Below, in pieces: positions 1 through 64,000 of a stretch of 64,000 nucleotides of DNA. The stretch spans positions 1,116,001-1,180,000 of the forward strand of contig NC_008009.1 in assembly GCF_000014005.1 (NCBI RefSeq), in the 5' to 3' direction. Numbering within the stretch: the first letter of the stretch is position 1; the number at the start of each line of letters is the position of its first letter. Made by a program: the position numbers and the translations under genes. The notes below the pieces were generated by a model. It ran no database searches, was not told the origin of the DNA, and worked only from the letters and a program-made list of their open reading frames with translations. The DNA is from Candidatus Koribacter versatilis Ellin345. GTDB lineage: Bacteria > Acidobacteriota > Terriglobia > Terriglobales > Acidobacteriaceae.

Positions 1-19
1 CCGCCAAACTTTCGGAGAA

Positions 20-2032
20 ATGCTCGAGTTCGTTCACTTCGAAGGTCGCGGCTACTACGCCATGAGCAGCACGACCATTCGGGTCAACCCAGTAGCGAGG
101 CGCGGACTTCTCCGCGCTTTTGCTCTTTTGGAGTTAGCTGCCCTCATCGTGGGTCTTTCAGTCTTGAGTGTTCGCGTGATTCCACACGCGTGGCGTAGCC
201 TCGATACGGACTTCCCCAATGATTACGTCGCAGCTCGACTGGTTCGCGAGAGCTACACAGTTGACCGGATTTACGAATGGGAATGGTTTGAAGAGCAGAG
301 AGTACGGATGGGAGTTGATTACCCCACAGCCGGCTTCATACCACACACTCCATTCTCGGTTCTCCCCATGATTCCGTTTACATGGTTTGAACCGCTTGCC
401 GCCAAACGGGCATGGATCACTACGAGCCTCCTCCTGCTTCTCGGTTCGATCACGCTGATCTCGAATATTTCCCATTTGCGTTGGCAGTGGGTTGCAACGG
501 CCGCATTCCTGTCCATGCCGCTGTATCGCAATCTCGAGTACGGCCAGTTTTACGTTCTCGTGCTATCGGTGCTCAGCCTCGCGCTATGGTGTTATGGCCG
601 AGATTACCGATTCACAGCCGGACTACTTACGGCGATTGCTGCGGGATTGAAGATCTTTCCCGTGCTGTTGATCGTTTTCTACCTGAGGAAGCGCGATTTC
701 AGGGCCCTCGTCGGATTTGCGATTGGCGCAGTCACGGTATTTGGAACGTCTTTGTATGTGTTCGGTTGGGTAGCGTGCATTCGATATGTGAATGAGATTC
801 TTCCCGCCGCGATGCGCGGCGAAGCGATGGATCCATTCGCCCTGGCTGCGAACTCGATCAGCTCAGTGCTGCATCACATTTTCATCCTTGATCCGCAGTT
901 GAATTCACACCCGATCGTCAATGAGGCGTCGCTCGTCGGTCTGATCGGTCCGTTGTTGCAGATTCTGATATGGGCTCCTATTGCCCTGCTGTGCTCAAGA
1001 ACCAGAGATCCGCGCGTCGACAATCTCGAATGGTCCGGTATTCTTATCGCTTCTCTTACAATCTCGACGCTTCCTGCGTCGTACAACTTCATTGTTTTAT
1101 TGTTGCCGTGCGCCATATGGGTTGGTGGTTGTATTCGCGAAGGCTGTCGGTGGGCTGCTGTGGCCGTCGCCGCGCTCTATTTTCTGATTGGATGGCTTCC
1201 TCTCACGTCTGGCGGCTCACGCGGTTTTGTTGCGATCCTCGCTGTCCCACGCCTTTGGTGCCTACTTCTGTTGTCCGGCTTGGTTATCTACCATCTTTCC
1301 CGCCGGGCGTCGTTTGACTTCCGCCGGGAAGGGCTGTGGATTGCCAGCCTCCTCGTGCTGACGCTGATCAGCAGTTTTGGATTGGCACGTCATGAGAGTC
1401 GACTGTACAGCGAGCACGCTTCGCCCTTAATTCCTGAGGGGACGATCTACGTTGTAACCTCTCCTCAACTTGCAGAGGGTAAATTGCGATTCCATGGGAT
1501 GGCTCGCGACGGCTGGCATTGGTATCAAGTGGACCAAAAAGGCGAGGACATGCACATCATCGAGGCGCCAACGAAAGATACCGCGTGGCTCGTCGAAAAT
1601 AAAGGGCGTCACTCGCTCTGGATCAACGATCGTTCGCAAACACCAGTGCAGGTTTCCTCTGATGATCTCGACGTTTATGAATTCTCGGCTGCCGACAACG
1701 GCCAACTCGTGTTCTCGGCGCTGACGGGCCACCACAGAATGGAGCTTTTTGTGTTGTCGAACGGAAAGCCGGAGCCTTTGCACATTGAAAACGCGCGGTT
1801 TCCCGCGTTTTCTCCGGATGGACGCTGGCTAGCATACGCAAAATTCTCCAATTCTTCCTGGCACCTCACTCTCCGAAAACTCGATAATGGCAACGAACGC
1901 CACCTTGGCACAGCCTCTTGTAACCAAGCGTATCCGGCATGGGTGCGGGATTCGCAGACTCTCATTTATGCGAGCGATTGCGGGCGAGGCTTGTGGCAAA
2001 CCACGCTCGAATCGCGAAGTATCGAGTTTTAG
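20..2032 (+). CDS. GT87/DUF2029-like membrane glycosyltransferase with C-terminal beta-propeller segment
   Basis: A 670-residue protein. The first ~440 residues hold about ten hydrophobic segments and, after the first, the motif DFPNDYVAARL, which resembles the conserved Asp region of GT87/DUF2029 polyprenyl-phosphate-sugar mannosyltransferases. Such enzymes move sugars outside the inner membrane. After the last membrane segment (~residue 455) comes ~200 soluble residues with PD40/TolB-like blade motifs such as FSPDGRWLAYAKF and a second blade ending LIYASDCGRGLW. The two-part architecture is unusual for the family. An in-frame ATG at 62 is an equally possible start because neither site has a well-spaced ribosome binding site. 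The catalytic role is inferred from family resemblance; the substrate is unknown. Confidence 0.72.
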   Translation: MLEFVHFEGRGYYAMSSTTIRVNPVARRGLLRAFALLELAALIVGLSVLSVRVIPHAWRSLDTDFPNDYVAARLVRESYTVDRIYEWEWFEEQRVRMGVDYPTAGFIPHTPFSVLPMIPFTWFEPLAAKRAWITTSLLLLLGSITLISNISHLRWQWVATAAFLSMPLYRNLEYGQFYVLVLSVLSLALWCYGRDYRFTAGLLTAIAAGLKIFPVLLIVFYLRKRDFRALVGFAIGAVTVFGTSLYVFGWVACIRYVNEILPAAMRGEAMDPFALAANSISSVLHHIFILDPQLNSHPIVNEASLVGLIGPLLQILIWAPIALLCSRTRDPRVDNLEWSGILIASLTISTLPASYNFIVLLLPCAIWVGGCIREGCRWAAVAVAALYFLIGWLPLTSGGSRGFVAILAVPRLWCLLLLSGLVIYHLSRRASFDFRREGLWIASLLVLTLISSFGLARHESRLYSEHASPLIPEGTIYVVTSPQLAEGKLRFHGMARDGWHWYQVDQKGEDMHIIEAPTKDTAWLVENKGRHSLWINDRSQTPVQVSSDDLDVYEFSAADNGQLVFSALTGHHRMELFVLSNGKPEPLHIENARFPAFSPDGRWLAYAKFSNSSWHLTLRKLDNGNERHLGTASCNQAYPAWVRDSQTLIYASDCGRGLWQTTLESRSIEF

Positions 2033-2147
2033 ACACACCTGTCTAATTGGTGTTTAGCACGGTGCTGTAAATTCAATTTCTCGAGATGCTGGAGGGCGGT
2101 CGTAAAAAGCATATATCCTTACGAGAAGTTCCTCCGCAGGAGCAGTA

Positions 2148-3500
2148 GTGAAGACCAGCATTCTCGATATTCTTCGGATCGGTATCGGTCCGTCGAGTTC
2201 CCATACCGTTGGACCGATGCGTGCGTCGCGCGAATTTCTTGTGAGGCTCGGCACAAGGCTTGTTTCGGTTGATCGACTCCTCGTCGAACTCTACGGCTCA
2301 TTGGCTTTGACCGGCCATGGGCACGGAACGGACCGCGCGATTTTGCTGGGGCTCGAAGGATGCAAGCCAGAACTCGTCGATCCCGAGTTGATCGACGAAA
2401 CTATTTCCAGCATTCGAAATACCCAGAAAATTAAGTTGCTAGGTGAGCGACAAATATCGTTCGGCGAAAATCTTGATTTAGTGTTCCATCGCGATATCGC
2501 GATGCCGGGCCATCCAAATACGTTGCGACTAACCGCATTCGACGATGCGGGAGATGAGATCGAGACCGCTCTCTACTATTCAGTGGGGGGCGGCTTTATT
2601 GCGCGTGAAGGCGAGGTTCAGGCTAGGGAAGAAAAGCAGGAGCCGCCTTATCCCTTCTCAAGCGCTGAGGAACTCTTGAGACTCGGAGAACGACATGGCC
2701 TCGCAATCTGGCAGATTGTGTTGGCGAATGAAGAGCGATGGCGTGGTGAAGCGGATGTTCGTGCTTACGTCGCGAAGATCTGGAACACAATGCAAGGATG
2801 CGTAGCGCGCGGGCTAAAGACCGAAGGCATCCTGCCCGGCGGTCTCAAGGTGCGGAGGCGAGCGCCAAATCTCGCACGAAGGCTTGCCGAGAAAAAAACC
2901 AGCGATCCTCTGGGGGCGTTGGACTGGGTGAACGCGTTTGCGTTTGCGGTGAACGAAGAAAACGCTGCCGGCGGTCGAGTAGTAACAGCTCCTACGAACG
3001 GTGCGGCCGGCGTTATTCCGGCGGTGGCGCACTACTATGAGAAATTCGTGCCGGAGGCGTCAGAAGATGGGTTGTTCCGCTTTCTGCTGACGGCCGGCGC
3101 CATCGGTATTCTCTACAAGGAGAACGCTTCGATCTCAGGCGCGGAAGTCGGATGCCAGGGAGAGGTCGGCGTCGCTTGCTCGATGGCCGCCGGCGGACTC
3201 GTAGCTGCCTTGGGAGGAACCAACGATCAAGTTGAGCACGCCGCGGAGATCGGTATGGAACACCATCTGGGGATGACGTGTGATCCGATTGCCGGACTAG
3301 TGCAGATTCCCTGTATCGAAAGAAATGGCGTTGGTGCTGTCAAGGCTATCAATGCGTGCCGCATGGCGATGCAGGAGCCCGAACACAAGGTGTCGCTGGA
3401 TCAGGTTATCGAGACGATGTACAAAACGGGTCTCGATATGCAGACTCGCTACAAGGAAACATCACAGGCTGGCCTCGCATTGAACATCATCGAGTGCTAA
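2148..3500 (+). CDS. sdaA: L-serine dehydratase, one-chain iron-sulfur type
   Basis: Converts L-serine to pyruvate and ammonia in the cytoplasm using a [4Fe-4S] cluster. The 450-residue length and order fit the fused alpha/beta form: an N-terminal domain opening with the family signature [15 protein letters not shown], then the alpha domain with [29 protein letters not shown] and [12 protein letters not shown], which supply the cysteines expected to hold the cluster. The start is GTG at 2148, preceded at five bases by CAGGAG (2137-2142). It stands alone, with no partner gene of serine metabolism nearby. The family call is secure. Confidence 0.95.
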
Positions 3501-3661
3501 CGCGATTGAGTCGAAATGACGCCGGTCGACCCGCCTAGCGACTATTCAGCCTTCGTTATCCGAATGGTGTTCCCGAATTGAATGCCTTTTGACGCTTGCG
3601 ATACCGCGGGCGCGAGCAAAGCAAAGAAAACGACAGCAGCGCGGCAAGCGGGATCGGTTTC
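3501..3661. other. Convergent intergenic gap
   Basis: A 161-base gap between the converging serine dehydratase and GH31 genes. I see no gene, no strong hairpin with a T-run, and no repeat in it. Confidence 0.6.
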
Positions 3662-6013
3662 TCACTTTGCAGAGATCGAGACGATTTTTCCGGCGTAGCG
3701 GACCGTCTGATCGAAAACGGACGCAGTCTCAACACCGACGCCGTGAGCGCTGCCGACAAATACCACGTGGAATGTGCGCTCATTCAGCATGCCTGGAAAG
3801 CTACCTCGGCGGTCGCCGATCTTGAGCTTATGCTCCCGCTCATTCCACGAGATTGGAATCTCCGCGTGCATGCCCTTCTCGTAGTTGTAATTGTCATTTT
3901 CGTCTTCGTATAACGTGAAGTGGCCATCAGCGCCGCGGTATACGCGCAGTTCGATCGGGTCGACGGGTTTCTCGCCGGCGTATTGCTCATCGGGACCGAG
4001 AGGCACGATTGATCCGGCACGAACGTACAAGGGCATTCGATCGATTGGTGCAGGTGCGTTGATCCAGTGGCCACCCTGTAGTTCCTCTCCGGTCCAGAAG
4101 TCATACCAGGTGGTCCCGGGCAGATAGAGGTGTCGCTCAGTTGCGCCTTGCTCCGTGACTGGATTCACGAGAAAAGCAGGTCCGTAGAGGAACTGGTCGC
4201 CGACGTTTTGCGCCTTCACGTCGTCGCGAAAATCCATAACCAGCGGGCGCATCGGCGTGTAGCTCTGATCGGTGACCATCCACGCGAGTGAGTAAATGTA
4301 CGGCATCATGCGATAACGAAGCCGATCGAACTGAACTAGGACCTTTTCGGTTTCCGGACCGTAGGACCAGAGTTCGTTTTCATCGGGATTGCGCGTACCA
4401 TGTGTGCGGAAAATCGGGCAGAATGCGCCGTACTGAAACCAGCGTGTGTACAGTTCGCGATATTGCGGGTCGTTAAGATTCCCTCCCGAAATAAACCCGC
4501 CAATGTCGGTCGTCCAGTAGGGCATACCTGAGAGTGAGTAATTCAGACCGGCCGGAATCTGTCGTTGGAAGGCGAGCCAGTTCTCGAGGATATCGCCGGA
4601 CCATGCTGTAACGGCGTTGCGTTGCGCGCCAGCGAACACCGACCGAGAAAGGATGAAGACGCGCTTTTTGTCGCTTGCACTGCGCTGGCCTTCATACACC
4701 GCGGTTGTGGTCATCAATGGGAAGATGTTGGCATAGCGGTCGCCACTACCGATTGAGACTTTGTGACCGAGCATGATGTTTTCTTCCTGGTTCTCGGTCT
4801 CTGGCTCGGTGGTATCCAACCACCAGGCGTCCACGCCAACGCTGAAGAGAGCTTTGTCCATCAGGTTCCAGTAGTATTTACGGGCCTCTGGATTCGTAGC
4901 GTCATACACCGCCATTTGCCCGGCGTGGTACGGAGGCGAAGCGAACTTAGTGCGATCGATGAACCATCCCTTCTTGTCCATCTCCTCGTATTCTTTAGAT
5001 CCCGGTTCGAAGAAAGGCCAGACGGAAATCATCAGGTGGAAATTATTTTTGTGGAGGTCGTCGACCATTCCCTTAGGATCGGGGTAATTATCGTTGAATA
5101 CATGCTCGCCTTTGCGGTTCCACCAGAACCAGTCCTGCACGATGTCGTCTACCGGAAGTTTCACTTCGCGATACTTGTGTGCGACAGCGAGAATCTCCTT
5201 CTCCGATTTGTAGCGGTTCTTGCACTGCCAAAAGCCATACGCCCATCGACCGAACATGGGAGCCTGTCCTGTTAGCTCGCGATAGGAGGCGACAATCTTG
5301 TCGAGATCCGGGCCGTACAAGAAGTAATAGTCGATCGTGTCGGCGACTTCGGAACTCAGATAAAGCACGTGGACGAAACGGTTGTTGAATCGCGATCGCG
5401 ATGTGTTGTTCCAGAAGATTCCATAGCCGTTCGTCGAGACGAAGAGCGGGATTGTGATGTTCGTGTTTTCCTGCGAAAGCTCAACGGACTCGCCCCGAAA
5501 ATTGAAGACCCCGGCCTGGTGTTGGCCGAGGCCATAGAGACCTTCCTGCGATCCATACATGTTGATCACAGTCTCACCGCGGTAGGTGTTTTCACCGTTC
5601 ACCGTCTGGGGATACATGAGGCGCTTACCGTCTGTCGCGAGCGTCTTGCCGGACGCGTCACTGTAGTTGATCGCGCCGGTTGAAGCGGTGATCTGAATCT
5701 GGAGTTTGGACGTCGTGAGCCTATAACCATCCGATGTCTTGTCGAAAGTGAACGCAGCCCGAGGCCACTCCTTTTTGATGACGACATAATCGGGGTGGCT
5801 CGCAAACGTCGAAACCGGAGAGTAGATCAAGTGAACAATCGCCTCGTTGCATATTTGGAATTTAAGGCGGGCTCCGGACTTTAGTTCAAACACGACTCCT
5901 TCCTCTGATTTCTTCGAGCCCGTGATCGGGTCGTGGGGAGTCCATTGGCCGAATGCCGGGAAACAATAACAAACCAATGAGAGGAGGAATAAAAAGATCG
6001 CCCTGAGTCGCAT
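3662..6013 (-). CDS. Exported GH31 glycoside hydrolase, alpha-xylosidase-like
   Basis: Predicted to cleave non-reducing alpha-xylosyl or alpha-glucosyl residues from oligosaccharides. The 783-residue protein begins with a signal peptide (MRLRAIFLFLLSL... ending AFGQ), so it acts in the periplasm or at the surface. The GH31 core shows GRWAYGFWQCKNRYKS, the nucleophile Asp in DAWWLDTTEPE (about residue 400) and the acid/base Asp in AWSGDI (about residue 474). The C-terminus is a beta-sandwich region. I chose ATG 6013, with GGTGA just upstream, over GTG at 6022. It is divergent from a LacI-type regulator, with a palindrome in the shared gap. Family membership is clear; xylosidase rather than glucosidase activity is inferred from context and from the YicI-like motif style. 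Confidence 0.9.
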   Translation of the reverse strand: MRLRAIFLFLLSLVCYCFPAFGQWTPHDPITGSKKSEEGVVFELKSGARLKFQICNEAIVHLIYSPVSTFASHPDYVVIKKEWPRAAFTFDKTSDGYRLTTSKLQIQITASTGAINYSDASGKTLATDGKRLMYPQTVNGENTYRGETVINMYGSQEGLYGLGQHQAGVFNFRGESVELSQENTNITIPLFVSTNGYGIFWNNTSRSRFNNRFVHVLYLSSEVADTIDYYFLYGPDLDKIVASYRELTGQAPMFGRWAYGFWQCKNRYKSEKEILAVAHKYREVKLPVDDIVQDWFWWNRKGEHVFNDNYPDPKGMVDDLHKNNFHLMISVWPFFEPGSKEYEEMDKKGWFIDRTKFASPPYHAGQMAVYDATNPEARKYYWNLMDKALFSVGVDAWWLDTTEPETENQEENIMLGHKVSIGSGDRYANIFPLMTTTAVYEGQRSASDKKRVFILSRSVFAGAQRNAVTAWSGDILENWLAFQRQIPAGLNYSLSGMPYWTTDIGGFISGGNLNDPQYRELYTRWFQYGAFCPIFRTHGTRNPDENELWSYGPETEKVLVQFDRLRYRMMPYIYSLAWMVTDQSYTPMRPLVMDFRDDVKAQNVGDQFLYGPAFLVNPVTEQGATERHLYLPGTTWYDFWTGEELQGGHWINAPAPIDRMPLYVRAGSIVPLGPDEQYAGEKPVDPIELRVYRGADGHFTLYEDENDNYNYEKGMHAEIPISWNEREHKLKIGDRRGSFPGMLNERTFHVVFVGSAHGVGVETASVFDQTVRYAGKIVSISAK

Positions 6014-6070
6014 GAAAATCACCGCTTTCTACCGCAAGAACCCTAACGTACCGAATGAAGTACCTGCAAG

Positions 6071-6084
6071 CTGAAACGATTTAG
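6071..6084. promoter_or_regulatory. Predicted LacI-type operator between GH31 and lacI genes
   Basis: CTGAAACGATTTAG is an imperfect dyad with a central CG. It differs at two positions from the perfect palindrome at 7388-7401. It lies in the 115-bp gap between the divergent GH31 and regulator genes, where it could control both. Confidence 0.6.
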
Positions 6085-6128
6085 ACAATCATTTTTAGTG
6101 CCTTTTTGGCTGACACACCTGCCCATGA

Positions 6129-7214
6129 ATGTATGATGTTGGCATGGCCGCGCGGAAACCCGGCAAGAAAATACATGCGCAGCAAGATGTCCCTCGCCGC
6201 GTGACATTGAAGTTCCTCGCCGAATATCTTCAGCTCTCTACTACAACAGTCTCGGTGGTGTTGAGCGACTCTCCGCTCGCGATGACGATCGCCCAGAAAA
6301 CCAAGGAGAGAATCTGGGCCGCAGTTGAGAAGTTCCAGTACCGCCCCAACATGTTTGCGCAGTATCTGCATTCCAAGCGCACCTTCAGCGTAGCCGTTCT
6401 CGTGCCGGATATCGGAGATGAATACTCGTCGTCACTCATTAGCGGCATCGAGCGGCGACTGTCTGAAGCAGGGTACAAATATATCGTTGCGAGCCATCGC
6501 GGTGCTCCGAAAGAAATCGAGACATCCCCGGAAACTCTCATGGATAGGGCAGTCGAGGGCATGATTTTCATCAATACCCCCCTCCAGAAGAGACTTCCAA
6601 TTCCCGTTGTCGCTGTTTCTGACATCACGACGGCACCGGGCGTGTCGAGGATTGTAATCGACAATGACCGTGCAATTTGGCTCGGGCTTTCACATCTCAA
6701 GCAGCTCGGTCACAAGCGGATCGCATTCTTCAAGGGGCCGGACCACAACGGCGACACCGAAATGCGATGGAAGGCCGTCCTCGAGAATTCCGAGAAATTC
6801 GGATTGGAAGTCGAGCGCGAATTGACCGTCCAACTCGGAACATATCCAGAAGTGAATGAATCAACAGTGTCCCACCACGGGTACGCCGCTGCGATGACGC
6901 TGCTCAAGCGAACGCGGAGCTTCACTGCTTTAATGGCGTTCAATGACGGTTCCGCAATCGGAGCGATTCGCGCTTTCCAGGATGCAGGACTCTCGGTGCC
7001 CAACGCCGTCTCGGTGATCGGGATCGATGACGTTCCTCTGGGTGAGTTTATCTACCCACGCCTTACCACAGTCCGACAGCCTCTTGAACAAATGGGTCAG
7101 CTCGCCGCTTCAACACTCCTCGACCGGATCAACGGAATGACGGTGCTTGAGGAGACAAAGGTCCTTCCCGAGTTGATTGTGCGAGAATCCACTGCTCCGC
7201 AGCGCTACAGATAA
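6129..7214 (+). CDS. LacI-family transcriptional regulator of the GH31/TonB receptor locus
   Basis: A 361-residue regulator. The N-terminal helix-turn-helix (residues ~25-70) contains VTLKFLAEYLQLSTTTVSVVLSDSP, shown here only as a location: recognition helix near STTTVSVVL. It is followed by a hinge and a periplasmic-binding-protein-like effector domain with FTALMAFNDGSAIGAIRAF, VSVIGIDDVPL and the closing LTTVRQPLEQMG typical of LacI/PurR proteins. It is divergent from the GH31 gene and upstream of a TonB-dependent receptor. Both flanks carry matching palindromes, so it probably represses both in response to a sugar. ATG 6144 is an alternative start; neither has a strong ribosome binding site. 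Confidence 0.9.
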   Translation: MYDVGMAARKPGKKIHAQQDVPRRVTLKFLAEYLQLSTTTVSVVLSDSPLAMTIAQKTKERIWAAVEKFQYRPNMFAQYLHSKRTFSVAVLVPDIGDEYSSSLISGIERRLSEAGYKYIVASHRGAPKEIETSPETLMDRAVEGMIFINTPLQKRLPIPVVAVSDITTAPGVSRIVIDNDRAIWLGLSHLKQLGHKRIAFFKGPDHNGDTEMRWKAVLENSEKFGLEVERELTVQLGTYPEVNESTVSHHGYAAAMTLLKRTRSFTALMAFNDGSAIGAIRAFQDAGLSVPNAVSVIGIDDVPLGEFIYPRLTTVRQPLEQMGQLAASTLLDRINGMTVLEETKVLPELIVRESTAPQRYR

Positions 7215-7346
7215 TTCCCTACCAAATCGGTGTTTCCGGAATTGGGAACACTATCGTATTTCGACCGTTGTGGGATGGAAGGTGCGTCCTTAGTGGTCGA
7301 GACTGGAATTGCACGCCTAGGGTGGCGTGTTAGTGCAAAAGAATTA

Positions 7347-7375
7347 TTGACACGGTGATATCAAGGTTTTAAAAG
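7347..7375 (+). promoter_or_regulatory. Predicted sigma-70 promoter of the TonB-dependent receptor
   Basis: A perfect -35 box TTGACA (7347-7352) and a -10-like TAAAAG (7370-7375) are separated by 17 bases. Transcription would start near 7382, about six bases before the palindromic operator. Confidence 0.6.
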
Positions 7376-7387
7376 TGGCAGCGTTGT

Positions 7388-7401
7388 CTAAAACGTTTTA
7401 G
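7388..7401. promoter_or_regulatory. Predicted LacI-type operator, perfect 14-bp palindrome
   Basis: CTAAAACGTTTTAG is a perfect palindrome centred on CG, the usual hallmark of LacI-family sites. It sits directly after the predicted start point of the receptor transcript, so a bound repressor would block initiation. It matches the dyad at 6071-6084 at 12 of 14 positions, which ties both to the regulator encoded between them. Confidence 0.7.
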
Positions 7402-7797
7402 ATGGGAAAAATATCCATCGAGAAAAGCCGGCATGACCGGCGAAGCTGTATTCGCGTTCCACGGAACGCTTCTTACAGGCGGCCCCTGCTATGAATTCTG
7501 CGATTTACCGGCCCCTTGGGCGCTCGACAGCGTCCGAGATTCTGGTGACAGTACCCGAGCCAGTATCGATTCTCGAACTGCAGCTGAAACGCCCGGCAGG
7601 CGGCCCTCCCGTTCGAAAAGCGCTCCAATCGCCAATAACGTTCACTCCACGTATTCATTCCGTTGCAATCCTCCGTACGCACGAACTGAGGCGTTCGACC
7701 TCCAGCAGTGATGCGTCGGCGTATGGAATGAATGAGAACAAAGTGAGTTTGACCTAGAGCCCGCAATGAACCAGTGCGGGCAGTTCGGGAGGTACCA

Positions 7798-10700
7798 ATG
7801 CGTAAGTCTATTTGCGGCATATTTCTGCTAATCGGGCTGCTCTTGGCATCAGCCGCGATGTTCGCGCAGCAGACGGCTACGATCTCAGGCACGGTCACGG
7901 ATTCATCCGGCGCTGTAATTCCCCATGCCAGTGTGACGTTGACCAACAACGCTACACAGGATGTTCGTCGTACTACCGGTAATGATTCCGGTTTTTTTGT
8001 TTTCACTGCAGTTGTGACGGGAAACTACACGGTAAAGATTGAGGCAACGAGTTTCCGCGCTTGGGAGAACAAGACGATTAGTCTGCATCCTGGCGATCAC
8101 TTCAACGTGAATAACATTCAGATGACCGTGGCGACCGCAAACGAAAACGTCACGGTCGAAGCGGTGTCTTCACAGGTTCAGATTCTCGATTCCGGCGAGC
8201 GTAGCTCAACCCTTTATGCGAAAGACATCCGGAATATGGCTCTCCAAGGCCGCGACGTTACAGAACTCACTAAAACACTTCCTGGCTTCAACAATCTGAC
8301 TGGCGGCGGCAACGTGAACAACGCCAGCGGATATGATCCGACAATCGCGGGTATCGGCTCTTCGGTTGGGAACGGCTATAACGCCAATGGGTCTCCGACC
8401 CGCGTGGGCGGAGCGCAGTTGACGTCGGACGGCGCCAACATCATCGATCCTGGTTGTAACTGCAACGCGACACAAACCGTAAATGCCGACATGGTGCAGG
8501 AAGTGAAAGTCACCACTTCCAACTACGGAGCAGAGTCTCAAAGCGGTCCGGTGGTCATTCAGGCTGTTGGCAAGTCCGGCTCGTCCCAGTTCCACGGCGC
8601 CGCGTACCTGCACTTCCGCGATCATTCGATGAATTCGACGGACGCAGTGAACAAGTCTCTTGGTACTACGAAGCCGGATGATCGTTACTGGTATCCAGGA
8701 GGCAACTTTGGCGGTCCGGTGCGCATTCCCGGCACCAACTTCAACAAGAGCAACAAGTTGCTCTTTTGGACCGGCTACGAATATTACAACCAGAGCTTCC
8801 CGGATCAGATCGTGCCTGTCGTCACGTCCACCGTTCCCACCGACAGCATGCGCGCGGGCAACTTCGACATGAGCGCTGCCGACAATGCTCACTTTTGTGG
8901 CGTTGGCGGATGGCTACCGCAGTGCACCCCGATCACCAGCATTAATGGAACAACCGTCAACAACGGAGACATCTCATCATTTGTCGATCCAGGTGGCGCT
9001 GCGATCATGAAGATGATCCCCGCCGCGAATGCGGATCCTGCTACGAACGGTGGGCACAACTTCATCACGAATGCCATGAATACAAAGAACGGTTATATGT
9101 GGCATTCACGTGTGGATTACAGCATCACCGATTCAACCAAGCTGTATGTCTCATACAACCAGCAGAACGAAGTCGCTGGTATCCCGGTGATGTTGTGGTG
9201 GGCGCCTCCGACCGAAGTTCCATTTCCCGGCAATTTCGTTGCTCCAGGCGATTCCAAGACGATCTCAGCTAACCTCGTGAAGATTTTCAGTCCGACTCTC
9301 ACGAACGAGACAATCGTCACGTGGTCATATCTGAACAATGCTTATCGCTATGACAACATGGCCGGCGTATCGCGACAGGCACTTGGGTACCCGTATCACG
9401 GCATTTTCGGCAACACGGATGTAATGCCTTCTCTGTCGAATGGTTGGTGGATTCCCGGATACCCGATGATCTACCAGCAGGACGCCCACGACTATTACAG
9501 CAAGAAGCAGGCCCCGGGCGTGACTGACAACCTCACCAAGGTGATCCGGACCCACACCCTTAAGTTCGGCTTCGACTGGCAGATGGCGCAGAACGACCAA
9601 ATGAATTTCGTTCAGCAGAACGGACAAGTTCAATTTGCCACATGGGGAGCAAGCGGCAATCCTGTTGCGAACCTGCTCCTCGGCTCGACCACCGGCTATA
9701 CGGAATCCTCGAAGAACACTCCGCAGAACATGACTTACCAGACCTTCGGGTTCTACCTCCAGGACGATTGGAAGGTAACACGTCGCTTGACGCTGAATCT
9801 CGGTGTCCGTCTCTCGCATGACCCAGGTTGGACAGATCACAGCGGCAACTACGGGCTGGCGACGTGGACACAACGGCAGTACAACAGCGACATCGCCGCC
9901 GGGAATTCATTCCTGCCCGGTATGCGTTGGAACGCCGTGGACGGCAGCGTTCCGTTGTCAGGGCGTGACGTTCAGCTGATCTTCGCCGCTCCGCGTGTCG
10001 GACTCGCGTTTGACGTCTTTGGCGATGGCAAGACTGCATTGCGCGGCGGTTTCGGCGCGTACTACTACCATGATCAGTTCAACGACTATCAGGGACCACT
10101 GAGCACTGCGCAGGGCGGACGTTCTTGCGCTACCACTGGCGTCGCCACACTCGCGCAGATCGATGCACAAGAGAATGTGAACTGCTCGCAGGTTGGCGGA
10201 ACCTACGCTGTCAATCCGAATGATGACTCAGAGCCGCTTACCTATACGTATAGCTTCACGTTTTCGCAGGCTCTTCCCAAGAACTCTCTGCTGGAGATCG
10301 CGTATTCCGGCAATCAGAGTTCGAACTTGATCGTCCCGAACCAGAACCAGAACATCATTCCACTGGGCGCGTTCTTCAAGCCCGACCCGGTCACCGGTGT
10401 TATTAACTCGGTTCCGGACCTCGAGCAGGGCGCGAACGGCGCGAACAAGAACAACTACAAACCGATGCTCGCCTATACCGACCTGAACCTGGTCCAACAT
10501 GGTGCATTCGCCAATTACAACGCACTTCAGGTTTCGTATGCAAAGCCCAGCGGTGCATTTACTTATAGCTTCAACTACACATGGTCGAAGGCGATGGGAA
10601 TCATCGGCCAAGGCCCGGGCGGGTATAACACGCAGCCTGATCCGGCCAACTTCCACAACGATTACACCGTTTCCTACATCAATCGCCCGCATGTGTTCAA

Positions 10701-11382
10701 TGCGACGTATTCGTATGAACTCGGCAACCTAGTGAAGGGGAATAAGCTCCTTGGCGGCTTGACCAACCACTGGATGTTCTCCGGAATCACGAGCATTCAG
10801 ACGGGAGCTCCTCTGGCCCAGTCGAGCACCATTAATTTCAACCTGAGCGCCGCGGGCACCACCAGCGGTTGCACCGCTGGTGCGGACAACTGCTTCCCGA
10901 ACTACTACCTCGACAGCACTGCAGTTTTGGGTAGCTCTGATTACAAACTGATGCCGATGGTGAACTGCGATGTTACGGGGCACGGCGATCATCAGTACAT
11001 AAATGGTTCTTGTTTTGGGGCGCCGACGACCGGCGACAACGGTGGGTTCATTCCGCCCACGCTTTACGGTCCGGCGTATTGGAGCAGCGATCTTGCAGTT
11101 CAGAAAACCTTCAAAGTCAGCGAGAGGCAGAACGTCGAATTTCGCCTCTCGGCTTTCAACTTCCTGAATCACAAGTTGACATCCTTCTACTCCAACGACA
11201 CCACGAACCTGACACTGAAATACATGCCAGCCGTCAGTGGCTTGTCAGATTACACGGGATACTCTGGTCCCTACACGCAGTACATGAACCCGGGTTACAC
11301 GTTCGGAAATACGGCGAGAAATGGCAGCAATTGGGTCAATGGCCGCCGCGTAGTCGAACTGAGCTTCAAATACTCCTTCTAA
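7798..11382 (+). CDS. TonB-dependent receptor, Oar-like, likely oligosaccharide importer
   Basis: A 1,194-residue outer-membrane receptor. It has a signal peptide (MRKSICGIFLLIGLLLAS... ending FAQQ), a carboxypeptidase-regulatory-like beta-sandwich (residues ~25-110, GTVTDSSGAVIPHASVTLTN), a plug domain (~115-230) and a long beta-barrel ending in the aromatic FKYSF expected for outer-membrane insertion. ATG 7798 is chosen over the in-frame GTG at 7774 because GGGAGG lies five bases upstream. Its placement among GH31, GH42 and GH29 genes under a LacI-type operator suggests uptake of plant-type oligosaccharides. No SusD-like partner gene follows it. Substrate is inferred only. Confidence 0.92.
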   Translation: MRKSICGIFLLIGLLLASAAMFAQQTATISGTVTDSSGAVIPHASVTLTNNATQDVRRTTGNDSGFFVFTAVVTGNYTVKIEATSFRAWENKTISLHPGDHFNVNNIQMTVATANENVTVEAVSSQVQILDSGERSSTLYAKDIRNMALQGRDVTELTKTLPGFNNLTGGGNVNNASGYDPTIAGIGSSVGNGYNANGSPTRVGGAQLTSDGANIIDPGCNCNATQTVNADMVQEVKVTTSNYGAESQSGPVVIQAVGKSGSSQFHGAAYLHFRDHSMNSTDAVNKSLGTTKPDDRYWYPGGNFGGPVRIPGTNFNKSNKLLFWTGYEYYNQSFPDQIVPVVTSTVPTDSMRAGNFDMSAADNAHFCGVGGWLPQCTPITSINGTTVNNGDISSFVDPGGAAIMKMIPAANADPATNGGHNFITNAMNTKNGYMWHSRVDYSITDSTKLYVSYNQQNEVAGIPVMLWWAPPTEVPFPGNFVAPGDSKTISANLVKIFSPTLTNETIVTWSYLNNAYRYDNMAGVSRQALGYPYHGIFGNTDVMPSLSNGWWIPGYPMIYQQDAHDYYSKKQAPGVTDNLTKVIRTHTLKFGFDWQMAQNDQMNFVQQNGQVQFATWGASGNPVANLLLGSTTGYTESSKNTPQNMTYQTFGFYLQDDWKVTRRLTLNLGVRLSHDPGWTDHSGNYGLATWTQRQYNSDIAAGNSFLPGMRWNAVDGSVPLSGRDVQLIFAAPRVGLAFDVFGDGKTALRGGFGAYYYHDQFNDYQGPLSTAQGGRSCATTGVATLAQIDAQENVNCSQVGGTYAVNPNDDSEPLTYTYSFTFSQALPKNSLLEIAYSGNQSSNLIVPNQNQNIIPLGAFFKPDPVTGVINSVPDLEQGANGANKNNYKPMLAYTDLNLVQHGAFANYNALQVSYAKPSGAFTYSFNYTWSKAMGIIGQGPGGYNTQPDPANFHNDYTVSYINRPHVFNATYSYELGNLVKGNKLLGGLTNHWMFSGITSIQTGAPLAQSSTINFNLSAAGTTSGCTAGADNCFPNYYLDSTAVLGSSDYKLMPMVNCDVTGHGDHQYINGSCFGAPTTGDNGGFIPPTLYGPAYWSSDLAVQKTFKVSERQNVEFRLSAFNFLNHKLTSFYSNDTTNLTLKYMPAVSGLSDYTGYSGPYTQYMNPGYTFGNTARNGSNWVNGRRVVELSFKYSF

Positions 11383-11433
11383 CCAACGATGGGCGGCCGC
11401 AAGGTCGCCCATCCGATAAATCACTCTCGAATC

Positions 11434-11461
11434 GGGATGGCAGCCAGCCATCCCCTTTTTT
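11434..11461 (+). terminator. Intrinsic terminator after the TonB-dependent receptor
   Basis: GGGATGGC and GCCATCCC form an eight-bp stem with a five-base loop, followed by C and six T. A second stem without a T-run (11388-11413, GATGGGCG with CGCCCATC) precedes it. Together they separate the receptor from the GH42 gene. Confidence 0.85.
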
Positions 11462-11584
11462 CCTGAGGGCCCCCGCAGACATCTGGAATGCGGATGCGTT
11501 GCGTGCCGGTGACTGTGCCAAAGCCCCTCTGTATATTCAATTGCGTTCGGACTTAGAGGCAGAACTCTTATCGAGGAAATCGCG

Positions 11585-13642
11585 ATGAATGCATTAAAAC
11601 GGCTATTGGTCTTCAGCGCAGTTGCTGGATTGCTCACCGTGTTCGCTCCAGCTCAGAAGACGAACGCGCCATCGAATTCAGGATTGATGCTGGGAGTTGC
11701 ATGGTATCCAGAGCAATGGCCCGAAGACCGCTGGGAGAAAGATCTCGTCCTCATGCAAGCGGCGGGAATCCACGTAGTGCGTATCGGAGAGTTCGCGTGG
11801 AGCACGATGGAACCGAGCGAGGGAAAATACGAACTCGATTGGCTCCAGCGCGCGACCCGACTCGCTGCGAAGCATCACATCGACGTCATTCTTGGCACTC
11901 CTACTGCGGCCCCTCCAGTCTGGTTAACTCAGAAATACCCCGATACTTTGCTCATCGACGAACAGGGAAAACGCGCGGTGCATGGCAATCGCGCCCACTT
12001 TTCATTCACGAGCCCACGCTACCGCGAGTTCTGCCGCAAGATTGCGGAAGAGATGGCGCGGAAACTGGCGAAAGAGCCGAACGTTATCGGCTGGCAACTG
12101 GACAATGAGGTTTCCAATCCGTCGTATGACGGGTACACACGCGCGCAGTTCCAGGAATGGCTGAAGGACAAATATAAGGGTCTCGACGCTCTCAATCAGC
12201 ACTGGACGACAGCCTACTGGAGTCAAACGTACTTCGATTGGTCGCAGATTCCGATCCCAGTGGGCGGCAATAACCCCGGCCTCATGCTCGATTGGAAACG
12301 GTTCATCACCGACACTTGGTATAGCTATCTTTCGAATCAGATCGCGGCAATTCGCAAGTACGCGCCGGCGTCCCAACCGATTTGTACAAACACAATGGGA
12401 CTCTTCGATGGTTTCGACCACTACAAAGTTGAAAGTGAACTCGACATCGTCGCGTGGGACCATTACGTCGGCCAGGGCCACCTTAATCCGGACTTTGCCG
12501 GATTCATCCACGACCTGAATCGCGGATTGAAGCAGAAGAACTTCTGGGTGATCGAGACACAACCGGGCGCGGTGAATTGGCAATCGATCAATAACGTGTT
12601 GGACAAAGGTGAAGTGCGAGCGATGGCTTGGCACGACGTTGCGCACGGCGCGGACATGGTGAGTTATTGGCAATGGAGAAGCGCACTGAATGGGCAGGAG
12701 GAATATCACGGAGTGCTGGTGGGCGCGGACGGCACCCCTGTTCCGGTTTACGACGAAGTGAAACAGGTTGGTAACGACTTCGCGAAGGCGTATCCAGTTC
12801 TCGCGGGAACGTCGCCGCATTCCGAAGTTGCGATGCTGCATGACTACGACAGCCGTTGGGCGATCGATTGGCAGAAGCACAATCGCAACTACGATCAGAT
12901 CAAAATCCATGTCTCGTACTACCACGCCCTCCGAAAACTGGTCCACAGCATAGATGTCGTGAATCCTTCAGTTGCACTCAAAAACTACAAAGTCGTCGTT
13001 GCTCCAAATCTGAGTCTCATTCCCGACTCGCTGGCAAAGCATTTGCGTGAATACGTGGAACAAGGGGGGCATCTCGTCCTCGGGCCGAGAGCCGGCATGA
13101 AAGACGAGTTCAACGCGTTGCTTACGGAACGACAGCCTGGAGCACTGGTCGATACTCTCGGCGGGCGAGTGGAGCAATTCTATGCTTTGGATCAGGACGT
13201 TCCTCTCGAAGGCCCTCTTGGGTCGGGGCACTCTTCCCTCTGGGCCGAACAACTTAGCGCAAAGCCGGGAACGGATGCCTTGCTCACCTTTGGAAAAAGC
13301 AACGGTTGGCTCGACCGTCAGCCTGCAATCATCTCGCGCAAAGTCGGGAAGGGAAGAATCACATACGTGGGGGCCGTGCTCGATGAATCCCTGATGGACA
13401 AATTTGCCGGATGGATATTCTCGACCAGTGGATTGCATTCTGCATTTGGTCTCATTCCGGATGGTGTTGATGTTTCGGAGCGAAGTGGCAATGGGAAAGA
13501 CGTGTTCGTGCTCATTAACTTCAAGCAAGAGAACCAAAGCGTGCAACTCCCGAAGAGCATGAAGCGGGTACTCGCGAATGGGGAATCGGTGAGTAGCGTA
13601 AATCTGCCGCCGTACGGAGTGGAGGTCCTGGAGGCGCAATGA
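11585..13642 (+). CDS. Exported GH42 beta-galactosidase
   Basis: Removes terminal beta-galactosyl residues. The 685-residue protein has a signal peptide (MNALKRLLVFSAVAGLLTVFAPAQ), then the GH42 TIM barrel opening with GVAWYPEQWPEDRW. The acid/base Glu lies in GWQLDNEV (about residue 175) and the nucleophile Glu in VIETQPGAVNW (about residue 324). A trimerisation-like domain and a small beta domain follow. GAGGAAA precedes ATG 11585. Its end overlaps the start of the GH29 gene by four bases, so the two are translated together. Export is notable since many GH42 enzymes are cytoplasmic. With the fucosidase it would trim galactose-containing side chains. Confidence 0.93.
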   Translation: MNALKRLLVFSAVAGLLTVFAPAQKTNAPSNSGLMLGVAWYPEQWPEDRWEKDLVLMQAAGIHVVRIGEFAWSTMEPSEGKYELDWLQRATRLAAKHHIDVILGTPTAAPPVWLTQKYPDTLLIDEQGKRAVHGNRAHFSFTSPRYREFCRKIAEEMARKLAKEPNVIGWQLDNEVSNPSYDGYTRAQFQEWLKDKYKGLDALNQHWTTAYWSQTYFDWSQIPIPVGGNNPGLMLDWKRFITDTWYSYLSNQIAAIRKYAPASQPICTNTMGLFDGFDHYKVESELDIVAWDHYVGQGHLNPDFAGFIHDLNRGLKQKNFWVIETQPGAVNWQSINNVLDKGEVRAMAWHDVAHGADMVSYWQWRSALNGQEEYHGVLVGADGTPVPVYDEVKQVGNDFAKAYPVLAGTSPHSEVAMLHDYDSRWAIDWQKHNRNYDQIKIHVSYYHALRKLVHSIDVVNPSVALKNYKVVVAPNLSLIPDSLAKHLREYVEQGGHLVLGPRAGMKDEFNALLTERQPGALVDTLGGRVEQFYALDQDVPLEGPLGSGHSSLWAEQLSAKPGTDALLTFGKSNGWLDRQPAIISRKVGKGRITYVGAVLDESLMDKFAGWIFSTSGLHSAFGLIPDGVDVSERSGNGKDVFVLINFKQENQSVQLPKSMKRVLANGESVSSVNLPPYGVEVLEAQ

Positions 13643-15156
13643 ACAAGCCGCTGGTGGTGCTCGCATTTCTTGCTATTGGAACTCTGTTAACCGAAGCGCA
13701 GGAGCAACCTGCAAATGTTCAACGCGAACTGAAGTCCATTGACCACACTGTCGCTGCAGGGCCGTTCCGCGATGACTGGAATTCCCTGAAACAAATGAAA
13801 GTTCCCGATTGGTTTCGCGACGCAAAATTCGGGATCTTCATTCACTGGGGTGCGTACTCCGTGCCGGCGTGGGGCAACGAGTGGTATCCGCGAAACATGT
13901 ATCAGAAGAAAGAGCCGGAGTTCGCTCACCACATCGAGATTTACGGGCCGCAGAACAAATTTGGCTACAAAGATTTTCTGCCACAATTCACGGGAGACAA
14001 GTTCGACGCCGATCAGTGGGCCGACCTGTTTCGTCGCGCAGGAGCGAAGTACGTGATCGAAGTCGCCGAGCATCATGACGGCTTCGCGATGTACGACACT
14101 CAATTCAGCGAGTGGAAAGCTACAAAGATGGGACCGCATCGTGACGTGATCGCCGAACTTGGCCCGGCGGTTCGCAAGGCTGGATTGCATTTCGGAATCT
14201 CGTACCACCGCGCGGAGCACTGGTGGTTTTTCGATGGCGGCAGAACGTTCGACTCCGATGTAAACGACCCGAAGTATGCGAGTTTTTACGGCCCGGCCCA
14301 GCCTCAACGCTTGCCTGGTGCAGATCGTGACAATCAGCCAGATGCCGCGTTCCTTTCCGACTGGCTTGCCCGCAGTGGAGAAATTGTCGAGAAGTATCAC
14401 CCGGACCTCTGGTATTACGACTGGTGGGTCGGCCAGCCGGCGTTCGAACCCTATCTGCGGAAATTCGCAGCGTTCTATTACGACGAAGCAGCCAAGGCGC
14501 AGCAGCCGGTTGTCATGTACTACAAGGAAAAAGCAATGCCGCAAGGCACTGCGGTTCACGACGTCGAGCGTGGCAAACTCGCGGCCATCCAACCCGAACC
14601 TTGGCAAACTGACACTTCGATCAGCTACAAATCATGGGGCTACCTGAAAGATGACTCGCTGCGAACGCCAAAATCCATCGTGCAAGACTTGGTTGATATC
14701 GTTAGCAAGAATGGGTGCTTGCTATTAAATGTCGGTCCGAAGCCAGATGGAACGATTTCAGAGGACGAGCAGAAGATCTTGCTCGCAGTCGGAGAGTGGC
14801 TCTCTCTGAACGGAGAGGCTATTTACGGCTCTCGTCCGTGGACGACTTTCGGCGAAGGTCCGACCCAGGTGAAAGAAGGCAGCTTAAACGAAGGCGAGCA
14901 GAAGCCGTTCACTTCGGACGATATACGCTTTATTCGGAACCATGAGGCGCTGTATGCAATTTCGATGGATTGGCCGAAAGATGGAAGCATACGGATACGG
15001 TCACTCGACAAGGAATTGAAAGTGAGGAGCGTGTTGCTGGTGGGATCGGCAGGCAAGGTATCTTTCAAACAAGATGCCGAGGGGCTTTGGGTCGAACTGC
15101 CTAAGGATATAAGTGATGAACTGCTTCCGGTTTTGAAAATCGAATTTCGCCAATAG
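13639..15156 (+). CDS. Exported GH29 alpha-L-fucosidase
   Basis: Hydrolyses terminal alpha-L-fucose. The 505-residue protein has a short signal peptide (MNKPLVVLAFLAIGTLLTEAQ), then the GH29 barrel with WFRDAKFGIFIHWGAYSVPAW, YVIEVAEHHDGFAMYDT and the likely nucleophile Asp in LWYYDWW (about residue 261). A C-terminal beta-sandwich closes the protein. The start codon overlaps the GH42 stop (ATGA), giving a two-gene operon. Together with the beta-galactosidase and the GH31 enzyme it covers the linkages in fucosylated xyloglucan side chains; that substrate is an inference from the set. Confidence 0.93.
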   Translation: MNKPLVVLAFLAIGTLLTEAQEQPANVQRELKSIDHTVAAGPFRDDWNSLKQMKVPDWFRDAKFGIFIHWGAYSVPAWGNEWYPRNMYQKKEPEFAHHIEIYGPQNKFGYKDFLPQFTGDKFDADQWADLFRRAGAKYVIEVAEHHDGFAMYDTQFSEWKATKMGPHRDVIAELGPAVRKAGLHFGISYHRAEHWWFFDGGRTFDSDVNDPKYASFYGPAQPQRLPGADRDNQPDAAFLSDWLARSGEIVEKYHPDLWYYDWWVGQPAFEPYLRKFAAFYYDEAAKAQQPVVMYYKEKAMPQGTAVHDVERGKLAAIQPEPWQTDTSISYKSWGYLKDDSLRTPKSIVQDLVDIVSKNGCLLLNVGPKPDGTISEDEQKILLAVGEWLSLNGEAIYGSRPWTTFGEGPTQVKEGSLNEGEQKPFTSDDIRFIRNHEALYAISMDWPKDGSIRIRSLDKELKVRSVLLVGSAGKVSFKQDAEGLWVELPKDISDELLPVLKIEFRQ

Positions 15157-15164
15157 ATTTTACG

Positions 15165-15206
15165 GACGAGTACAAGGGGCTGCCGCGGCAGCCCCTTGTA
15201 CTCGTC
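15165..15206. terminator. 42-bp perfect palindrome, bidirectional terminator candidate
   Basis: Two 21-base arms, reading outward-in from GACGAGTACAAGGGG to the central CTGCCGCGGCAG, are exact reverse complements with no spacer. It lies between the converging GH29 and xylA genes. Each strand could form a very stable hairpin, but neither side has a clear T-run, so termination is inferred from position. Confidence 0.65.
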
Positions 15207-15221
15207 AAACAGAAGGCCTGA

Positions 15222-16379
15222 TTACCGTATTCCCCACAACAGTTCCATAGTCAGCTGATCGAGGCGCTCGTATTGCAGGCCGCGCTTCGCAATGGCTGCG
15301 CGATCATAGGTGCGGTTGAGAAGAGACAGAGCGCCATCGTGTGAATATTTCGAGCTGCCGGTGGTTTGCGGGTTGATCTCGGAGAAGATTTGCTGGATCT
15401 CCTTGTCGGCATTCCAGCGCTGCGCCTTTTCCTTCAGGATCAGGTAGCTTCGCATGCATCCGCGCGCAAAATCCTTTACGCCGGCGATGTCTTCTGTCCT
15501 GTAAGCGTGCGCGTCAAAGTGGCGCGGCCCTTGATACCCCGAGTCTTCAAGGAACTTCACCAACCAGAACATTGATTTTGGGGTTGCAGATGCAAAACGA
15601 AAATCCTGGTCATAGCGCCCAGGGTTCTGATCGTTTAGATCGATGTGGAAGAGTTTGCCCGCTTCCCATGCTTGCGCAACCGCGTGAAGCGCGTTCAATC
15701 CCGCCATGTGCTCGTGCGCGACCTCAGGATTTACACCAACCATCTCCGGATGCGCAAGGGTTGGGATGAAACCGAGATAGGCACCAGTCGTCGGCATGTA
15801 TATGTCGCCGCGAGGTTCGTTTGGCTTGGCCTCCAACGCAAATTTGAAACCATACTTTTTGTCGAGATTGTATTCGCACAAATAATCGATGGCTTCGCGC
15901 AACCGCTTGAAGGGTTCTTCGGGACGGCGGCACGCATCAGTCTCAGTTCCTTCGCGCCCACCCCAGAGCACAAAGAGCTTAGCGCCTAACTCGGCGCCGA
16001 GATCCATAGCGCGCATCGTCTTCTGAAGAGCGTACGCACGCACATCGGCGTCGTTTGCGGTGAAAGCTCCATCTTTGAAGATTGGATCGAAGAACAAGTT
16101 GACCGTCGCCATCGGCACGACGATGCCGTGCTGCCTGCAGGCCGCCTGAAAATCGCGGACGATCTTGTCGCGCTCGGATGGCGTCGCGTCAATTGGAACA
16201 AGATCGTTATCGTGAAGATTGACCCCCCATGCGCCTACCTCGCGGAGCAAAGCGACAATGTCGTTCGGAGGGATAGTGGGGCGCACTGCATCGCCGAAAG
16301 GATCGCGGCCGCGGTTCGCGATCGTCCAAAGGCCGAACGAGAACTTGTGTTCCGGTCGCGGCTGGTAAGCATCAGACAT
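15222..16379 (-). CDS. xylA: Xylose isomerase, class I short form
   Basis: Interconverts D-xylose and D-xylulose in the cytoplasm with two divalent metals. At 385 residues it matches the short actinobacterial-type enzymes rather than the ~440-residue form. Visible motifs are [17 protein letters not shown] at the start, LHDNDL (catalytic His), [23 protein letters not shown] (metal ligands) and FHIDLNDQ. It is the last gene of the minus-strand xyl operon, 15 bases after xylB, with GGAGGA five bases before its ATG. The 42-bp palindrome lies right downstream. Confidence 0.96.
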
Positions 16380-16394
16380 GTGTTCCTCCAGGTT

Positions 16395-17912
16395 TCATGC
16401 CACCGTCGAGGTGGCGGCCATACCGATCGAGCGCAGCGCTGGATAAATGCGACGATAACGTTCGTATTGCTGCTGCAAGACGGCTGAATTCGTTAGATCG
16501 GGCGCGATCGTCTCGCCGACCTGAACAGTTTCGGCGCACGCGGCATCCACCGTGGGCCAGACCTTTGCGCCAACACCGGCGAGCAGGGCGGCGCCATGGG
16601 CTGCGCCCTCATCGACAAGAATCGTTTCGACTTTATGCTTATAGACATCTGCCTGGATTTGGCGCCAGAGCGGTGAGCGTTGCCCGCCGCCTCCGAGCCG
16701 AATACTCGAAACGGGTACTCCCATCTCGGCGAAGATCGAGAGGCTATCACGCAAACTGAAGGCAACCCCTTCCAGAATTGCGCGAAGGATGTGTGCGCGA
16801 CCGTGATTTGCCGCGAGTCCGACAAGTGCTGCCCGAGCGTTCGGATCGACGTGGGGTGTGCGCTCACCCATAAGGTATGGCGCCCAAAGCACCCCGTCGC
16901 ATCCTGGCGGGGCGGAGGCAGCTTCGTCCATTAGGCGATCGTAGGGATCGCGTCGATCTTCCACTCGCGTGCCAAAGTTGTCGCGGAACCAGCGGAGAGA
17001 CAGCCCGGCAGCTTGCGTCACGCCCATCACGTGCCAGCGCCCCGGAACAGCGTGACAGAATGTGTGTAATCTCCCCAGCGGGTCCATTGCAGGGCGATCC
17101 GTAGATGCAAAGACCACACCTGATGTGCCGATCGTCGCATGCACCGCGCCTGCGCTTACAACTCCGAGCCCAACGGCGCCCGCCGCTTGATCGCCAGCTC
17201 CCGCTACCACGGGCGTTCCCGCTGCGAGCCCCGTAGCTGCTGCACCCTCTTTCGACACCACGCCACAAACGTCGCACGATTCGAAAAGCGGCGGCAATGC
17301 CTTGAGATCGATGCCCGTCGCGTTCGCCATCTCACTTGACCAACGCCTGCGCGCAACGTCGAGCAGCAAGGTGCCTGAACCGTCCGCCATGTCCATTGCG
17401 AATTCGCCTGTGAGGCGAAGACGAACGTAATCCTTGGGCAGTTGCAGTCGGCGAAAACGTTCATAGAGTTTCGGTTCGTGCTTCCGCACCCACATCAACT
17501 TGGTCAGAGTGAAATTCGTGAGCGCTGGATTGCATGTCCATTCAATGAGCTGTTTCTCGCCGATTTGTTCTGTCAGTTCGCGAGCTTCTTCGGCAGTGCG
17601 CTGGTCACACCAGATCAGTGAAGGCCTCAGTACTTGATTGTTCTCGTCGAGCAGAACGGCACCATGCATCTGTCCGGAGAACCCCACAGCCGCGATCTCG
17701 GAGTTGGTGACGCCTGACTCGACAAGCACGGCTCGGACGGATTCACCGCATGCTCGCCACCAGTCGTGCGGATCTTGCTCCGCCCATCCAGTTTTCGGAG
17801 AAGCAAACGGCTGATGCTCGGCAGTGCGCGAAGCGATCACGCGGCCTTTGTCGTCAATCAAGACCGCCCGCGTTCCGCCCGTGCCAACGTCGATTCCGAG
17901 TAACTTCGGCAT
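16395..17912 (-). CDS. xylB: Xylulokinase
   Basis: Phosphorylates D-xylulose to xylulose 5-phosphate, feeding the pentose phosphate pathway. The 505-residue protein has the FGGY-kinase fold: the N-terminal phosphate loop LLGIDVGTGGTRAVLID, VGFSGQMHGAVLLD, VVAGAGDQAAGAVGLG and IRLGGGGQRSPLWRQIQADV near the end. It lies between the permease gene and xylA in the xyl operon, nine bases after the permease stop. Confidence 0.95.
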   Translation of the reverse strand: MPKLLGIDVGTGGTRAVLIDDKGRVIASRTAEHQPFASPKTGWAEQDPHDWWRACGESVRAVLVESGVTNSEIAAVGFSGQMHGAVLLDENNQVLRPSLIWCDQRTAEEARELTEQIGEKQLIEWTCNPALTNFTLTKLMWVRKHEPKLYERFRRLQLPKDYVRLRLTGEFAMDMADGSGTLLLDVARRRWSSEMANATGIDLKALPPLFESCDVCGVVSKEGAAATGLAAGTPVVAGAGDQAAGAVGLGVVSAGAVHATIGTSGVVFASTDRPAMDPLGRLHTFCHAVPGRWHVMGVTQAAGLSLRWFRDNFGTRVEDRRDPYDRLMDEAASAPPGCDGVLWAPYLMGERTPHVDPNARAALVGLAANHGRAHILRAILEGVAFSLRDSLSIFAEMGVPVSSIRLGGGGQRSPLWRQIQADVYKHKVETILVDEGAAHGAALLAGVGAKVWPTVDAACAETVQVGETIAPDLTNSAVLQQQYERYRRIYPALRSIGMAATSTVA

Positions 17913-17921
17913 GCTCTGATC

Positions 17922-19124
17922 CTATCCGTTGCGCTTGCGGCTGAGCATGTCGAGCGCAACAGCGGCAACGAGAATGGTGCCCTTCACGATATCTTGCGTA
18001 AAATCGGGAACGTTTTTCAGCGACATCCCATTGTCCAGGCTCGCCATGAACAGCGCGCCCATGCATGCGCCCGCTATGGTACCGCGCCCGCCCATCAAGC
18101 TGGCCCCGCCGATAACGCACGCCGCAATGGCATCCAGTTCAAGCAGAAGTCCAGCGTCAGGCGATGCGCTTCCGACGCGCGCGGTATAGATTACGCCTGC
18201 CAACCCAGCGAGCAATCCCAGTACGCCGAATGTCGCAATGGTCAGCGCGCGAGTGTTGATGCCGGAGAGGCGCGCAGCTTCACGGTTCCCGCCGACGGCG
18301 TACATGTAACGTCCCCAGGTTGTGTTTGACATAACAAAGGCGCCAGCAAGGGCGACAATCAGGAACAATAGGACGGGTACAGGGATTCCTTCATACGCGT
18401 TGAGCATAGCAACCAGGGCCACGGACAAAACCGAGGGAATACCGATGCGAAGTGCAAGCTGCGTACTCGAAAGAGTTGATAGTCCAAGGCGCTTGCGCGA
18501 GGACTGCCAGCGAAGCTGCGTGACGATAATCGCTACCACCGCCAGAGCAGCGAACGCCCAGCCGATCGGTTTGTCCAGATAGGATTGGCCGATTGAGTTG
18601 AAATTGTACAGTTGGATTGGAATCGTCTGGCCCGCACTGATCGCTTTTGTTACGCCGCGCCAAGCAAGCAGTCCTCCGAGAGTCACGATGAAGGACGGAA
18701 CGCGAGCGTACGAAGTGAGGATTCCCTGTGCGCAGCCAATGATCAGGCCAAAGACAAGAGCGATGGTCAAGGTCGCGGTCACACCCCAGGCGTTGTTTGC
18801 CTGGACGAGCGCTGCAGCCATCCCTGTTAGACCAACTAGCGATCCAACGGACAAATCGATTTCGCCAATCACGATCACCATCAGCATGCCCACAGAGAGC
18901 ACACCGGTGACAGCCATCTGTCGCGTGAGGTTTGAAAAGTTGCGCGCATTCAGGAATACGCCGTGAGTGGTGTATTCGAACACGATCCAAATCGCCACCA
19001 GCGCAGCCGCCATCGTGTAAGCTCGCGCGGTTGCACCGAACTTCACTTGCGGCGGAAGATTGCTCGTCCTTCCAGCCTCAACAATTTGCACACTCGTGGC
19101 TACTGCACGATTGTTGCCGCTCAT
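17922..19124 (-). CDS. xylH: Xylose ABC transporter permease
   Basis: Inner-membrane channel subunit of a sugar ABC importer of the xylose/ribose class. The 400-residue length and about ten membrane segments fit XylH. Family motifs include [13 protein letters not shown] and [15 protein letters not shown]. It overlaps the ATPase gene by four bases. The xylose assignment rests on xylB and xylA in the same operon. Confidence 0.93.
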
Positions 19125-20674
19125 GCGTCGCTCCTGCCGTGCGACGACGAATTGATTTCTTTGATTCCAGTAGCAAGGCTCATGATCTTTTCAGGAGTTG
19201 CCTCGGCGCGCTTCAGTTCGCCCCTGACACGTCCTTCGTGAAGTACAAGAATTCGGTCACAAATTCCGCGCAACTCTTCTAACTCCGATGAAACCACGAG
19301 TAGAGCAAGGCCTCGATGCGCAAGTTCGTCGATTCGGGAGTAGATCTCCTGTTTGGCGCCAACGTCGATGCCGCGGGTGGGTTCGTCGAGCAGGAGGATT
19401 TTTGGATTCTTCATCAACCACTTGCCGAGTACGACCTTTTGCTGGTTGCCACCCGACAGCGTGCCTACGACCGTCTCTGGTGAGTTCGCCTTTACGCGCA
19501 GGTCCTTCATTGTCTGCTCAACGCGAGCAACTTCGCTAACTTGGTCCAAGACGGATGCTTTCGCGAAACCCTTCAAGGCGACGAGGCTCATATTGCTCTG
19601 GACGGAATGATCAAGCGACAAACCGAGTCGTTTGCGATCTTCCGTCACAAAGGCAATGTTGTGGGCGATCGCGTCTGCAGGTTGGGTAAGCGCCACGTCC
19701 TCGCCTTCGACGAGGATCGACCCAGTACCGTGCTCTGGAAAGGATCCGAACAGTACATTGAGCAGCGCTGTGCGACCCGATCCCATCAACCCCGCAAGGC
19801 CGACCACTTCGCCAGCACGCACCTGAAGCGAAACGTTTGTTAGCACATTGCGGTTTGGCAATGTCGGATGCTTAACGGTTAGGTCCCGGAGTTCTAAAGC
19901 AACTTTACCTGCCGCACGCTGCGGCTCAGGGAAGACCTGCTGGATGTCGCGGCCCACCATGAGAGAAATCATCTGCTGACGATTGACGTCCCCGCGGAGT
20001 TTAGTTGCGATCGTACGTCCATCTCGCAGGATTGTGATCCGGTCCGCGAGCGCGAGAACCTCATCGAGGCGGTGCGAAATATATATAAGTCCGAGGCCCC
20101 GCCCCCGGAGCGCACCCAGAATGTCGAAGAGTGTCTGCGATTCGGCTTCGTTTAGAGCAGCCGTGGGCTCATCGAGAATGAGAATTCTCGCATTGTGCGA
20201 AAGAGCCTTCGCTATCTCAACCAGTTGCTGTTGGCCAATACCGAGATCACGGACGAGCCTTTCTGTCGGCAGGTCGACGCCAAGCGAATCGAGCAGAACC
20301 CGCGCTGTTTTGTGAACATCGCTCCAGCGCACAAACGGACCGGAAGCCTGCAGCCGTCCGAGGAAAATATTCTCAGCAATGGAAAGCTCAGGAACCAAAG
20401 ACAATTCCTGGAATACGATCGCGATTCCGGCGCGCTCGGCAGCGCGAATTCCGTCAAACTGCTGCTGAGCGCCCTCGATCACAACACTTCCGGAATATTC
20501 CCTGTGAGAATAGACACCGCTCAGAACTTTCATGAGCGTAGATTTGCCGGCGCCGTTCTCACCTACGAGAGCGTGAATCTCGCCTCCGAGCAGGTCGAAG
20601 CTGACTCCGTCCAGCGCGTGTACGCCGGAGAAGTCTTTAGACACGTCGACCATGCGCAACAGAGGTTCTGGCAT
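19121..20674 (-). CDS. xylG: Xylose ABC transporter ATPase, two nucleotide-binding domains
   Basis: Powers sugar import from the cytoplasmic face. The protein of about 517 residues has two ABC domains. The first has Walker A GENGAGKST and Walker B ILILDEPTAALNE; the second has a degenerate Walker A (GLMGSGRT), signature LSGGNQQKV and LLLDEPTRGIDVGA, as is usual in the sugar-transport class. ATG 20674 is preferred because GAAGGA lies six bases upstream; an in-frame GTG at 20692 would overlap the xylF end. Confidence 0.94.
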   Translation of the reverse strand: MPEPLLRMVDVSKDFSGVHALDGVSFDLLGGEIHALVGENGAGKSTLMKVLSGVYSHREYSGSVVIEGAQQQFDGIRAAERAGIAIVFQELSLVPELSIAENIFLGRLQASGPFVRWSDVHKTARVLLDSLGVDLPTERLVRDLGIGQQQLVEIAKALSHNARILILDEPTAALNEAESQTLFDILGALRGRGLGLIYISHRLDEVLALADRITILRDGRTIATKLRGDVNRQQMISLMVGRDIQQVFPEPQRAAGKVALELRDLTVKHPTLPNRNVLTNVSLQVRAGEVVGLAGLMGSGRTALLNVLFGSFPEHGTGSILVEGEDVALTQPADAIAHNIAFVTEDRKRLGLSLDHSVQSNMSLVALKGFAKASVLDQVSEVARVEQTMKDLRVKANSPETVVGTLSGGNQQKVVLGKWLMKNPKILLLDEPTRGIDVGAKQEIYSRIDELAHRGLALLVVSSELEELRGICDRILVLHEGRVRGELKRAEATPEKIMSLATGIKEINSSSHGRSDA

Positions 20675-20676
20675 CG

Positions 20677-21735
20677 CTAGTCCTTCGGCCACTGCGTGCG
20701 CGAGACATTTTTGTATATGTCTTCGCGCTTCAAGAAGCCGTCTTTAATGACAGTAGAATCGATGTTCGTGCGATCAACAACAATCGGCGCGAGAAGAATT
20801 GAAGGAACTTCTTTCGCGCCGTTGTTAACGTTCGAATTTGACTGGACCTTCTCGCCACGCGCAAGCGCTACCGCCGCCGCTGCTGCATTTTCTGCGAGGG
20901 GCTTGATCGGCTTGTACACGGTCATCGACTGCGTGCCCTCGACGACGCGCTGCGCGGCCGCGAGGTCGGTGTCTTGACCCGATACAAGCACTCTCCCCGC
21001 CAAGCCCTGTTCTCCAAGCGCCTGAATGGCGCCACCGGCGGTGCTGTCATTTGAAGTCACCACCGCGGCGACATGATTATTTGCCTGCGTGAGAGCGTTT
21101 TCGGTGTGACGCAGAGCTTCACTAGGCAGCCAGTCTTTGGCCCATTGGTCCGCGATGATGCGAATGTCGCCGCGCTTGATGGCGGGACTAAGAACCTGCA
21201 TTTGGCCTTCGCGAATTAAGTGAGCGTTGTTATCCGTTGGTGAACCGCCGATAAGAATGTAATTGCCCGCTGGTGCGCGGGCGTAGAGGTATTTCGCCTG
21301 TAACTCACCAATCAGCTTGTTGTCGAATGAGACATACAGACTCACATTCGAATCGCGAATCAGTCGGTCATACGAGATCACGGGCACGCCCTGCGCCTCA
21401 GCACTGCGCACCGCCGATGCCATGACTTCGCCGTTATGCGGCACTATGACAAGAACATCGACGCCCATCGTCAGCAAGTTTTCGCACTGTCGGATCTGGA
21501 CAGCATCCACTCCGTTGGCGGATTGTATGAATACTTCGGCTCCGAGTTGGCTGGCTTTCGCCACGAAGGCATCCCGATCATGTTGCCAGCGTTCCAATTG
21601 CAGCGAGTCGAGCGACAATCCAATCTTCACCGGGCCCTTGCCGCGAGATTGCCGCGCCTCTTCATGCCCACGGTGGCAGGATGTTGAGAATTCGAGCAGA
21701 GCCACTATACAGAGTAAGAGGATGAAGTTGCGCAT
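20677..21735 (-). CDS. xylF: Xylose ABC transporter substrate-binding lipoprotein
   Basis: Captures xylose in the periplasm and delivers it to XylGH. The protein of about 352 residues has a signal peptide ending FSTSC, so it is probably a lipoprotein, followed by two alpha/beta lobes with KIGLSLDSLQLERWQHD, GVDVLVIVPHNGE, VPVISYDRLI, NYILIGGSPTDNNA and VLVSGQDTDLAAAQ, all typical of XylF. It is the first gene of the operon. I chose ATG 21735 because it starts exactly at the signal peptide; an in-frame ATG lies at 21768. Confidence 0.94.
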   Translation of the reverse strand: MRNFILLLCIVALLEFSTSCHRGHEEARQSRGKGPVKIGLSLDSLQLERWQHDRDAFVAKASQLGAEVFIQSANGVDAVQIRQCENLLTMGVDVLVIVPHNGEVMASAVRSAEAQGVPVISYDRLIRDSNVSLYVSFDNKLIGELQAKYLYARAPAGNYILIGGSPTDNNAHLIREGQMQVLSPAIKRGDIRIIADQWAKDWLPSEALRHTENALTQANNHVAAVVTSNDSTAGGAIQALGEQGLAGRVLVSGQDTDLAAAQRVVEGTQSMTVYKPIKPLAENAAAAAVALARGEKVQSNSNVNNGAKEVPSILLAPIVVDRTNIDSTVIKDGFLKREDIYKNVSRTQWPKD

Positions 21736-21796
21736 GGACCAACGTGCCTTGGCGGCAGCATTATGCACGTTGCCGCGATGAATGAAAAGCCTTATC

Positions 21797-21840
21797 GTGT
21801 ACGTGCACGGTCAGTGTATCGCGAGCGTGCCGTTTCTCAA
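21797..21840 (-). promoter_or_regulatory. Predicted xyl promoter with LacI-type operator at the start point
   Basis: On the minus strand a -35-like TTGAGA (21835-21840) and a -10-like TACACT (21813-21818) are 16 bases apart. The near-palindrome GTGTACGTGCAC (21797-21808, central CG, 10 of 12 symmetric) covers the expected start point. The divergent regulator at 21962 is the likely binder. Confidence 0.5.
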
Positions 21841-21961
21841 TAGGAATTCCACATTGCCATTGACTCTGTGTTCCTGGCCGGCATAAATAAATTGGAGAGC
21901 AACTGACGATGTCGTCCAATCCCTTAATTCCTCACGCGGGAATTCTTCGCCAGAGGCGCTA

Positions 21962-23035
21962 TTGAGACAGAGAAGCGGAATCCCGAAAATCGCTGAGCTC
22001 GCTGGCGTTTCGATCGGAACCGTGGATCGTGCCTTGCATGAGCGACCCGGCATCAATGCAGCCACGCGCGACCGGATATTGAAAATCGCGGAAAAAATTG
22101 GCTATAAACCAAATCTCGCGGCACGTTCGCTCGTCACGGGCAAGCGAATCAGGATCGGTGTCTGCATGCCACGCGAAATCGCCTACTTTTATGACGAGAT
22201 GTGGCGCGGGATTGAAGAGGAATCAGCCCGATTCATCGAGCGTGGCGTCGAATTCGTATTGCGGCCTGTCCCTGAACTTGGTGTCGGAGATCACGAAGCG
22301 ATGCGAGAGTTGATGGCGGCAACGGTCGAGGGAATCATCGTAACTCCGGGGCATCCAAAAGCCAGCACCCCCCTCATCAATCAGGCCGAGCGGAAGGGAA
22401 TTCGTGTTGTTTGTGTCTCCACCGATGCTCCGCGCAGTTGTCGGTCATCAATCGTGTGCGTAGAGCCACACTTGAATGGGGCGATCGCCGGAGAACTGAT
22501 GGCGAGATTTGTGCCTGCGGCTTCGAAGGTCGTAGTAATAACTGGCATGCTCGATACGCATGATCATCGGGCGAAAGCCGATGGCTTCAAAGACGGATTC
22601 ATGCGGAACAACAGGTGCGGAGAGGTCCTGGATGTCATCGAAGCCCACGAAAGCGCAGATGAGAGCTTCCGCAAAACCTCAGACCTCTTAAAAAACGTCC
22701 CAGACTTGCGGGGAATCTATGTGAACACCGTCAATTGTCTCCCGGTATGTCGCGCACTGCACGGTTCAGGATTGCATGGAAAAGTTCAGCTCATTTCCAC
22801 GGACCTATTCGGTGCAATGGTTCCATTTTTGGAGGACGGCACAATTGCGGCTTCGATGCACCAGCGACCGTTTCGACAGGCGCAAATTGCCGTCCGAAGT
22901 TTGGCGGAGCATCTCCTGCACAACGCCCCACTTGCACCTACGCAGAACCTGAATCCGAGTATCGTGCTCCGCAGTAACCTGCACTTATTCCGCGAAGCCG
23001 CGATGGATCGCCTTCAGAGCGTCGCACTGCGTTAA
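21962..23035 (+). CDS. LacI-family regulator divergent from the xylose operon
   Basis: A 357-residue regulator. The helix-turn-helix (residues ~7-50) contains IPKIAELAGVSIGTVDRAL and ends IGYKPNLAARSL, a classic LacI DNA-binding and hinge region. The effector domain resembles sugar-binding proteins (GIIVTPGHP, HLNGAIAGELMARF, ITGMLDTHDHRAKADGF). The start is TTG, with AGAGG five bases upstream. It is divergent from xylF over a shared gap with an operator-like dyad, so it is probably the xylose-responsive regulator. A -35-like TTGACT (21860-21865) with a CATAAA box may serve it. Confidence 0.9.
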   Translation: MRQRSGIPKIAELAGVSIGTVDRALHERPGINAATRDRILKIAEKIGYKPNLAARSLVTGKRIRIGVCMPREIAYFYDEMWRGIEEESARFIERGVEFVLRPVPELGVGDHEAMRELMAATVEGIIVTPGHPKASTPLINQAERKGIRVVCVSTDAPRSCRSSIVCVEPHLNGAIAGELMARFVPAASKVVVITGMLDTHDHRAKADGFKDGFMRNNRCGEVLDVIEAHESADESFRKTSDLLKNVPDLRGIYVNTVNCLPVCRALHGSGLHGKVQLISTDLFGAMVPFLEDGTIAASMHQRPFRQAQIAVRSLAEHLLHNAPLAPTQNLNPSIVLRSNLHLFREAAMDRLQSVALR

Positions 23036-23183
23036 GTCCCCATCACCAATTCAGAGAATACGAGTGCTAAAACCGCTTGTCTTTTGGTTGGCAGTAGTAG
23101 TGGGCATCGCAAGTACAACCTAGGATTCTCATCACGATGCTCAAGTCGCGAGGCCGCGGATCCACTAACCGGAGAGCGCAACG

Positions 23184-24965
23184 TCATTGTTTCGGTGACT
23201 CCGCGGCAGACGTCGTACTGGTTGCTCCCGCGACCGGAGGCAGTTGGGTGCGCTTGCGGATGCCTTGGTCCTCTACGATCTCGTAAATGAAGTCCCCTGG
23301 CACATCCCGCAGGACCTCTTTCTTTCCGGTCGGCCACCAGATCTCCACGGTGGTCATCTTGTCGTCAGCGCCAAGTCCGAAGTGCACACGTAGGTCGTTC
23401 ATCGAGAGGTAACTCGCCCCACTCCGAACTTCATTCATTTGCTTGAGCGTGGGAGAGATCACCGTGATCCGCGCACCAATCGCGGCGCGGTTACTTTTTG
23501 TTCCCACGAGCTTGAAGATGACGCGATGGTTCGAATTCTGCGTCTGGTTGATTAGCAGATTCGGCGGTTCTCCTATGTTCTGCAGGAGAATGTCGACATT
23601 TCCGTCGTTGTTGATATCGCCGAATGCGGCCCCTCGCCGAGACTGTTCGGGAATCGCATTCAAACCGGCACCTTCAGATATATCTTTGAACGTTCCGTTT
23701 TGCAGGTTTTGGAATAACTGCATCCGTTCGCGGTAGCGAGGACTCCCGGGGATCGCGTCCACCTGCGGGTAGACGTGTCCGTTCGCAACAAAAACATCCG
23801 GCCAGCCATCATTGTCGAAGTCCACGAATCCCGTGCCCCACTTCACGTACGAGAAACTTCCTTGCCCCAACCCAGACGCCCATGCCATGTCCGTAAAGCT
23901 CTTGTTTCCGAGATTGTGGTAGAGGTTGTCGGGTTGATCCGTAAAATTCGTAACGAAGATATCGAAGTTGCCATCGTGGTCGTAGTCGCCTGAGTCCACT
24001 CCCATCGACCCAAGCTCTTGTCCGTCGTCACTGAGTGCGACGCCCGAGACCAAACCGACTTCTTCGAAGGTGCCATTGTGGTTGTTGTGATAAAGAAAAT
24101 TCGGCCCCGCATCGTTCGCCAGATACAAATCCGGCCATCCATCGTTGTCGTAATCCGTCCAAATTGCACCGAGTCCGTAGCGATGCTTCGGATCGTCCAC
24201 GCCTGCCTTTTTTGAGACTTCTTCGAAAGTTCCATCACCTCGGTTGTGAAACAACTTGTCGCTCTCGCCTTGCATGCCCCACGGCCCGCATTGCACCAGG
24301 ACACCTTTGAATCGGCAGAATCGTTCGTCGCTCCCGAAACTTGGCAAGTTATTTATGTCGAGGTGGACGTACCTCGACACAAACAGATCTACATTGCCGT
24401 CCTTGTCGTAATCTCCCCACGCGGCGCCAGCGTTTAACCCATCCATCGCGACGCCGGCCTTTTCAGTCACGTCTTTAAACTTGCAGTTTCCGAGACCCTT
24501 GTAGAGCGCATTTCTCCCATAGCCGGTAACGTAGATGTCCAAGATCCCGTCGTTGTCGAAGTCGGCAACCGCGACGCCCATTCCCCAGCCTTTGACCGTC
24601 AGACCTGCAGCTTCGGTGATGTCGGTGAATTTTAGGTCGGCATCCTGGTGATAGAGCCGGACGAGCGGATCCCCCCCTTGCTTAAATCGGTCTACAGTCG
24701 ATCCGCCAGCGATCAGCAGATCGAGCTTTCCGTCGTCATCGCAATCGAAGAGTCCAGAGCCGCCGCTCATCGATTCGATGATGTAGTGCTGCTCCGGGGA
24801 CGAAATGTGCGACCCCGTGACACCCGCCTTTTTAGCGATATCCTCAAACTTCGGAATCGACGGTTTTGCGGGAGCGGGTGGACCGGGAACCTGGCCAAAA
24901 CCAGAGGTCAGAAGAACCGCCAAAAACGATAGAAAAAGTCTCATTGGGTACCGGAATCTCGTCAT
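23184..24965 (-). CDS. Exported FG-GAP/ASPIC-UnbV (CRTAC1-type) protein
   Basis: A protein of about 593 residues with a signal peptide (MTRFRYPMRLFLSFLAVLL... ending GFGQ). The body is a beta-propeller of FG-GAP repeats with calcium-type loops, for example FDCDDDGKLDLLIAGG, ADFDNDGILDIYVTGYG, GDYDKDGNVDLFVSRY and TDYDNDGWPDLYLAND. The C-terminal ~100 residues match the ASPIC/UnbV domain (RAAIGARITV, EVRSGASYLSMNDLRVHFGLG). The biochemical role of the family is not established. The start is uncertain: ATG 24944 also fits. It is divergent from a TonB-dependent receptor, an association repeated at 41,558-48,839. Confidence 0.88.
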   Translation of the reverse strand: MTRFRYPMRLFLSFLAVLLTSGFGQVPGPPAPAKPSIPKFEDIAKKAGVTGSHISSPEQHYIIESMSGGSGLFDCDDDGKLDLLIAGGSTVDRFKQGGDPLVRLYHQDADLKFTDITEAAGLTVKGWGMGVAVADFDNDGILDIYVTGYGRNALYKGLGNCKFKDVTEKAGVAMDGLNAGAAWGDYDKDGNVDLFVSRYVHLDINNLPSFGSDERFCRFKGVLVQCGPWGMQGESDKLFHNRGDGTFEEVSKKAGVDDPKHRYGLGAIWTDYDNDGWPDLYLANDAGPNFLYHNNHNGTFEEVGLVSGVALSDDGQELGSMGVDSGDYDHDGNFDIFVTNFTDQPDNLYHNLGNKSFTDMAWASGLGQGSFSYVKWGTGFVDFDNDGWPDVFVANGHVYPQVDAIPGSPRYRERMQLFQNLQNGTFKDISEGAGLNAIPEQSRRGAAFGDINNDGNVDILLQNIGEPPNLLINQTQNSNHRVIFKLVGTKSNRAAIGARITVISPTLKQMNEVRSGASYLSMNDLRVHFGLGADDKMTTVEIWWPTGKKEVLRDVPGDFIYEIVEDQGIRKRTQLPPVAGATSTTSAAESPKQ

Positions 24966-25110
24966 TGTACAGCCAAGTCTCTCGTCCCGCTGTTTAGGGC
25001 TCCTCCCACAAAATCGATTCGCTAAAGGCACCAAAATGCCAAAAATGACCAAAATGGGAAGCTAGTAACTTTATATTATTGACAGACTTCCGAGCTCCTC
25101 ACTTTTTGGC

Positions 25111-25139
25111 TTGACAAGTCATGTGAACGCACCTTTAAA
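25111..25139 (+). promoter_or_regulatory. Predicted sigma-70 promoter of the second TonB-dependent receptor
   Basis: A perfect -35 box TTGACA (25111-25116) and a -10-like TTTAAA (25134-25139) are separated by exactly 17 bases. Transcription would begin near 25146. Confidence 0.65.
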
Positions 25140-25170
25140 TACCGCCCCAAGCCTGTGCATGGCCTCAAGA

Positions 25171-25202
25171 ATAACGTTATCCGAGCTTCAGAATAACGTT
25201 AT
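25171..25202. promoter_or_regulatory. Tandem palindromic operators, two copies of ATAACGTTAT
   Basis: The 10-bp perfect palindrome ATAACGTTAT, preceded both times by AGA or GA, occurs at 25171-25180 and 25193-25202. The centres are 22 bp apart, two helical turns, so two dimers could bind the same face. The central CG suggests a LacI-family protein. The pair sits 25-57 bases after the predicted transcription start. Confidence 0.65.
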
Positions 25203-25339
25203 GGCGGAAAAATCGGGCAAGACTCGAACTGCCTGATCCAGCGCCGAACCCTGAGGCTGTCTTTGCGAGTAGTCGCTTAAGCCGCCGCCGAAAGGTGGCA
25301 TATGTAGCACCAGATGGACTTGGTTTGTGGAGGGATGGC

Positions 25340-28300
25340 ATGCGTTACCGCTTTGCCTGTTTGGCAGTTCTGATTGCCCTTGCGTTATCAACCCTTTCGT
25401 TTGCCCAAAAGATCGCTGGCACCATTACCGGAACCGTCTCGGATCCGCAGGGTGCAGTAGTCCCGGGAGCGACCGTCATTGTTACTGACGAGGCAACGAA
25501 CGCGACGCGTACAACGACCACTAAATCCGCAGGTGAATTCACGGTTCCGAACTTGGATCCGGGCACCTATTCGGTAAAAGTTTCGGGATCAGGTTTCAGC
25601 GATTTCGAAGCGAAGCGGGTCGAGGTACACGTCTCCAGCATCACCCGTGTGGATGCGAAACTTCAGGTTGGAACCACGAAGCAGGAAATCGTGGTCGAAG
25701 CCCAGGGTATTGAACTCAACACCGAAAACGGCGAAGTCGGCAACGTCATCACCGGCGCCCAGGTTCGCGAGCTTCCTCTGAATGGCCGCAACTTCGTCCA
25801 ATTGACCACCATCATGCCCGGCGCTTCCGTTTCGGAAGGCTTCGACAACAAGAGCAAGGGCTTGATGGGAGGCGTCGACATCTCGTTCAGCGGCGCTCCG
25901 TCCAACGCCAACCAGTGGCGTGTAGACGGTGCCAACAACAACGACATTGGTTCGCAGCGCACCATTTTGATGTATCCGTCGATCGACGGCATCGAAGAGT
26001 TCAAGATTCTGCGCAACAGCTACGGCCCCGAATACGGCGGGGGTGGCGGAGCGCAGGTCAACGTCGTAACCAAGGGTGGCGGCAACGAGTACCACGGCGA
26101 TGCTTACTACTTCGGCCGTAACGGCGTCCTCAATGCCAAGAACTATTTCATCGGTCTGAACACTTGCACGAGCGGTAGTGATCCGGCTTGCCAGAAACAA
26201 GCTCTTCAGCGTAACGATTTCGGTTACACGTTGGGCGGTCCGATCGTGAAGGACAGGGTCTTCTTCTTCTGGTCGGAAGAGTGGAACTACGAACGTCGCG
26301 GCGCCGTTCGCCACGATTGGGTTCCGACCGCACAGGAACGTGCGACGGGCGATTTCAGCGATATTGCATCATGTCCTGCGGGCTCCAAGGGACCTGCTGC
26401 TCCTAATTTCGCGAAATACAACACGACTGGCGACACGGTTGGTTCGGGAACGAATGGCCAAATTATGGATCCCGGCCATCTCAGCCCGGCCGGACAGGCG
26501 CTGGTCTCGATGATGCCGCTTCCGACGGCCAGTCCTTGTAACCAGTATGACTGGATCGCGCAAGTCAAGGTTCCCCTCAACTGGCGCGAAGAGAACATCC
26601 GCGGCGACATCAAGATCACCAAGAACAACAACCTGATGTTGCGTTACGCGCAGGATTCCTGGGACAACCCACTGCACGCTTCCGCCAATGGCGAAGCCGG
26701 CCTGTGGGGTACGCAGGACTTCCCGGCGGTCAGTGATGCGTGGTCGCAGCCCAGCAAGATGGCCGTTGCCCGCTTGACCACCACTATCGGCACCACAATG
26801 GTGAACGACTTCCAGTTCTCCTATTCGGCGAACCGCATCAACATCGTCAAAGCCGGTGACGACACCGCTCTCGGAAATTCGATCCGCGCTGCGGTTCCAA
26901 CCGTCTATCCACTTTCAGGCAAACTCCACTCCAGTGATCTGCCGATGCCGATCTGCTGGTGCTCCACTTACTTTGGTACACAGGGGCCTTGGAACAACAA
27001 CCAGGATCTCTACACCTGGCGAGATGACTTCTCCAAGGTCGCGGGTAAGCACACGCTCAAGCTCGGAATTCTCTACGATCAGAACTCCAAGAACGAAGAG
27101 CAAGGTGGTGAAGCCGGCGGTCTGTGGGGTTCGGCTGGATACAACAAGGTTAGCTGGGACGGCGGTTCTGGCAACTTCTATGGCGACATGCTGCTCAAGA
27201 ACATGAGTTGGGGCGGCGGTGAGAACGCGAAGAACGTCATCGCCGACATTCGTTGGCGCGACGTCGAGTTCTACGCTGGCGATACCTGGAAGGTGACGCC
27301 ACGCTTTACCTTGGACTACGGCTTCCGCTGGTCCTTCATGCCGCCAGAGTGGATGGACAAAAACGATTGGTCCATCTTTAACCCCGCTGTCTATGATCCG
27401 ACCAAGGGAGCCGATCCGTGCAACGGTGTCGAGTTGCCCAAGGGCGGCGACACTAGCTTGTGCGCGGGGCTCGGTTCCTCGATCACTCCTGCTGTCTCGC
27501 AATACCGTAGCTTACGTCCGTCCAACAATCACCTGATCCAACCCCGTTTGGGCTTTGCTTACGATGTATTCGGAACCGGCAAATTTGTGCTCCGTGCTGG
27601 CATTGGCCAGTTCTTTGCACGCGATCCTGTCGGTCTCACTCTGCGCTCGAAGTCCGTGAACCCGCCGTTCGCGGCCGCTGCGAGCGGCTACCGTACGCTC
27701 GACGGTTTCGGTCCAAACAACACACCCACCACCTGGGACAATGGCGGCGCGGTGAATGCGTGGCCCACCGGTGGTACTCCGACTCAAAGCTTCGAGCAGA
27801 ACTCGAATCTCTCCAACTCGTGGCAGTGGAATATCACCACCGAGGCAATGCTGACGAAGGACACCAAGCTGGAACTCGCATGGGTGGCCCTGCGTGGTAT
27901 TCACCTTGGATCCGCCGCCGATATCAACCAGATCGCGCCGGATAACCGCTTAGCTTACATAGAACGTGGCTTGGCTAATTCCGGTGACACTCGAACTGAT
28001 CTGTTCCCGTACGGTGGCCTGACCACTGGTCAGATTACCCAGTGGAACCACCGCGGCGATTCGATCTACCACTCACTGCAGGCGATGTTGAGCACAAAAT
28101 TGACGCGCAACTCGATTCTGCAAAGCAGCTACACTTGGTCCCACAACATCTCAACCACTACGCTCGGTTACGTGGGCACGTCCACCGCTGTTCCTGACAG
28201 CTACAATTCCGCAGCCAACCGTGGAAATGCTGACTTCGACCGGCGCCATGTGTTCAACCTCAGCTTGGTTTACAACTCTCCGGCTCTTCAAGGACACAAT

Positions 28301-28972
28301 ATGTTCGTGAAGGGTGTTGCTGGCGGGTGGGAACTGGGCTCGATCTTGAACTTCTCCTCCGGTCCGGCGATCACCGTGAATGGACTTTCTGTTTCCAATC
28401 TTTGTCCGTCCCAAGCCCAGCTTGCCGATTGCAATGCGGGTACAGTACCGCTTATTGGAGTCAACAACCCGTGGGGCGTTTCGAACGCTGGCCAATATGG
28501 TGCGCGTCCGAGCGTCGTTTCGAACGTAGCTTGCAATACCGGCAGCAGCTCCCAGTGGCTTAATCAATCAGCGTTTACAGCCAATGGTTTCCCGCTCGGT
28601 GGCTACCCGAATTCTGGTCCGGGTCAGTGCGCCGGTCCCGGAACGGCAAATGCCGATGTATCTGCCATGAAGAACTGGAACTTGCCGATCCATGGCAAAC
28701 ACTTCTTCACGGAAGGTGCGCACCTGCAATTCCGTTTCGAATTGTTCAACCTTGCCAACCATCCGATGTTCCGGTTCAACAACAACCACCTGACCTACAC
28801 GGCCACTGGCTATGCCAACGGCGCAACCAGTGGTCCGGTGAACGGCTACATCGCTGATGACGGTACGATTCAGGGAACCAGCCTCGTTCAGGGTTCGACC
28901 TTGGGTCAGCCTGGCTTCCTGAACAACATCGGCAACCGCGAAATCCAATACGCTCTGAAGTTCATCTTCTAG
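25340..28972 (+). CDS. TonB-dependent receptor, Oar-like
   Basis: A 1,210-residue outer-membrane receptor with a signal peptide (MRYRFACLAVLIALAL... ending SFAQ), a carboxypeptidase-regulatory-like domain (residues ~24-105, GTVSDPQGAVVPGATVIVTD), a plug domain with RELPLNGRNFVQLTTIMPGA and WRVDGANNNDIGS, and a barrel ending in YALKFIF. ATG 25340 is chosen because GGAGGG lies five bases upstream; upstream codons in frame lack such a site. It faces a CRTAC1 gene and precedes TPR and VWFA genes. The substrate cannot be read from sequence. Confidence 0.92.
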   Translation: MRYRFACLAVLIALALSTLSFAQKIAGTITGTVSDPQGAVVPGATVIVTDEATNATRTTTTKSAGEFTVPNLDPGTYSVKVSGSGFSDFEAKRVEVHVSSITRVDAKLQVGTTKQEIVVEAQGIELNTENGEVGNVITGAQVRELPLNGRNFVQLTTIMPGASVSEGFDNKSKGLMGGVDISFSGAPSNANQWRVDGANNNDIGSQRTILMYPSIDGIEEFKILRNSYGPEYGGGGGAQVNVVTKGGGNEYHGDAYYFGRNGVLNAKNYFIGLNTCTSGSDPACQKQALQRNDFGYTLGGPIVKDRVFFFWSEEWNYERRGAVRHDWVPTAQERATGDFSDIASCPAGSKGPAAPNFAKYNTTGDTVGSGTNGQIMDPGHLSPAGQALVSMMPLPTASPCNQYDWIAQVKVPLNWREENIRGDIKITKNNNLMLRYAQDSWDNPLHASANGEAGLWGTQDFPAVSDAWSQPSKMAVARLTTTIGTTMVNDFQFSYSANRINIVKAGDDTALGNSIRAAVPTVYPLSGKLHSSDLPMPICWCSTYFGTQGPWNNNQDLYTWRDDFSKVAGKHTLKLGILYDQNSKNEEQGGEAGGLWGSAGYNKVSWDGGSGNFYGDMLLKNMSWGGGENAKNVIADIRWRDVEFYAGDTWKVTPRFTLDYGFRWSFMPPEWMDKNDWSIFNPAVYDPTKGADPCNGVELPKGGDTSLCAGLGSSITPAVSQYRSLRPSNNHLIQPRLGFAYDVFGTGKFVLRAGIGQFFARDPVGLTLRSKSVNPPFAAAASGYRTLDGFGPNNTPTTWDNGGAVNAWPTGGTPTQSFEQNSNLSNSWQWNITTEAMLTKDTKLELAWVALRGIHLGSAADINQIAPDNRLAYIERGLANSGDTRTDLFPYGGLTTGQITQWNHRGDSIYHSLQAMLSTKLTRNSILQSSYTWSHNISTTTLGYVGTSTAVPDSYNSAANRGNADFDRRHVFNLSLVYNSPALQGHNMFVKGVAGGWELGSILNFSSGPAITVNGLSVSNLCPSQAQLADCNAGTVPLIGVNNPWGVSNAGQYGARPSVVSNVACNTGSSSQWLNQSAFTANGFPLGGYPNSGPGQCAGPGTANADVSAMKNWNLPIHGKHFFTEGAHLQFRFELFNLANHPMFRFNNNHLTYTATGYANGATSGPVNGYIADDGTIQGTSLVQGSTLGQPGFLNNIGNREIQYALKFIF

Positions 28973-28991
28973 CGCGTAGACATCAACCCAC

Positions 28992-29023
28992 GGCCGGAGT
29001 GACAATACTCACTCCGGCCTTTT
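28992..29023 (+). terminator. Intrinsic terminator after the second receptor
   Basis: GGCCGGAGTGA (28992-29002) pairs perfectly with TCACTCCGGCC (29009-29019) around a six-base loop and is followed by TTTT. It isolates the receptor from the TPR operon. Confidence 0.88.
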
Positions 29024-29128
29024 CCTTGCTATCAAGACAGACGGATAATCAGCTCGCGAAGTCATCTTCGCTCATGAGACGCACTCTTGGTTCGCTCATC
29101 TCAACTAGATCGCAAGTGGAGTTTCCCA

Positions 29129-30676
29129 GTGGTTCCTTGGGCCCTGATCAGATTGAAGAAGCTCAGTTCCACGCTTCTGTCATTTATTCTTTTGCTCCCT
29201 TATCTCGCCGCGCAACAAACACCGCGCGCCCAAATCGAAAGTCTTATTCGGAGCAATCAACTCGACGCAGCCGAGCAACAGCTCTTCTCGCAACTTCAGG
29301 CACATCCCAGCGATGGGTGGGCGCTCGACCTTCTCGGTACGGTTCGTTTGAAACAGAAACGAACTTCAGAGGCCACGGCGCTCTTCCATCGGGCACACTC
29401 GCTCAATACGAACGACTCGAATGCCCTTCGCGGTCTTGCCGAATCCGCGGCCGCCTCTGAAACGTTCGACGACGCAATCGCCTGGTACACCAAGCTGCTT
29501 GAACTGAATCCCACCGACCTGGCCTCGCGCAAGCAGCTGGCACTCCTCCAGGAGAAGGCTGGTAGATACGCCGATTCGGTCGCTACAATTCAGAAAATTC
29601 CCGTTGCTTCACGGTCCGCCGATCTTCTTCCGACGCTGGCCTCCGATTACCTGAACGTTCATCAGGAACAGAAACTCGCTCCCCTGGTGCAGCAGGTTGT
29701 AAAACTCGGGCCTGCGAATTCGAATGTGATGCTCGACTTCGTCGCGGTGCTCGTCCGCAACGGGTACATTCAAGATTCTGAGAAGATCTTGCAAATCGCC
29801 CGTCCATCAAAGCCGACGGCCAAGTATTTGCACACGCTTGCCAGGGTACGCGAAGCGCAAGACAATTTGCCCGAGGCCTCGAAGCTCTTCCAACAGGCTC
29901 TGCAACTCGATCCCAAGTCCTTCGACTTGCTCTTCGATGGGGCGCGGTTCTCAGGGCAACACAATCGATGGGATGAGGCCGTCGGGTACCTTCAGAAATG
30001 CGATGAGGTAAATCCAGATCGCCCCGAAGTGCTCTTGAAGTTGACGCTCGCCTACCTCAAAACCCGTCGCCGGGAGAAGGCTGTCTCTGTGGCTCGACGG
30101 CTGGCTTCCGTCAGTCCGAATGATCCCAATGCTCAATACATTCTCGCGTTTGCCCTGGTTGAAAATGAGCTATGGGAGACTGCCGAGCCAATGGCGCGAA
30201 AAGCCGTTGAGCAGAATCCGAAAGACGCGAATTCGCAACTCCTTATGGGCATCATTCACCTGAACAAAGGTGAGCTGGATGCGGCGCGAGTGTCGTTCGA
30301 TGAGACTCTCAGGCTCGACCCGAACCTGCTCGATGCACATTACTACTCGGCGCTGGTCTCGGATCGCAAAGGCGACGTTGACGCCGCCCGGACAGAGTTG
30401 GATGCGTTGGTGGTGAAGAATCCCGATCACGCTAACGCGCAAGCCGAACTTGGCGTACTTCGGCTTAGGGCGGGAGACGCTCAGGGGGCGCGCGCGGCTC
30501 TGGAGGCCGCGGTGCGACTGCAGCCAGAAGCCTCGCAAACCCATTATCAGCTCGGTCTCGTATACGCCCGCCTCGGGTTGCAGGACGAGTCGAAAGCCCA
30601 GATGGCCGAGTTCCAGAAGCTGCGCGAAGCGGAAGACAATCTGCGAAAACGAGAAGCCGGAGTCAAGGTCCCATAG
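29129..30676 (+). CDS. Exported TPR-repeat protein
   Basis: A protein of about 515 residues: a signal peptide (charged start, then LSSTLLSFILLLPYLAAQ) followed by an almost continuous array of about a dozen tetratricopeptide repeats, such as WALDLLGTVRLKQKRTSEA and NSQLLMGIIHLNKGELDAA. TPR arrays bind other proteins; no catalytic domain is seen. GTG 29129 has GGAG seven bases upstream; TTG 29153 also fits the signal peptide. It is the first gene of an apparent operon with a second TPR gene four bases later, then a VWFA gene. Confidence 0.82.
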   Translation: MVPWALIRLKKLSSTLLSFILLLPYLAAQQTPRAQIESLIRSNQLDAAEQQLFSQLQAHPSDGWALDLLGTVRLKQKRTSEATALFHRAHSLNTNDSNALRGLAESAAASETFDDAIAWYTKLLELNPTDLASRKQLALLQEKAGRYADSVATIQKIPVASRSADLLPTLASDYLNVHQEQKLAPLVQQVVKLGPANSNVMLDFVAVLVRNGYIQDSEKILQIARPSKPTAKYLHTLARVREAQDNLPEASKLFQQALQLDPKSFDLLFDGARFSGQHNRWDEAVGYLQKCDEVNPDRPEVLLKLTLAYLKTRRREKAVSVARRLASVSPNDPNAQYILAFALVENELWETAEPMARKAVEQNPKDANSQLLMGIIHLNKGELDAARVSFDETLRLDPNLLDAHYYSALVSDRKGDVDAARTELDALVVKNPDHANAQAELGVLRLRAGDAQGARAALEAAVRLQPEASQTHYQLGLVYARLGLQDESKAQMAEFQKLREAEDNLRKREAGVKVP

Positions 30677-30680
30677 CGTC

Positions 30681-32927
30681 ATGAAACTTACATTCGAAAT
30701 TCGCGAATGGCTGTTCACGGGAGTGCTCGCCGGCATAGCCTTTGTTTCCGTTTCCTCGATGTTTGCGCAGACACCGCAGGCTGCCACGGTGCAAAAGGAC
30801 GCTAGTTCCCCCGAGGCTCACTTCGATTCCGCGCAGACTTTCCAGATTGCTAGTGACCTCACCCGCGCTGCGGCAGAGTATCGCAAGGGGATCTCGGTCG
30901 CACTCGAGCGCGTCGGGAATTTGAAAGTTGCAAAAGGTGAGTTCACCTCGGCTCTCGATTTGCTTCGGAAGGCAGTGGCCACCGACCCAGAAAACACGGA
31001 CGGCCAAATTGATCTCAGCATCGCCTACTTCCGTGCCGGCAATTACGAGGGCGCGAGGACCGTGCTGCTACCTCTTGTGAAGAGCGACCCGGGCAGTGCA
31101 CGCGGTCGCAACCTGATGGGCAAGATCCTTTTCATGCAAGGAGATTTTGAGGGTGCCTCAACCGAGTTGCAGGCAGCTCTTTCCATCACACCTGACTTCG
31201 ATGTCGCCTACAGTCTCGCACTCGCCTATCTTCAATTGAAGAAGTTGCCTCAAGTCACTCCGCTCGTCGACGAGATGAAAGCCTCTATGGCGAAGTCCCC
31301 GGAGCTTTATATGCTGCTCGGACAAGCCTACCGGCAGACTGGCTATTACGACCAGGCGGTGAGCGAGTTCAAGACTGCGCTTGCGCTCGATGCCGCGCGT
31401 CCGCGCCTGCATAACCTACTTGGAACGACTTATGTGGCGTTGGGGGGCAAGCAAAATTACGAACTCGCGCGCGCCGAATTCCAGCAGGAGCTTGCAAAGA
31501 ATCCGAAGGACTATTCGAGCCACTATTATCTTGGCCTGATCGAGTTGGAAGACGGGCAGTATGCGAAGGCCGAAGCCGCGCTCAAAACCGCGCATGCCCT
31601 CGCGCCCGACGACCCCGCGGCGATGCTCTTGCTCGGACGCCTCTACGACCAGCAGAAGAACTGGAATGCCGCGATCGAAGTGTTGCGTCAGGTGCTCGCG
31701 CGTTCCTCAGCCCAAGGTGCATCACCCGTGCAACTCGCGACTACGCACGAAATGCTGTCGAAGGCGTACGCAGGCGCGGGGCAGATTCCCGAAAGCGAAA
31801 AGGAACTCGCCGCCGCGAATGCGCTCAAAAGTCAAGACGCAAGCAAGAGCGCAACTAGTGATCCGGCCGTGGCAATCCAACCGGAAAATAGTGGCAAAGA
31901 GCTTCGCGCAATGCTGATGCAGGGATCGCCCAAGGCTCAGCCATCTGACGCGTCTGAACAGAAGTACGTCGCCGATATCTCGAAACTCCTCGGAAATGCC
32001 TATAACAATCTCGGGGTCATCGACGCGCGTGCCGGCTCCTACAAGCAGGCCGCCGACGAATTCAAAGAAGCTGCCAAATGGGACGATTCCATTCCTCAAC
32101 TGGACCGTAATAGGGGCCTTGCTGCGTTCCGGGCCCAAGCATACGCCGATGCGATTCCGCCTCTTGAACGGCTGTTAAAAAAATCTCCATCTGACTCCAA
32201 TCTGCGCGAGTCTCTCGGTCTCAGCTACTACATGACCGACAAATTCAAGGAGAGCGCGGCGACGCTTCGACCGATTGTGGACACAATGTCGAACAATCCC
32301 GGCCTCCTGCTCTCCGCTGGCGTCGCGTTCGTAAAATCCGGAGATATCCCGACCGGTCAACGCTTGTTCACTCGCGCCTTTGAGGTCGGCAAGGCGACGC
32401 CAGAAATTCACTTGATTATCGGTCAGGCATACGCGGAACAGTCCGATAACGACGAAGCCCTCGCCGAATTCAAACAGGCTCTTGAACTCAACCCGAAGTT
32501 GCCGGACGCTCACTTCTACATCGGAATGGTGCGATTTAAGCGTGGTGAATTCGACGACGCTGCCAAAGAATTTCAGCAGGAGCTCGAGGTCAATCCTCAG
32601 AGCGTTCAAGCGATGTACCAGTTGGCATACATCCGAATGCAGCAACACCAGGCGCCCGAAGCCTCAAGTCTGCTTTCGGAAGTGATCAAGCAACAGCCGA
32701 ACAATTCAGATGCCCACTATCAGCTCGGGAAAGCATTGTTGGAACAAGGTGATGCAGGCGGTGCAACGCGGGAACTTGAAACCTCGGTGAAGCTACATCC
32801 GACTGACTATGCGTATTTCCAATTGAGTCACGCGTACGCGCGAACAGGTCGCGAGGCGGATTCCAAGCAAGCGCTCGAGGAATTCGAAAAGCTGAAGCCT
32901 AAACCGAAAACACCGATGGGTCCCTGA
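30681..32927 (+). CDS. Exported TPR-repeat protein, large
   Basis: About 748 residues with a signal peptide (MKLTFEIREWLFTGVLAGIAF... ending MFAQ) and many TPR units spread to the C-terminus, for example SPELYMLLGQAYRQTGYYDQA, PKDYSSHYYLGLIELEDGQ (both truncated here) and PDAHFYIGMVRFKRGEFDDA. ATG 30681 lies four bases after the upstream TPR stop, so translation is probably coupled. A less repetitive linker sits near residues 385-430. It is likely a periplasmic or outer-membrane scaffold; the partner is unknown. Confidence 0.85.
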   Translation: MKLTFEIREWLFTGVLAGIAFVSVSSMFAQTPQAATVQKDASSPEAHFDSAQTFQIASDLTRAAAEYRKGISVALERVGNLKVAKGEFTSALDLLRKAVATDPENTDGQIDLSIAYFRAGNYEGARTVLLPLVKSDPGSARGRNLMGKILFMQGDFEGASTELQAALSITPDFDVAYSLALAYLQLKKLPQVTPLVDEMKASMAKSPELYMLLGQAYRQTGYYDQAVSEFKTALALDAARPRLHNLLGTTYVALGGKQNYELARAEFQQELAKNPKDYSSHYYLGLIELEDGQYAKAEAALKTAHALAPDDPAAMLLLGRLYDQQKNWNAAIEVLRQVLARSSAQGASPVQLATTHEMLSKAYAGAGQIPESEKELAAANALKSQDASKSATSDPAVAIQPENSGKELRAMLMQGSPKAQPSDASEQKYVADISKLLGNAYNNLGVIDARAGSYKQAADEFKEAAKWDDSIPQLDRNRGLAAFRAQAYADAIPPLERLLKKSPSDSNLRESLGLSYYMTDKFKESAATLRPIVDTMSNNPGLLLSAGVAFVKSGDIPTGQRLFTRAFEVGKATPEIHLIIGQAYAEQSDNDEALAEFKQALELNPKLPDAHFYIGMVRFKRGEFDDAAKEFQQELEVNPQSVQAMYQLAYIRMQQHQAPEASSLLSEVIKQQPNNSDAHYQLGKALLEQGDAGGATRELETSVKLHPTDYAYFQLSHAYARTGREADSKQALEEFEKLKPKPKTPMGP

Positions 32928-32961
32928 TGGAGCAAACATCTTTAGTCGTGTGGGGTGACGT

Positions 32962-34767
32962 GTGGGGTTCCTCGTTAAGGAAAGCTTCCTTCTAGTACTT
33001 CTGTCCGTGTCTCTCATTACGCCCGCCGGCACCCAGTCGCAATCACCGAACCAAAGCGAGCTTGTCATCCGCGCTACTACGCGTATGGTATCGGTTGATG
33101 CTGTCGTCACCGATAAGGAGGGGCGTCCGGTCACCAACCTGACCAAAGACGATTTCACAATCCTTGAAGACGGGAAACCGCAAACGGTAGCGTCGTACGC
33201 TGTCAGTGAAGCAGGCGCAACTTCGCAGCAGAGGCCTAAGGCTCAACCTGTCCTTCCGCCGCATGTCACCACCAACCGTCCCGATGTGGTCGAGTCGTCA
33301 GATCGGATCGCCGTACTGCTTCTCGATGGGCTTAATACGCCTCCTCAGAACCAGAACTATCTCAAGCAACAGATGTTGAAGTTCCTTGCGGAACACTTCG
33401 ATCCCAGCCGCAAGCTTGCAGTCGTCGTGCTTTCCGAAAAATTGATAGTCCTTCAGACTTTCACCAGCGATCCCGCCCTACTCAAGACTGCGCTCCAGAA
33501 ATTTCAAGCGGTCGCGCCTGCGGTAGCGAGAAATGCCGGCGAATGGGACTTGTCTACAACGTACGTCTCCACCCCCGAGATCTCTCTTCCTCCTGAGGCT
33601 CACGGCGGTCCAGATTCGAGCGGCGCCGATCCAACTCAGGTACCCACCTCTGGAGGAAGCTCAGACACGTTCGCAAACGACATCGCTTACATGATGCGTC
33701 GCTTCGAGAATGAAGCGCAAAACTTTGCCCGCGACACGCGGGTCAATATTACCCTTGATGCGCTTCAACAAATCGCGCGATTCCTCTCGGGACAACGTGG
33801 CCGGAAGTCACTCCTCTGGTTCTCGACCGCATTTCCTGTCGCTGTTTCCGGCATCAATCCCGAGGATTTGTCGACCTCCCGTAACTACGGAGACAAGCTC
33901 CGCGTCACCACCAATTTGCTGAACGATGCCCATGTTGCGATTTATGCGATCGATGCTGCAGGCCTGGCTGGCGGAGCGCTGGGTGACGCCTCCCAATCCG
34001 GTCGCGATGCTACAGGCCGAATCATGCTCACAGTGGAAGCCAACCGAAAACTGGCCAAGGACGAATTCGCGCGCATGGCAACCGACGATACTCTGGAACG
34101 CGCCGCACTCGACACCGGCGGCCGGTTCTTTCACGCCAACGACATTTCCAACTCCATTGCGTTGAGCCTGGACGAAGCCGGTTCGTACTACATGCTGAGC
34201 TATTACCCGACGAACAAAAAATGGGACGGCAAGTTTCGGCAGGTCAGGGTAAAAGTAAATCGTCCTGGTCTCACCGTCCGTAGCCGCCAGGGATACTTTG
34301 CAATTGATGCCGCACGGAAAAATGCCGGGACAAAAACGGACGACTTGAAGGCAGCGGTCAGTTCCATCGCCTTGCCGTCAACCCAAGTAACTTTCATGGC
34401 ACGCGCCCTGCCGCCTGCCAAGAACAGCGAATTGATGGTGGAATTTGCAGTTGATTCGAACACCGTCTCGTTCGAAACCGTTGCGAGACCTTCAGGAAGC
34501 GGAACCCAGGTCGCCCGCCAGAACTGCAATCTCAGCTTTGAGGTTCAAGCCTTTACGCCCGACGGCAAGTTGGTCAAAGGCGCTGGGCAATCAGCAGATG
34601 CCGACTTGGAACCCGAAACCTACGAGCGTGTCCGAAAACAGGGCATTCCAATGAAGGTACCCATCAGCCTCAATGCCGGGAAATATATGCTTCATCTCGG
34701 GGTTCGTGACAATCACACCGGATTGATCGGTACGGCGGAACTGCCTGTTGTCGTCGGGGGAAGCTGA
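32962..34767 (+). CDS. VWFA-related protein of the acidobacterial type
   Basis: A 601-residue exported protein. After a signal peptide (MGFLVKESFLLVLLSVSLITPAG) it has the family opening VSVDAVVTDKEGRPVTNLTKDDFTILEDGKPQ, given here only as landmarks VDAVVTDKEGRPV and DDFTILEDG (residues ~35-65), then a VWA-like domain with IAVLLLDGLN, RKSLLWFSTAFP and VAIYAIDAAGL. It ends with a beta-rich region. Such proteins are abundant in Acidobacteria but of unknown role. The GTG start has GGGGTGA upstream. It follows the TPR gene by 34 bases and is probably in its operon. Confidence 0.85.
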   Translation: MGFLVKESFLLVLLSVSLITPAGTQSQSPNQSELVIRATTRMVSVDAVVTDKEGRPVTNLTKDDFTILEDGKPQTVASYAVSEAGATSQQRPKAQPVLPPHVTTNRPDVVESSDRIAVLLLDGLNTPPQNQNYLKQQMLKFLAEHFDPSRKLAVVVLSEKLIVLQTFTSDPALLKTALQKFQAVAPAVARNAGEWDLSTTYVSTPEISLPPEAHGGPDSSGADPTQVPTSGGSSDTFANDIAYMMRRFENEAQNFARDTRVNITLDALQQIARFLSGQRGRKSLLWFSTAFPVAVSGINPEDLSTSRNYGDKLRVTTNLLNDAHVAIYAIDAAGLAGGALGDASQSGRDATGRIMLTVEANRKLAKDEFARMATDDTLERAALDTGGRFFHANDISNSIALSLDEAGSYYMLSYYPTNKKWDGKFRQVRVKVNRPGLTVRSRQGYFAIDAARKNAGTKTDDLKAAVSSIALPSTQVTFMARALPPAKNSELMVEFAVDSNTVSFETVARPSGSGTQVARQNCNLSFEVQAFTPDGKLVKGAGQSADADLEPETYERVRKQGIPMKVPISLNAGKYMLHLGVRDNHTGLIGTAELPVVVGGS

Positions 34768-34781
34768 TTCGTACTGTCAAA

Positions 34782-34795
34782 TCACCCTAGGGTGA
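34782..34795. promoter_or_regulatory. 14-bp perfect palindrome upstream of the MscS-type gene
   Basis: TCACCCTAGGGTGA is a perfect palindrome lying 14 bases after the VWFA stop and 89 bases before the channel start. It is flanked by a wider TGTCA...TGACA dyad element (34775-34797). It could be an operator; it lacks a loop and T-run, so a terminator is less likely. Confidence 0.4.
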
Positions 34796-34884
34796 CATTA
34801 GCATTTCTGCATTGCGGCGAAGGACTGCTATAGTCCTGCCCAGAGTTTATCTTTCGCCGCTTAATCCGCAAGAAAGGTGCATCG

Positions 34885-37413
34885 GTGTTGACTTCGAACT
34901 CGGCCCCGGTGACGCGACTTCTTCGATTTTGTCTGTGCCTGCTCTTTTGCGGCGGTCTTGCCGTTCCGTCGCAATCCGCACAGTTGCCTTTTTTTGGTAA
35001 AAAGTCGAAAGAGAAATCGAAAGAGAAAACGACCCAGGTCCCTCCCACACTACAACCACGGGTGCTCAAACTCGGCGACGGTTCTGAGATCGCGATCACC
35101 GAAGTGGTTCCGAGAACCCAATCTGCACTCAGTTCCCTCGATGACATCATCGCCAGTACTTCCGACAGCACTCTCAGTGCTGCCGAGGCCAGGGTTCAAG
35201 AGTTGGTCACGGATGTGGCAAATAATAAGCAAGACACCCAGGCGACCATCCAATACGCCCGGTCTACGCAAGGGCTGAATGAAATCAGAACAGAGTGGAC
35301 GCGGAAGCGCACTGAACTCGATGGTCTGAGTTCGGTTGTCGAGAAACGCGTCTCAGATCTGACCGATAAACAACGACAGGTCGCCGCGATTCGAGATCTT
35401 TGGGCTACTGCCTCCACTCCGGAAGGCGAACTCCCGGCAGCGTTGCAGGACAGCGTCAGTCGAGTTCAACAGTCTGCATCGGAGGCGGACATACGACTCC
35501 ACGCTAGCCTTGACTCTCTCATTCCGGTGCAGGTGAACATCGCTACCGCCGGAAAAGATATCGATGGAATCCTTTCATCGGTCGACGCAGCGCAGAAGGG
35601 TCTGCGCAACCAGATCTTCGCGCTCGACAGCCCTCCGATCTGGTCAGCCTTTCGAAACGGAAGCTACAGTTCGCTTCGCATACAGGTTAGCGCCGCGACA
35701 AACCGCCTGAGATCTCGGATCGTCCAGTTCTACAACCACTATTGGTCCCGCCTCGTCGGCTATCTGCTCTTCTTTATCTTCTTGACCGCGGTACTCTTTT
35801 GGTTACCTCGCGCAGCGTCTCGCAGCGAAGACCACGACGATAGAGAGAAGAGCGGGTTCCTGCGATACCCTATCGCCGTTTCTGCATTCATCTCTCTCAT
35901 CCTATTTGCTGCATTTTTCCCCCAAGCCCCGCTCGAGGTGTTGCGCCTCGCTGTCCTCTTGCTGATCGTTTGTTCTGTGATATTGGCGGCAAGAGTCTTC
36001 GACCGCTCTCTGCTCAGGCCCGTCACAGCCATCGCATCGCTACGAGTTATGGACACAATCAGCGCGAATGCGGCAGCCGGTACCTTGTTGCAACGTATCG
36101 ACACGCTCCTTATCGCAATCCTGGCTTCGGGAGTGTTCACCTGGCTGGGTTACAAGGGCGGGGCAGCCATCCGAGAACTTGAGCGCCGCAGATGGCCGGT
36201 CGCAACCGTAGTTTGTCGCATCTCCGCCGTTCTGCTTGCCTTTTCGGTATTCACCAACATCATCGGCAATGTGTCCCTCGCCGAAATCCTGCTGTCCGGC
36301 ACACTGAAAGCCGCCTACGCCGGCGTCATTGTTTATCTGTTCTACACAATATCTCGCGATCTGCTTTTCCTCTATACCAATACAAAGTTCAGTCAGCGCT
36401 CACGCGTAATTCGCTATCATCGCGACCTCTTCGTGGAGAAGACGACCAAGATCTTTCGGTTGATCTGTTGGATCGCATGGATCGTCGTACTGCCAGCGTC
36501 TTTTCAATTTGCCGCTGAAATCTTTCAGGCAGTAGGAAACTTTCTGCGACGCAGTTGGTCGCTTGGTGCCGTCAAGATTTCGCTTCAAGACATTTTGATG
36601 TTCGGAATCGTGCTACTGCTTAGTACGTTTCTTGCCCGTGTCGTGCGGTTCTTTCTGGAAGAGGAGCTGTTGCCGCGCACCAGGGTTTCCGATGGCGCAG
36701 GAAAAGCCGGCTCAAGACTGCTGCACTACTCGCTTGTATTTCTTGGGTTCTTTCTTGCGCTGGGCGCGGCTGGTCTGGACCTTAGCCGTTTGACGCTTCT
36801 GACTGGCGCATTTGGTGTCGGCCTCGGATTCGGTCTCCAGAACGTCGTCAGCAATTTCGTCTCGGGCATCATCATTTCGCTCGAACGCCCCATGCAAGTA
36901 AACGACGTGATTGAAGTCGGCACCTTGCTTGGCACGGTGCGCGAGATCGGATTCCGTTCAAGTACAGTCGTGACGTTTGACGGCGCAGCCGTGATTGTTC
37001 CGAACTCCGAGTTGATCACCAAATCCTTTGTGAACTGGTCGCTCACGGATCGTCTCCGTCGGGGAGAAATTCGTATCGGTGTCGCCTACGGCACTGATCC
37101 AGGGCGGGTTCTCAACCTCCTGCGTGAGGTTGTAGACTCAACTCAGGACGTGCTTAAGAATCCAGCCCCGCTCATCACGTTTGAAACGTTCGGCGCAAGC
37201 AGCCTTGATTTCACTGTACGGTTCTGGGCTTATATCGACAACTTGGTAACGATTCGGAGCCAGTTGAATGTCGCCATCAGCGAGCGTATGCAGGCGGAAG
37301 GGATCTCGATCCCATTTCCGCAGCGTGACGTTCATGTCCATTTGGCAAACGGAAACGAGTCGCAGAGCGACCTATTCGAGCGAATTCAGAAAGGGAAAAC
37401 CGCAACGAGTTAG
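34885..37413 (+). CDS. Large MscS-family mechanosensitive channel
   Basis: An 842-residue membrane protein, much longer than the small MscS. It has a signal peptide, a basic patch (KKSKEKSKEK), a coiled-coil-prone periplasmic region (residues ~60-280), several membrane helices, and the MscS core near the C-terminus: the pore helix LTGAFGVGLGFGLQNVVSNF (about residue 640) followed by SGIIISLERPMQVNDVIEV and the cytoplasmic beta and alpha/beta domains (VIVPNSELITKSFVNW). It resembles the MscK/MscM class that relieves osmotic pressure. The GTG start has AAAGG seven bases upstream. Its stop overlaps the converging TPR gene by four bases. Confidence 0.92.
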   Translation: MLTSNSAPVTRLLRFCLCLLFCGGLAVPSQSAQLPFFGKKSKEKSKEKTTQVPPTLQPRVLKLGDGSEIAITEVVPRTQSALSSLDDIIASTSDSTLSAAEARVQELVTDVANNKQDTQATIQYARSTQGLNEIRTEWTRKRTELDGLSSVVEKRVSDLTDKQRQVAAIRDLWATASTPEGELPAALQDSVSRVQQSASEADIRLHASLDSLIPVQVNIATAGKDIDGILSSVDAAQKGLRNQIFALDSPPIWSAFRNGSYSSLRIQVSAATNRLRSRIVQFYNHYWSRLVGYLLFFIFLTAVLFWLPRAASRSEDHDDREKSGFLRYPIAVSAFISLILFAAFFPQAPLEVLRLAVLLLIVCSVILAARVFDRSLLRPVTAIASLRVMDTISANAAAGTLLQRIDTLLIAILASGVFTWLGYKGGAAIRELERRRWPVATVVCRISAVLLAFSVFTNIIGNVSLAEILLSGTLKAAYAGVIVYLFYTISRDLLFLYTNTKFSQRSRVIRYHRDLFVEKTTKIFRLICWIAWIVVLPASFQFAAEIFQAVGNFLRRSWSLGAVKISLQDILMFGIVLLLSTFLARVVRFFLEEELLPRTRVSDGAGKAGSRLLHYSLVFLGFFLALGAAGLDLSRLTLLTGAFGVGLGFGLQNVVSNFVSGIIISLERPMQVNDVIEVGTLLGTVREIGFRSSTVVTFDGAAVIVPNSELITKSFVNWSLTDRLRRGEIRIGVAYGTDPGRVLNLLREVVDSTQDVLKNPAPLITFETFGASSLDFTVRFWAYIDNLVTIRSQLNVAISERMQAEGISIPFPQRDVHVHLANGNESQSDLFERIQKGKTATS

Positions 37414-38423
37414 CGATTCTCGTTCTGCTTGTTCTGCAATTCCTCGGCGAGTTTTAATTCCCGCTCTGCGTCATCACTCTTACCTAGATCGCGATACGAC
37501 TGCCCGAGTAAGTGGTGGGTGATCGGGTTTTTCGGATCCATGCTCGCTGCATGTTGCAACGCGCGCAACGCTAGTAGCGGCTCTCCCTTCTTTTCCAGCA
37601 CTTTGCCGAGAAGTATGTACGGCCCTGTCGTCGTTGCATCCAGCCAGATCGAGCGTTGCAGCAGTCGCTCCGCATCATCGTACTTTTGAACGCGCGAGTA
37701 GGCGTCCGCCAGCTTGTAATACGCCGGCGCGTAGGACGGATTGAGGTTCAACTCCTTCCGGAAATCCTCGATTGCCTCTGGCACGCGTGACTTATAGAGG
37801 TGAAGCTCGCCTAATAAATAGTGCGCCAGTGGAAGCGTAGGCTCGAGCGCAATCGCCTTCTGCGCATATTCCTCTGCTACCGGATCATATTCCTGTCGAA
37901 GCAACATCCGTGCTGTGAATAGATAACTGGCAGCCGAGTCTCGCTTCACATCGAACATCTGTGCGAACGCGCCGCGCGCCTGATCGTAATTCTTCAAATG
38001 GATGTAGCAGATTCCCAGGATGTACGACGCATCAACATTCGCGCTCGGAAACCACGTCTGCACCTTCTCCAACAGAGGGATCGCGTCCTGCGGCTTCCCA
38101 GACAAGTAGTACGACAATCCCAGCAGTTGCACCGCTTCGCTGTCTTTTTCATTTTGTTTCGTCGCTTGTTTGAGATAACGAATCGCGCTTAGGTAATCGC
38201 CCTTCTTGTAATAGGCAATTCCAATTTCCCTCACGAGGCCTTCAATTGCCGACTGTTCCTGTTGAAGTTTCTGCAGTTGCACAATCGCTTCGTCATACTG
38301 TCCATGATCTAGTTGTCTATGAGCATCGGCGATGACCTTCTGCGGGTCCGTGGCAGTGGCCGTGGTCTGCGCCGCAGCGCTCATTGCGCACCCAAGAACG
38401 AGAGGAAGGAGGAGGCGAGACAT
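37410..38423 (-). CDS. Exported TPR-repeat protein
   Basis: A 337-residue protein with a signal peptide (MSRLLLPLVLGCAMSAAAQ) and about eight TPR units, including GIAYYKKGDYLSAIRYLKQA, YILGICYIHLKNYDQARGAF and AYYKLADAYSRVQKYDDAE. It starts two bases after the stop of the GH130-like gene, so the pair forms an operon. No enzyme domain is visible; a binding or assembly role is inferred from the fold. Confidence 0.84.
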   Translation of the reverse strand: MSRLLLPLVLGCAMSAAAQTTATATDPQKVIADAHRQLDHGQYDEAIVQLQKLQQEQSAIEGLVREIGIAYYKKGDYLSAIRYLKQATKQNEKDSEAVQLLGLSYYLSGKPQDAIPLLEKVQTWFPSANVDASYILGICYIHLKNYDQARGAFAQMFDVKRDSAASYLFTARMLLRQEYDPVAEEYAQKAIALEPTLPLAHYLLGELHLYKSRVPEAIEDFRKELNLNPSYAPAYYKLADAYSRVQKYDDAERLLQRSIWLDATTTGPYILLGKVLEKKGEPLLALRALQHAASMDPKNPITHHLLGQSYRDLGKSDDAERELKLAEELQNKQNENR

Positions 38424-38425
38424 GA

Positions 38426-39412
38426 TTATTTCGCTTCGGCCGTGGCTACACCAACGTGCGTATCGGCCCCACCATAATAGAAGAAGTAGCGATCCCCCCT
38501 CTTCACCATGCCCTCCACAAAGACGACATTCGGCACCTGTCCAACCTTTTCCCAGTCTTTCTCAGGGGCGAAAATCGGTTCCTCACTGCGGTAGATCAAT
38601 TTACGGGGATCATCCCGATCGAACACAGCGATTGCGGTCTTGTATACCAAATGATCGTCGGCACCGTTGTAGACCAGCACAATTCCTCGGTCCGTCAAAC
38701 TCGGCGGAGGTCCCGGTTCCACAACGCGCGAATCGAACTTTCCCGGCCGTCGTGGCAAAACCGGAGTCTTCGTTTCCTCCGTCCAGTGGATTAAATCCGT
38801 CGACGAGGCCAGCCCCATTTCGTCCGTCTTTTCAGGGGTGGTGCCGAGAAAGTACATCCAATACTTCCCATTGATCCTCTGCTTCAAGATCGCGCCGGAT
38901 TTCGTCCAGCCCACGTTCCAGTTTCCCTTGTAGGCTGGCAGGATCACGCCCTTGCGATCCCAGTGCCGCAAATCTTTGGAGGCAGCCAGGCAGAGCTGCG
39001 CGTCTTTCTGGTTGTACCCGGTGTAGGTCAAGTAATACATTCCGTCGATCTCAACCAACCGTGGGTCCTCCACTCCGCCATCGCGCTCGTACTCCGCTTC
39101 TGGTGAAAACACCGGCTTGTCACGATGCTCGAAGTGAATCCCGTCGCTGCTCGTCGCATATCCCAGACGAGAAGTCCCTGACTTGTCTTGCGCTCGGTAC
39201 AGCATGACGACCTGTCCATCACGCTCGATCACGGCAGGATTGAAGGTTCCAGCTGACTCCCAACCATCGCCGCGCGGCGAAAGCAGCGGCTTGTCCGATG
39301 CGCGTGTCCACGGCCCGAAAGGCAATCCCGCAACCGGCGTGCTCCCTGTGCTGGACGCGGCCACGATCAAACTGAGAAGGGTGACAGCAGCTGCTGTCAA
39401 ACGCAATCGCAT
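38426..39412 (-). CDS. Exported GH130-like glycosidase or phosphorylase
   Basis: A 328-residue five-bladed-propeller protein with a signal peptide. It matches GH130 landmarks: SAGTFNPAVIERDGQVVMLYR, GGVEDPRLVEIDG (likely catalytic Asp in the EDPR motif), MYFLGTTPEKTDEMGLA, RVVEPGPPP and a closing VFVEGMVKRGDRYFFYYGGAD region. GH130 members act on beta-mannosides as phosphorylases or, in some subfamilies, hydrolases. Export favours hydrolysis, since free phosphate-dependent cleavage usually occurs in the cytoplasm. It is first in a two-gene operon with a TPR gene. Confidence 0.78.
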   Translation of the reverse strand: MRLRLTAAAVTLLSLIVAASSTGSTPVAGLPFGPWTRASDKPLLSPRGDGWESAGTFNPAVIERDGQVVMLYRAQDKSGTSRLGYATSSDGIHFEHRDKPVFSPEAEYERDGGVEDPRLVEIDGMYYLTYTGYNQKDAQLCLAASKDLRHWDRKGVILPAYKGNWNVGWTKSGAILKQRINGKYWMYFLGTTPEKTDEMGLASSTDLIHWTEETKTPVLPRRPGKFDSRVVEPGPPPSLTDRGIVLVYNGADDHLVYKTAIAVFDRDDPRKLIYRSEEPIFAPEKDWEKVGQVPNVVFVEGMVKRGDRYFFYYGGADTHVGVATAEAK

Positions 39413-39486
39413 CGTGACATCATCCCACCGGATGACATCTGCGGCAACCGCTCACCGATTGACTTTCAATCCTCGCCCGTGGAGTA

Positions 39487-41259
39487 TTGAACTCACTAGA
39501 TCGCCGCACGGATTTCATCTTGTTCTCGTCCCTTATCCCAGCAGCTCTCGTTCTCGCGATGTGCTTGGCAACTCCCGCCGTATTCGCCCAACAGTCGGCG
39601 GCTGATTTTTATAAGCGGGGAGTTCAGGCCTACGGGCGGGGAGACGACGCATCCGCGCTCTCGTCTTTTCAACAGGCATCGAAACTCGATCCCAATAATC
39701 CCGAGTATCAGAATGCCGTAGGCCAGGCGCTGTTCAAGCAGGGAAGACCAGCCGAAGCAATTCCGTATTTCCGTCATGCCCTCAAACTCCGCCCCGATCT
39801 CGCAGTCATTCATGCATACCTGGGTCAAGCTCTTCTCGCCGATCACCAGGCTGATGCCGCCATTTCCGAATACCGTATCGCTGTCAAAATGGCTCCCAAC
39901 GAAGTCGAGGCCAATCGTGGATTGGGTCGCTCGCTCAGCACCAAAGGGGACCTCGACGGCGCCATCGCCGTCTATCGTTCCGCACTGGAGACCAATTCGC
40001 AAAGCGCGCCACTTCATGACGATCTCGGCTCGTTGCTGGCCCAGAAAAAAGACTTCGTTGCCGCGCAACAGCAATTCGAACAAGCCTTAAAACTCGACCG
40101 CCAGTACGAGCCCGCACATTTTCACCTTGGCGTCGCGCTACTTTCACAAGACAAAGATCCTGAGGCAATGCTTTCTTTACAGGAAGCGGTGCGTCTCGCG
40201 CCGAACGATGTTGCCGCCCACTTCTTTCTCGGTCGCGTTCTCGAGACACTCGGCGACAACGCGAATGCTCTACAGAACTACAAAGACGCTGCCCAACGCT
40301 CTTCCGAATTTCCCGGCCTCCAGGAGAGACTTGGACTCACAGCGCAACGAGTAGGCGAAATGCCGACCGCGATCTCCGCTTTCCAGAAAGCCATCGCGCA
40401 ATCCCCGCAGAACCCCGATCTTCATAACGACCTTGGCCTGGCATTCATGCAGGCTGGAGATGGCGAGGGAGCTATTCGGGAATTTAACCAGGCCCTCAAC
40501 CTGAAGCCGGAGGATGTCGGCTATCTCGGAAATCTCGGGGCCGCCTACCTTCAGCTTTCCGAGTTCGACAACGCCGTTGATAACTTCCGCAAAGCTCTCC
40601 AGATCGCGCCGGCCAACGCATCACTGCACCATGATCTCGCGTTGACATTGAAGTTGAAGGACGATCTCGCCGGAGCTGCAGCGGAGCTTCGCGAGGCCAT
40701 CCGGCTCGATCCTAAACTCTACGACGCACATTACACGCTGGGAGTCACCCTTTGGCAGCAAGGCGAGTTTCCCGCCGCCGTTGAAGAACTCGAAGCCGCC
40801 CTCGCCCAGAAGCCCGACTATGCTGAGGCTTATTACACCCTCGGCACCGTTTACAAGCAGATGAATAAACCGCGTGAATCCGCCGAAGCACTTCGCTCTG
40901 CATTGAAAATTCAGCCCGACTTCGCCGGCGCTCACACGACTCTAGCCGCAGTCCTCCGTCAATTGGGCGACACCGCTGGTGCCTCCGAAGAAGCACGTAT
41001 CGGCGCGGAACTTGCAAAGAAGAAAACCGGCATGCAGGCCGCGGTGTTCGCAACCAACTCTGGAATTCGTCTCCTAAATGCAGGCGATCTGGATGGGGCT
41101 GTTTCCCAATTCCGACGGGCTACCGAGTCGGCACCCGACTACGCCATGGGGCACTTTCAACTCGCAACTGCACTCTCCCGCCAAGGCAAACGCGACGAGG
41201 CCGATGCCGAGTTCTCCAAGGCTGCAACCCTTGATCCACACCTGAAAACCCAGAAGTAG
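39487..41259 (+). CDS. Exported TPR-repeat protein
   Basis: A 590-residue protein with a signal peptide (core LIPAALVLAMCLATPAVFAQ) and about fourteen TPR units, including AVIHAYLGQALLADHQADAA, PDLHNDLGLAFMQAGDGEGA and AEAYYTLGTVYKQMNKPRES. The start is TTG 39487 without a well-spaced ribosome binding site, so the first codons are uncertain. It is divergent from the GH130-like gene and lies just upstream of a TonB-dependent receptor. Confidence 0.82.
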   Translation: MNSLDRRTDFILFSSLIPAALVLAMCLATPAVFAQQSAADFYKRGVQAYGRGDDASALSSFQQASKLDPNNPEYQNAVGQALFKQGRPAEAIPYFRHALKLRPDLAVIHAYLGQALLADHQADAAISEYRIAVKMAPNEVEANRGLGRSLSTKGDLDGAIAVYRSALETNSQSAPLHDDLGSLLAQKKDFVAAQQQFEQALKLDRQYEPAHFHLGVALLSQDKDPEAMLSLQEAVRLAPNDVAAHFFLGRVLETLGDNANALQNYKDAAQRSSEFPGLQERLGLTAQRVGEMPTAISAFQKAIAQSPQNPDLHNDLGLAFMQAGDGEGAIREFNQALNLKPEDVGYLGNLGAAYLQLSEFDNAVDNFRKALQIAPANASLHHDLALTLKLKDDLAGAAAELREAIRLDPKLYDAHYTLGVTLWQQGEFPAAVEELEAALAQKPDYAEAYYTLGTVYKQMNKPRESAEALRSALKIQPDFAGAHTTLAAVLRQLGDTAGASEEARIGAELAKKKTGMQAAVFATNSGIRLLNAGDLDGAVSQFRRATESAPDYAMGHFQLATALSRQGKRDEADAEFSKAATLDPHLKTQK

Positions 41260-41557
41260 CTCACGAATTTCTTTTCCCGTCCTGACACAATTTGACGCAA
41301 ATAATAGGTTTCTTGTATTGACACGTCCTACAAGCCCATTGACAAGCCCTTCCGCCGCAATGTACTTTCTCGGTCACGTGTAAACGTGACTTGTGTCACT
41401 TGCCTAAGTGATGCGGGGTTTACCGGGATCAAGACAGTCCAGGATTCAGAGAAATCCATAAGGACTGCAAGGGCGATATGTCGCCCGCTCCTGGCGAGCC
41501 TGATTCACCCCCTGAACTGCTTTCAGATGGCGCCCCAAGCGCCTTCGGAGGTCGAGA
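41260..41557 (+). other. 298-base gap upstream of the third receptor
   Basis: Contains the promoter and inverted repeats at 41339-41399 and a leader of about 170 bases. A five-bp stem (GGCGC 41529-41533 with GCGCC 41539-41543) stands just before the ribosome binding site. I see no gene. Confidence 0.6.
41339..41399 (+). promoter_or_regulatory. Predicted promoter and overlapping inverted repeats of the third receptor
   Basis: A perfect -35 TTGACA (41339-41344) and a -10-like TGTACT (41361-41366) are 16 bases apart. From 41373 the arms GTCACGT and ACGTGAC surround four bases (41373-41390), and GTGAC-TTGT-GTCAC overlaps the second arm (41386-41399). They lie at the expected start point. The dyad centre is not CG, so the binder is probably not of LacI type. 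Confidence 0.55.
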
Positions 41558-44500
41558 ATGAAGCGTGTAGCAGCCGTACTTGCGCTGTGCTTTCTTTCTT
41601 TGCTGGCAGCAACGCCGGCATTTGCCCAGGCGGTCTTCGGAAACATCTTCGGGACTGTGACTGACCCACAAGGCGCAGCTGTACCCGGCGCCACCGTGAC
41701 CGTTTCTAACGTCCGTAAAGGAACTTCGGACACGGCTACCACGAATGAAAGCGGTAACTATCAGGTTACTCACCTGATTCCTGACGAGTACAGCGTCAAG
41801 GTCGAAGCCAAAGGCTTTAAGACCTTCGAACAAAAATCCGTCAGCGTTTCAGCTGACCAATCTGCACGTCTCGACGCCCAAGTTCAGCTCGGCTCGGAAA
41901 GCCAGACGGTCGAAGTGACCAGTGAAGCACCGCAGCTCCAGACGGATCGCGCCGACGTCGCAATCACATTCAATCAGACCTACGTCGAAGACTTGCCGGT
42001 CTTGAACCGCAACTTCACGCAGTTCGAGTTGATGTCGCCCGGAACCCAGAAGCTCGTCGGCTGGAGCCATGCCTCCACCGAGAATCCGCAGGGCAGCCAG
42101 CAGATTTTCGTCAACGGCCAGCACTTCAGCGGCACCAACTTCGAGTTGGACGGCACCGATAACCAGGATCCGATCTTGGGCATCATCGTTGTCAATCCCA
42201 ATCTTGACGCCGTTACCGAAACCAAGATCGCGTTGCAGAACTACGACGCGGAAATGGGAAAGGCCGTCGCCGGCTTCGTTACGGCACAAACCAAGTCCGG
42301 CAGCAACGAGATCCATGGCAGCGCATTCTACTTCCGCCGTTCTGACGCAAACCAGGCACGTGATCCATTCACCCAGTTTCAGCCGGATGCGATCACCGGA
42401 CGAATGATTCCCTACGCCCGTTGGCAGCAGTTTGGTGGGAGTGTCGGCGGTCCGATCATCAAGAACAAGTTGTTCTTCTTTGGCGACTATCAGGGAACTC
42501 GTCAGGTCAATGGACAGACGCAGGTTTTGACGGTGCCAACCGCCAAAACAGTTAGCAGCTGCGCTGCGGCGCTGGGGAATCCTGCACTGAACTGCGACCT
42601 CAGCGACTATCTCGGGAACGTTGGTGGCGGTGGGCAGGTTTACATGCCCAATTCCAGCAACTCATCCACTTTCACGGGCGGCACGAAGTTCGATGGGAAC
42701 CTGATCCCGGGAAACTTGCTTTCCCCGCAAGCGGTTGCCCTACTCAAGCTCTTCCCGGCGCCCAACTCCTCGGGTATCGACGGCAAGGGTGTACTGAACA
42801 ACTTCGTCGGAGGCGGTTCTGGTCCATTTAATCAGAACTCCTTTGACACGCGAATTGACTACAACATGACGGACCGGACGCAGCTGTTCGGTCGATTCAG
42901 CCTTGACTATTTCAACCTGTCGGGCGCTCCTGCCTTTACCCAACTTGGCAGCGCGGGCTTCGGATTGAACGGCTTAGCTGGCAGCTCCATCACACATAAC
43001 TACAGCCTGTCGTCGACGGTTACCCACACCTTCAGCAACTCGCTGCTCGCGGACTTCCGTTTCGGATGGTTCCGCTACAATCCACAAACTCACAAATACT
43101 TCGAAGGTAAAACTCCCGCCAGCGATGTCGGAATCCCAGGTGCAAACCTTGGAGATCTCGCCACCTCCGGTTGGCCGGCTTTCAACATGGACACTGGCGC
43201 CGACGGCAATGGTTCCGGAACCGGCACCTCGGTGTCAGACTTCGGAGAAAGCCTCAATATCGGACGTTGCAACTGCCCGCTGACTGAAAAGGAAGATCAG
43301 TTCCAGGGTGTGAACAATTGGACCAAAATCCACGGCAACCATACCTTCAAGTTCGGTGCCGATATTCGAAGCGCCACTAATCTGCGAGTCCCAAGCGATG
43401 CGAACCGTACGGGACAGTTCAATTTCAACCATCTCGCCACTTCAAACGGCGGCGTTGGTGGCTTGGCTTTAGGCACCTTCCTGCTTGGCGATGTCACCAC
43501 TTACGACCGTTTCGCGAGCACTTCACTGGACGCTGCTGAACACCAGTGGCGGTTCTTCTTCTATGGCCAGGACACTTGGCGCATCACGCCGAAATTGACG
43601 TTGAACATCGGCCTGCGTTGGGAAGACTACACGCCTGAGGCCATTAGTGGAAAAGACCTCGGCGGCCTCGGTGTGATCACAGCCGGCGGCAACGGAACAT
43701 TGACGCCCAACGGTGCCGTAGTTCGTGTGGCGGGTGAGGGTCCATACGACACTTCGCTGAACGTGAACCACAAACTCGACGCCTTTGCTCCGCGGTTCGG
43801 CCTTGCTTATCAGTTTGACGATAAGACGGTCATTCGCATGGGTTACGGCCGCAGCTTCGATATGGGAGTGTTCGGTTCTAATTTCGGACACGCAATTTCT
43901 CAGAACTTGCCGGTTCTTGTTCACCAGAACATTTCCGCCAGCAGTCAGGGCTTGGGATCAGACAACTATGTGACGGCGTTTACTCTCGGTACCGGCGCGC
44001 CGCCAGCCACCTATCCAGTACCGGTCAACGGTGTCCTGCCGATACGTGGTCCCGATAACTCGGTAGATCCGCGCATTCGGCCGGGCAGCCAGACGCTACC
44101 TACGATCGACGTTTGGAACTTAACCATCCAGCGGCAACTCACGGCGACCACCACCTTGGAAATTGCCTACGTCGGGAACAAAGGCTCGCACACGTTCGCA
44201 GGCAATGGACCGGCCTATAACGTCAATCAACCCAGCATCGTTGGATTGGCAGCGGGAGTTCCCCAAGCAAACCGTCGACCTTTCTACAACGCATGGGTCT
44301 ACCCCGACTTCACTGACCCCAACACCGGCCAGCCCTTGGTGTGCTGCTCAAGCGACTTGGGCAACTACTTCGGCAACAACGCCAATAGCCTCTACAACGC
44401 ACTGCAGGTGAAAGCTGAAAAGCGCATGTCCAACGGGTTGCAGTTCATCACCCACTACACGTGGTCGCGGTCGTTACGTTACGACAACAACTACTTCGTG

Positions 44501-45169
44501 GATGACCCGCATGTCGCCTATGGTCCCGACAACCAGAACCGTAGCCACGTGTTCGTCGCCAACGTTGTCTATGATCTTCCGTTCGGGAGAGGCAAGAAGT
44601 TCGCAGGGGGCGTAGGTAAAGCAGCGGATCTCGCGATTGGCGGTTGGGAATTCAGCTCCACCACCAACTGGAGTAGTGGACTGCCGTTTACCCCGGGCAC
44701 CGCATTCTGCAACAACGATGTGGGCGTGTGCCGTCCAGATAAAGCAGGCGCATTCGCTTTGGGCGCCGGCAAGTTCGATCCGGCAGCCCACAGCGTGACC
44801 TACTACACTCCGGAGAACCTCTTTACTGGAACCGGAGCTTGGTCGGCGCCGGTACTTGGAACGATAGGGAACTCCGGATGGGATTCTCTCTACGGTCCGC
44901 GTCTCTTTACCACGGATGCAACCCTCATGAAGAACTTCGCAATTACTGAGAGAGTGAAGGCTCAGTTCCGGATGGACGTGTTCAATCTGTTCAACCATCC
45001 AGTGCTTGGGTTCAATTCGAATCAGGGAAACACCTGCGTTCTCTTCTACAACAACGGAAATCCTGCCGACACAACCAACTCGAACTGCGGCAGCGGTGGC
45101 AAGATCACCGATATCGAAGCTGATACGACCATGCGTGCACTGCAGTTCGCGGTGAGAATCAACTTCTAG
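41558..45169 (+). CDS. TonB-dependent receptor, Oar-like
   Basis: A 1,203-residue outer-membrane receptor: signal peptide (MKRVAAVLALCFLSLLAAT... ending AFAQ), carboxypeptidase-regulatory-like domain (residues ~27-110, GTVTDPQGAAVPGATVTVSN), plug domain with LPVLNRNFTQFELMSPG and FELDGTDNQDPILG, and a barrel ending FAVRINF. GGAGG lies six bases before ATG 41558. It is followed by a terminator and then by a CRTAC1 gene in the same direction. Substrate unknown. Confidence 0.92.
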   Translation: MKRVAAVLALCFLSLLAATPAFAQAVFGNIFGTVTDPQGAAVPGATVTVSNVRKGTSDTATTNESGNYQVTHLIPDEYSVKVEAKGFKTFEQKSVSVSADQSARLDAQVQLGSESQTVEVTSEAPQLQTDRADVAITFNQTYVEDLPVLNRNFTQFELMSPGTQKLVGWSHASTENPQGSQQIFVNGQHFSGTNFELDGTDNQDPILGIIVVNPNLDAVTETKIALQNYDAEMGKAVAGFVTAQTKSGSNEIHGSAFYFRRSDANQARDPFTQFQPDAITGRMIPYARWQQFGGSVGGPIIKNKLFFFGDYQGTRQVNGQTQVLTVPTAKTVSSCAAALGNPALNCDLSDYLGNVGGGGQVYMPNSSNSSTFTGGTKFDGNLIPGNLLSPQAVALLKLFPAPNSSGIDGKGVLNNFVGGGSGPFNQNSFDTRIDYNMTDRTQLFGRFSLDYFNLSGAPAFTQLGSAGFGLNGLAGSSITHNYSLSSTVTHTFSNSLLADFRFGWFRYNPQTHKYFEGKTPASDVGIPGANLGDLATSGWPAFNMDTGADGNGSGTGTSVSDFGESLNIGRCNCPLTEKEDQFQGVNNWTKIHGNHTFKFGADIRSATNLRVPSDANRTGQFNFNHLATSNGGVGGLALGTFLLGDVTTYDRFASTSLDAAEHQWRFFFYGQDTWRITPKLTLNIGLRWEDYTPEAISGKDLGGLGVITAGGNGTLTPNGAVVRVAGEGPYDTSLNVNHKLDAFAPRFGLAYQFDDKTVIRMGYGRSFDMGVFGSNFGHAISQNLPVLVHQNISASSQGLGSDNYVTAFTLGTGAPPATYPVPVNGVLPIRGPDNSVDPRIRPGSQTLPTIDVWNLTIQRQLTATTTLEIAYVGNKGSHTFAGNGPAYNVNQPSIVGLAAGVPQANRRPFYNAWVYPDFTDPNTGQPLVCCSSDLGNYFGNNANSLYNALQVKAEKRMSNGLQFITHYTWSRSLRYDNNYFVDDPHVAYGPDNQNRSHVFVANVVYDLPFGRGKKFAGGVGKAADLAIGGWEFSSTTNWSSGLPFTPGTAFCNNDVGVCRPDKAGAFALGAGKFDPAAHSVTYYTPENLFTGTGAWSAPVLGTIGNSGWDSLYGPRLFTTDATLMKNFAITERVKAQFRMDVFNLFNHPVLGFNSNQGNTCVLFYNNGNPADTTNSNCGSGGKITDIEADTTMRALQFAVRINF

Positions 45170-45190
45170 CTCGTAACCTCAACCAACGGG

Positions 45191-45213
45191 GGAGCCTCTG
45201 GGCTCCCTCTTTC
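45191..45213 (+). terminator. Intrinsic terminator after the third receptor
   Basis: GGGAGCC (45191-45197) pairs with GGCTCCC (45202-45208) around a four-base loop, followed by a T-rich stretch (TCTTTCTCTTTC). Confidence 0.75.
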
Positions 45214-45272
45214 TCTTTCTTCCTCGTCCCGGTTGACCTTCTTTCCGCCCGCGCCCTACCATGTCCTAACCC

Positions 45273-47024
45273 ATGCGCATTCGCGTTTTACGGCCTTTTC
45301 TAGCGTCGGCCACATTCCTGACGCTTTGCCTCGCACTCTCACCCAGCAGCCCCGTAGAGGCCGCCCAGACGCAATCCACAGCCGCTCCCGCAGCGCCACT
45401 CAAGGTGAACTTCGTCGACATCGCCGAAAAGGCCGGTCTCACTGTTGACAATGTCTACGGCGGCGTCGATTCCAAGAAGTACATCATCGAAACCACCGGC
45501 TCCGGCATCGCCGTAATCGATTACGACAAAGACGGCTGGCCCGACCTCTTTTTCGTGAATGGAACGACCCTGGACGGTGCGAAAGGTAAAGACCTCAGCA
45601 ACCGCCTCTACCACAACAACCACGACGGCACCTTCACGGATGTCACCAAGAAGGCGAACCTCTGGCATGCAGGATGGGGCCAAGGCGCCTGCGTCGGCGA
45701 CTACGACAACGACGGCAACGACGACCTCTTCGTCACCTACTACGGCAAGAACATCCTCTACCACAACAACGGAAACGGAACATTCACCGACGTTAGCGAG
45801 AAAGCTGGCGTCGCCGGCAGCGGCAAAATGTGGGGAACGGGCTGCGCCTTCGTCGATTACGATCGCGACGGCAAACTCGACCTCTTCGTCGCCAATTACG
45901 TGGACTTCGATCTCTCTACCGCGCCAGCTCCCGGCGAGCGTCCCACGTGCATCTGGAAGGGTGCACCGGTGATGTGCGGACCGCGCGGCCTGCCCTGGAC
46001 TAAGAACCTGCTGTACCACAACAAGGGCGACGGCACCTTCGAAGACGTGACCGACAAGGCCCGCATCGATAAGACCAATGGCCATTACTCGTTCAGCGTC
46101 TCAGTCGTTGATTACGACGACGACGGCTGGCCCGACATCTTCGTCGCCTGCGACAGCACCCCCGCCATCCTGTACCACAACAACCACGACGGCACGTTTA
46201 CCGACGTTGCTGTCACCCTCGGCGCAGCCTTCAACGAAGACGGCCGCGAGCAGGCCGGCATGGGTTCCACCGTCGCCGATTATGACGGCGATGGCCGTCT
46301 CGACATCTTCAAAACCAACTTCTCCGACGACACCTCGACCCTGCTCCACAACGACGGTCCGCCCGGTTTCACCGACGCCACCACCGCTGCCGGTCTCGGC
46401 CTGCAAACCAAGTATCTCGGCTGGGGCACCATGTTCTTCGACATCGATAACGATGGCTGGCCCGATCTCATCCTGGCCAACGGCCACGTCTATCCCGAGG
46501 TCGACAAGTTCAAACTCGGCAGCGACTACGCCGAACCGCGTCTCCTGTATCGCAACTACGGCGACGGCAAATTCACCGATCTCTCCACGACCTCCGGCCC
46601 CGGCATATCCGCACCGCATGCTTCTCGAGGAGTCGCGGTCGCCGATCTCTGGAATGATGGTCGTCAGTCCGTGATTATCAGCAATATGAACGAGCGTCCA
46701 CTGTTGCTGGTAAACGAGGTGAAGTACAGCAATCACTGGATCGCCTTTAAGGCAATCGGCACGAAATCAAACCGCAGCGGCATCGGAGCGAAGATTCAAG
46801 TCACCGCTGGCAAGCGCGTCTTCGTAAATGAAGTCCGCAGCGGCTCCAGTTACAACTCCAGCAGCGATCTCCGTGTTCACTTCGGTTTGGGGACCGCGAC
46901 CAGCGTCGATACCGTAGAAGTTCGATGGCCCAGCGGCGAGACCGAGCGCTTCACCGCGAAGGTTGATCAGGTCAACACATTGAAAGAAGGTTCGGGCGAG
47001 AAGGTCGCAGCGGCAAAGAAATAG
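45273..47024 (+). CDS. Exported FG-GAP/ASPIC-UnbV (CRTAC1-type) protein
   Basis: A 583-residue protein with a Sec signal peptide (MRIRVLRPFLASATFLTLCLAL... ending VEAA). Six or more FG-GAP blades carry acidic calcium-type loops: IDYDKDGWPDLFFVNG, GDYDNDGNDDLFVTYYGKN, VDYDRDGKLDLFVANY, VDYDDDGWPDIFVACD, ADYDGDGRLDIFKTNF and IDNDGWPDLILANGHVYPEV. The ASPIC/UnbV domain (SNRSGIGAKIQV, EVRSGSSYNSSSDLRVHFGLG) closes it, with a lysine tail AAAKK. It is a close paralogue of the converging gene at 47025-48839; their stop codons abut. Function unknown. Confidence 0.9.
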   Translation: MRIRVLRPFLASATFLTLCLALSPSSPVEAAQTQSTAAPAAPLKVNFVDIAEKAGLTVDNVYGGVDSKKYIIETTGSGIAVIDYDKDGWPDLFFVNGTTLDGAKGKDLSNRLYHNNHDGTFTDVTKKANLWHAGWGQGACVGDYDNDGNDDLFVTYYGKNILYHNNGNGTFTDVSEKAGVAGSGKMWGTGCAFVDYDRDGKLDLFVANYVDFDLSTAPAPGERPTCIWKGAPVMCGPRGLPWTKNLLYHNKGDGTFEDVTDKARIDKTNGHYSFSVSVVDYDDDGWPDIFVACDSTPAILYHNNHDGTFTDVAVTLGAAFNEDGREQAGMGSTVADYDGDGRLDIFKTNFSDDTSTLLHNDGPPGFTDATTAAGLGLQTKYLGWGTMFFDIDNDGWPDLILANGHVYPEVDKFKLGSDYAEPRLLYRNYGDGKFTDLSTTSGPGISAPHASRGVAVADLWNDGRQSVIISNMNERPLLLVNEVKYSNHWIAFKAIGTKSNRSGIGAKIQVTAGKRVFVNEVRSGSSYNSSSDLRVHFGLGTATSVDTVEVRWPSGETERFTAKVDQVNTLKEGSGEKVAAAKK

Positions 47025-47038
47025 CTATTTCTTTGCCG
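47011..47038. terminator. 28-bp perfect palindrome spanning two abutting stop codons
   Basis: The 14-base arm CGGCAAAGAAATAG is followed without spacer by its exact reverse complement. The plus-strand TAG (47022-47024) and the minus-strand TAG (47025-47027) meet at its centre. It therefore codes the last residues of both proteins (each ending AKK) and may be a bidirectional terminator. Confidence 0.65.
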
Positions 47039-48839
47039 AGAAGGCAATCGTGTTGATCACACCTTTGCCTTCTTGCACGACATACACCTGGTTGGGCTTC
47101 AAGTCTTTGAGCGTGTCCACCTGCCCGCTCGGCCAGAACAGCTCGACCACATCAACCTTCGTTGCCTTACCAATTCCGAAGTGCACTCGAAGATCATTCT
47201 GCGAGATGTAGCCACCGCCGCTCCTCACTTCATCAATTTGGACATGAGGCTTCGGTTCGTCCGTCGGATGCGTCGTACACCGAATCCTTGTCCCAATTCC
47301 GCTGCGGTTCGATTTCGTACCCACAGTCTTGAACTTGATCCAGTTATTATTCACCTTCGAATCGCAGCGCAGCAACTGTGGCGGACCATTGACGGTGTTC
47401 ACAACCACATCAAGGTCACCGTCGTTGTCGAAGTCTCCAAACGCCGCACCACGCGCCGCGATCGGAGCCGAAATTCCTGTACCCGCCTTCAGCGATACAT
47501 CTTCAAACTTCCCATTGCGCAGGTTCTTGTAAAGCAATTTCTGCTGCGGATATCCAGCTTCTGTCTTCAATTGCTCCACTTCCGGATACACGTGCCCGTT
47601 GCAAATCAAAATGTCGGGCCATCCGTCGTTGTCGTAGTCGAAGAACCCACATCCCCAGCCCAGAAATTTCGTGTGCGCCCCAAGCCCACCGATGAAGGTG
47701 TTGTCTTCAAAATTGCCTTTTCCAATCCCGTGGTAGAGCGAAGGCGTATCTCCAGCGAAGTTTGTCTTCACGATGTCGAGATTGCCATCCAGATCGTAAT
47801 CCGCCGTGGAAACGCCCATGCCCGCCTGCGGTTTGCCGTCCGGGCTGAACGCGCACCCCGCATCCACCGCAACATCCTCGAATTTCCCGTTGTGCTTGTT
47901 CTGATAGAGCGCACTCGGCATCGAGTCATTCGCCACGTAGATATCGGGCCAGCCATCGTTGTCAAAATCCGCCACGCACACTCCGAGTCCGTAAGTCCCG
48001 ACACCCTTCGTGATCCCGGCCGCCTCACTCACATCGGTAAACGTCCCGTCGCCGTTGTTGTGGTACAGGATGTCCGTATCGCCCTGCATCCCCGGGGGGC
48101 CGCATGCGACCATAATGCCCTTGTACAAGCACGGACCCGATTCCGGCACCGGCGCGGTTTTCAAATCCAAATCAAGATAGTTCGCGACGAAGATATCCAG
48201 ATGTCCATCACGGTCGTAATCCACAAACGCGCATCCGGTTCCCCAGCGCGTGCGCTTACCCGCGATCCCCGCCTTCTCGCTGACATCGGCGAAGGTTCCA
48301 TTGCCGTTGTTGTGATAGAGAACGTTCTTCCCGTAATACGTGACGAAAAGGTCGTCGTTGCCGTCGTTGTCGTAGTCGCCCACGCAGCAACCCTGCCCCC
48401 AGCCCGATCGTCGTAGGCCTGCCTTGTCGGTCACGTCTGTAAACGTACCGTCTCTATTGTTCTTGAAGAGATGATTGACCGGTTCCTGTCCGGCAGGGAA
48501 GCCTTCGAGTCGTGTGCCGTTCACCAGGAAAATATCGAGCCAACCATCATTGTCGTAGTCGTAGAACGCAACTCCGCAGCCCGTGGTCTCAAGCAGGTAT
48601 TTGTTCTTGTGCTCGCCGCCAAAGATCGTGACCGCCTTTAGGCCCGCCGACTGCGCGACATCGAGAAACTCCACTCCGAGCGAGTCGCCTGCGTTCTTCC
48701 CCACCTGACCAGGCAAGGGCACTGCCAGAGACAACACATCGGCGAAGGGAAGCACGAGGGCGGTCCGACACAGCGACTGAAGAAATGAGCGGCGTGAAGA
48801 TGGCAAGCTGTTCAGGGACCTTCTTGGACTCCCGATCAT
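47025..48839 (-). CDS. Tat-exported FG-GAP/ASPIC-UnbV (CRTAC1-type) protein
   Basis: About 604 residues from ATG 48839. The N-terminus shows a twin-arginine signal, SRRSFLQ at residues ~15-21, before the hydrophobic LCRTALVLPFADVLSLAV stretch, so it is probably exported folded. The propeller has the same blade motifs as its neighbour (GDYDNDGNDDLFVTYYGKN, VDYDRDGHLDIFVANY, ADFDNDGWPDIYVAND, FDYDNDGWPDILICNGHV), then ASPIC/UnbV (SNRSGIGTRIRC, EVRSGGGYISQNDLRVHFGIG). It converges with its paralogue. The reading frame extends upstream to 48974, but the Tat signal supports the start chosen. Confidence 0.88.
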   Translation of the reverse strand: MIGSPRRSLNSLPSSRRSFLQSLCRTALVLPFADVLSLAVPLPGQVGKNAGDSLGVEFLDVAQSAGLKAVTIFGGEHKNKYLLETTGCGVAFYDYDNDGWLDIFLVNGTRLEGFPAGQEPVNHLFKNNRDGTFTDVTDKAGLRRSGWGQGCCVGDYDNDGNDDLFVTYYGKNVLYHNNGNGTFADVSEKAGIAGKRTRWGTGCAFVDYDRDGHLDIFVANYLDLDLKTAPVPESGPCLYKGIMVACGPPGMQGDTDILYHNNGDGTFTDVSEAAGITKGVGTYGLGVCVADFDNDGWPDIYVANDSMPSALYQNKHNGKFEDVAVDAGCAFSPDGKPQAGMGVSTADYDLDGNLDIVKTNFAGDTPSLYHGIGKGNFEDNTFIGGLGAHTKFLGWGCGFFDYDNDGWPDILICNGHVYPEVEQLKTEAGYPQQKLLYKNLRNGKFEDVSLKAGTGISAPIAARGAAFGDFDNDGDLDVVVNTVNGPPQLLRCDSKVNNNWIKFKTVGTKSNRSGIGTRIRCTTHPTDEPKPHVQIDEVRSGGGYISQNDLRVHFGIGKATKVDVVELFWPSGQVDTLKDLKPNQVYVVQEGKGVINTIAFSAKK

Positions 48840-48972
48840 TTTGCAGCACCCGAGCACTCCGGGCAAGCCGTTCTCCCTGGGAAATCCAGCTACCCTGGCC
48901 TGCGTGCCTTGGTTGAGCGCCGCTCTTCGTTGTTTTAGACTCAAGCGACAAATCGACCCTCCGGAAGGTCTC

Positions 48973-50679
48973 ATGCGAAAACTCCTGATCTCTTCCCTCC
49001 TCGCTGGCTCTCTTCTCGCTCTCCCCGCCTCGGCTCAGAACAACGCATCCAAAATCGACGCCAATGGGCATGAATGGTGGCAGCATGCCGTTTTTTACGA
49101 GGTCTATCCGCGCAGCTTTGCTGACAGCAACGGTGACGGCGTTGGCGACCTCAACGGCATCGCCTCGAAGGTCCCATACCTGCAAGATCTCGGCGTGGAT
49201 GCGATCTGGTTAACTCCATGCTTCCCATCGCCACAAGTCGACTTCGGCTACGACGTGTCGGATTACGAAAACATTGATCCGATGTATGGAACGCTTGCCG
49301 ACTTTGACAAGCTCCAAAAAACCGCCTCGGATCACAATATCAAGATCATTCTCGACCTCGTAGTGAACCACACCTCTGACAAGCATCAGTGGTTCCTCGA
49401 CTCGGAATCTTCCAAAAAGAATCCCAAGCGCGATTGGTTCATCTGGCGGGACGGCAAAGGCCCGGGCAAGCCACCCAACAACTGGACATCCACGTTCGGC
49501 GGTTCTGCATGGAAACTCGATCCCAAGACTAATCAGTACTATTACCACTACTTCTACGCCGAACAACCCGACCTCAATTGGCGTAACAACGACGTTCGCG
49601 ACGCCATGTTCGACGTCACCCGCTGGTGGTACAAGCGCGGCGTCGCCGGCTTCCGCCTAGACGCCGTTGATACTCTCTTCGAAGACCCCAACCTCAAAGA
49701 CAATCCGGTCCTCCCCGGAAAAAACAAATTCGGCGACCCCAATACCGATGAGATCAACAACAAGCGCTTCCCCGAAGTCCACCAGGCGCTGCAAGGCCTT
49801 CGCAAAGTCGCCGACGACTACAACGCCGTCCTCATTGGAGAGACCTGGACCAAAGACATCAACGAACTAAAGGCGTACTACGGAACTGGCGCCCGTGAAC
49901 TCCAAATGCCCATGGACTTCATGTTCACCCAGGTCAAGCCGCTTGCCGCAGCTCAGTTCCGCGCACGAGTGGCAGAAATCGACGCAGCCGGTGGATGGCC
50001 TGTCTTCGTCATCAGCAATCACGACATGGTTCGCGCCGCCACTCGCTGGGGCGACGGCAAACATAACGCTGAAATTAACAAGATGATGGCCGCCTTCTAT
50101 CTCACGCTCCGTGGCACGCCGATCATGTACTACGGGGAGGAACTCGGAATGGAAAACACCGATCCCACTCGCAAAGAAGATGTGAAGGATCCAATCGGAC
50201 GCACCGGCTGGCCAAAGGAGAAGGGAAGAGACGGCGAGCGCACGCCGATGCAGTGGAACTCGGAAAAGAACGCCGGGTTCTCCACCTCGGATAGCACCTG
50301 GTTGCCCGTCCCGCCCAACTACAAAACGCGCAATGTCGAAGCCGAGTCGAAAGACCCAGATTCTGTTCTGTCCTTCTACAAACAGGTTCTCGCGCTGCGT
50401 CACAAGAACCAGCAACTCCTCGAAGGCAGCTACGCTTCCGTCACCGACGACCCCAACGTGGTCGCTTACCTTCGTCCCTATCAGGACAAGGCGGTCTTGG
50501 TTGTTCTGAACATGTCAGCCATTCCAAAGAAGATGCGATTGGATCTGACGAATAAAGGCTTCACAGCCACCGCCATGACACTCGTAACCTCAATGAAAAA
50601 CACTCCAGCCCAGGTGAACACAAAGGAAATTGCTCTCACACCGTATGGTGCCTACATCGGCGAAGTCGCCAAGCAGTAA
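48973..50679 (+). CDS. Exported GH13 alpha-glucosidase-type enzyme
   Basis: A 568-residue member of the oligo-1,6-glucosidase/alpha-glucosidase branch of GH13. It has a signal peptide (MRKLLISSLLAGSLLALPASA) and then the barrel: WWQHAVFYEVYPRSFADSNG, GVDAIWLTPCFPSPQVDFGY, LDLVVNHTS, the nucleophile Asp in GFRLDAVD (about residue 230), acid/base Glu in LIGETW (about 290) and the stabilising Asp in ISNHDMVRAATRWGD (about 351). GGAAGG precedes ATG 48973 by four bases. It converges on a trehalase gene. Hydrolysis of small alpha-glucosides is likely; trehalose isomerising activity cannot be excluded from sequence. Confidence 0.9.
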   Translation: MRKLLISSLLAGSLLALPASAQNNASKIDANGHEWWQHAVFYEVYPRSFADSNGDGVGDLNGIASKVPYLQDLGVDAIWLTPCFPSPQVDFGYDVSDYENIDPMYGTLADFDKLQKTASDHNIKIILDLVVNHTSDKHQWFLDSESSKKNPKRDWFIWRDGKGPGKPPNNWTSTFGGSAWKLDPKTNQYYYHYFYAEQPDLNWRNNDVRDAMFDVTRWWYKRGVAGFRLDAVDTLFEDPNLKDNPVLPGKNKFGDPNTDEINNKRFPEVHQALQGLRKVADDYNAVLIGETWTKDINELKAYYGTGARELQMPMDFMFTQVKPLAAAQFRARVAEIDAAGGWPVFVISNHDMVRAATRWGDGKHNAEINKMMAAFYLTLRGTPIMYYGEELGMENTDPTRKEDVKDPIGRTGWPKEKGRDGERTPMQWNSEKNAGFSTSDSTWLPVPPNYKTRNVEAESKDPDSVLSFYKQVLALRHKNQQLLEGSYASVTDDPNVVAYLRPYQDKAVLVVLNMSAIPKKMRLDLTNKGFTATAMTLVTSMKNTPAQVNTKEIALTPYGAYIGEVAKQ

Positions 50680-50694
50680 TCATTCTGCAAACGA

Positions 50695-50721
50695 AAATGC
50701 GGCGCGTTCAGCGCCGCATTT
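50695..50721. terminator. Bidirectional terminator between GH13 and trehalase genes
   Basis: AAATGCGGCGC (50695-50705) pairs perfectly with GCGCCGCATTT (50711-50721) around a five-base loop. The arms end in A and T runs so either strand gives a stem with a short T-tail. Confidence 0.82.
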
Positions 50722-50739
50722 CTTATTGATGGCAGAGTT

Positions 50740-52374
50740 CTAGTTCGCTGCGGCCTTCGTCACCCATCCCAGATCGTAAGCGAACTGCAGCGCCGAGGCA
50801 TTCGTCCATCCGAATCCTACGACGTTCTCGCTATAACCCGCCTTTGCCTGGAATTCGCTCGAACTCTGCACGACATCGTACTTCTCGCGGATTGTCCCAT
50901 CTTTCGCAAAATTCCGCGCAATCGTATTCACCCACTTTGCCGACACGCGATCCGCTTCGTTCTTGTATCCATAGCGCCTCATGCCTCCGACGCCAATCAT
51001 CATCGTGGGAGCCCATCCATACGGCTGGTCCCACTGCACGCCCGTCGTGTACGGGCTCATCGACATTCCGCCCGCCCGCTCGAACACATCTAAGTGGGAC
51101 ATCACTTGCTTCGCCTGCTGCTGCGACGCCAGCCCAACCCACAATGGATAAAACGTCGTGATGTAGTCGTAGGTCGAGCGCTTGCCCAGCGTGAAGTCCC
51201 AATCGAAATAGCGTCCCCGCTGTGCGTCCCACAGATACTTATCCACGAGCTGCTTCCTCTTCGCCGCCCGCCCCGCCCAAGTCTGTGCCTGCCCGTTCTT
51301 AAGGATTTCGCTGACCTTCTGCATATCGGTCTCTGCCTTGTAGAGCAGGCTGTTCAGGCACACCGCAGCAAAGTGGTGCGTTTTCCCGCTGAAGTCGCCG
51401 AAACGAAACGAAATATCAAACCCAGATTCCCGCATCGCACGATCGCCCTTGTAGTAGTCGGCGGTGTACTGCATCGGCGATGAAGTTCCGCACGTCGGCT
51501 TTTCCCCGTCCCGCTTCTCGCAGACTTCCATCGTGAACTCAGGCCCAATCAGCTTCGCGGCCGACTTCCCCGACTCTGCGAGGTAATCGTCTTTCTCGTT
51601 CGACGCCTGAATGTATCGGAAAACATCCCGGTAGTACGGATCATGCCCGTCGGCCACTTCCGGTACAGGCCCGTGCCCATAGTCGAAATACCGCGAGAGA
51701 CCAGTATCGCCAGCGAGTTTGTCGCCGCTCGTCCACATGTTGTAATCGCGTTCGATGTAGGGATACGCCTTCTTCAACCAAGTCTCTTTGGCCGTCGCAT
51801 CCGGAGTCGCCTCGTAAACCAGCAACACCATCGAACTTAGAAACGGCGGCTGCGATCGCGTCATGAAGTAAGAGCGATTCGCGTTCAGGATGTCGCCGTA
51901 GTTATCAATCTCGAAGAAGAAATTCTCCACCATCCCCTTCGCCATGTCGTACCGGCCATCACGAAGCAGCCCAACGATGATGAAGTAGCTGTCCCATCCG
52001 TACTGCTCGTTCAGGAATCCGCCCGGCACCACATAGGGATTCGGCAGATAGAGCGTGCCCTGTCGAAAGCCATGGCTGGTATCGAGGCTTCCAATCGCCG
52101 TGACCTTCTGCGGCAGGTGCGCGAGTTCGACCTTGCATCGCTCCGTCACTTCCTTCATTGCCTCGTTTTCCGGATACCCGACCGGCAGATACAACATCGA
52201 ATGCACACCCGCGTGCTTATCAATGATCGTCTCGCACGAATTCATCGTGCGTGTCAGGACGTCCCATCCCTTATGGATATAGTCCAGAACCTGCGGCATG
52301 TTTTCAGGTTTTTGAGCGAATGCTGATGCGGAAAGGAAAAGAACGATGATGGTGATGCAGAGTTTCTTTTGCAC
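50740..52374 (-). CDS. treA: Exported GH37 trehalase
   Basis: Hydrolyses trehalose to two glucose units, in the periplasm given its signal peptide (MQKKLCITIIVLFLSASAFA). The protein of about 544 residues carries both trehalase signatures: VVPGGFLNEQYGWDSYFIIVG and, near the end, VQWDQPYGWAPTMMIG. The likely acid Asp is in RESGFDISFRFGD and the base Glu in REKYDV. I chose GTG 52374, which begins the signal peptide and has a G-rich site upstream; an in-frame ATG lies at 52404. It converges on the GH13 gene. Confidence 0.92.
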   Translation of the reverse strand: MQKKLCITIIVLFLSASAFAQKPENMPQVLDYIHKGWDVLTRTMNSCETIIDKHAGVHSMLYLPVGYPENEAMKEVTERCKVELAHLPQKVTAIGSLDTSHGFRQGTLYLPNPYVVPGGFLNEQYGWDSYFIIVGLLRDGRYDMAKGMVENFFFEIDNYGDILNANRSYFMTRSQPPFLSSMVLLVYEATPDATAKETWLKKAYPYIERDYNMWTSGDKLAGDTGLSRYFDYGHGPVPEVADGHDPYYRDVFRYIQASNEKDDYLAESGKSAAKLIGPEFTMEVCEKRDGEKPTCGTSSPMQYTADYYKGDRAMRESGFDISFRFGDFSGKTHHFAAVCLNSLLYKAETDMQKVSEILKNGQAQTWAGRAAKRKQLVDKYLWDAQRGRYFDWDFTLGKRSTYDYITTFYPLWVGLASQQQAKQVMSHLDVFERAGGMSMSPYTTGVQWDQPYGWAPTMMIGVGGMRRYGYKNEADRVSAKWVNTIARNFAKDGTIREKYDVVQSSSEFQAKAGYSENVVGFGWTNASALQFAYDLGWVTKAAAN

Positions 52375-52452
52375 CCGAACAGTACCCCCGGCGCGATGTA
52401 TCAAACGCCTGCGAGATTAGCCGTTCTTGAGGGCTCTGCGCAAGCGAAAGAC

Positions 52453-53193
52453 TCAGTGCGGCGTCCAATGCGGCGCGCTGCCGAACAGCCCTTGCACAAC
52501 GCAAATCTGATATGCGAGCACGAGCCCGAAAGCCACGCTGATAATCCCTGAAACCAGCGCCAGTCGCCGCCCGAACACTTGGAAACGATCGCCCACGAAT
52601 CGCAACGCCGATGCAATGCTCATCGTGATCACCATCATGCCCGCAATGGTGCCCACCCCAAACACAAGCAAATAGACGATCGCACAATTTGCGTTCCGGA
52701 TCGTCGCCAAAATCAGCAGCGCCACTGCCGCCGATCCTGCCAAGCCATGCACGATGCCCACCATTAGCGGCCTTACAAGCTGGTAAAACGAACGCTGTCC
52801 GAGCTTCCGATCGAGTTTATCCAACGTCTCGTGCGAATGCGGATGATCGTGAGAATGATCATGTTCGCGATCCGCGCCCGCCGATCCCGGAATTGCCTGC
52901 TTGAAGCTCGCAAGATTCCATCCTCCCAGCAGGATCAGCATCAAGCTCACGGAGAACTCCATCGCGAGCCCCAGTCGTGCGGGAATCACCAGGTTAAAGA
53001 GGATGATCGCGCAGCCCACCAGGAAGATGGTCAGTGTATGGCCGACTCCCCAGAAAATCCCAATCATCGCCGCGCGCTTGGCACTACGCTGCTGAGTCAC
53101 GATCGTCGTGACGGCGATCACGTGATCAGGATCGGTCGCGTGACGCATCCCCAGAAAAAATCCAATCGCAATAATTGAAATCAGGCCAATCAT
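52453..53193 (-). CDS. Nickel/cobalt permease of the NiCoT/UreH-like class
   Basis: A 246-residue inner-membrane protein with about six hydrophobic segments. The first carries the metal-permease signature RHATDPDH (HX4DH), and a hydrophilic loop near residues 110-125 is rich in His and Asp (EHDHSHDHPHSH). Both are typical of nickel or cobalt transporters. Its position 37 bases after hypB, in the hypF-hypA-hypB operon, points to nickel for hydrogenase maturation. It is shorter than classic eight-helix NiCoT proteins. Confidence 0.85.
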   Translation of the reverse strand: MIGLISIIAIGFFLGMRHATDPDHVIAVTTIVTQQRSAKRAAMIGIFWGVGHTLTIFLVGCAIILFNLVIPARLGLAMEFSVSLMLILLGGWNLASFKQAIPGSAGADREHDHSHDHPHSHETLDKLDRKLGQRSFYQLVRPLMVGIVHGLAGSAAVALLILATIRNANCAIVYLLVFGVGTIAGMMVITMSIASALRFVGDRFQVFGRRLALVSGIISVAFGLVLAYQICVVQGLFGSAPHWTPH

Positions 53194-53230
53194 GCTGGTG
53201 TTATTAGCGTGACTGATTCAGCCAAACTGG

Positions 53231-53914
53231 TCAAATCGTCTTCGCTACCTTCGTTTCGTTCAAACGCGCCTGCAGGAATTCCAGGAACTCATCCATCCCC
53301 GCGCCCGTTTTCGCCGACACCTTGAATATCTCCATCCCCGGTCGCACGGCAAGGATATTCTGCACAGATGTCGTCTCATCGAACTCAACTGCCGCCGCAA
53401 GGTCCATCTTCGTAATCACCGCCACGTCTGCGCTGTTAAAGATCGTCGGATACTTCAACGGCTTGTCTTCGCCTTCCGTCACCGACGAGAGCACCAGACG
53501 CAGGTTTTCTCCCAAGTCATAGGAAGACGGACACACAAGATTGCCGACGTTCTCCACAAACAGAAAATCCAGCTCATCCGGATTCCACCCCTCCAGCGCC
53601 TTCTCCACCATCGCCGCTTCAAGATGGCAAACCGTTCCGGTCACGATCTGCTTCACCGGCGCTCCACTTCGCGCTAGTCGGTGTGCATCGTTCTCGGTAG
53701 CCAGGTCGCCGACGAGCGCCGCAACTCGGAAGTTCTTCGAGAGGAGCTTCAACGTTTTCTCCAGCAACGCAGTCTTTCCCGATCCCGGGCTCGAAACCAT
53801 GCTCACCACGAACACCCCCGACTCTCGGAACCGCTCGCGCAGCGCGCTTGCCACAATGTCGTTCTGCTTTAGGATGTTCTTCCGTACTTCCACCAACCGC
53901 GGCTCGCCGCTCAT
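53231..53914 (-). CDS. hypB: Hydrogenase nickel-insertion GTPase HypB
   Basis: A 227-residue SIMIBI-class GTPase that works with HypA to load nickel into [NiFe] hydrogenase. Visible motifs are the P-loop SSPGSGKTALLEK, VGDLATENDAHRL, GTVCHLEAAMV (the conserved Cys-His metal ligands), FVENVGNLVCPSSYDLGE and ITKMDLA. It lacks the N-terminal CXXCGC motif and the histidine-rich stretch of some homologues. Its start overlaps the hypA stop (ATGA). Confidence 0.96.
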   Translation of the reverse strand: MSGEPRLVEVRKNILKQNDIVASALRERFRESGVFVVSMVSSPGSGKTALLEKTLKLLSKNFRVAALVGDLATENDAHRLARSGAPVKQIVTGTVCHLEAAMVEKALEGWNPDELDFLFVENVGNLVCPSSYDLGENLRLVLSSVTEGEDKPLKYPTIFNSADVAVITKMDLAAAVEFDETTSVQNILAVRPGMEIFKVSAKTGAGMDEFLEFLQARLNETKVAKTI

Positions 53915-54255
53915 TCCGCCACCTCCAACGCAGTCACCTGCAGTTCTTTCCCCTGTGTAATCTCATGGCCCGGCGATCCACACTCCGCGCAGCAGAACCA
54001 TTGAATCGAACTCACCGGCTTCGGCACCCCGCACTTCGGACACTGAATCATTGCGGGCACTTCCTCAATCACCAGCTTCGATCCTGCCAACGGTGTATCG
54101 CAACACGCCATCTCAAAGGATCCGCGTAACGCATCCGCAACCACACCCGACAACGCACCGACTTTGATGTGCACGGCCGTTACTTGCACTCCCCGCTGCG
54201 CCGCTTCTTCCTGAGCGACATCAATAATGCTCATCGCGATCGACAATTCGTGCAT
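53911..54255 (-). CDS. hypA: Hydrogenase nickel metallochaperone HypA
   Basis: A 114-residue chaperone beginning [12 protein letters not shown]; the N-terminal amine and His2 bind nickel. The zinc site is in CPKCG and CCAECG near the C-terminus. The ATG at 54255 overlaps the hypF TGA by one base, and the stop overlaps the hypB start by four, indicating tight translational coupling. Confidence 0.96.
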   Translation of the reverse strand: MHELSIAMSIIDVAQEEAAQRGVQVTAVHIKVGALSGVVADALRGSFEMACCDTPLAGSKLVIEEVPAMIQCPKCGVPKPVSSIQWFCCAECGSPGHEITQGKELQVTALEVAE

Positions 54256-56510
54256 CAGTTTGTCCTTGCAAATGCTGCCATCGCCGCTTGCCCGAGGCTG
54301 ATTCCGCCGTCGTTCGTCGGAACCATGCGGTTCGTCCAAACCTCAAGCCCGAGCACATCGAGTTGCGGCTTCAAGTCTCCCAGCAACAATTCGTTTTGGA
54401 AGACTCCGCCGGACAGAACGACCGTTTTCGCGCCCTGTTCTTTACAAATTGTTCTCAAACACTCTGAGATTCCGTGCGCAACTCCCACTTGGAACCTTCG
54501 CGCAATTGTCTCGAGAGCGACACCCGTCAACCGAGACTGAATCACTGCGGTCAGCAATGGCCTGAAGTCCAACTCTCCATCGGTATAAGGGAACTCGAAT
54601 CCGTCTCGATGGGCGGTTCGTCTCGCCAACTGTTCCACCCATATCGCAGCTTGCCCTTCGTATGTCGTCTCCCGCGTGAATCCAATCAACGCTGCTGCGG
54701 TATCGAAAAGTCTCCCCATCGACGTCGTCCCAAAACACCGCACATTCTTCGTCACCAATTCGCGGGCTGCTCGAAATCGCTCCGGAAAGTTGAATGGTGC
54801 AGCGCACAAATCGGGCAGGTCTCCCAACTGAGCTAAGAATCCCGCTGCCGCCTGCACTGGGAACTCCGCCGCTGCATCTCCCCCCGGCAGCACCGCGGGT
54901 CGCAAATGAGCCACCCGCTCGAATCCTTCGTGAACTGATCCGGCGAAGATCTCCCCACCCCAGACCGTCCCATCGTCGCCCCAGCCAGTACCATCGAAGC
55001 TCACGCCAACTACGCACCGGTTCCACTCACCGCGCTCCGCGAGGACCGAAGCGATGTGCGCCCGATGATGCTGCACAGCGACCTTTTTTTTCGCCGCGAT
55101 CTGCGCTGCATGCAGTGTGGTTCGGTATTGCGGATGCGCATCATGCACCAGCAGTACTTCATCCATCTTCACTTCGTACATCGCCAGGAGGTCGCGGATG
55201 GTCTCTTCGAATGCCTGAAACGCTGTGTAATGTTCCAGATCGCCAATATGCTGGCTCACAAACGCTTGTCCATCCACCACCAGCGTGAGCGCGTTCTTTA
55301 AGTCCGCGCCTAGCGCCAGAATCGGCCGCTCGCACGGAATCGTTGCCACTGCCCCGGGGGCATATCCCCGCGCGCGCCGCAGTATGGCAGGCCCGTACGC
55401 TCCCACCCGGGCCACGGAATCATCCACTCGTCGCGCTATCGGCCGATCTCCAATCAAAAACGCGTCTGCAATCCCCACTAGGCTCTCAATCGCGTCGGCG
55501 TCTTCGTATGCGATCGGCTCACTCGAGCGGTTGGCACTGGTCATCACCAAGACCTCCGGCGCACCCGACGCGAAGAGCAGATGATGCAAGGGCGTGTACG
55601 GCAGCATCACGCCAAGTTCGTGGTTCTCCGGTGCTACTCCCGGGAATTGCTGCTTCGCCCGCGCAAGCACAATCGGTCGCGCGATCCCAGTAAGCAATTC
55701 GCGCGTTTCATTGCTCAATTCCACGATTTGGGCCGCAATCTCCACGTCTCGCGCCATCACAGCAAAGGGCTTCTCCTTGCGATACTTTCGCTCGCGCAAC
55801 GCTCTCACCGCATTCCCATTCCGCGCATCGCAAGCAAGGTGATACCCGCCCAGCCCTTTCACCGCCAAAATCTTCCCGTCGCGCAGTATCTCCGCCGTCC
55901 GCTCGATGGCAGCCGCCCCGAAAATCCTTTCGTCACCAATTTGTAGGAAATAAGTCGGCCCGCACTCCGCGCATGCCACCGGTTGCGCATGGAACCTTCG
56001 GTTCGCTGGATCGCCGTACTCTCCCCGGCAGTACGCGTCCAGCGGCCAGTCCTTCATAGTCGTCTTCGGACGGTCATACGGCAGCCCCAGCACCACCGTG
56101 TATCGCGGGCCACAATTCGTGCAATTGATGTATGGGTAGAGGTACCGGCGATCCGCCGGATCGAATAACTCTCGCAGACACTCATCGCAAACCGGCAGAT
56201 CCGGCGAAACCCGCACCGTCGGCCGGTCTATCCGCTCGCTCTCGCGAATTGCGAAGTCTAGGAACCCCTCGGGCTTTGCAGGGTCGACCTCAACCTGCGA
56301 GATACTCGCTGCCGGCGGCGCCTCGGTCTCCAGTTCCTCTACAAACCGCTCGACCGATGGCTCAGCCCCTTCCAGGAAGATCTCTACCCCCTGCTCCCCG
56401 TTCCGCACCCATCCGGCGAGGTGGTGCGTCTGCGCGAGCCGATACACGAAAGGCCGGAACCCGACCCCCTGTACCACCCCACGAACCCGGATTTTGCAGG
56501 CCGCTTTCAA
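54255..56510 (-). CDS. hypF: Carbamoyltransferase HypF for hydrogenase cyanide ligand synthesis
   Basis: Makes the carbamoyl group that HypE turns into the CN ligands of [NiFe] hydrogenase. The 751-residue protein has all expected domains: acylphosphatase (1-90, [18 protein letters not shown]), zinc-finger cysteines ([19 protein letters not shown], ~105-190), a YrdC-like domain (~200-380, [12 protein letters not shown]) and a Kae1-like domain with [14 protein letters not shown]. The start is TTG 56510, supported by GGAGGTG four bases upstream. It heads the hypF-hypA-hypB-permease operon. Confidence 0.95.
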
Positions 56511-56672
56511 TACACCTCCGGCGGGCTCCCCAAGCAGACCAGCCTACGTCCCACCATCCTCCCCGGCAATCACTCGAACGCGTCATTCCCAAATCCGCTG
56601 CCCGGAACGCCGCCACATATTGTGCAGACAACCCAATGGCCTCATAATCCTCACGCGCACAACCCATTGGAC

Positions 56673-57689
56673 ATGTACTCCTTCAGAAAGGTCGAACTCG
56701 CTGCGGTCGCGCTCGTCGCGTGCGCACTTGCAGGATGTCGGCAGCGTCCCACCGAACTCCAGATCGCCTCACCATCCCAGCCGCTCGTGGCCGATGGTCA
56801 CTCGATCATTCGCCTCCCGATACTCGCGCAAGGAAGCATGGACACCCATCGCCTGTCGATTCGCCCACTCGCTGACGGCTACGGCTCCGCGTCGGTCGCC
56901 CCATCGCCGCTCGCTCTCGTCTATCGAGCCGGGGTCCTCCCCGGTGAAGTTAAACTTACGATCTCGGGCGAGAATGTCCATCCCCTCGAAACCGAACTTC
57001 ACGTCGCTCCCGACTACAGCGATCGCTTCGCCGACGGCACCCCCGACTTCCTGCGCCTCGATTCGCCCTCCGACCGTCAATCCTTCCGCCGCTGGTTCAC
57101 CGCGATCGCCGAGCACCAGGCTGAGGTCTCCAAGCTTCCGGCCGAGATCAACGACTGCGCCGCCCTCCTTCGCTACTCCTATCGCGAAGCCCTGCGCTCC
57201 CACGATGCCGCCTGGAGCAAAGACTCCGGTTTTGATCAGCATCCCGCAGTTGCAGACATCGACAAGTATCGATACCCTCACACTCCGCTCGGCCCTCAAC
57301 TCTTCCGTACCTCCCAAGGCCGTTTCGCCGCCGCCGATCTTCAGGACGGCACTTTTGCCGAATTCGCCGACGCCAAAACCCTCATCGTCAACAACGCCCA
57401 CTTCCTCTCCCGCGACGTCCATCTCGCGCAGCCCGGCGACCTCATCTTCTATCGCCAGTTCGAACAACATTCCCCGTTCCATTCCATGATTTTCCTCGGC
57501 CGTAGCGGCGGCGATGCCGGGGAATGGGTCGTCTACCACACCGGTCCCGATGGCAAGTGGCCAGGCGAGATTCGTCGTGTTACGCTGGTTTCACTTCTTA
57601 ACCACCCCGACGCCCGCTGGCGTCCCGTGCCCTCAAATAGAAATTTCCTGGGTGTCTATCGCTGGAACATATTGCGAGAGGCTCAATAA
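56673..57689 (+). CDS. DUF1175 lipoprotein paired with alpha-2-macroglobulin
   Basis: About 338 residues starting [22 protein letters not shown] (signal peptide with LAGC lipobox). A beta-rich N-terminal part is followed by a domain with [45 protein letters not shown] and WVVYHTGP, which I recognise as DUF1175 (E. coli YfaT-like). Visible Cys and His residues recall NlpC/P60-type folds, but activity is unproven. The stop is immediately followed by the alpha-2-macroglobulin ATG, so the two are co-translated. The reading frame extends to 56421, but the lipobox fixes the start. Confidence 0.82.
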
Positions 57690-60600
57690 ATGCGCGCAAG
57701 AATTGCGTCCGTCCTTCTTCTCATATTCGTTCTGAACTCTCTGCCTGCCCATGCACAGGAGAAGAAGATCTACTTCTCCATCACCACGAATAAGACCTTC
57801 CGCACCGGCGAAAAACCCGCCATCCAGGTCTACGCGCGCAACGTGGACGTCCTCGAGTTCCGCGTCTACAAGGTCCACGACCCCGTTAAGTTCTTCTCGC
57901 AACTCCAGAACGTCCACAACTTTGGCCCCGAATATTCGCCGCGCGAAACCGTGGACGAACGCACGTGGCTCGAAAAGTTTCACGACTGGAAGCACGACCT
58001 CTGGGTCTCGATCCGCGACTTCTTCCGCTCCCAGTTCTCCGCTAAGAACCGCGCTGAAATCCGCGACCGGCACGCCGAAAAAGCTAAAAAGAGCCGTATC
58101 ACCGGCAACGCCGGATTCGCTAATGTCCCGCTCCTCAACTCGCAGCAGTTAGTTGCGCGTTGGCGTATCGATGTCCCGTCCAACTTCGTCAGCGATTCCT
58201 CTTCCACGCCTCTCGATGCTCTGCCCGCTGGCGCCTACGTCGTCGAAGCTACCGATGGCACCTATCGCGCTTACACCGTCTTGCTCGTCTCTGACATGGC
58301 TTTAGTGATCAAAGCTGCGGAAGGCCAACTCGTCGCCTACACCGCCGATCGTGGCAGTGGTTCCCCGATCACTGACGCCACCGTGACCACTTGGCGCACG
58401 AAGAAAATTGCCGCCCAATTCAAAACTGACACGCAAGGCCTCGGCGAGGCCAAGGTTGATTCCACCACCGTCGAGCGCGAAACGCCCTCCGACAACGGCT
58501 CCGAGTGGGTCCTCGCCCAGCACGGCGACGACGTCGCCCTCGTCGCTCCCTACCAACTCAACGTCAGCAGCGATCCCTACCGGGACTGGTCGGGTTACGT
58601 CTATACCGATCGCCCCGTCTATCGTCCCGGCGACACGGTTCAGTTCAAAGCCATCATTCGCCGTCGTCAGCACGACCAGCTCTCGCTTCCGACAGACCGA
58701 GAAATCAAGGTCACTATCCAGGACGCTGCGCAAAACACCGTCCTCCAGAAGTCCTATACGGTCTCGAGCTTCGGCAGCGTGAATGGTTCTCTCGAACTTC
58801 CGAAAACTGCGGCGCTCGGCTACTACAACGTCTCGCTTTCCGTCGGCAGCGTCGGTGGCGGATTCCAAGTTGAGGAATACAAGAAGCCGGAATACTTCGT
58901 GAAAGTCACTCCCGAAGCCCCTCGCGTCCTACAAGGCGGCAAGATGAAGGCCACCATCGAAGCCCGCTACTACTTCGGTGAGCCAGTCGCGAACGCGAAG
59001 GTGAAGTACGTCGTCCACACCCAGCGCTCCTACTACTTCGGCGACGAAGACTCCGAATTCGATGAACCGCCCGCCACGGAAGGCGGTGGCGATGAGGGCT
59101 CCGCCGATAGCGACAGCGGCGGTGGCTTCTTCTATGGCGAACAGGTCCTAGAAGAGCAGGGCAAACTCGACGCCAACGGGCGCCTCACGATCACCATTCC
59201 GACGAATGTCGAAGAGAAATATAAGAACGACGTGGATTACCGCGTCGAAGCCCGCGTCACCGACGCGGCAAACCGCGAAATCCCTGGCCACAACGGCTTC
59301 CTCGCAACCTACGGCGCGTTCCACCTAAGCGTCGAGGGCCAGAGCTACGTCTACAAACAGGGTGAAACCGGTCAGTTCACCGTCAAAGCCCTCGACTACG
59401 ACAAGAAGCCCGTCAGCACACCGGTTCATGTCGAGATGTTGAAGTACAAATACGGCCAGGAAGACCAGGTCATCCAGAAGACTGACGTCACCACCGGCGC
59501 CGACGGCCTCGCGCATTTCACGCTTCCGCTCAGCGACGCCTCTGAGTACACGATCCGTGTTAAGTCGCCGTCAGCCGGCCGCGAGTTGCAGGCCAGCACC
59601 TGGCTCTGGGTCGCAGGCAAGAACGAAACCACGTGGGCCGAAGGCGAAGCCCGCAACCTCCAGTTCGTAGCCGACAAGACAAGCTACAAAGTCGGCGATG
59701 TCGCCCACGTTCTCGTGATGGGCATTCCTGAGAAGGCCACCCTGCTCCTCACCACAGAAGGGAATAACGTCCTCTCCAAACAACTCGTCCACTCCGACGC
59801 TTCGAGCGCCACCGTGGATATTCCCATCACCATCGACAGTCAGCCCAACATTTACGTCGGCGTCGTCTCTATCCGCGACAACCAGTTCTACCAAGGCTCC
59901 AAGAGCCTCAACGTTCCTCCCGCCGAGCGTCGCCTCAACATCGAGATCACGCCCGTCAAGCAGCAGTTCCAGCCCGGCGAAGCCGCCATGTACAACGTCG
60001 TCGCGAAAGATTGGCAGGGCAAGCCCGTCAAAGCCGAGTTGAGCGTCGGCGTCGTGGATGACGCCGTGTACGCCGTCGAACCCGACACCGCCGGCGACAT
60101 CGTGAAAGCCTTCTACTACCAACGCTACGGCGCGGTGCAGACTAACTCGTCGTTCGACTTCTACTTCCACGGCGAAGCCGGAAAGAAAATTCTAGAACTC
60201 GCGAAGAAGCCCACGCCTCACTCTCGCGCTCTGGCGCAAGTGAAAGCCACCGACTTCGTCCAGCCCCGCGTCCGCAAAGCATTCCCCGACACGGCCTACT
60301 GGAGTGCCACCGTCCAAACCGACGCTAGTGGCATGGCCACCGCCAAGCTGTCGTTCCCCGATTCACTCACAACCTGGCGCACCACTGTCCGTGCCATCAC
60401 CGCTGACACCCGCGGTGGCTGGGCCGTCAATCGCGTTCTCGTCCGCAAAAATCTGATGGTCCGCCTGGCGGTTCCGCGCTTCTTCCGCGCTGGCGATGAA
60501 GTCACGGTCTCCGCCATCGTTCACAACTATCTTGAAGGCACCAAGAACGCCCGTGTCTCGCTCGACGTCACCGGGCTCGACGTTGTCAACGGCAGCACGC

Positions 60601-62369
60601 AGGATGTCACCGTTCCAATCCGTGGCGAAGTCAAAGTCGATTGGCGCCTGAAGACCAAGCCCAATGCCACCTCGTCGAAACTCGTCGCCAAAGCACTCAC
60701 CAACGAAGAAAGCGATGCGCTCGAACTCACGCTACCGGTCGTGCCGCTTGGTGTGAAGCAAGTCATCAACAACGCAGGAGCTATCTCCGAACCTTCAGCG
60801 CAGCGCACTGCCGCCATCAACTTCCCGGCTACCGCACCCGAATCTTCGCGTGGTCTCGATATCGACCTTGCACCATCCGTTGCAGGATCGTTATTAGGCA
60901 GCCTCGAGTACCTGACATCCTTCCCCTACGGCTGCACCGAGCAGACGATGTCCGGCTTCCTTCCCGACGTAATCGTCGCCAAGACGCTCAAGGACCTGAA
61001 CATCAAGTCCTCGATCGAGCCCAGTCGTCTCCGCGAGCAAGTCAAAGCCGGTATGCAACGCCTCAATGACTTCCAGCACGAGGATGGCGGTTGGGGCTGG
61101 TGGAAAGACGACGACAGCATGGTCTTCATGACCGCCTACGTCGTCGCTGGCCTCTCGCAGGCGAAAGATGCTGGCTACTATCCCGACGAAGAGCGTGTGG
61201 ACAAGGGCAAGCAGTTCCTGCATGCAGCGCTTAAGAAGCATCCCAACATGATTTCCGACCTGCGCGCGTACGTCGTTTACGCCCTCGCGCTCGCCGGCGA
61301 CAAAGACAAGAAAGACCTCGATTCCGTCTGGGACCGGAAAGACAAGCTCTCCGCCGAGGGCATCGCCTTCGCCGGCCTCACCATGCAAATCGAAAACGAC
61401 GCTCGCGTGAGCGACGCCGCCAACTCGCTCAAGTCCATGATGAAGACCGAAGGTGACGGCGCCTACTGGCTTTCAAAGCGCGACGATCTCCTCGAGATCG
61501 ACACCGATACCAGCGCCGAGACCACGGCCTACGCCGTGAAGTTCTTCACTGCACTCTCGCCTTCTGATCCCGTCCTGCCGCAAGCCATCCAGTGGCTCAT
61601 GCGTCATCGCGACGAAGGCTACTACTGGGATTCCACCAAGCAAACCGCCATGGTCATCTACGGCGTGGCCGACTACCTCAAAGCCAGCAAGGAACTCGAA
61701 GCCACATTCAGCGCTGACGTCCTCGTCAACGGCAAGTCCATCCTAACGAAGAAGTTCACGCCCGACGACGCCGCCAGCGCAGTCAAACCGCAAACAATTC
61801 ACCTCAATCCCGAACAACTCGCCGCCAACAACCAGGTCGAGATTCGCAAAAACGGCGGTGGGCGTCTCTACTGGTCAGCCCGCGGCTCGTACTTCTCAAC
61901 CGATAAGAAGCTCTACAGCAGCGGCACCTTTTCGCTCAACATCGCCCGCGACTACTACAAACTCACCAGCCACAACGACGGCCAGAAGATCACCTACGAT
62001 CTCTCACAACTGAGCGGTCCCGTCGAAAGTGGCGATGTCCTCGCCGTGCGCGTCACCGTCAGCGGCGGCAAATGGAAATACCTGCTCGTCGAAGATCCCA
62101 TCCCCGCCGGTACCGAGTTCATCGAGCACGACGAACTCTACCAGGTGAACCAGAAGCCCACATGGTGGCGCAACTGGTATTCGCGCCGCGAATTCCACGA
62201 TGACCGCGCCGCCATCTTCCAGACGTACTTCGACGGCAGCCGCGAATACTTCTACCTTTTGAAAGTCGTCAATCCGGGCATCTTCCAGATCAGCCCAGCT
62301 TCGGTCCAGCCCATGTATCAACCCGACGTTCGCTCAACCACTGATCTCTCTCACGTGGAGGTGAAGTAA
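57690..62369 (+). CDS. Bacterial alpha-2-macroglobulin with intact thioester motif
   Basis: A 1,559-residue protein thought to trap or inhibit proteases in the periplasm. It has a cleavable signal peptide (MRARIASVLLLIFVLNSLPAHAQ), not a lipobox. The MG2 domain shows YTDRPVYRPGDTVQFKAI (about residue 305); the A2M core has YWSATVQTDASGMATAKLSF and TTWRTTVRAI (about 870-905). The thioester CTEQ (Cys1082-Gln1085) lies in YGCTEQTMSGF, followed by the alpha/alpha toroid (GGWGWWKDDD) and a C-terminal receptor-binding-like domain. A low-complexity acidic/Gly/Ser patch (~residues 455-480) could serve as a bait or linker. It directly follows the DUF1175 gene. Confidence 0.93.
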   Translation: MRARIASVLLLIFVLNSLPAHAQEKKIYFSITTNKTFRTGEKPAIQVYARNVDVLEFRVYKVHDPVKFFSQLQNVHNFGPEYSPRETVDERTWLEKFHDWKHDLWVSIRDFFRSQFSAKNRAEIRDRHAEKAKKSRITGNAGFANVPLLNSQQLVARWRIDVPSNFVSDSSSTPLDALPAGAYVVEATDGTYRAYTVLLVSDMALVIKAAEGQLVAYTADRGSGSPITDATVTTWRTKKIAAQFKTDTQGLGEAKVDSTTVERETPSDNGSEWVLAQHGDDVALVAPYQLNVSSDPYRDWSGYVYTDRPVYRPGDTVQFKAIIRRRQHDQLSLPTDREIKVTIQDAAQNTVLQKSYTVSSFGSVNGSLELPKTAALGYYNVSLSVGSVGGGFQVEEYKKPEYFVKVTPEAPRVLQGGKMKATIEARYYFGEPVANAKVKYVVHTQRSYYFGDEDSEFDEPPATEGGGDEGSADSDSGGGFFYGEQVLEEQGKLDANGRLTITIPTNVEEKYKNDVDYRVEARVTDAANREIPGHNGFLATYGAFHLSVEGQSYVYKQGETGQFTVKALDYDKKPVSTPVHVEMLKYKYGQEDQVIQKTDVTTGADGLAHFTLPLSDASEYTIRVKSPSAGRELQASTWLWVAGKNETTWAEGEARNLQFVADKTSYKVGDVAHVLVMGIPEKATLLLTTEGNNVLSKQLVHSDASSATVDIPITIDSQPNIYVGVVSIRDNQFYQGSKSLNVPPAERRLNIEITPVKQQFQPGEAAMYNVVAKDWQGKPVKAELSVGVVDDAVYAVEPDTAGDIVKAFYYQRYGAVQTNSSFDFYFHGEAGKKILELAKKPTPHSRALAQVKATDFVQPRVRKAFPDTAYWSATVQTDASGMATAKLSFPDSLTTWRTTVRAITADTRGGWAVNRVLVRKNLMVRLAVPRFFRAGDEVTVSAIVHNYLEGTKNARVSLDVTGLDVVNGSTQDVTVPIRGEVKVDWRLKTKPNATSSKLVAKALTNEESDALELTLPVVPLGVKQVINNAGAISEPSAQRTAAINFPATAPESSRGLDIDLAPSVAGSLLGSLEYLTSFPYGCTEQTMSGFLPDVIVAKTLKDLNIKSSIEPSRLREQVKAGMQRLNDFQHEDGGWGWWKDDDSMVFMTAYVVAGLSQAKDAGYYPDEERVDKGKQFLHAALKKHPNMISDLRAYVVYALALAGDKDKKDLDSVWDRKDKLSAEGIAFAGLTMQIENDARVSDAANSLKSMMKTEGDGAYWLSKRDDLLEIDTDTSAETTAYAVKFFTALSPSDPVLPQAIQWLMRHRDEGYYWDSTKQTAMVIYGVADYLKASKELEATFSADVLVNGKSILTKKFTPDDAASAVKPQTIHLNPEQLAANNQVEIRKNGGGRLYWSARGSYFSTDKKLYSSGTFSLNIARDYYKLTSHNDGQKITYDLSQLSGPVESGDVLAVRVTVSGGKWKYLLVEDPIPAGTEFIEHDELYQVNQKPTWWRNWYSRREFHDDRAAIFQTYFDGSREYFYLLKVVNPGIFQISPASVQPMYQPDVRSTTDLSHVEVK

Positions 62370-63139
62370 TGATTCGCAATGCCATCGCAATATTGCGCAG
62401 TGGACGCGTCCTCGGACTTCACCTCGTCGGCAATGCACTTCTTCTCGTCGCTGCGAGCCTCTGGCTGCTCCTGCCGGAAGCGCATGTCTGGCAGTTGATC
62501 ATCACAGGTGTTTGCGCACTCGCTATCCTGTTCCTCGCGCTCTGGCTGCACACCTCGACTCTCGAGTACGCCGCGAATCCCGGCCCGGAGAACTTCCGAA
62601 TCGCATTTCGCCCAAGCTTTCTGCGCATGCTTTGGCTCTTCCTCGGCGTTGCCGTCCTCTTCTTGCTGATGTGGTACGTCGATCGTCTCACCGACCGTCA
62701 ATATCAAATCGCCGACTATCTCTACGCAAAGATGCCGCCATCGCTCAGGCCAAAGGACGGCGCATCCGTCTACTATGCGCGCCTCGGAGTCATTATTTCG
62801 ATCGTCTTCTGGTTCCTGCTACCGAGTCTGATGTTGCCCCTGATCGCGGCTCGCGTCATCGGTGCGCGCGTCCGCGCCGGATTGAAAACGCTCATTCGCT
62901 GGCGCTACTGGCTCGCGATGATAGTCACCGTGTGTGTTGGCGTATGGCTTACGACCGTTCTTCTCAATTGGAAACCCGGTAAGAGCCTGAGCGCGCAGGA
63001 AGGGAGCTTGATCTTCCGCATGGCATTGGGCTACCTATTGGCTACTACATCTTGGCTCACGACCGCTGGATTACTGGGCTACTTTGTCCGAACTAACAGC
63101 GACATCGTTGGGAATTCCGCTCCGGAGCCAGCGAAGTAG
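62369..63139 (+). CDS. Hypothetical polytopic membrane protein
   Basis: A 256-residue protein I do not recognise. It has about six hydrophobic segments (around residues 18-35, 45-62, 85-103, 135-160, 180-200 and 215-240) and a basic C-terminal tail. Its ATG overlaps the alpha-2-macroglobulin stop by one base (TAATG), so it is co-translated and may work with that protein at the inner membrane. Its last 69 bases overlap the converging SpoIID-domain gene. Confidence 0.75.
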
Positions 63140-64000
63140 TTCTCGCACTCCGTACTGCTTGGCAAACGCGGCGACCCTCGTGGTCGCCGCTTCATAGGCT
63201 CGCCGCACACTCGCTTCGTCGCTACGCGTCTCAATCGCGTGACTCATCTCATCCGTCGTCATCGGGTGTACAACGGAACTTCGCGATTCATCGCCGAGAT
63301 AAAGTACCAATCCCTCGCGAAACCACAACGGTGTTCCCGGTTTCGCATTGGATTCCACCAGCAAATGCAGGAACTCGTGCCGCAGCAGGGAACGGAGCCT
63401 TGATCCCAATACGCTCGGCGGCTGGATGCGGACGTGATCTCCGCGCGTGCTCGCCGCCACCCATCCGGGCTCGCCAGTTGCGTTGCGGAACATCTCTACC
63501 GTCGGATACACGTCAACTGCCGCACGCCCGCTCAGCACCAATCCCGATTTCTGGCTGGCCCAGGCCAGCGCCTCCTCCGAAGCTGGAAGCACACGCTCCG
63601 CATCGGGAATATTTACTGCGCGCACGTCGACCTTTCCGGCACGACTGATCCACGGAATCCCTTGCGCTGAGGCCGCATTCGCCGTGCCCGGATAATAGAA
63701 CGCCAAAATCTCGCGATAATTTTTGCCGGAGCGTGCCATCTCCGCCGCGCCCGTCTGGCAGAGTCCCACGCCATGTCCAACCCCGCGGCCTCGGAAAACA
63801 AATCGATCGCCGTTCCCACTCACCTCGTACCAATCGCTCTTCAGCGTGTTCCAGCCCAGCGCATGTCCGAGTGCAAACCGAAAACTCGATGCCGACATCG
63901 TGGCTCGTTGCTGGCTCTCTCCCACGCGGAATTCCAGCCTTTGCACACGCCCCGACGCCGTATGCGATGTGACCACAATCCGGTCCCACTTCACCGGAAC
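63071..64000 (-). CDS. SpoIID/LytB-domain protein with HEXXH peptidase-like region, 5' end outside window
   Basis: The reading frame stays open to the window edge, so only the C-terminal ~309 residues are seen. The first part matches SpoIID/LytB ([21 protein letters not shown] as location, then [19 protein letters not shown] and ILAFYYPGT). After it comes a region with HEFLHLLVE and [11 protein letters not shown], an HEXXH zinc-peptidase motif with the downstream Glu typical of peptidase-MA-like domains. SpoIID proteins cleave denuded peptidoglycan. The 3' end overlaps the membrane protein gene by 69 bases on the opposite strand. Confidence 0.85.

Follow-up and report, generated by a model that had tools for sequence, protein, structure and literature searches.

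A predicted pair of LacI-family operators two helical turns apart in the leader of a TonB-dependent receptor gene of Candidatus Koribacter versatilis, and a candidate unlinked regulator

The stretch of Candidatus Koribacter versatilis Ellin345 DNA analysed here (64,000 nucleotides, hereafter the window) contains a TonB-dependent receptor gene whose predicted leader carries two identical palindromes. This raises the question of which regulator acts on these sites, and how. We compared the locus with the rest of its genome, a single contig of 5,650,368 bp, and with related genomes; the features concerned are collected in Table 1.

The palindrome pair and the receptor promoter

The two copies of the 10-bp palindrome ATAACGTTAT that the preliminary description had reported have their centres 22 bp apart and belong to a longer common unit of 13 nt, AGAATAACGTTAT (25168-25180 and 25190-25202). 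No further match to ATAACGTTAT with up to one mismatch was found anywhere in the window, and 100 dinucleotide shuffles gave no exact match. The two copies of the window pair are also the only exact copies of ATAACGTTAT in the whole genome. Similar DNA was not found in plasmids. Both copies are even-length palindromes with a central CG (ATAAC.GTTAT), and sites of the same kind recur at promoters adjoining LacI genes of one clade, as described below. These features support the LacI-like character first ascribed to the palindromes, and the pair is very probably a pair of LacI-family operators, as predicted from its sequence.

The elements of the predicted promoter are present upstream of both palindromes, with TTGACA at 25111-25116, a 17-nt spacer and TTTAAA at 25134-25139. 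TTTAAA agrees with TATAAT at only four of six positions, and a consensus promoter scan did not report TTGACA-17-TTTAAA. The promoter call is reasonable because a TTGACA-17-TTAAA-like form also precedes homologous receptors in two relatives (L194 and L187). Transcription of the receptor gene would start near 25146, which would place both palindromes in the transcribed leader. Since the two copies can form a 10-bp stem there, the repeat might instead work at the RNA level, as a hairpin in the leader, or be a chance repeat. We regard both as highly improbable: the stability of the leader is unremarkable (z = -1.58; 16 of 200 shuffles as good), an Rfam search of the leader gave nothing credible, homologous sites lie mostly upstream of the promoter and so outside the transcript, and a chance origin of two exact copies is very unlikely.

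Table 1. Coordinates of the operator pair, the receptor locus and candidate regulators (window positions unless a locus or genome handle is given)
Feature	Position	Strand	Remarks
Operator 1, AGAATAACGTTATCCG (predicted)	25168..25183	+	Core palindrome 25171-25180; centre about +30; 2 mismatches to AGAATAACNNTATTCT
Operator 2, AGAATAACGTTATGGC (predicted)	25190..25205	+	Core palindrome 25193-25202; centre about +52; 3 mismatches to AGAATANNNNTATTCT
Possible degenerate upstream site, CTAGTAACTTTATATT	25062..25077	+	Directly 5' of a second TTGACA at 25079; core with 2 mismatches; weak
Predicted receptor promoter, TTGACA-17-TTTAAA	25111..25139	+	Similar elements 5' of homologous receptors in L187 and L194
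TonB-dependent receptor (CarboxypepD_reg, OMP_b-brl_4)	25340..28972	+	Presumed target; start about 25340, ATG preceded by GGAGG
ASPIC/UnbV FG-GAP protein	23184..24944	-	Divergent neighbour; start codon chosen by hand, ORF could begin at 25052
XylR-like LacI-family regulator	21962..23035	+	Adjoins xyl genes, divergent from xylF, xylG, xylH, xylB and xylA; considered for the pair but disfavoured
Predicted operator of the XylR-like LacI, CGTGTACGTGCACG	21796..21809		5' of xylF; G000:1137796-1137809
Tandem LacI genes, LTxGT[VIC]SA helix	L167:8044-9126 and L167:6951-8090	-	Divergent from GH116 and GH5 glycoside hydrolase genes

Related operators and the candidate regulator

We sought homologues of the receptor in 100 relatives. 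The receptors most similar to that of the window often adjoin a gene for a LacI protein with the recognition helix LTxGT[VIC]SA and have AGAATA-type palindromes at their promoters, such as AGAATAACATTATTCT in a locus of the same genus (L194) and AGAATAACATTATTGT in two others (L198 and L199). The half-site AGAATAAC, which is characteristic of this LacI clade and sets it apart from the XylR-like clade considered below, precedes the homologous receptors beside LTxGT[VIC]SA LacIs in these three loci, and variants of it do so in L187, L196 and L038. AGAATA palindromes are paired in three loci, at a spacing of 31 bp in L196, 32 bp in L187 and 21 bp in L038. The window sites have the corresponding AGAATA[AT]C half-site: the left halves of both are AGAATAAC, and A occupies NT-5 in all four halves. 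Compared with the full 16-bp AGAATA-nnnn-TATTCT, both copies match in the left arm and the core, and their mismatches (2 in one copy, 3 in the other) are confined to the right outer arm.

Among 79 usable LacI loci from a named-genome scan, an AGAATA-nnnn-TATTCT site (up to two mismatches to AGAATANNNNTATTCT, within 650 bp upstream of the LacI gene) was present in 21, where Markov shuffles gave 1.25 and coding stretches 3. This enrichment overstates the independent support because the loci are mutually related; moreover, the motif letters were drawn from homologues within this group, and a few of those recur in the scan. The site was found in 14/14 loci with a divergent receptor, and the motif was found in none of roughly 20 loci with SLVIN-type LacIs. 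The arrangement in two turns recurs as well: there were six close pairs at 20-22 bp, where 0.5 were expected, all of them spaced by exactly 21 bp, as against 22 bp in the window.

In the source genome, the LTxGT[VIC]SA clade is represented by a tandem pair of LacI genes at 2.045 Mb, 0.9 Mb from the window, and either of the two LacIs is a candidate. One of them is 79% identical to the LacI adjoining the receptor in L194. The genome has only two matches to AGAATAACNNTATTCT with 0-1 mismatches, AGAATAACAATATTCT and AGAATAACGATTTTCT, and both lie in the intergenic region between the tandem LacI genes and the GH116 and GH5 genes. Of the matches with two mismatches, one lies 5' of a GH3 gene (L215) and another 5' of a receptor, although beside a GntR gene (L205); the others in the genome look mostly incidental. 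The preliminary description had proposed an unlinked regulator, and this comparative evidence, which was outside its reach, supports that proposal in the form of the tandem LacI pair.

We therefore favour the reading, with a probability of roughly 0.68, that the window pair represents operators of the LTxGT[VIC]SA LacI clade, which would be served by the tandem pair at 2.045 Mb and would repress the receptor by hindering promoter clearance or passage. The sites, their uniqueness in the genome, and the clade-specific motif with its recurrence before homologous receptors are observed; that a 2.045-Mb LacI binds the window copies is inferred, as are the sign of regulation, a sugar as ligand, the roadblock and any cooperativity.

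Other LacI genes in the window and the genome

The preliminary description had also held that no regulator gene is adjacent to the pair. Since the gene for the XylR-like LacI lies only 2.3 kb upstream, this is true solely in the strictest sense, and a second LacI gene is found at 6129-7214, before another receptor. The claim stands to the extent that both LacIs belong to groups with other operators. The XylR-like LacI, whose gene is the closest of its family, could bind the pair and bring the receptor and the xylose genes under common control. Its clade often adjoins receptors, some sites of the clade have the same core, TAACGTTA, for example CGTTAACGTTAACG, and one pair of clade sites 21 bp apart occurs in L146. 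We at first favoured this protein on account of the shared core. We now consider it unlikely as the regulator of the pair, because the pair does not match its predicted operators at NT-5 and NT-6 and because its recognition helix has Arg at residue 20 (TVDR), a residue reported to go with G at NT-6 in the LacI/GalR family (Camas et al. 2010, PMC2978694). Of the 80 half-sites in 40 sites of the XylR-like clade, 79 have G at NT-6, and 76 have T at NT-5 and none has A there, counts that describe the spread of the pattern by which the sites were selected and are no independent measure; the window pair, in which every half has A at NT-5, has G at NT-6 in only one of four. Furthermore, the predicted clade operator is CGTKNACGTNMACG, and its one copy at the xylF promoter in the window, CGTGTACGTGCACG, differs from the pair.

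Loci of XylR-like LacI homologues have CGTTAACGTTAACG, or CGTGTACGTTAACG as a variant of it, close to a LacI gene, a receptor gene or xyl genes. The source genome encodes a paralogue with 60% identity at 0.52 Mb, beside a receptor that is itself preceded by CGTTAACGTTAACG (L035:10973), and CGTTAACGTACACG before a GH3 gene (L164:8749) is a predicted operator of the clade in the same genome. Two further lines of reasoning were abandoned. The rarity of TAACGTTA, with 7 occurrences against 69 for a reversed control, was dropped as a sign of selection, the comparison being unfair because the reversed control is without TA steps. The counts of TTAACGTTAA in G054 and G030 were rejected as a regulon signal; the sites in G054 lie on small contigs without a linked receptor or LacI.

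Given nine LacI-type genes in the genome and window sites whose match is imperfect beyond the core, another of these nine proteins, or a regulator of a different family, might bind the pair. We consider this slightly less likely still than binding by the XylR-like LacI: loci with SLVIN/SMVIN-type helices, in none of which the AGAATA motif occurs, have other palindromes, for example CTAAATC/GATTTAG, and for the LacI encoded at 6129-7214, the site 5' of the receptor that belongs to it is TCTAAAACGTTTTAGA. This TCTAAAACGTTTTAGA is a perfect 16-bp palindrome at 7387-7402, between the LacI gene and the next receptor, and is likely the operator of that LacI.

Several further observations were made in the course of this comparison. 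The region from 3662 to 21768 is a cluster of GH31, LacI, receptor, GH42, GH29 and xylABFGH genes, suggesting a xyloglucan-type utilisation region. An inverted repeat, GTCACGTGTAAACGTGAC, lies at 41373-41390, after a TTGACA, and a third receptor gene follows at 41558. In two loci whose LacIs have the helix SSAAVSMVIN (L293 and L295), the palindromes GATTAAACGTTTAACC and AGTTAATCGTTTAACA lie 22 bp apart upstream of the LacI gene, another two-turn pair. Two copies of CTAAGTTTAACGTTAACCT lie 28 bp apart between two divergent genes in G030 (L100:10713 and 10741).

Operator position, regulon and known systems

In most relatives, the site begins 17-20 nt before TTGAC, upstream of the -35 element and at a near-fixed position, and three loci (L234, L236 and L237) have a further site centred 70-88 nt after the start of TTGAC, downstream of the promoter. 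The window pair occupies downstream positions only, 3' of the predicted promoter with centres 64.5 and 86.5 nt after its TTGACA element, joined perhaps by the degenerate site at 25062-25077, which may be due to chance. A site upstream of -35 could mean activation in those relatives. The near-fixed position is an argument for the same in the window, with the LacI acting as an activator or with the sites forming an activator platform whose true promoter lies elsewhere. This is very doubtful here: the window sites lie after the sole good promoter, there is no TTGACA between them and the start codon, and at the GH116 genes one site seems to lie between -35 and -10, which argues against activation.

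Repression by the LTxGT[VIC]SA LacI would most likely be exerted just downstream of the transcription start, and a roadblock from sites downstream of the predicted promoter is plausible. When ligand is absent, the repressor would occupy the two operators, which are centred near +30 and +52 and lie roughly on one face of the helix, and RNA polymerase would be impeded in promoter clearance or in moving past. Production of the receptor would then require the sugar, the repressor being presumably sugar-responsive.

The nearest homologue of the receptor (54%, in G059) stands in the gene order ASPIC-LacI-receptor. We found no LacI remnant between the ASPIC gene and the receptor gene in the window. 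With the LacI gene missing from this slot and no remnant left, the pair looks like orphan operators whose regulator would be encoded at 2.045 Mb, and we infer a loss of LacI in the source lineage rather than a gain in G059. More tentatively, at somewhat less than even odds, the receptor may have lost its LacI neighbour and kept a two-turn pair served in trans by the LacI that controls GH116 and GH5, with 21-22 bp pairs being a recurrent LacI-receptor design in acidobacteria. If this is true, the receptor and the GH116 and GH5 hydrolases form one sugar regulon, and the operators seem to have outlived the adjoining regulator gene.

Receptors of the same type are numerous in the genome, with dozens of candidates (71 at first look), and the searches made found no literature on LacI control of such receptors in Acidobacteriota. 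The analysis thus offers a specific regulator-target link, open to testing, in a little-studied phylum. Two LacI clades emerge from the comparison, each with its own predicted operator and with target genes that can be named.

Like LacI/GalR operators in general (PMC2978694), the sites are even-spaced palindromes with a central CG, in which the half-site bases follow the recognition helix. Unlike the TVSR group analysed in that study, the LTxGT[VIC]SA helix has Ala in place of Arg as residue 20 (TVSA), and A predominates at NT-6. In Xanthomonas campestris, the LacI/GalR-family repressor SuxR controls the TonB-dependent receptor SuxA (PMC1790865), a combination of repressor and carbohydrate receptor similar to the candidate one described here; however, SuxR is encoded in the receptor locus, whereas our candidate is encoded 0.9 Mb away and belongs to another phylum. 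An elongation roadblock by CcpA at downstream cre boxes has been reported for several operons of Bacillus subtilis (PMC3463425). The window sites are likewise predicted to follow the transcription start, a placement consistent with a block after initiation like that reported at those operons, and the candidate regulator, like CcpA, is a LacI-family protein. CcpA is a global catabolite regulator that works with HPr-Ser-P, whereas the target set here would be small and presumably sugar-specific, with two identical sites. Together, these comparisons point to an ordinary kind of LacI operator pair whose predicted regulator assignment is specific and new.
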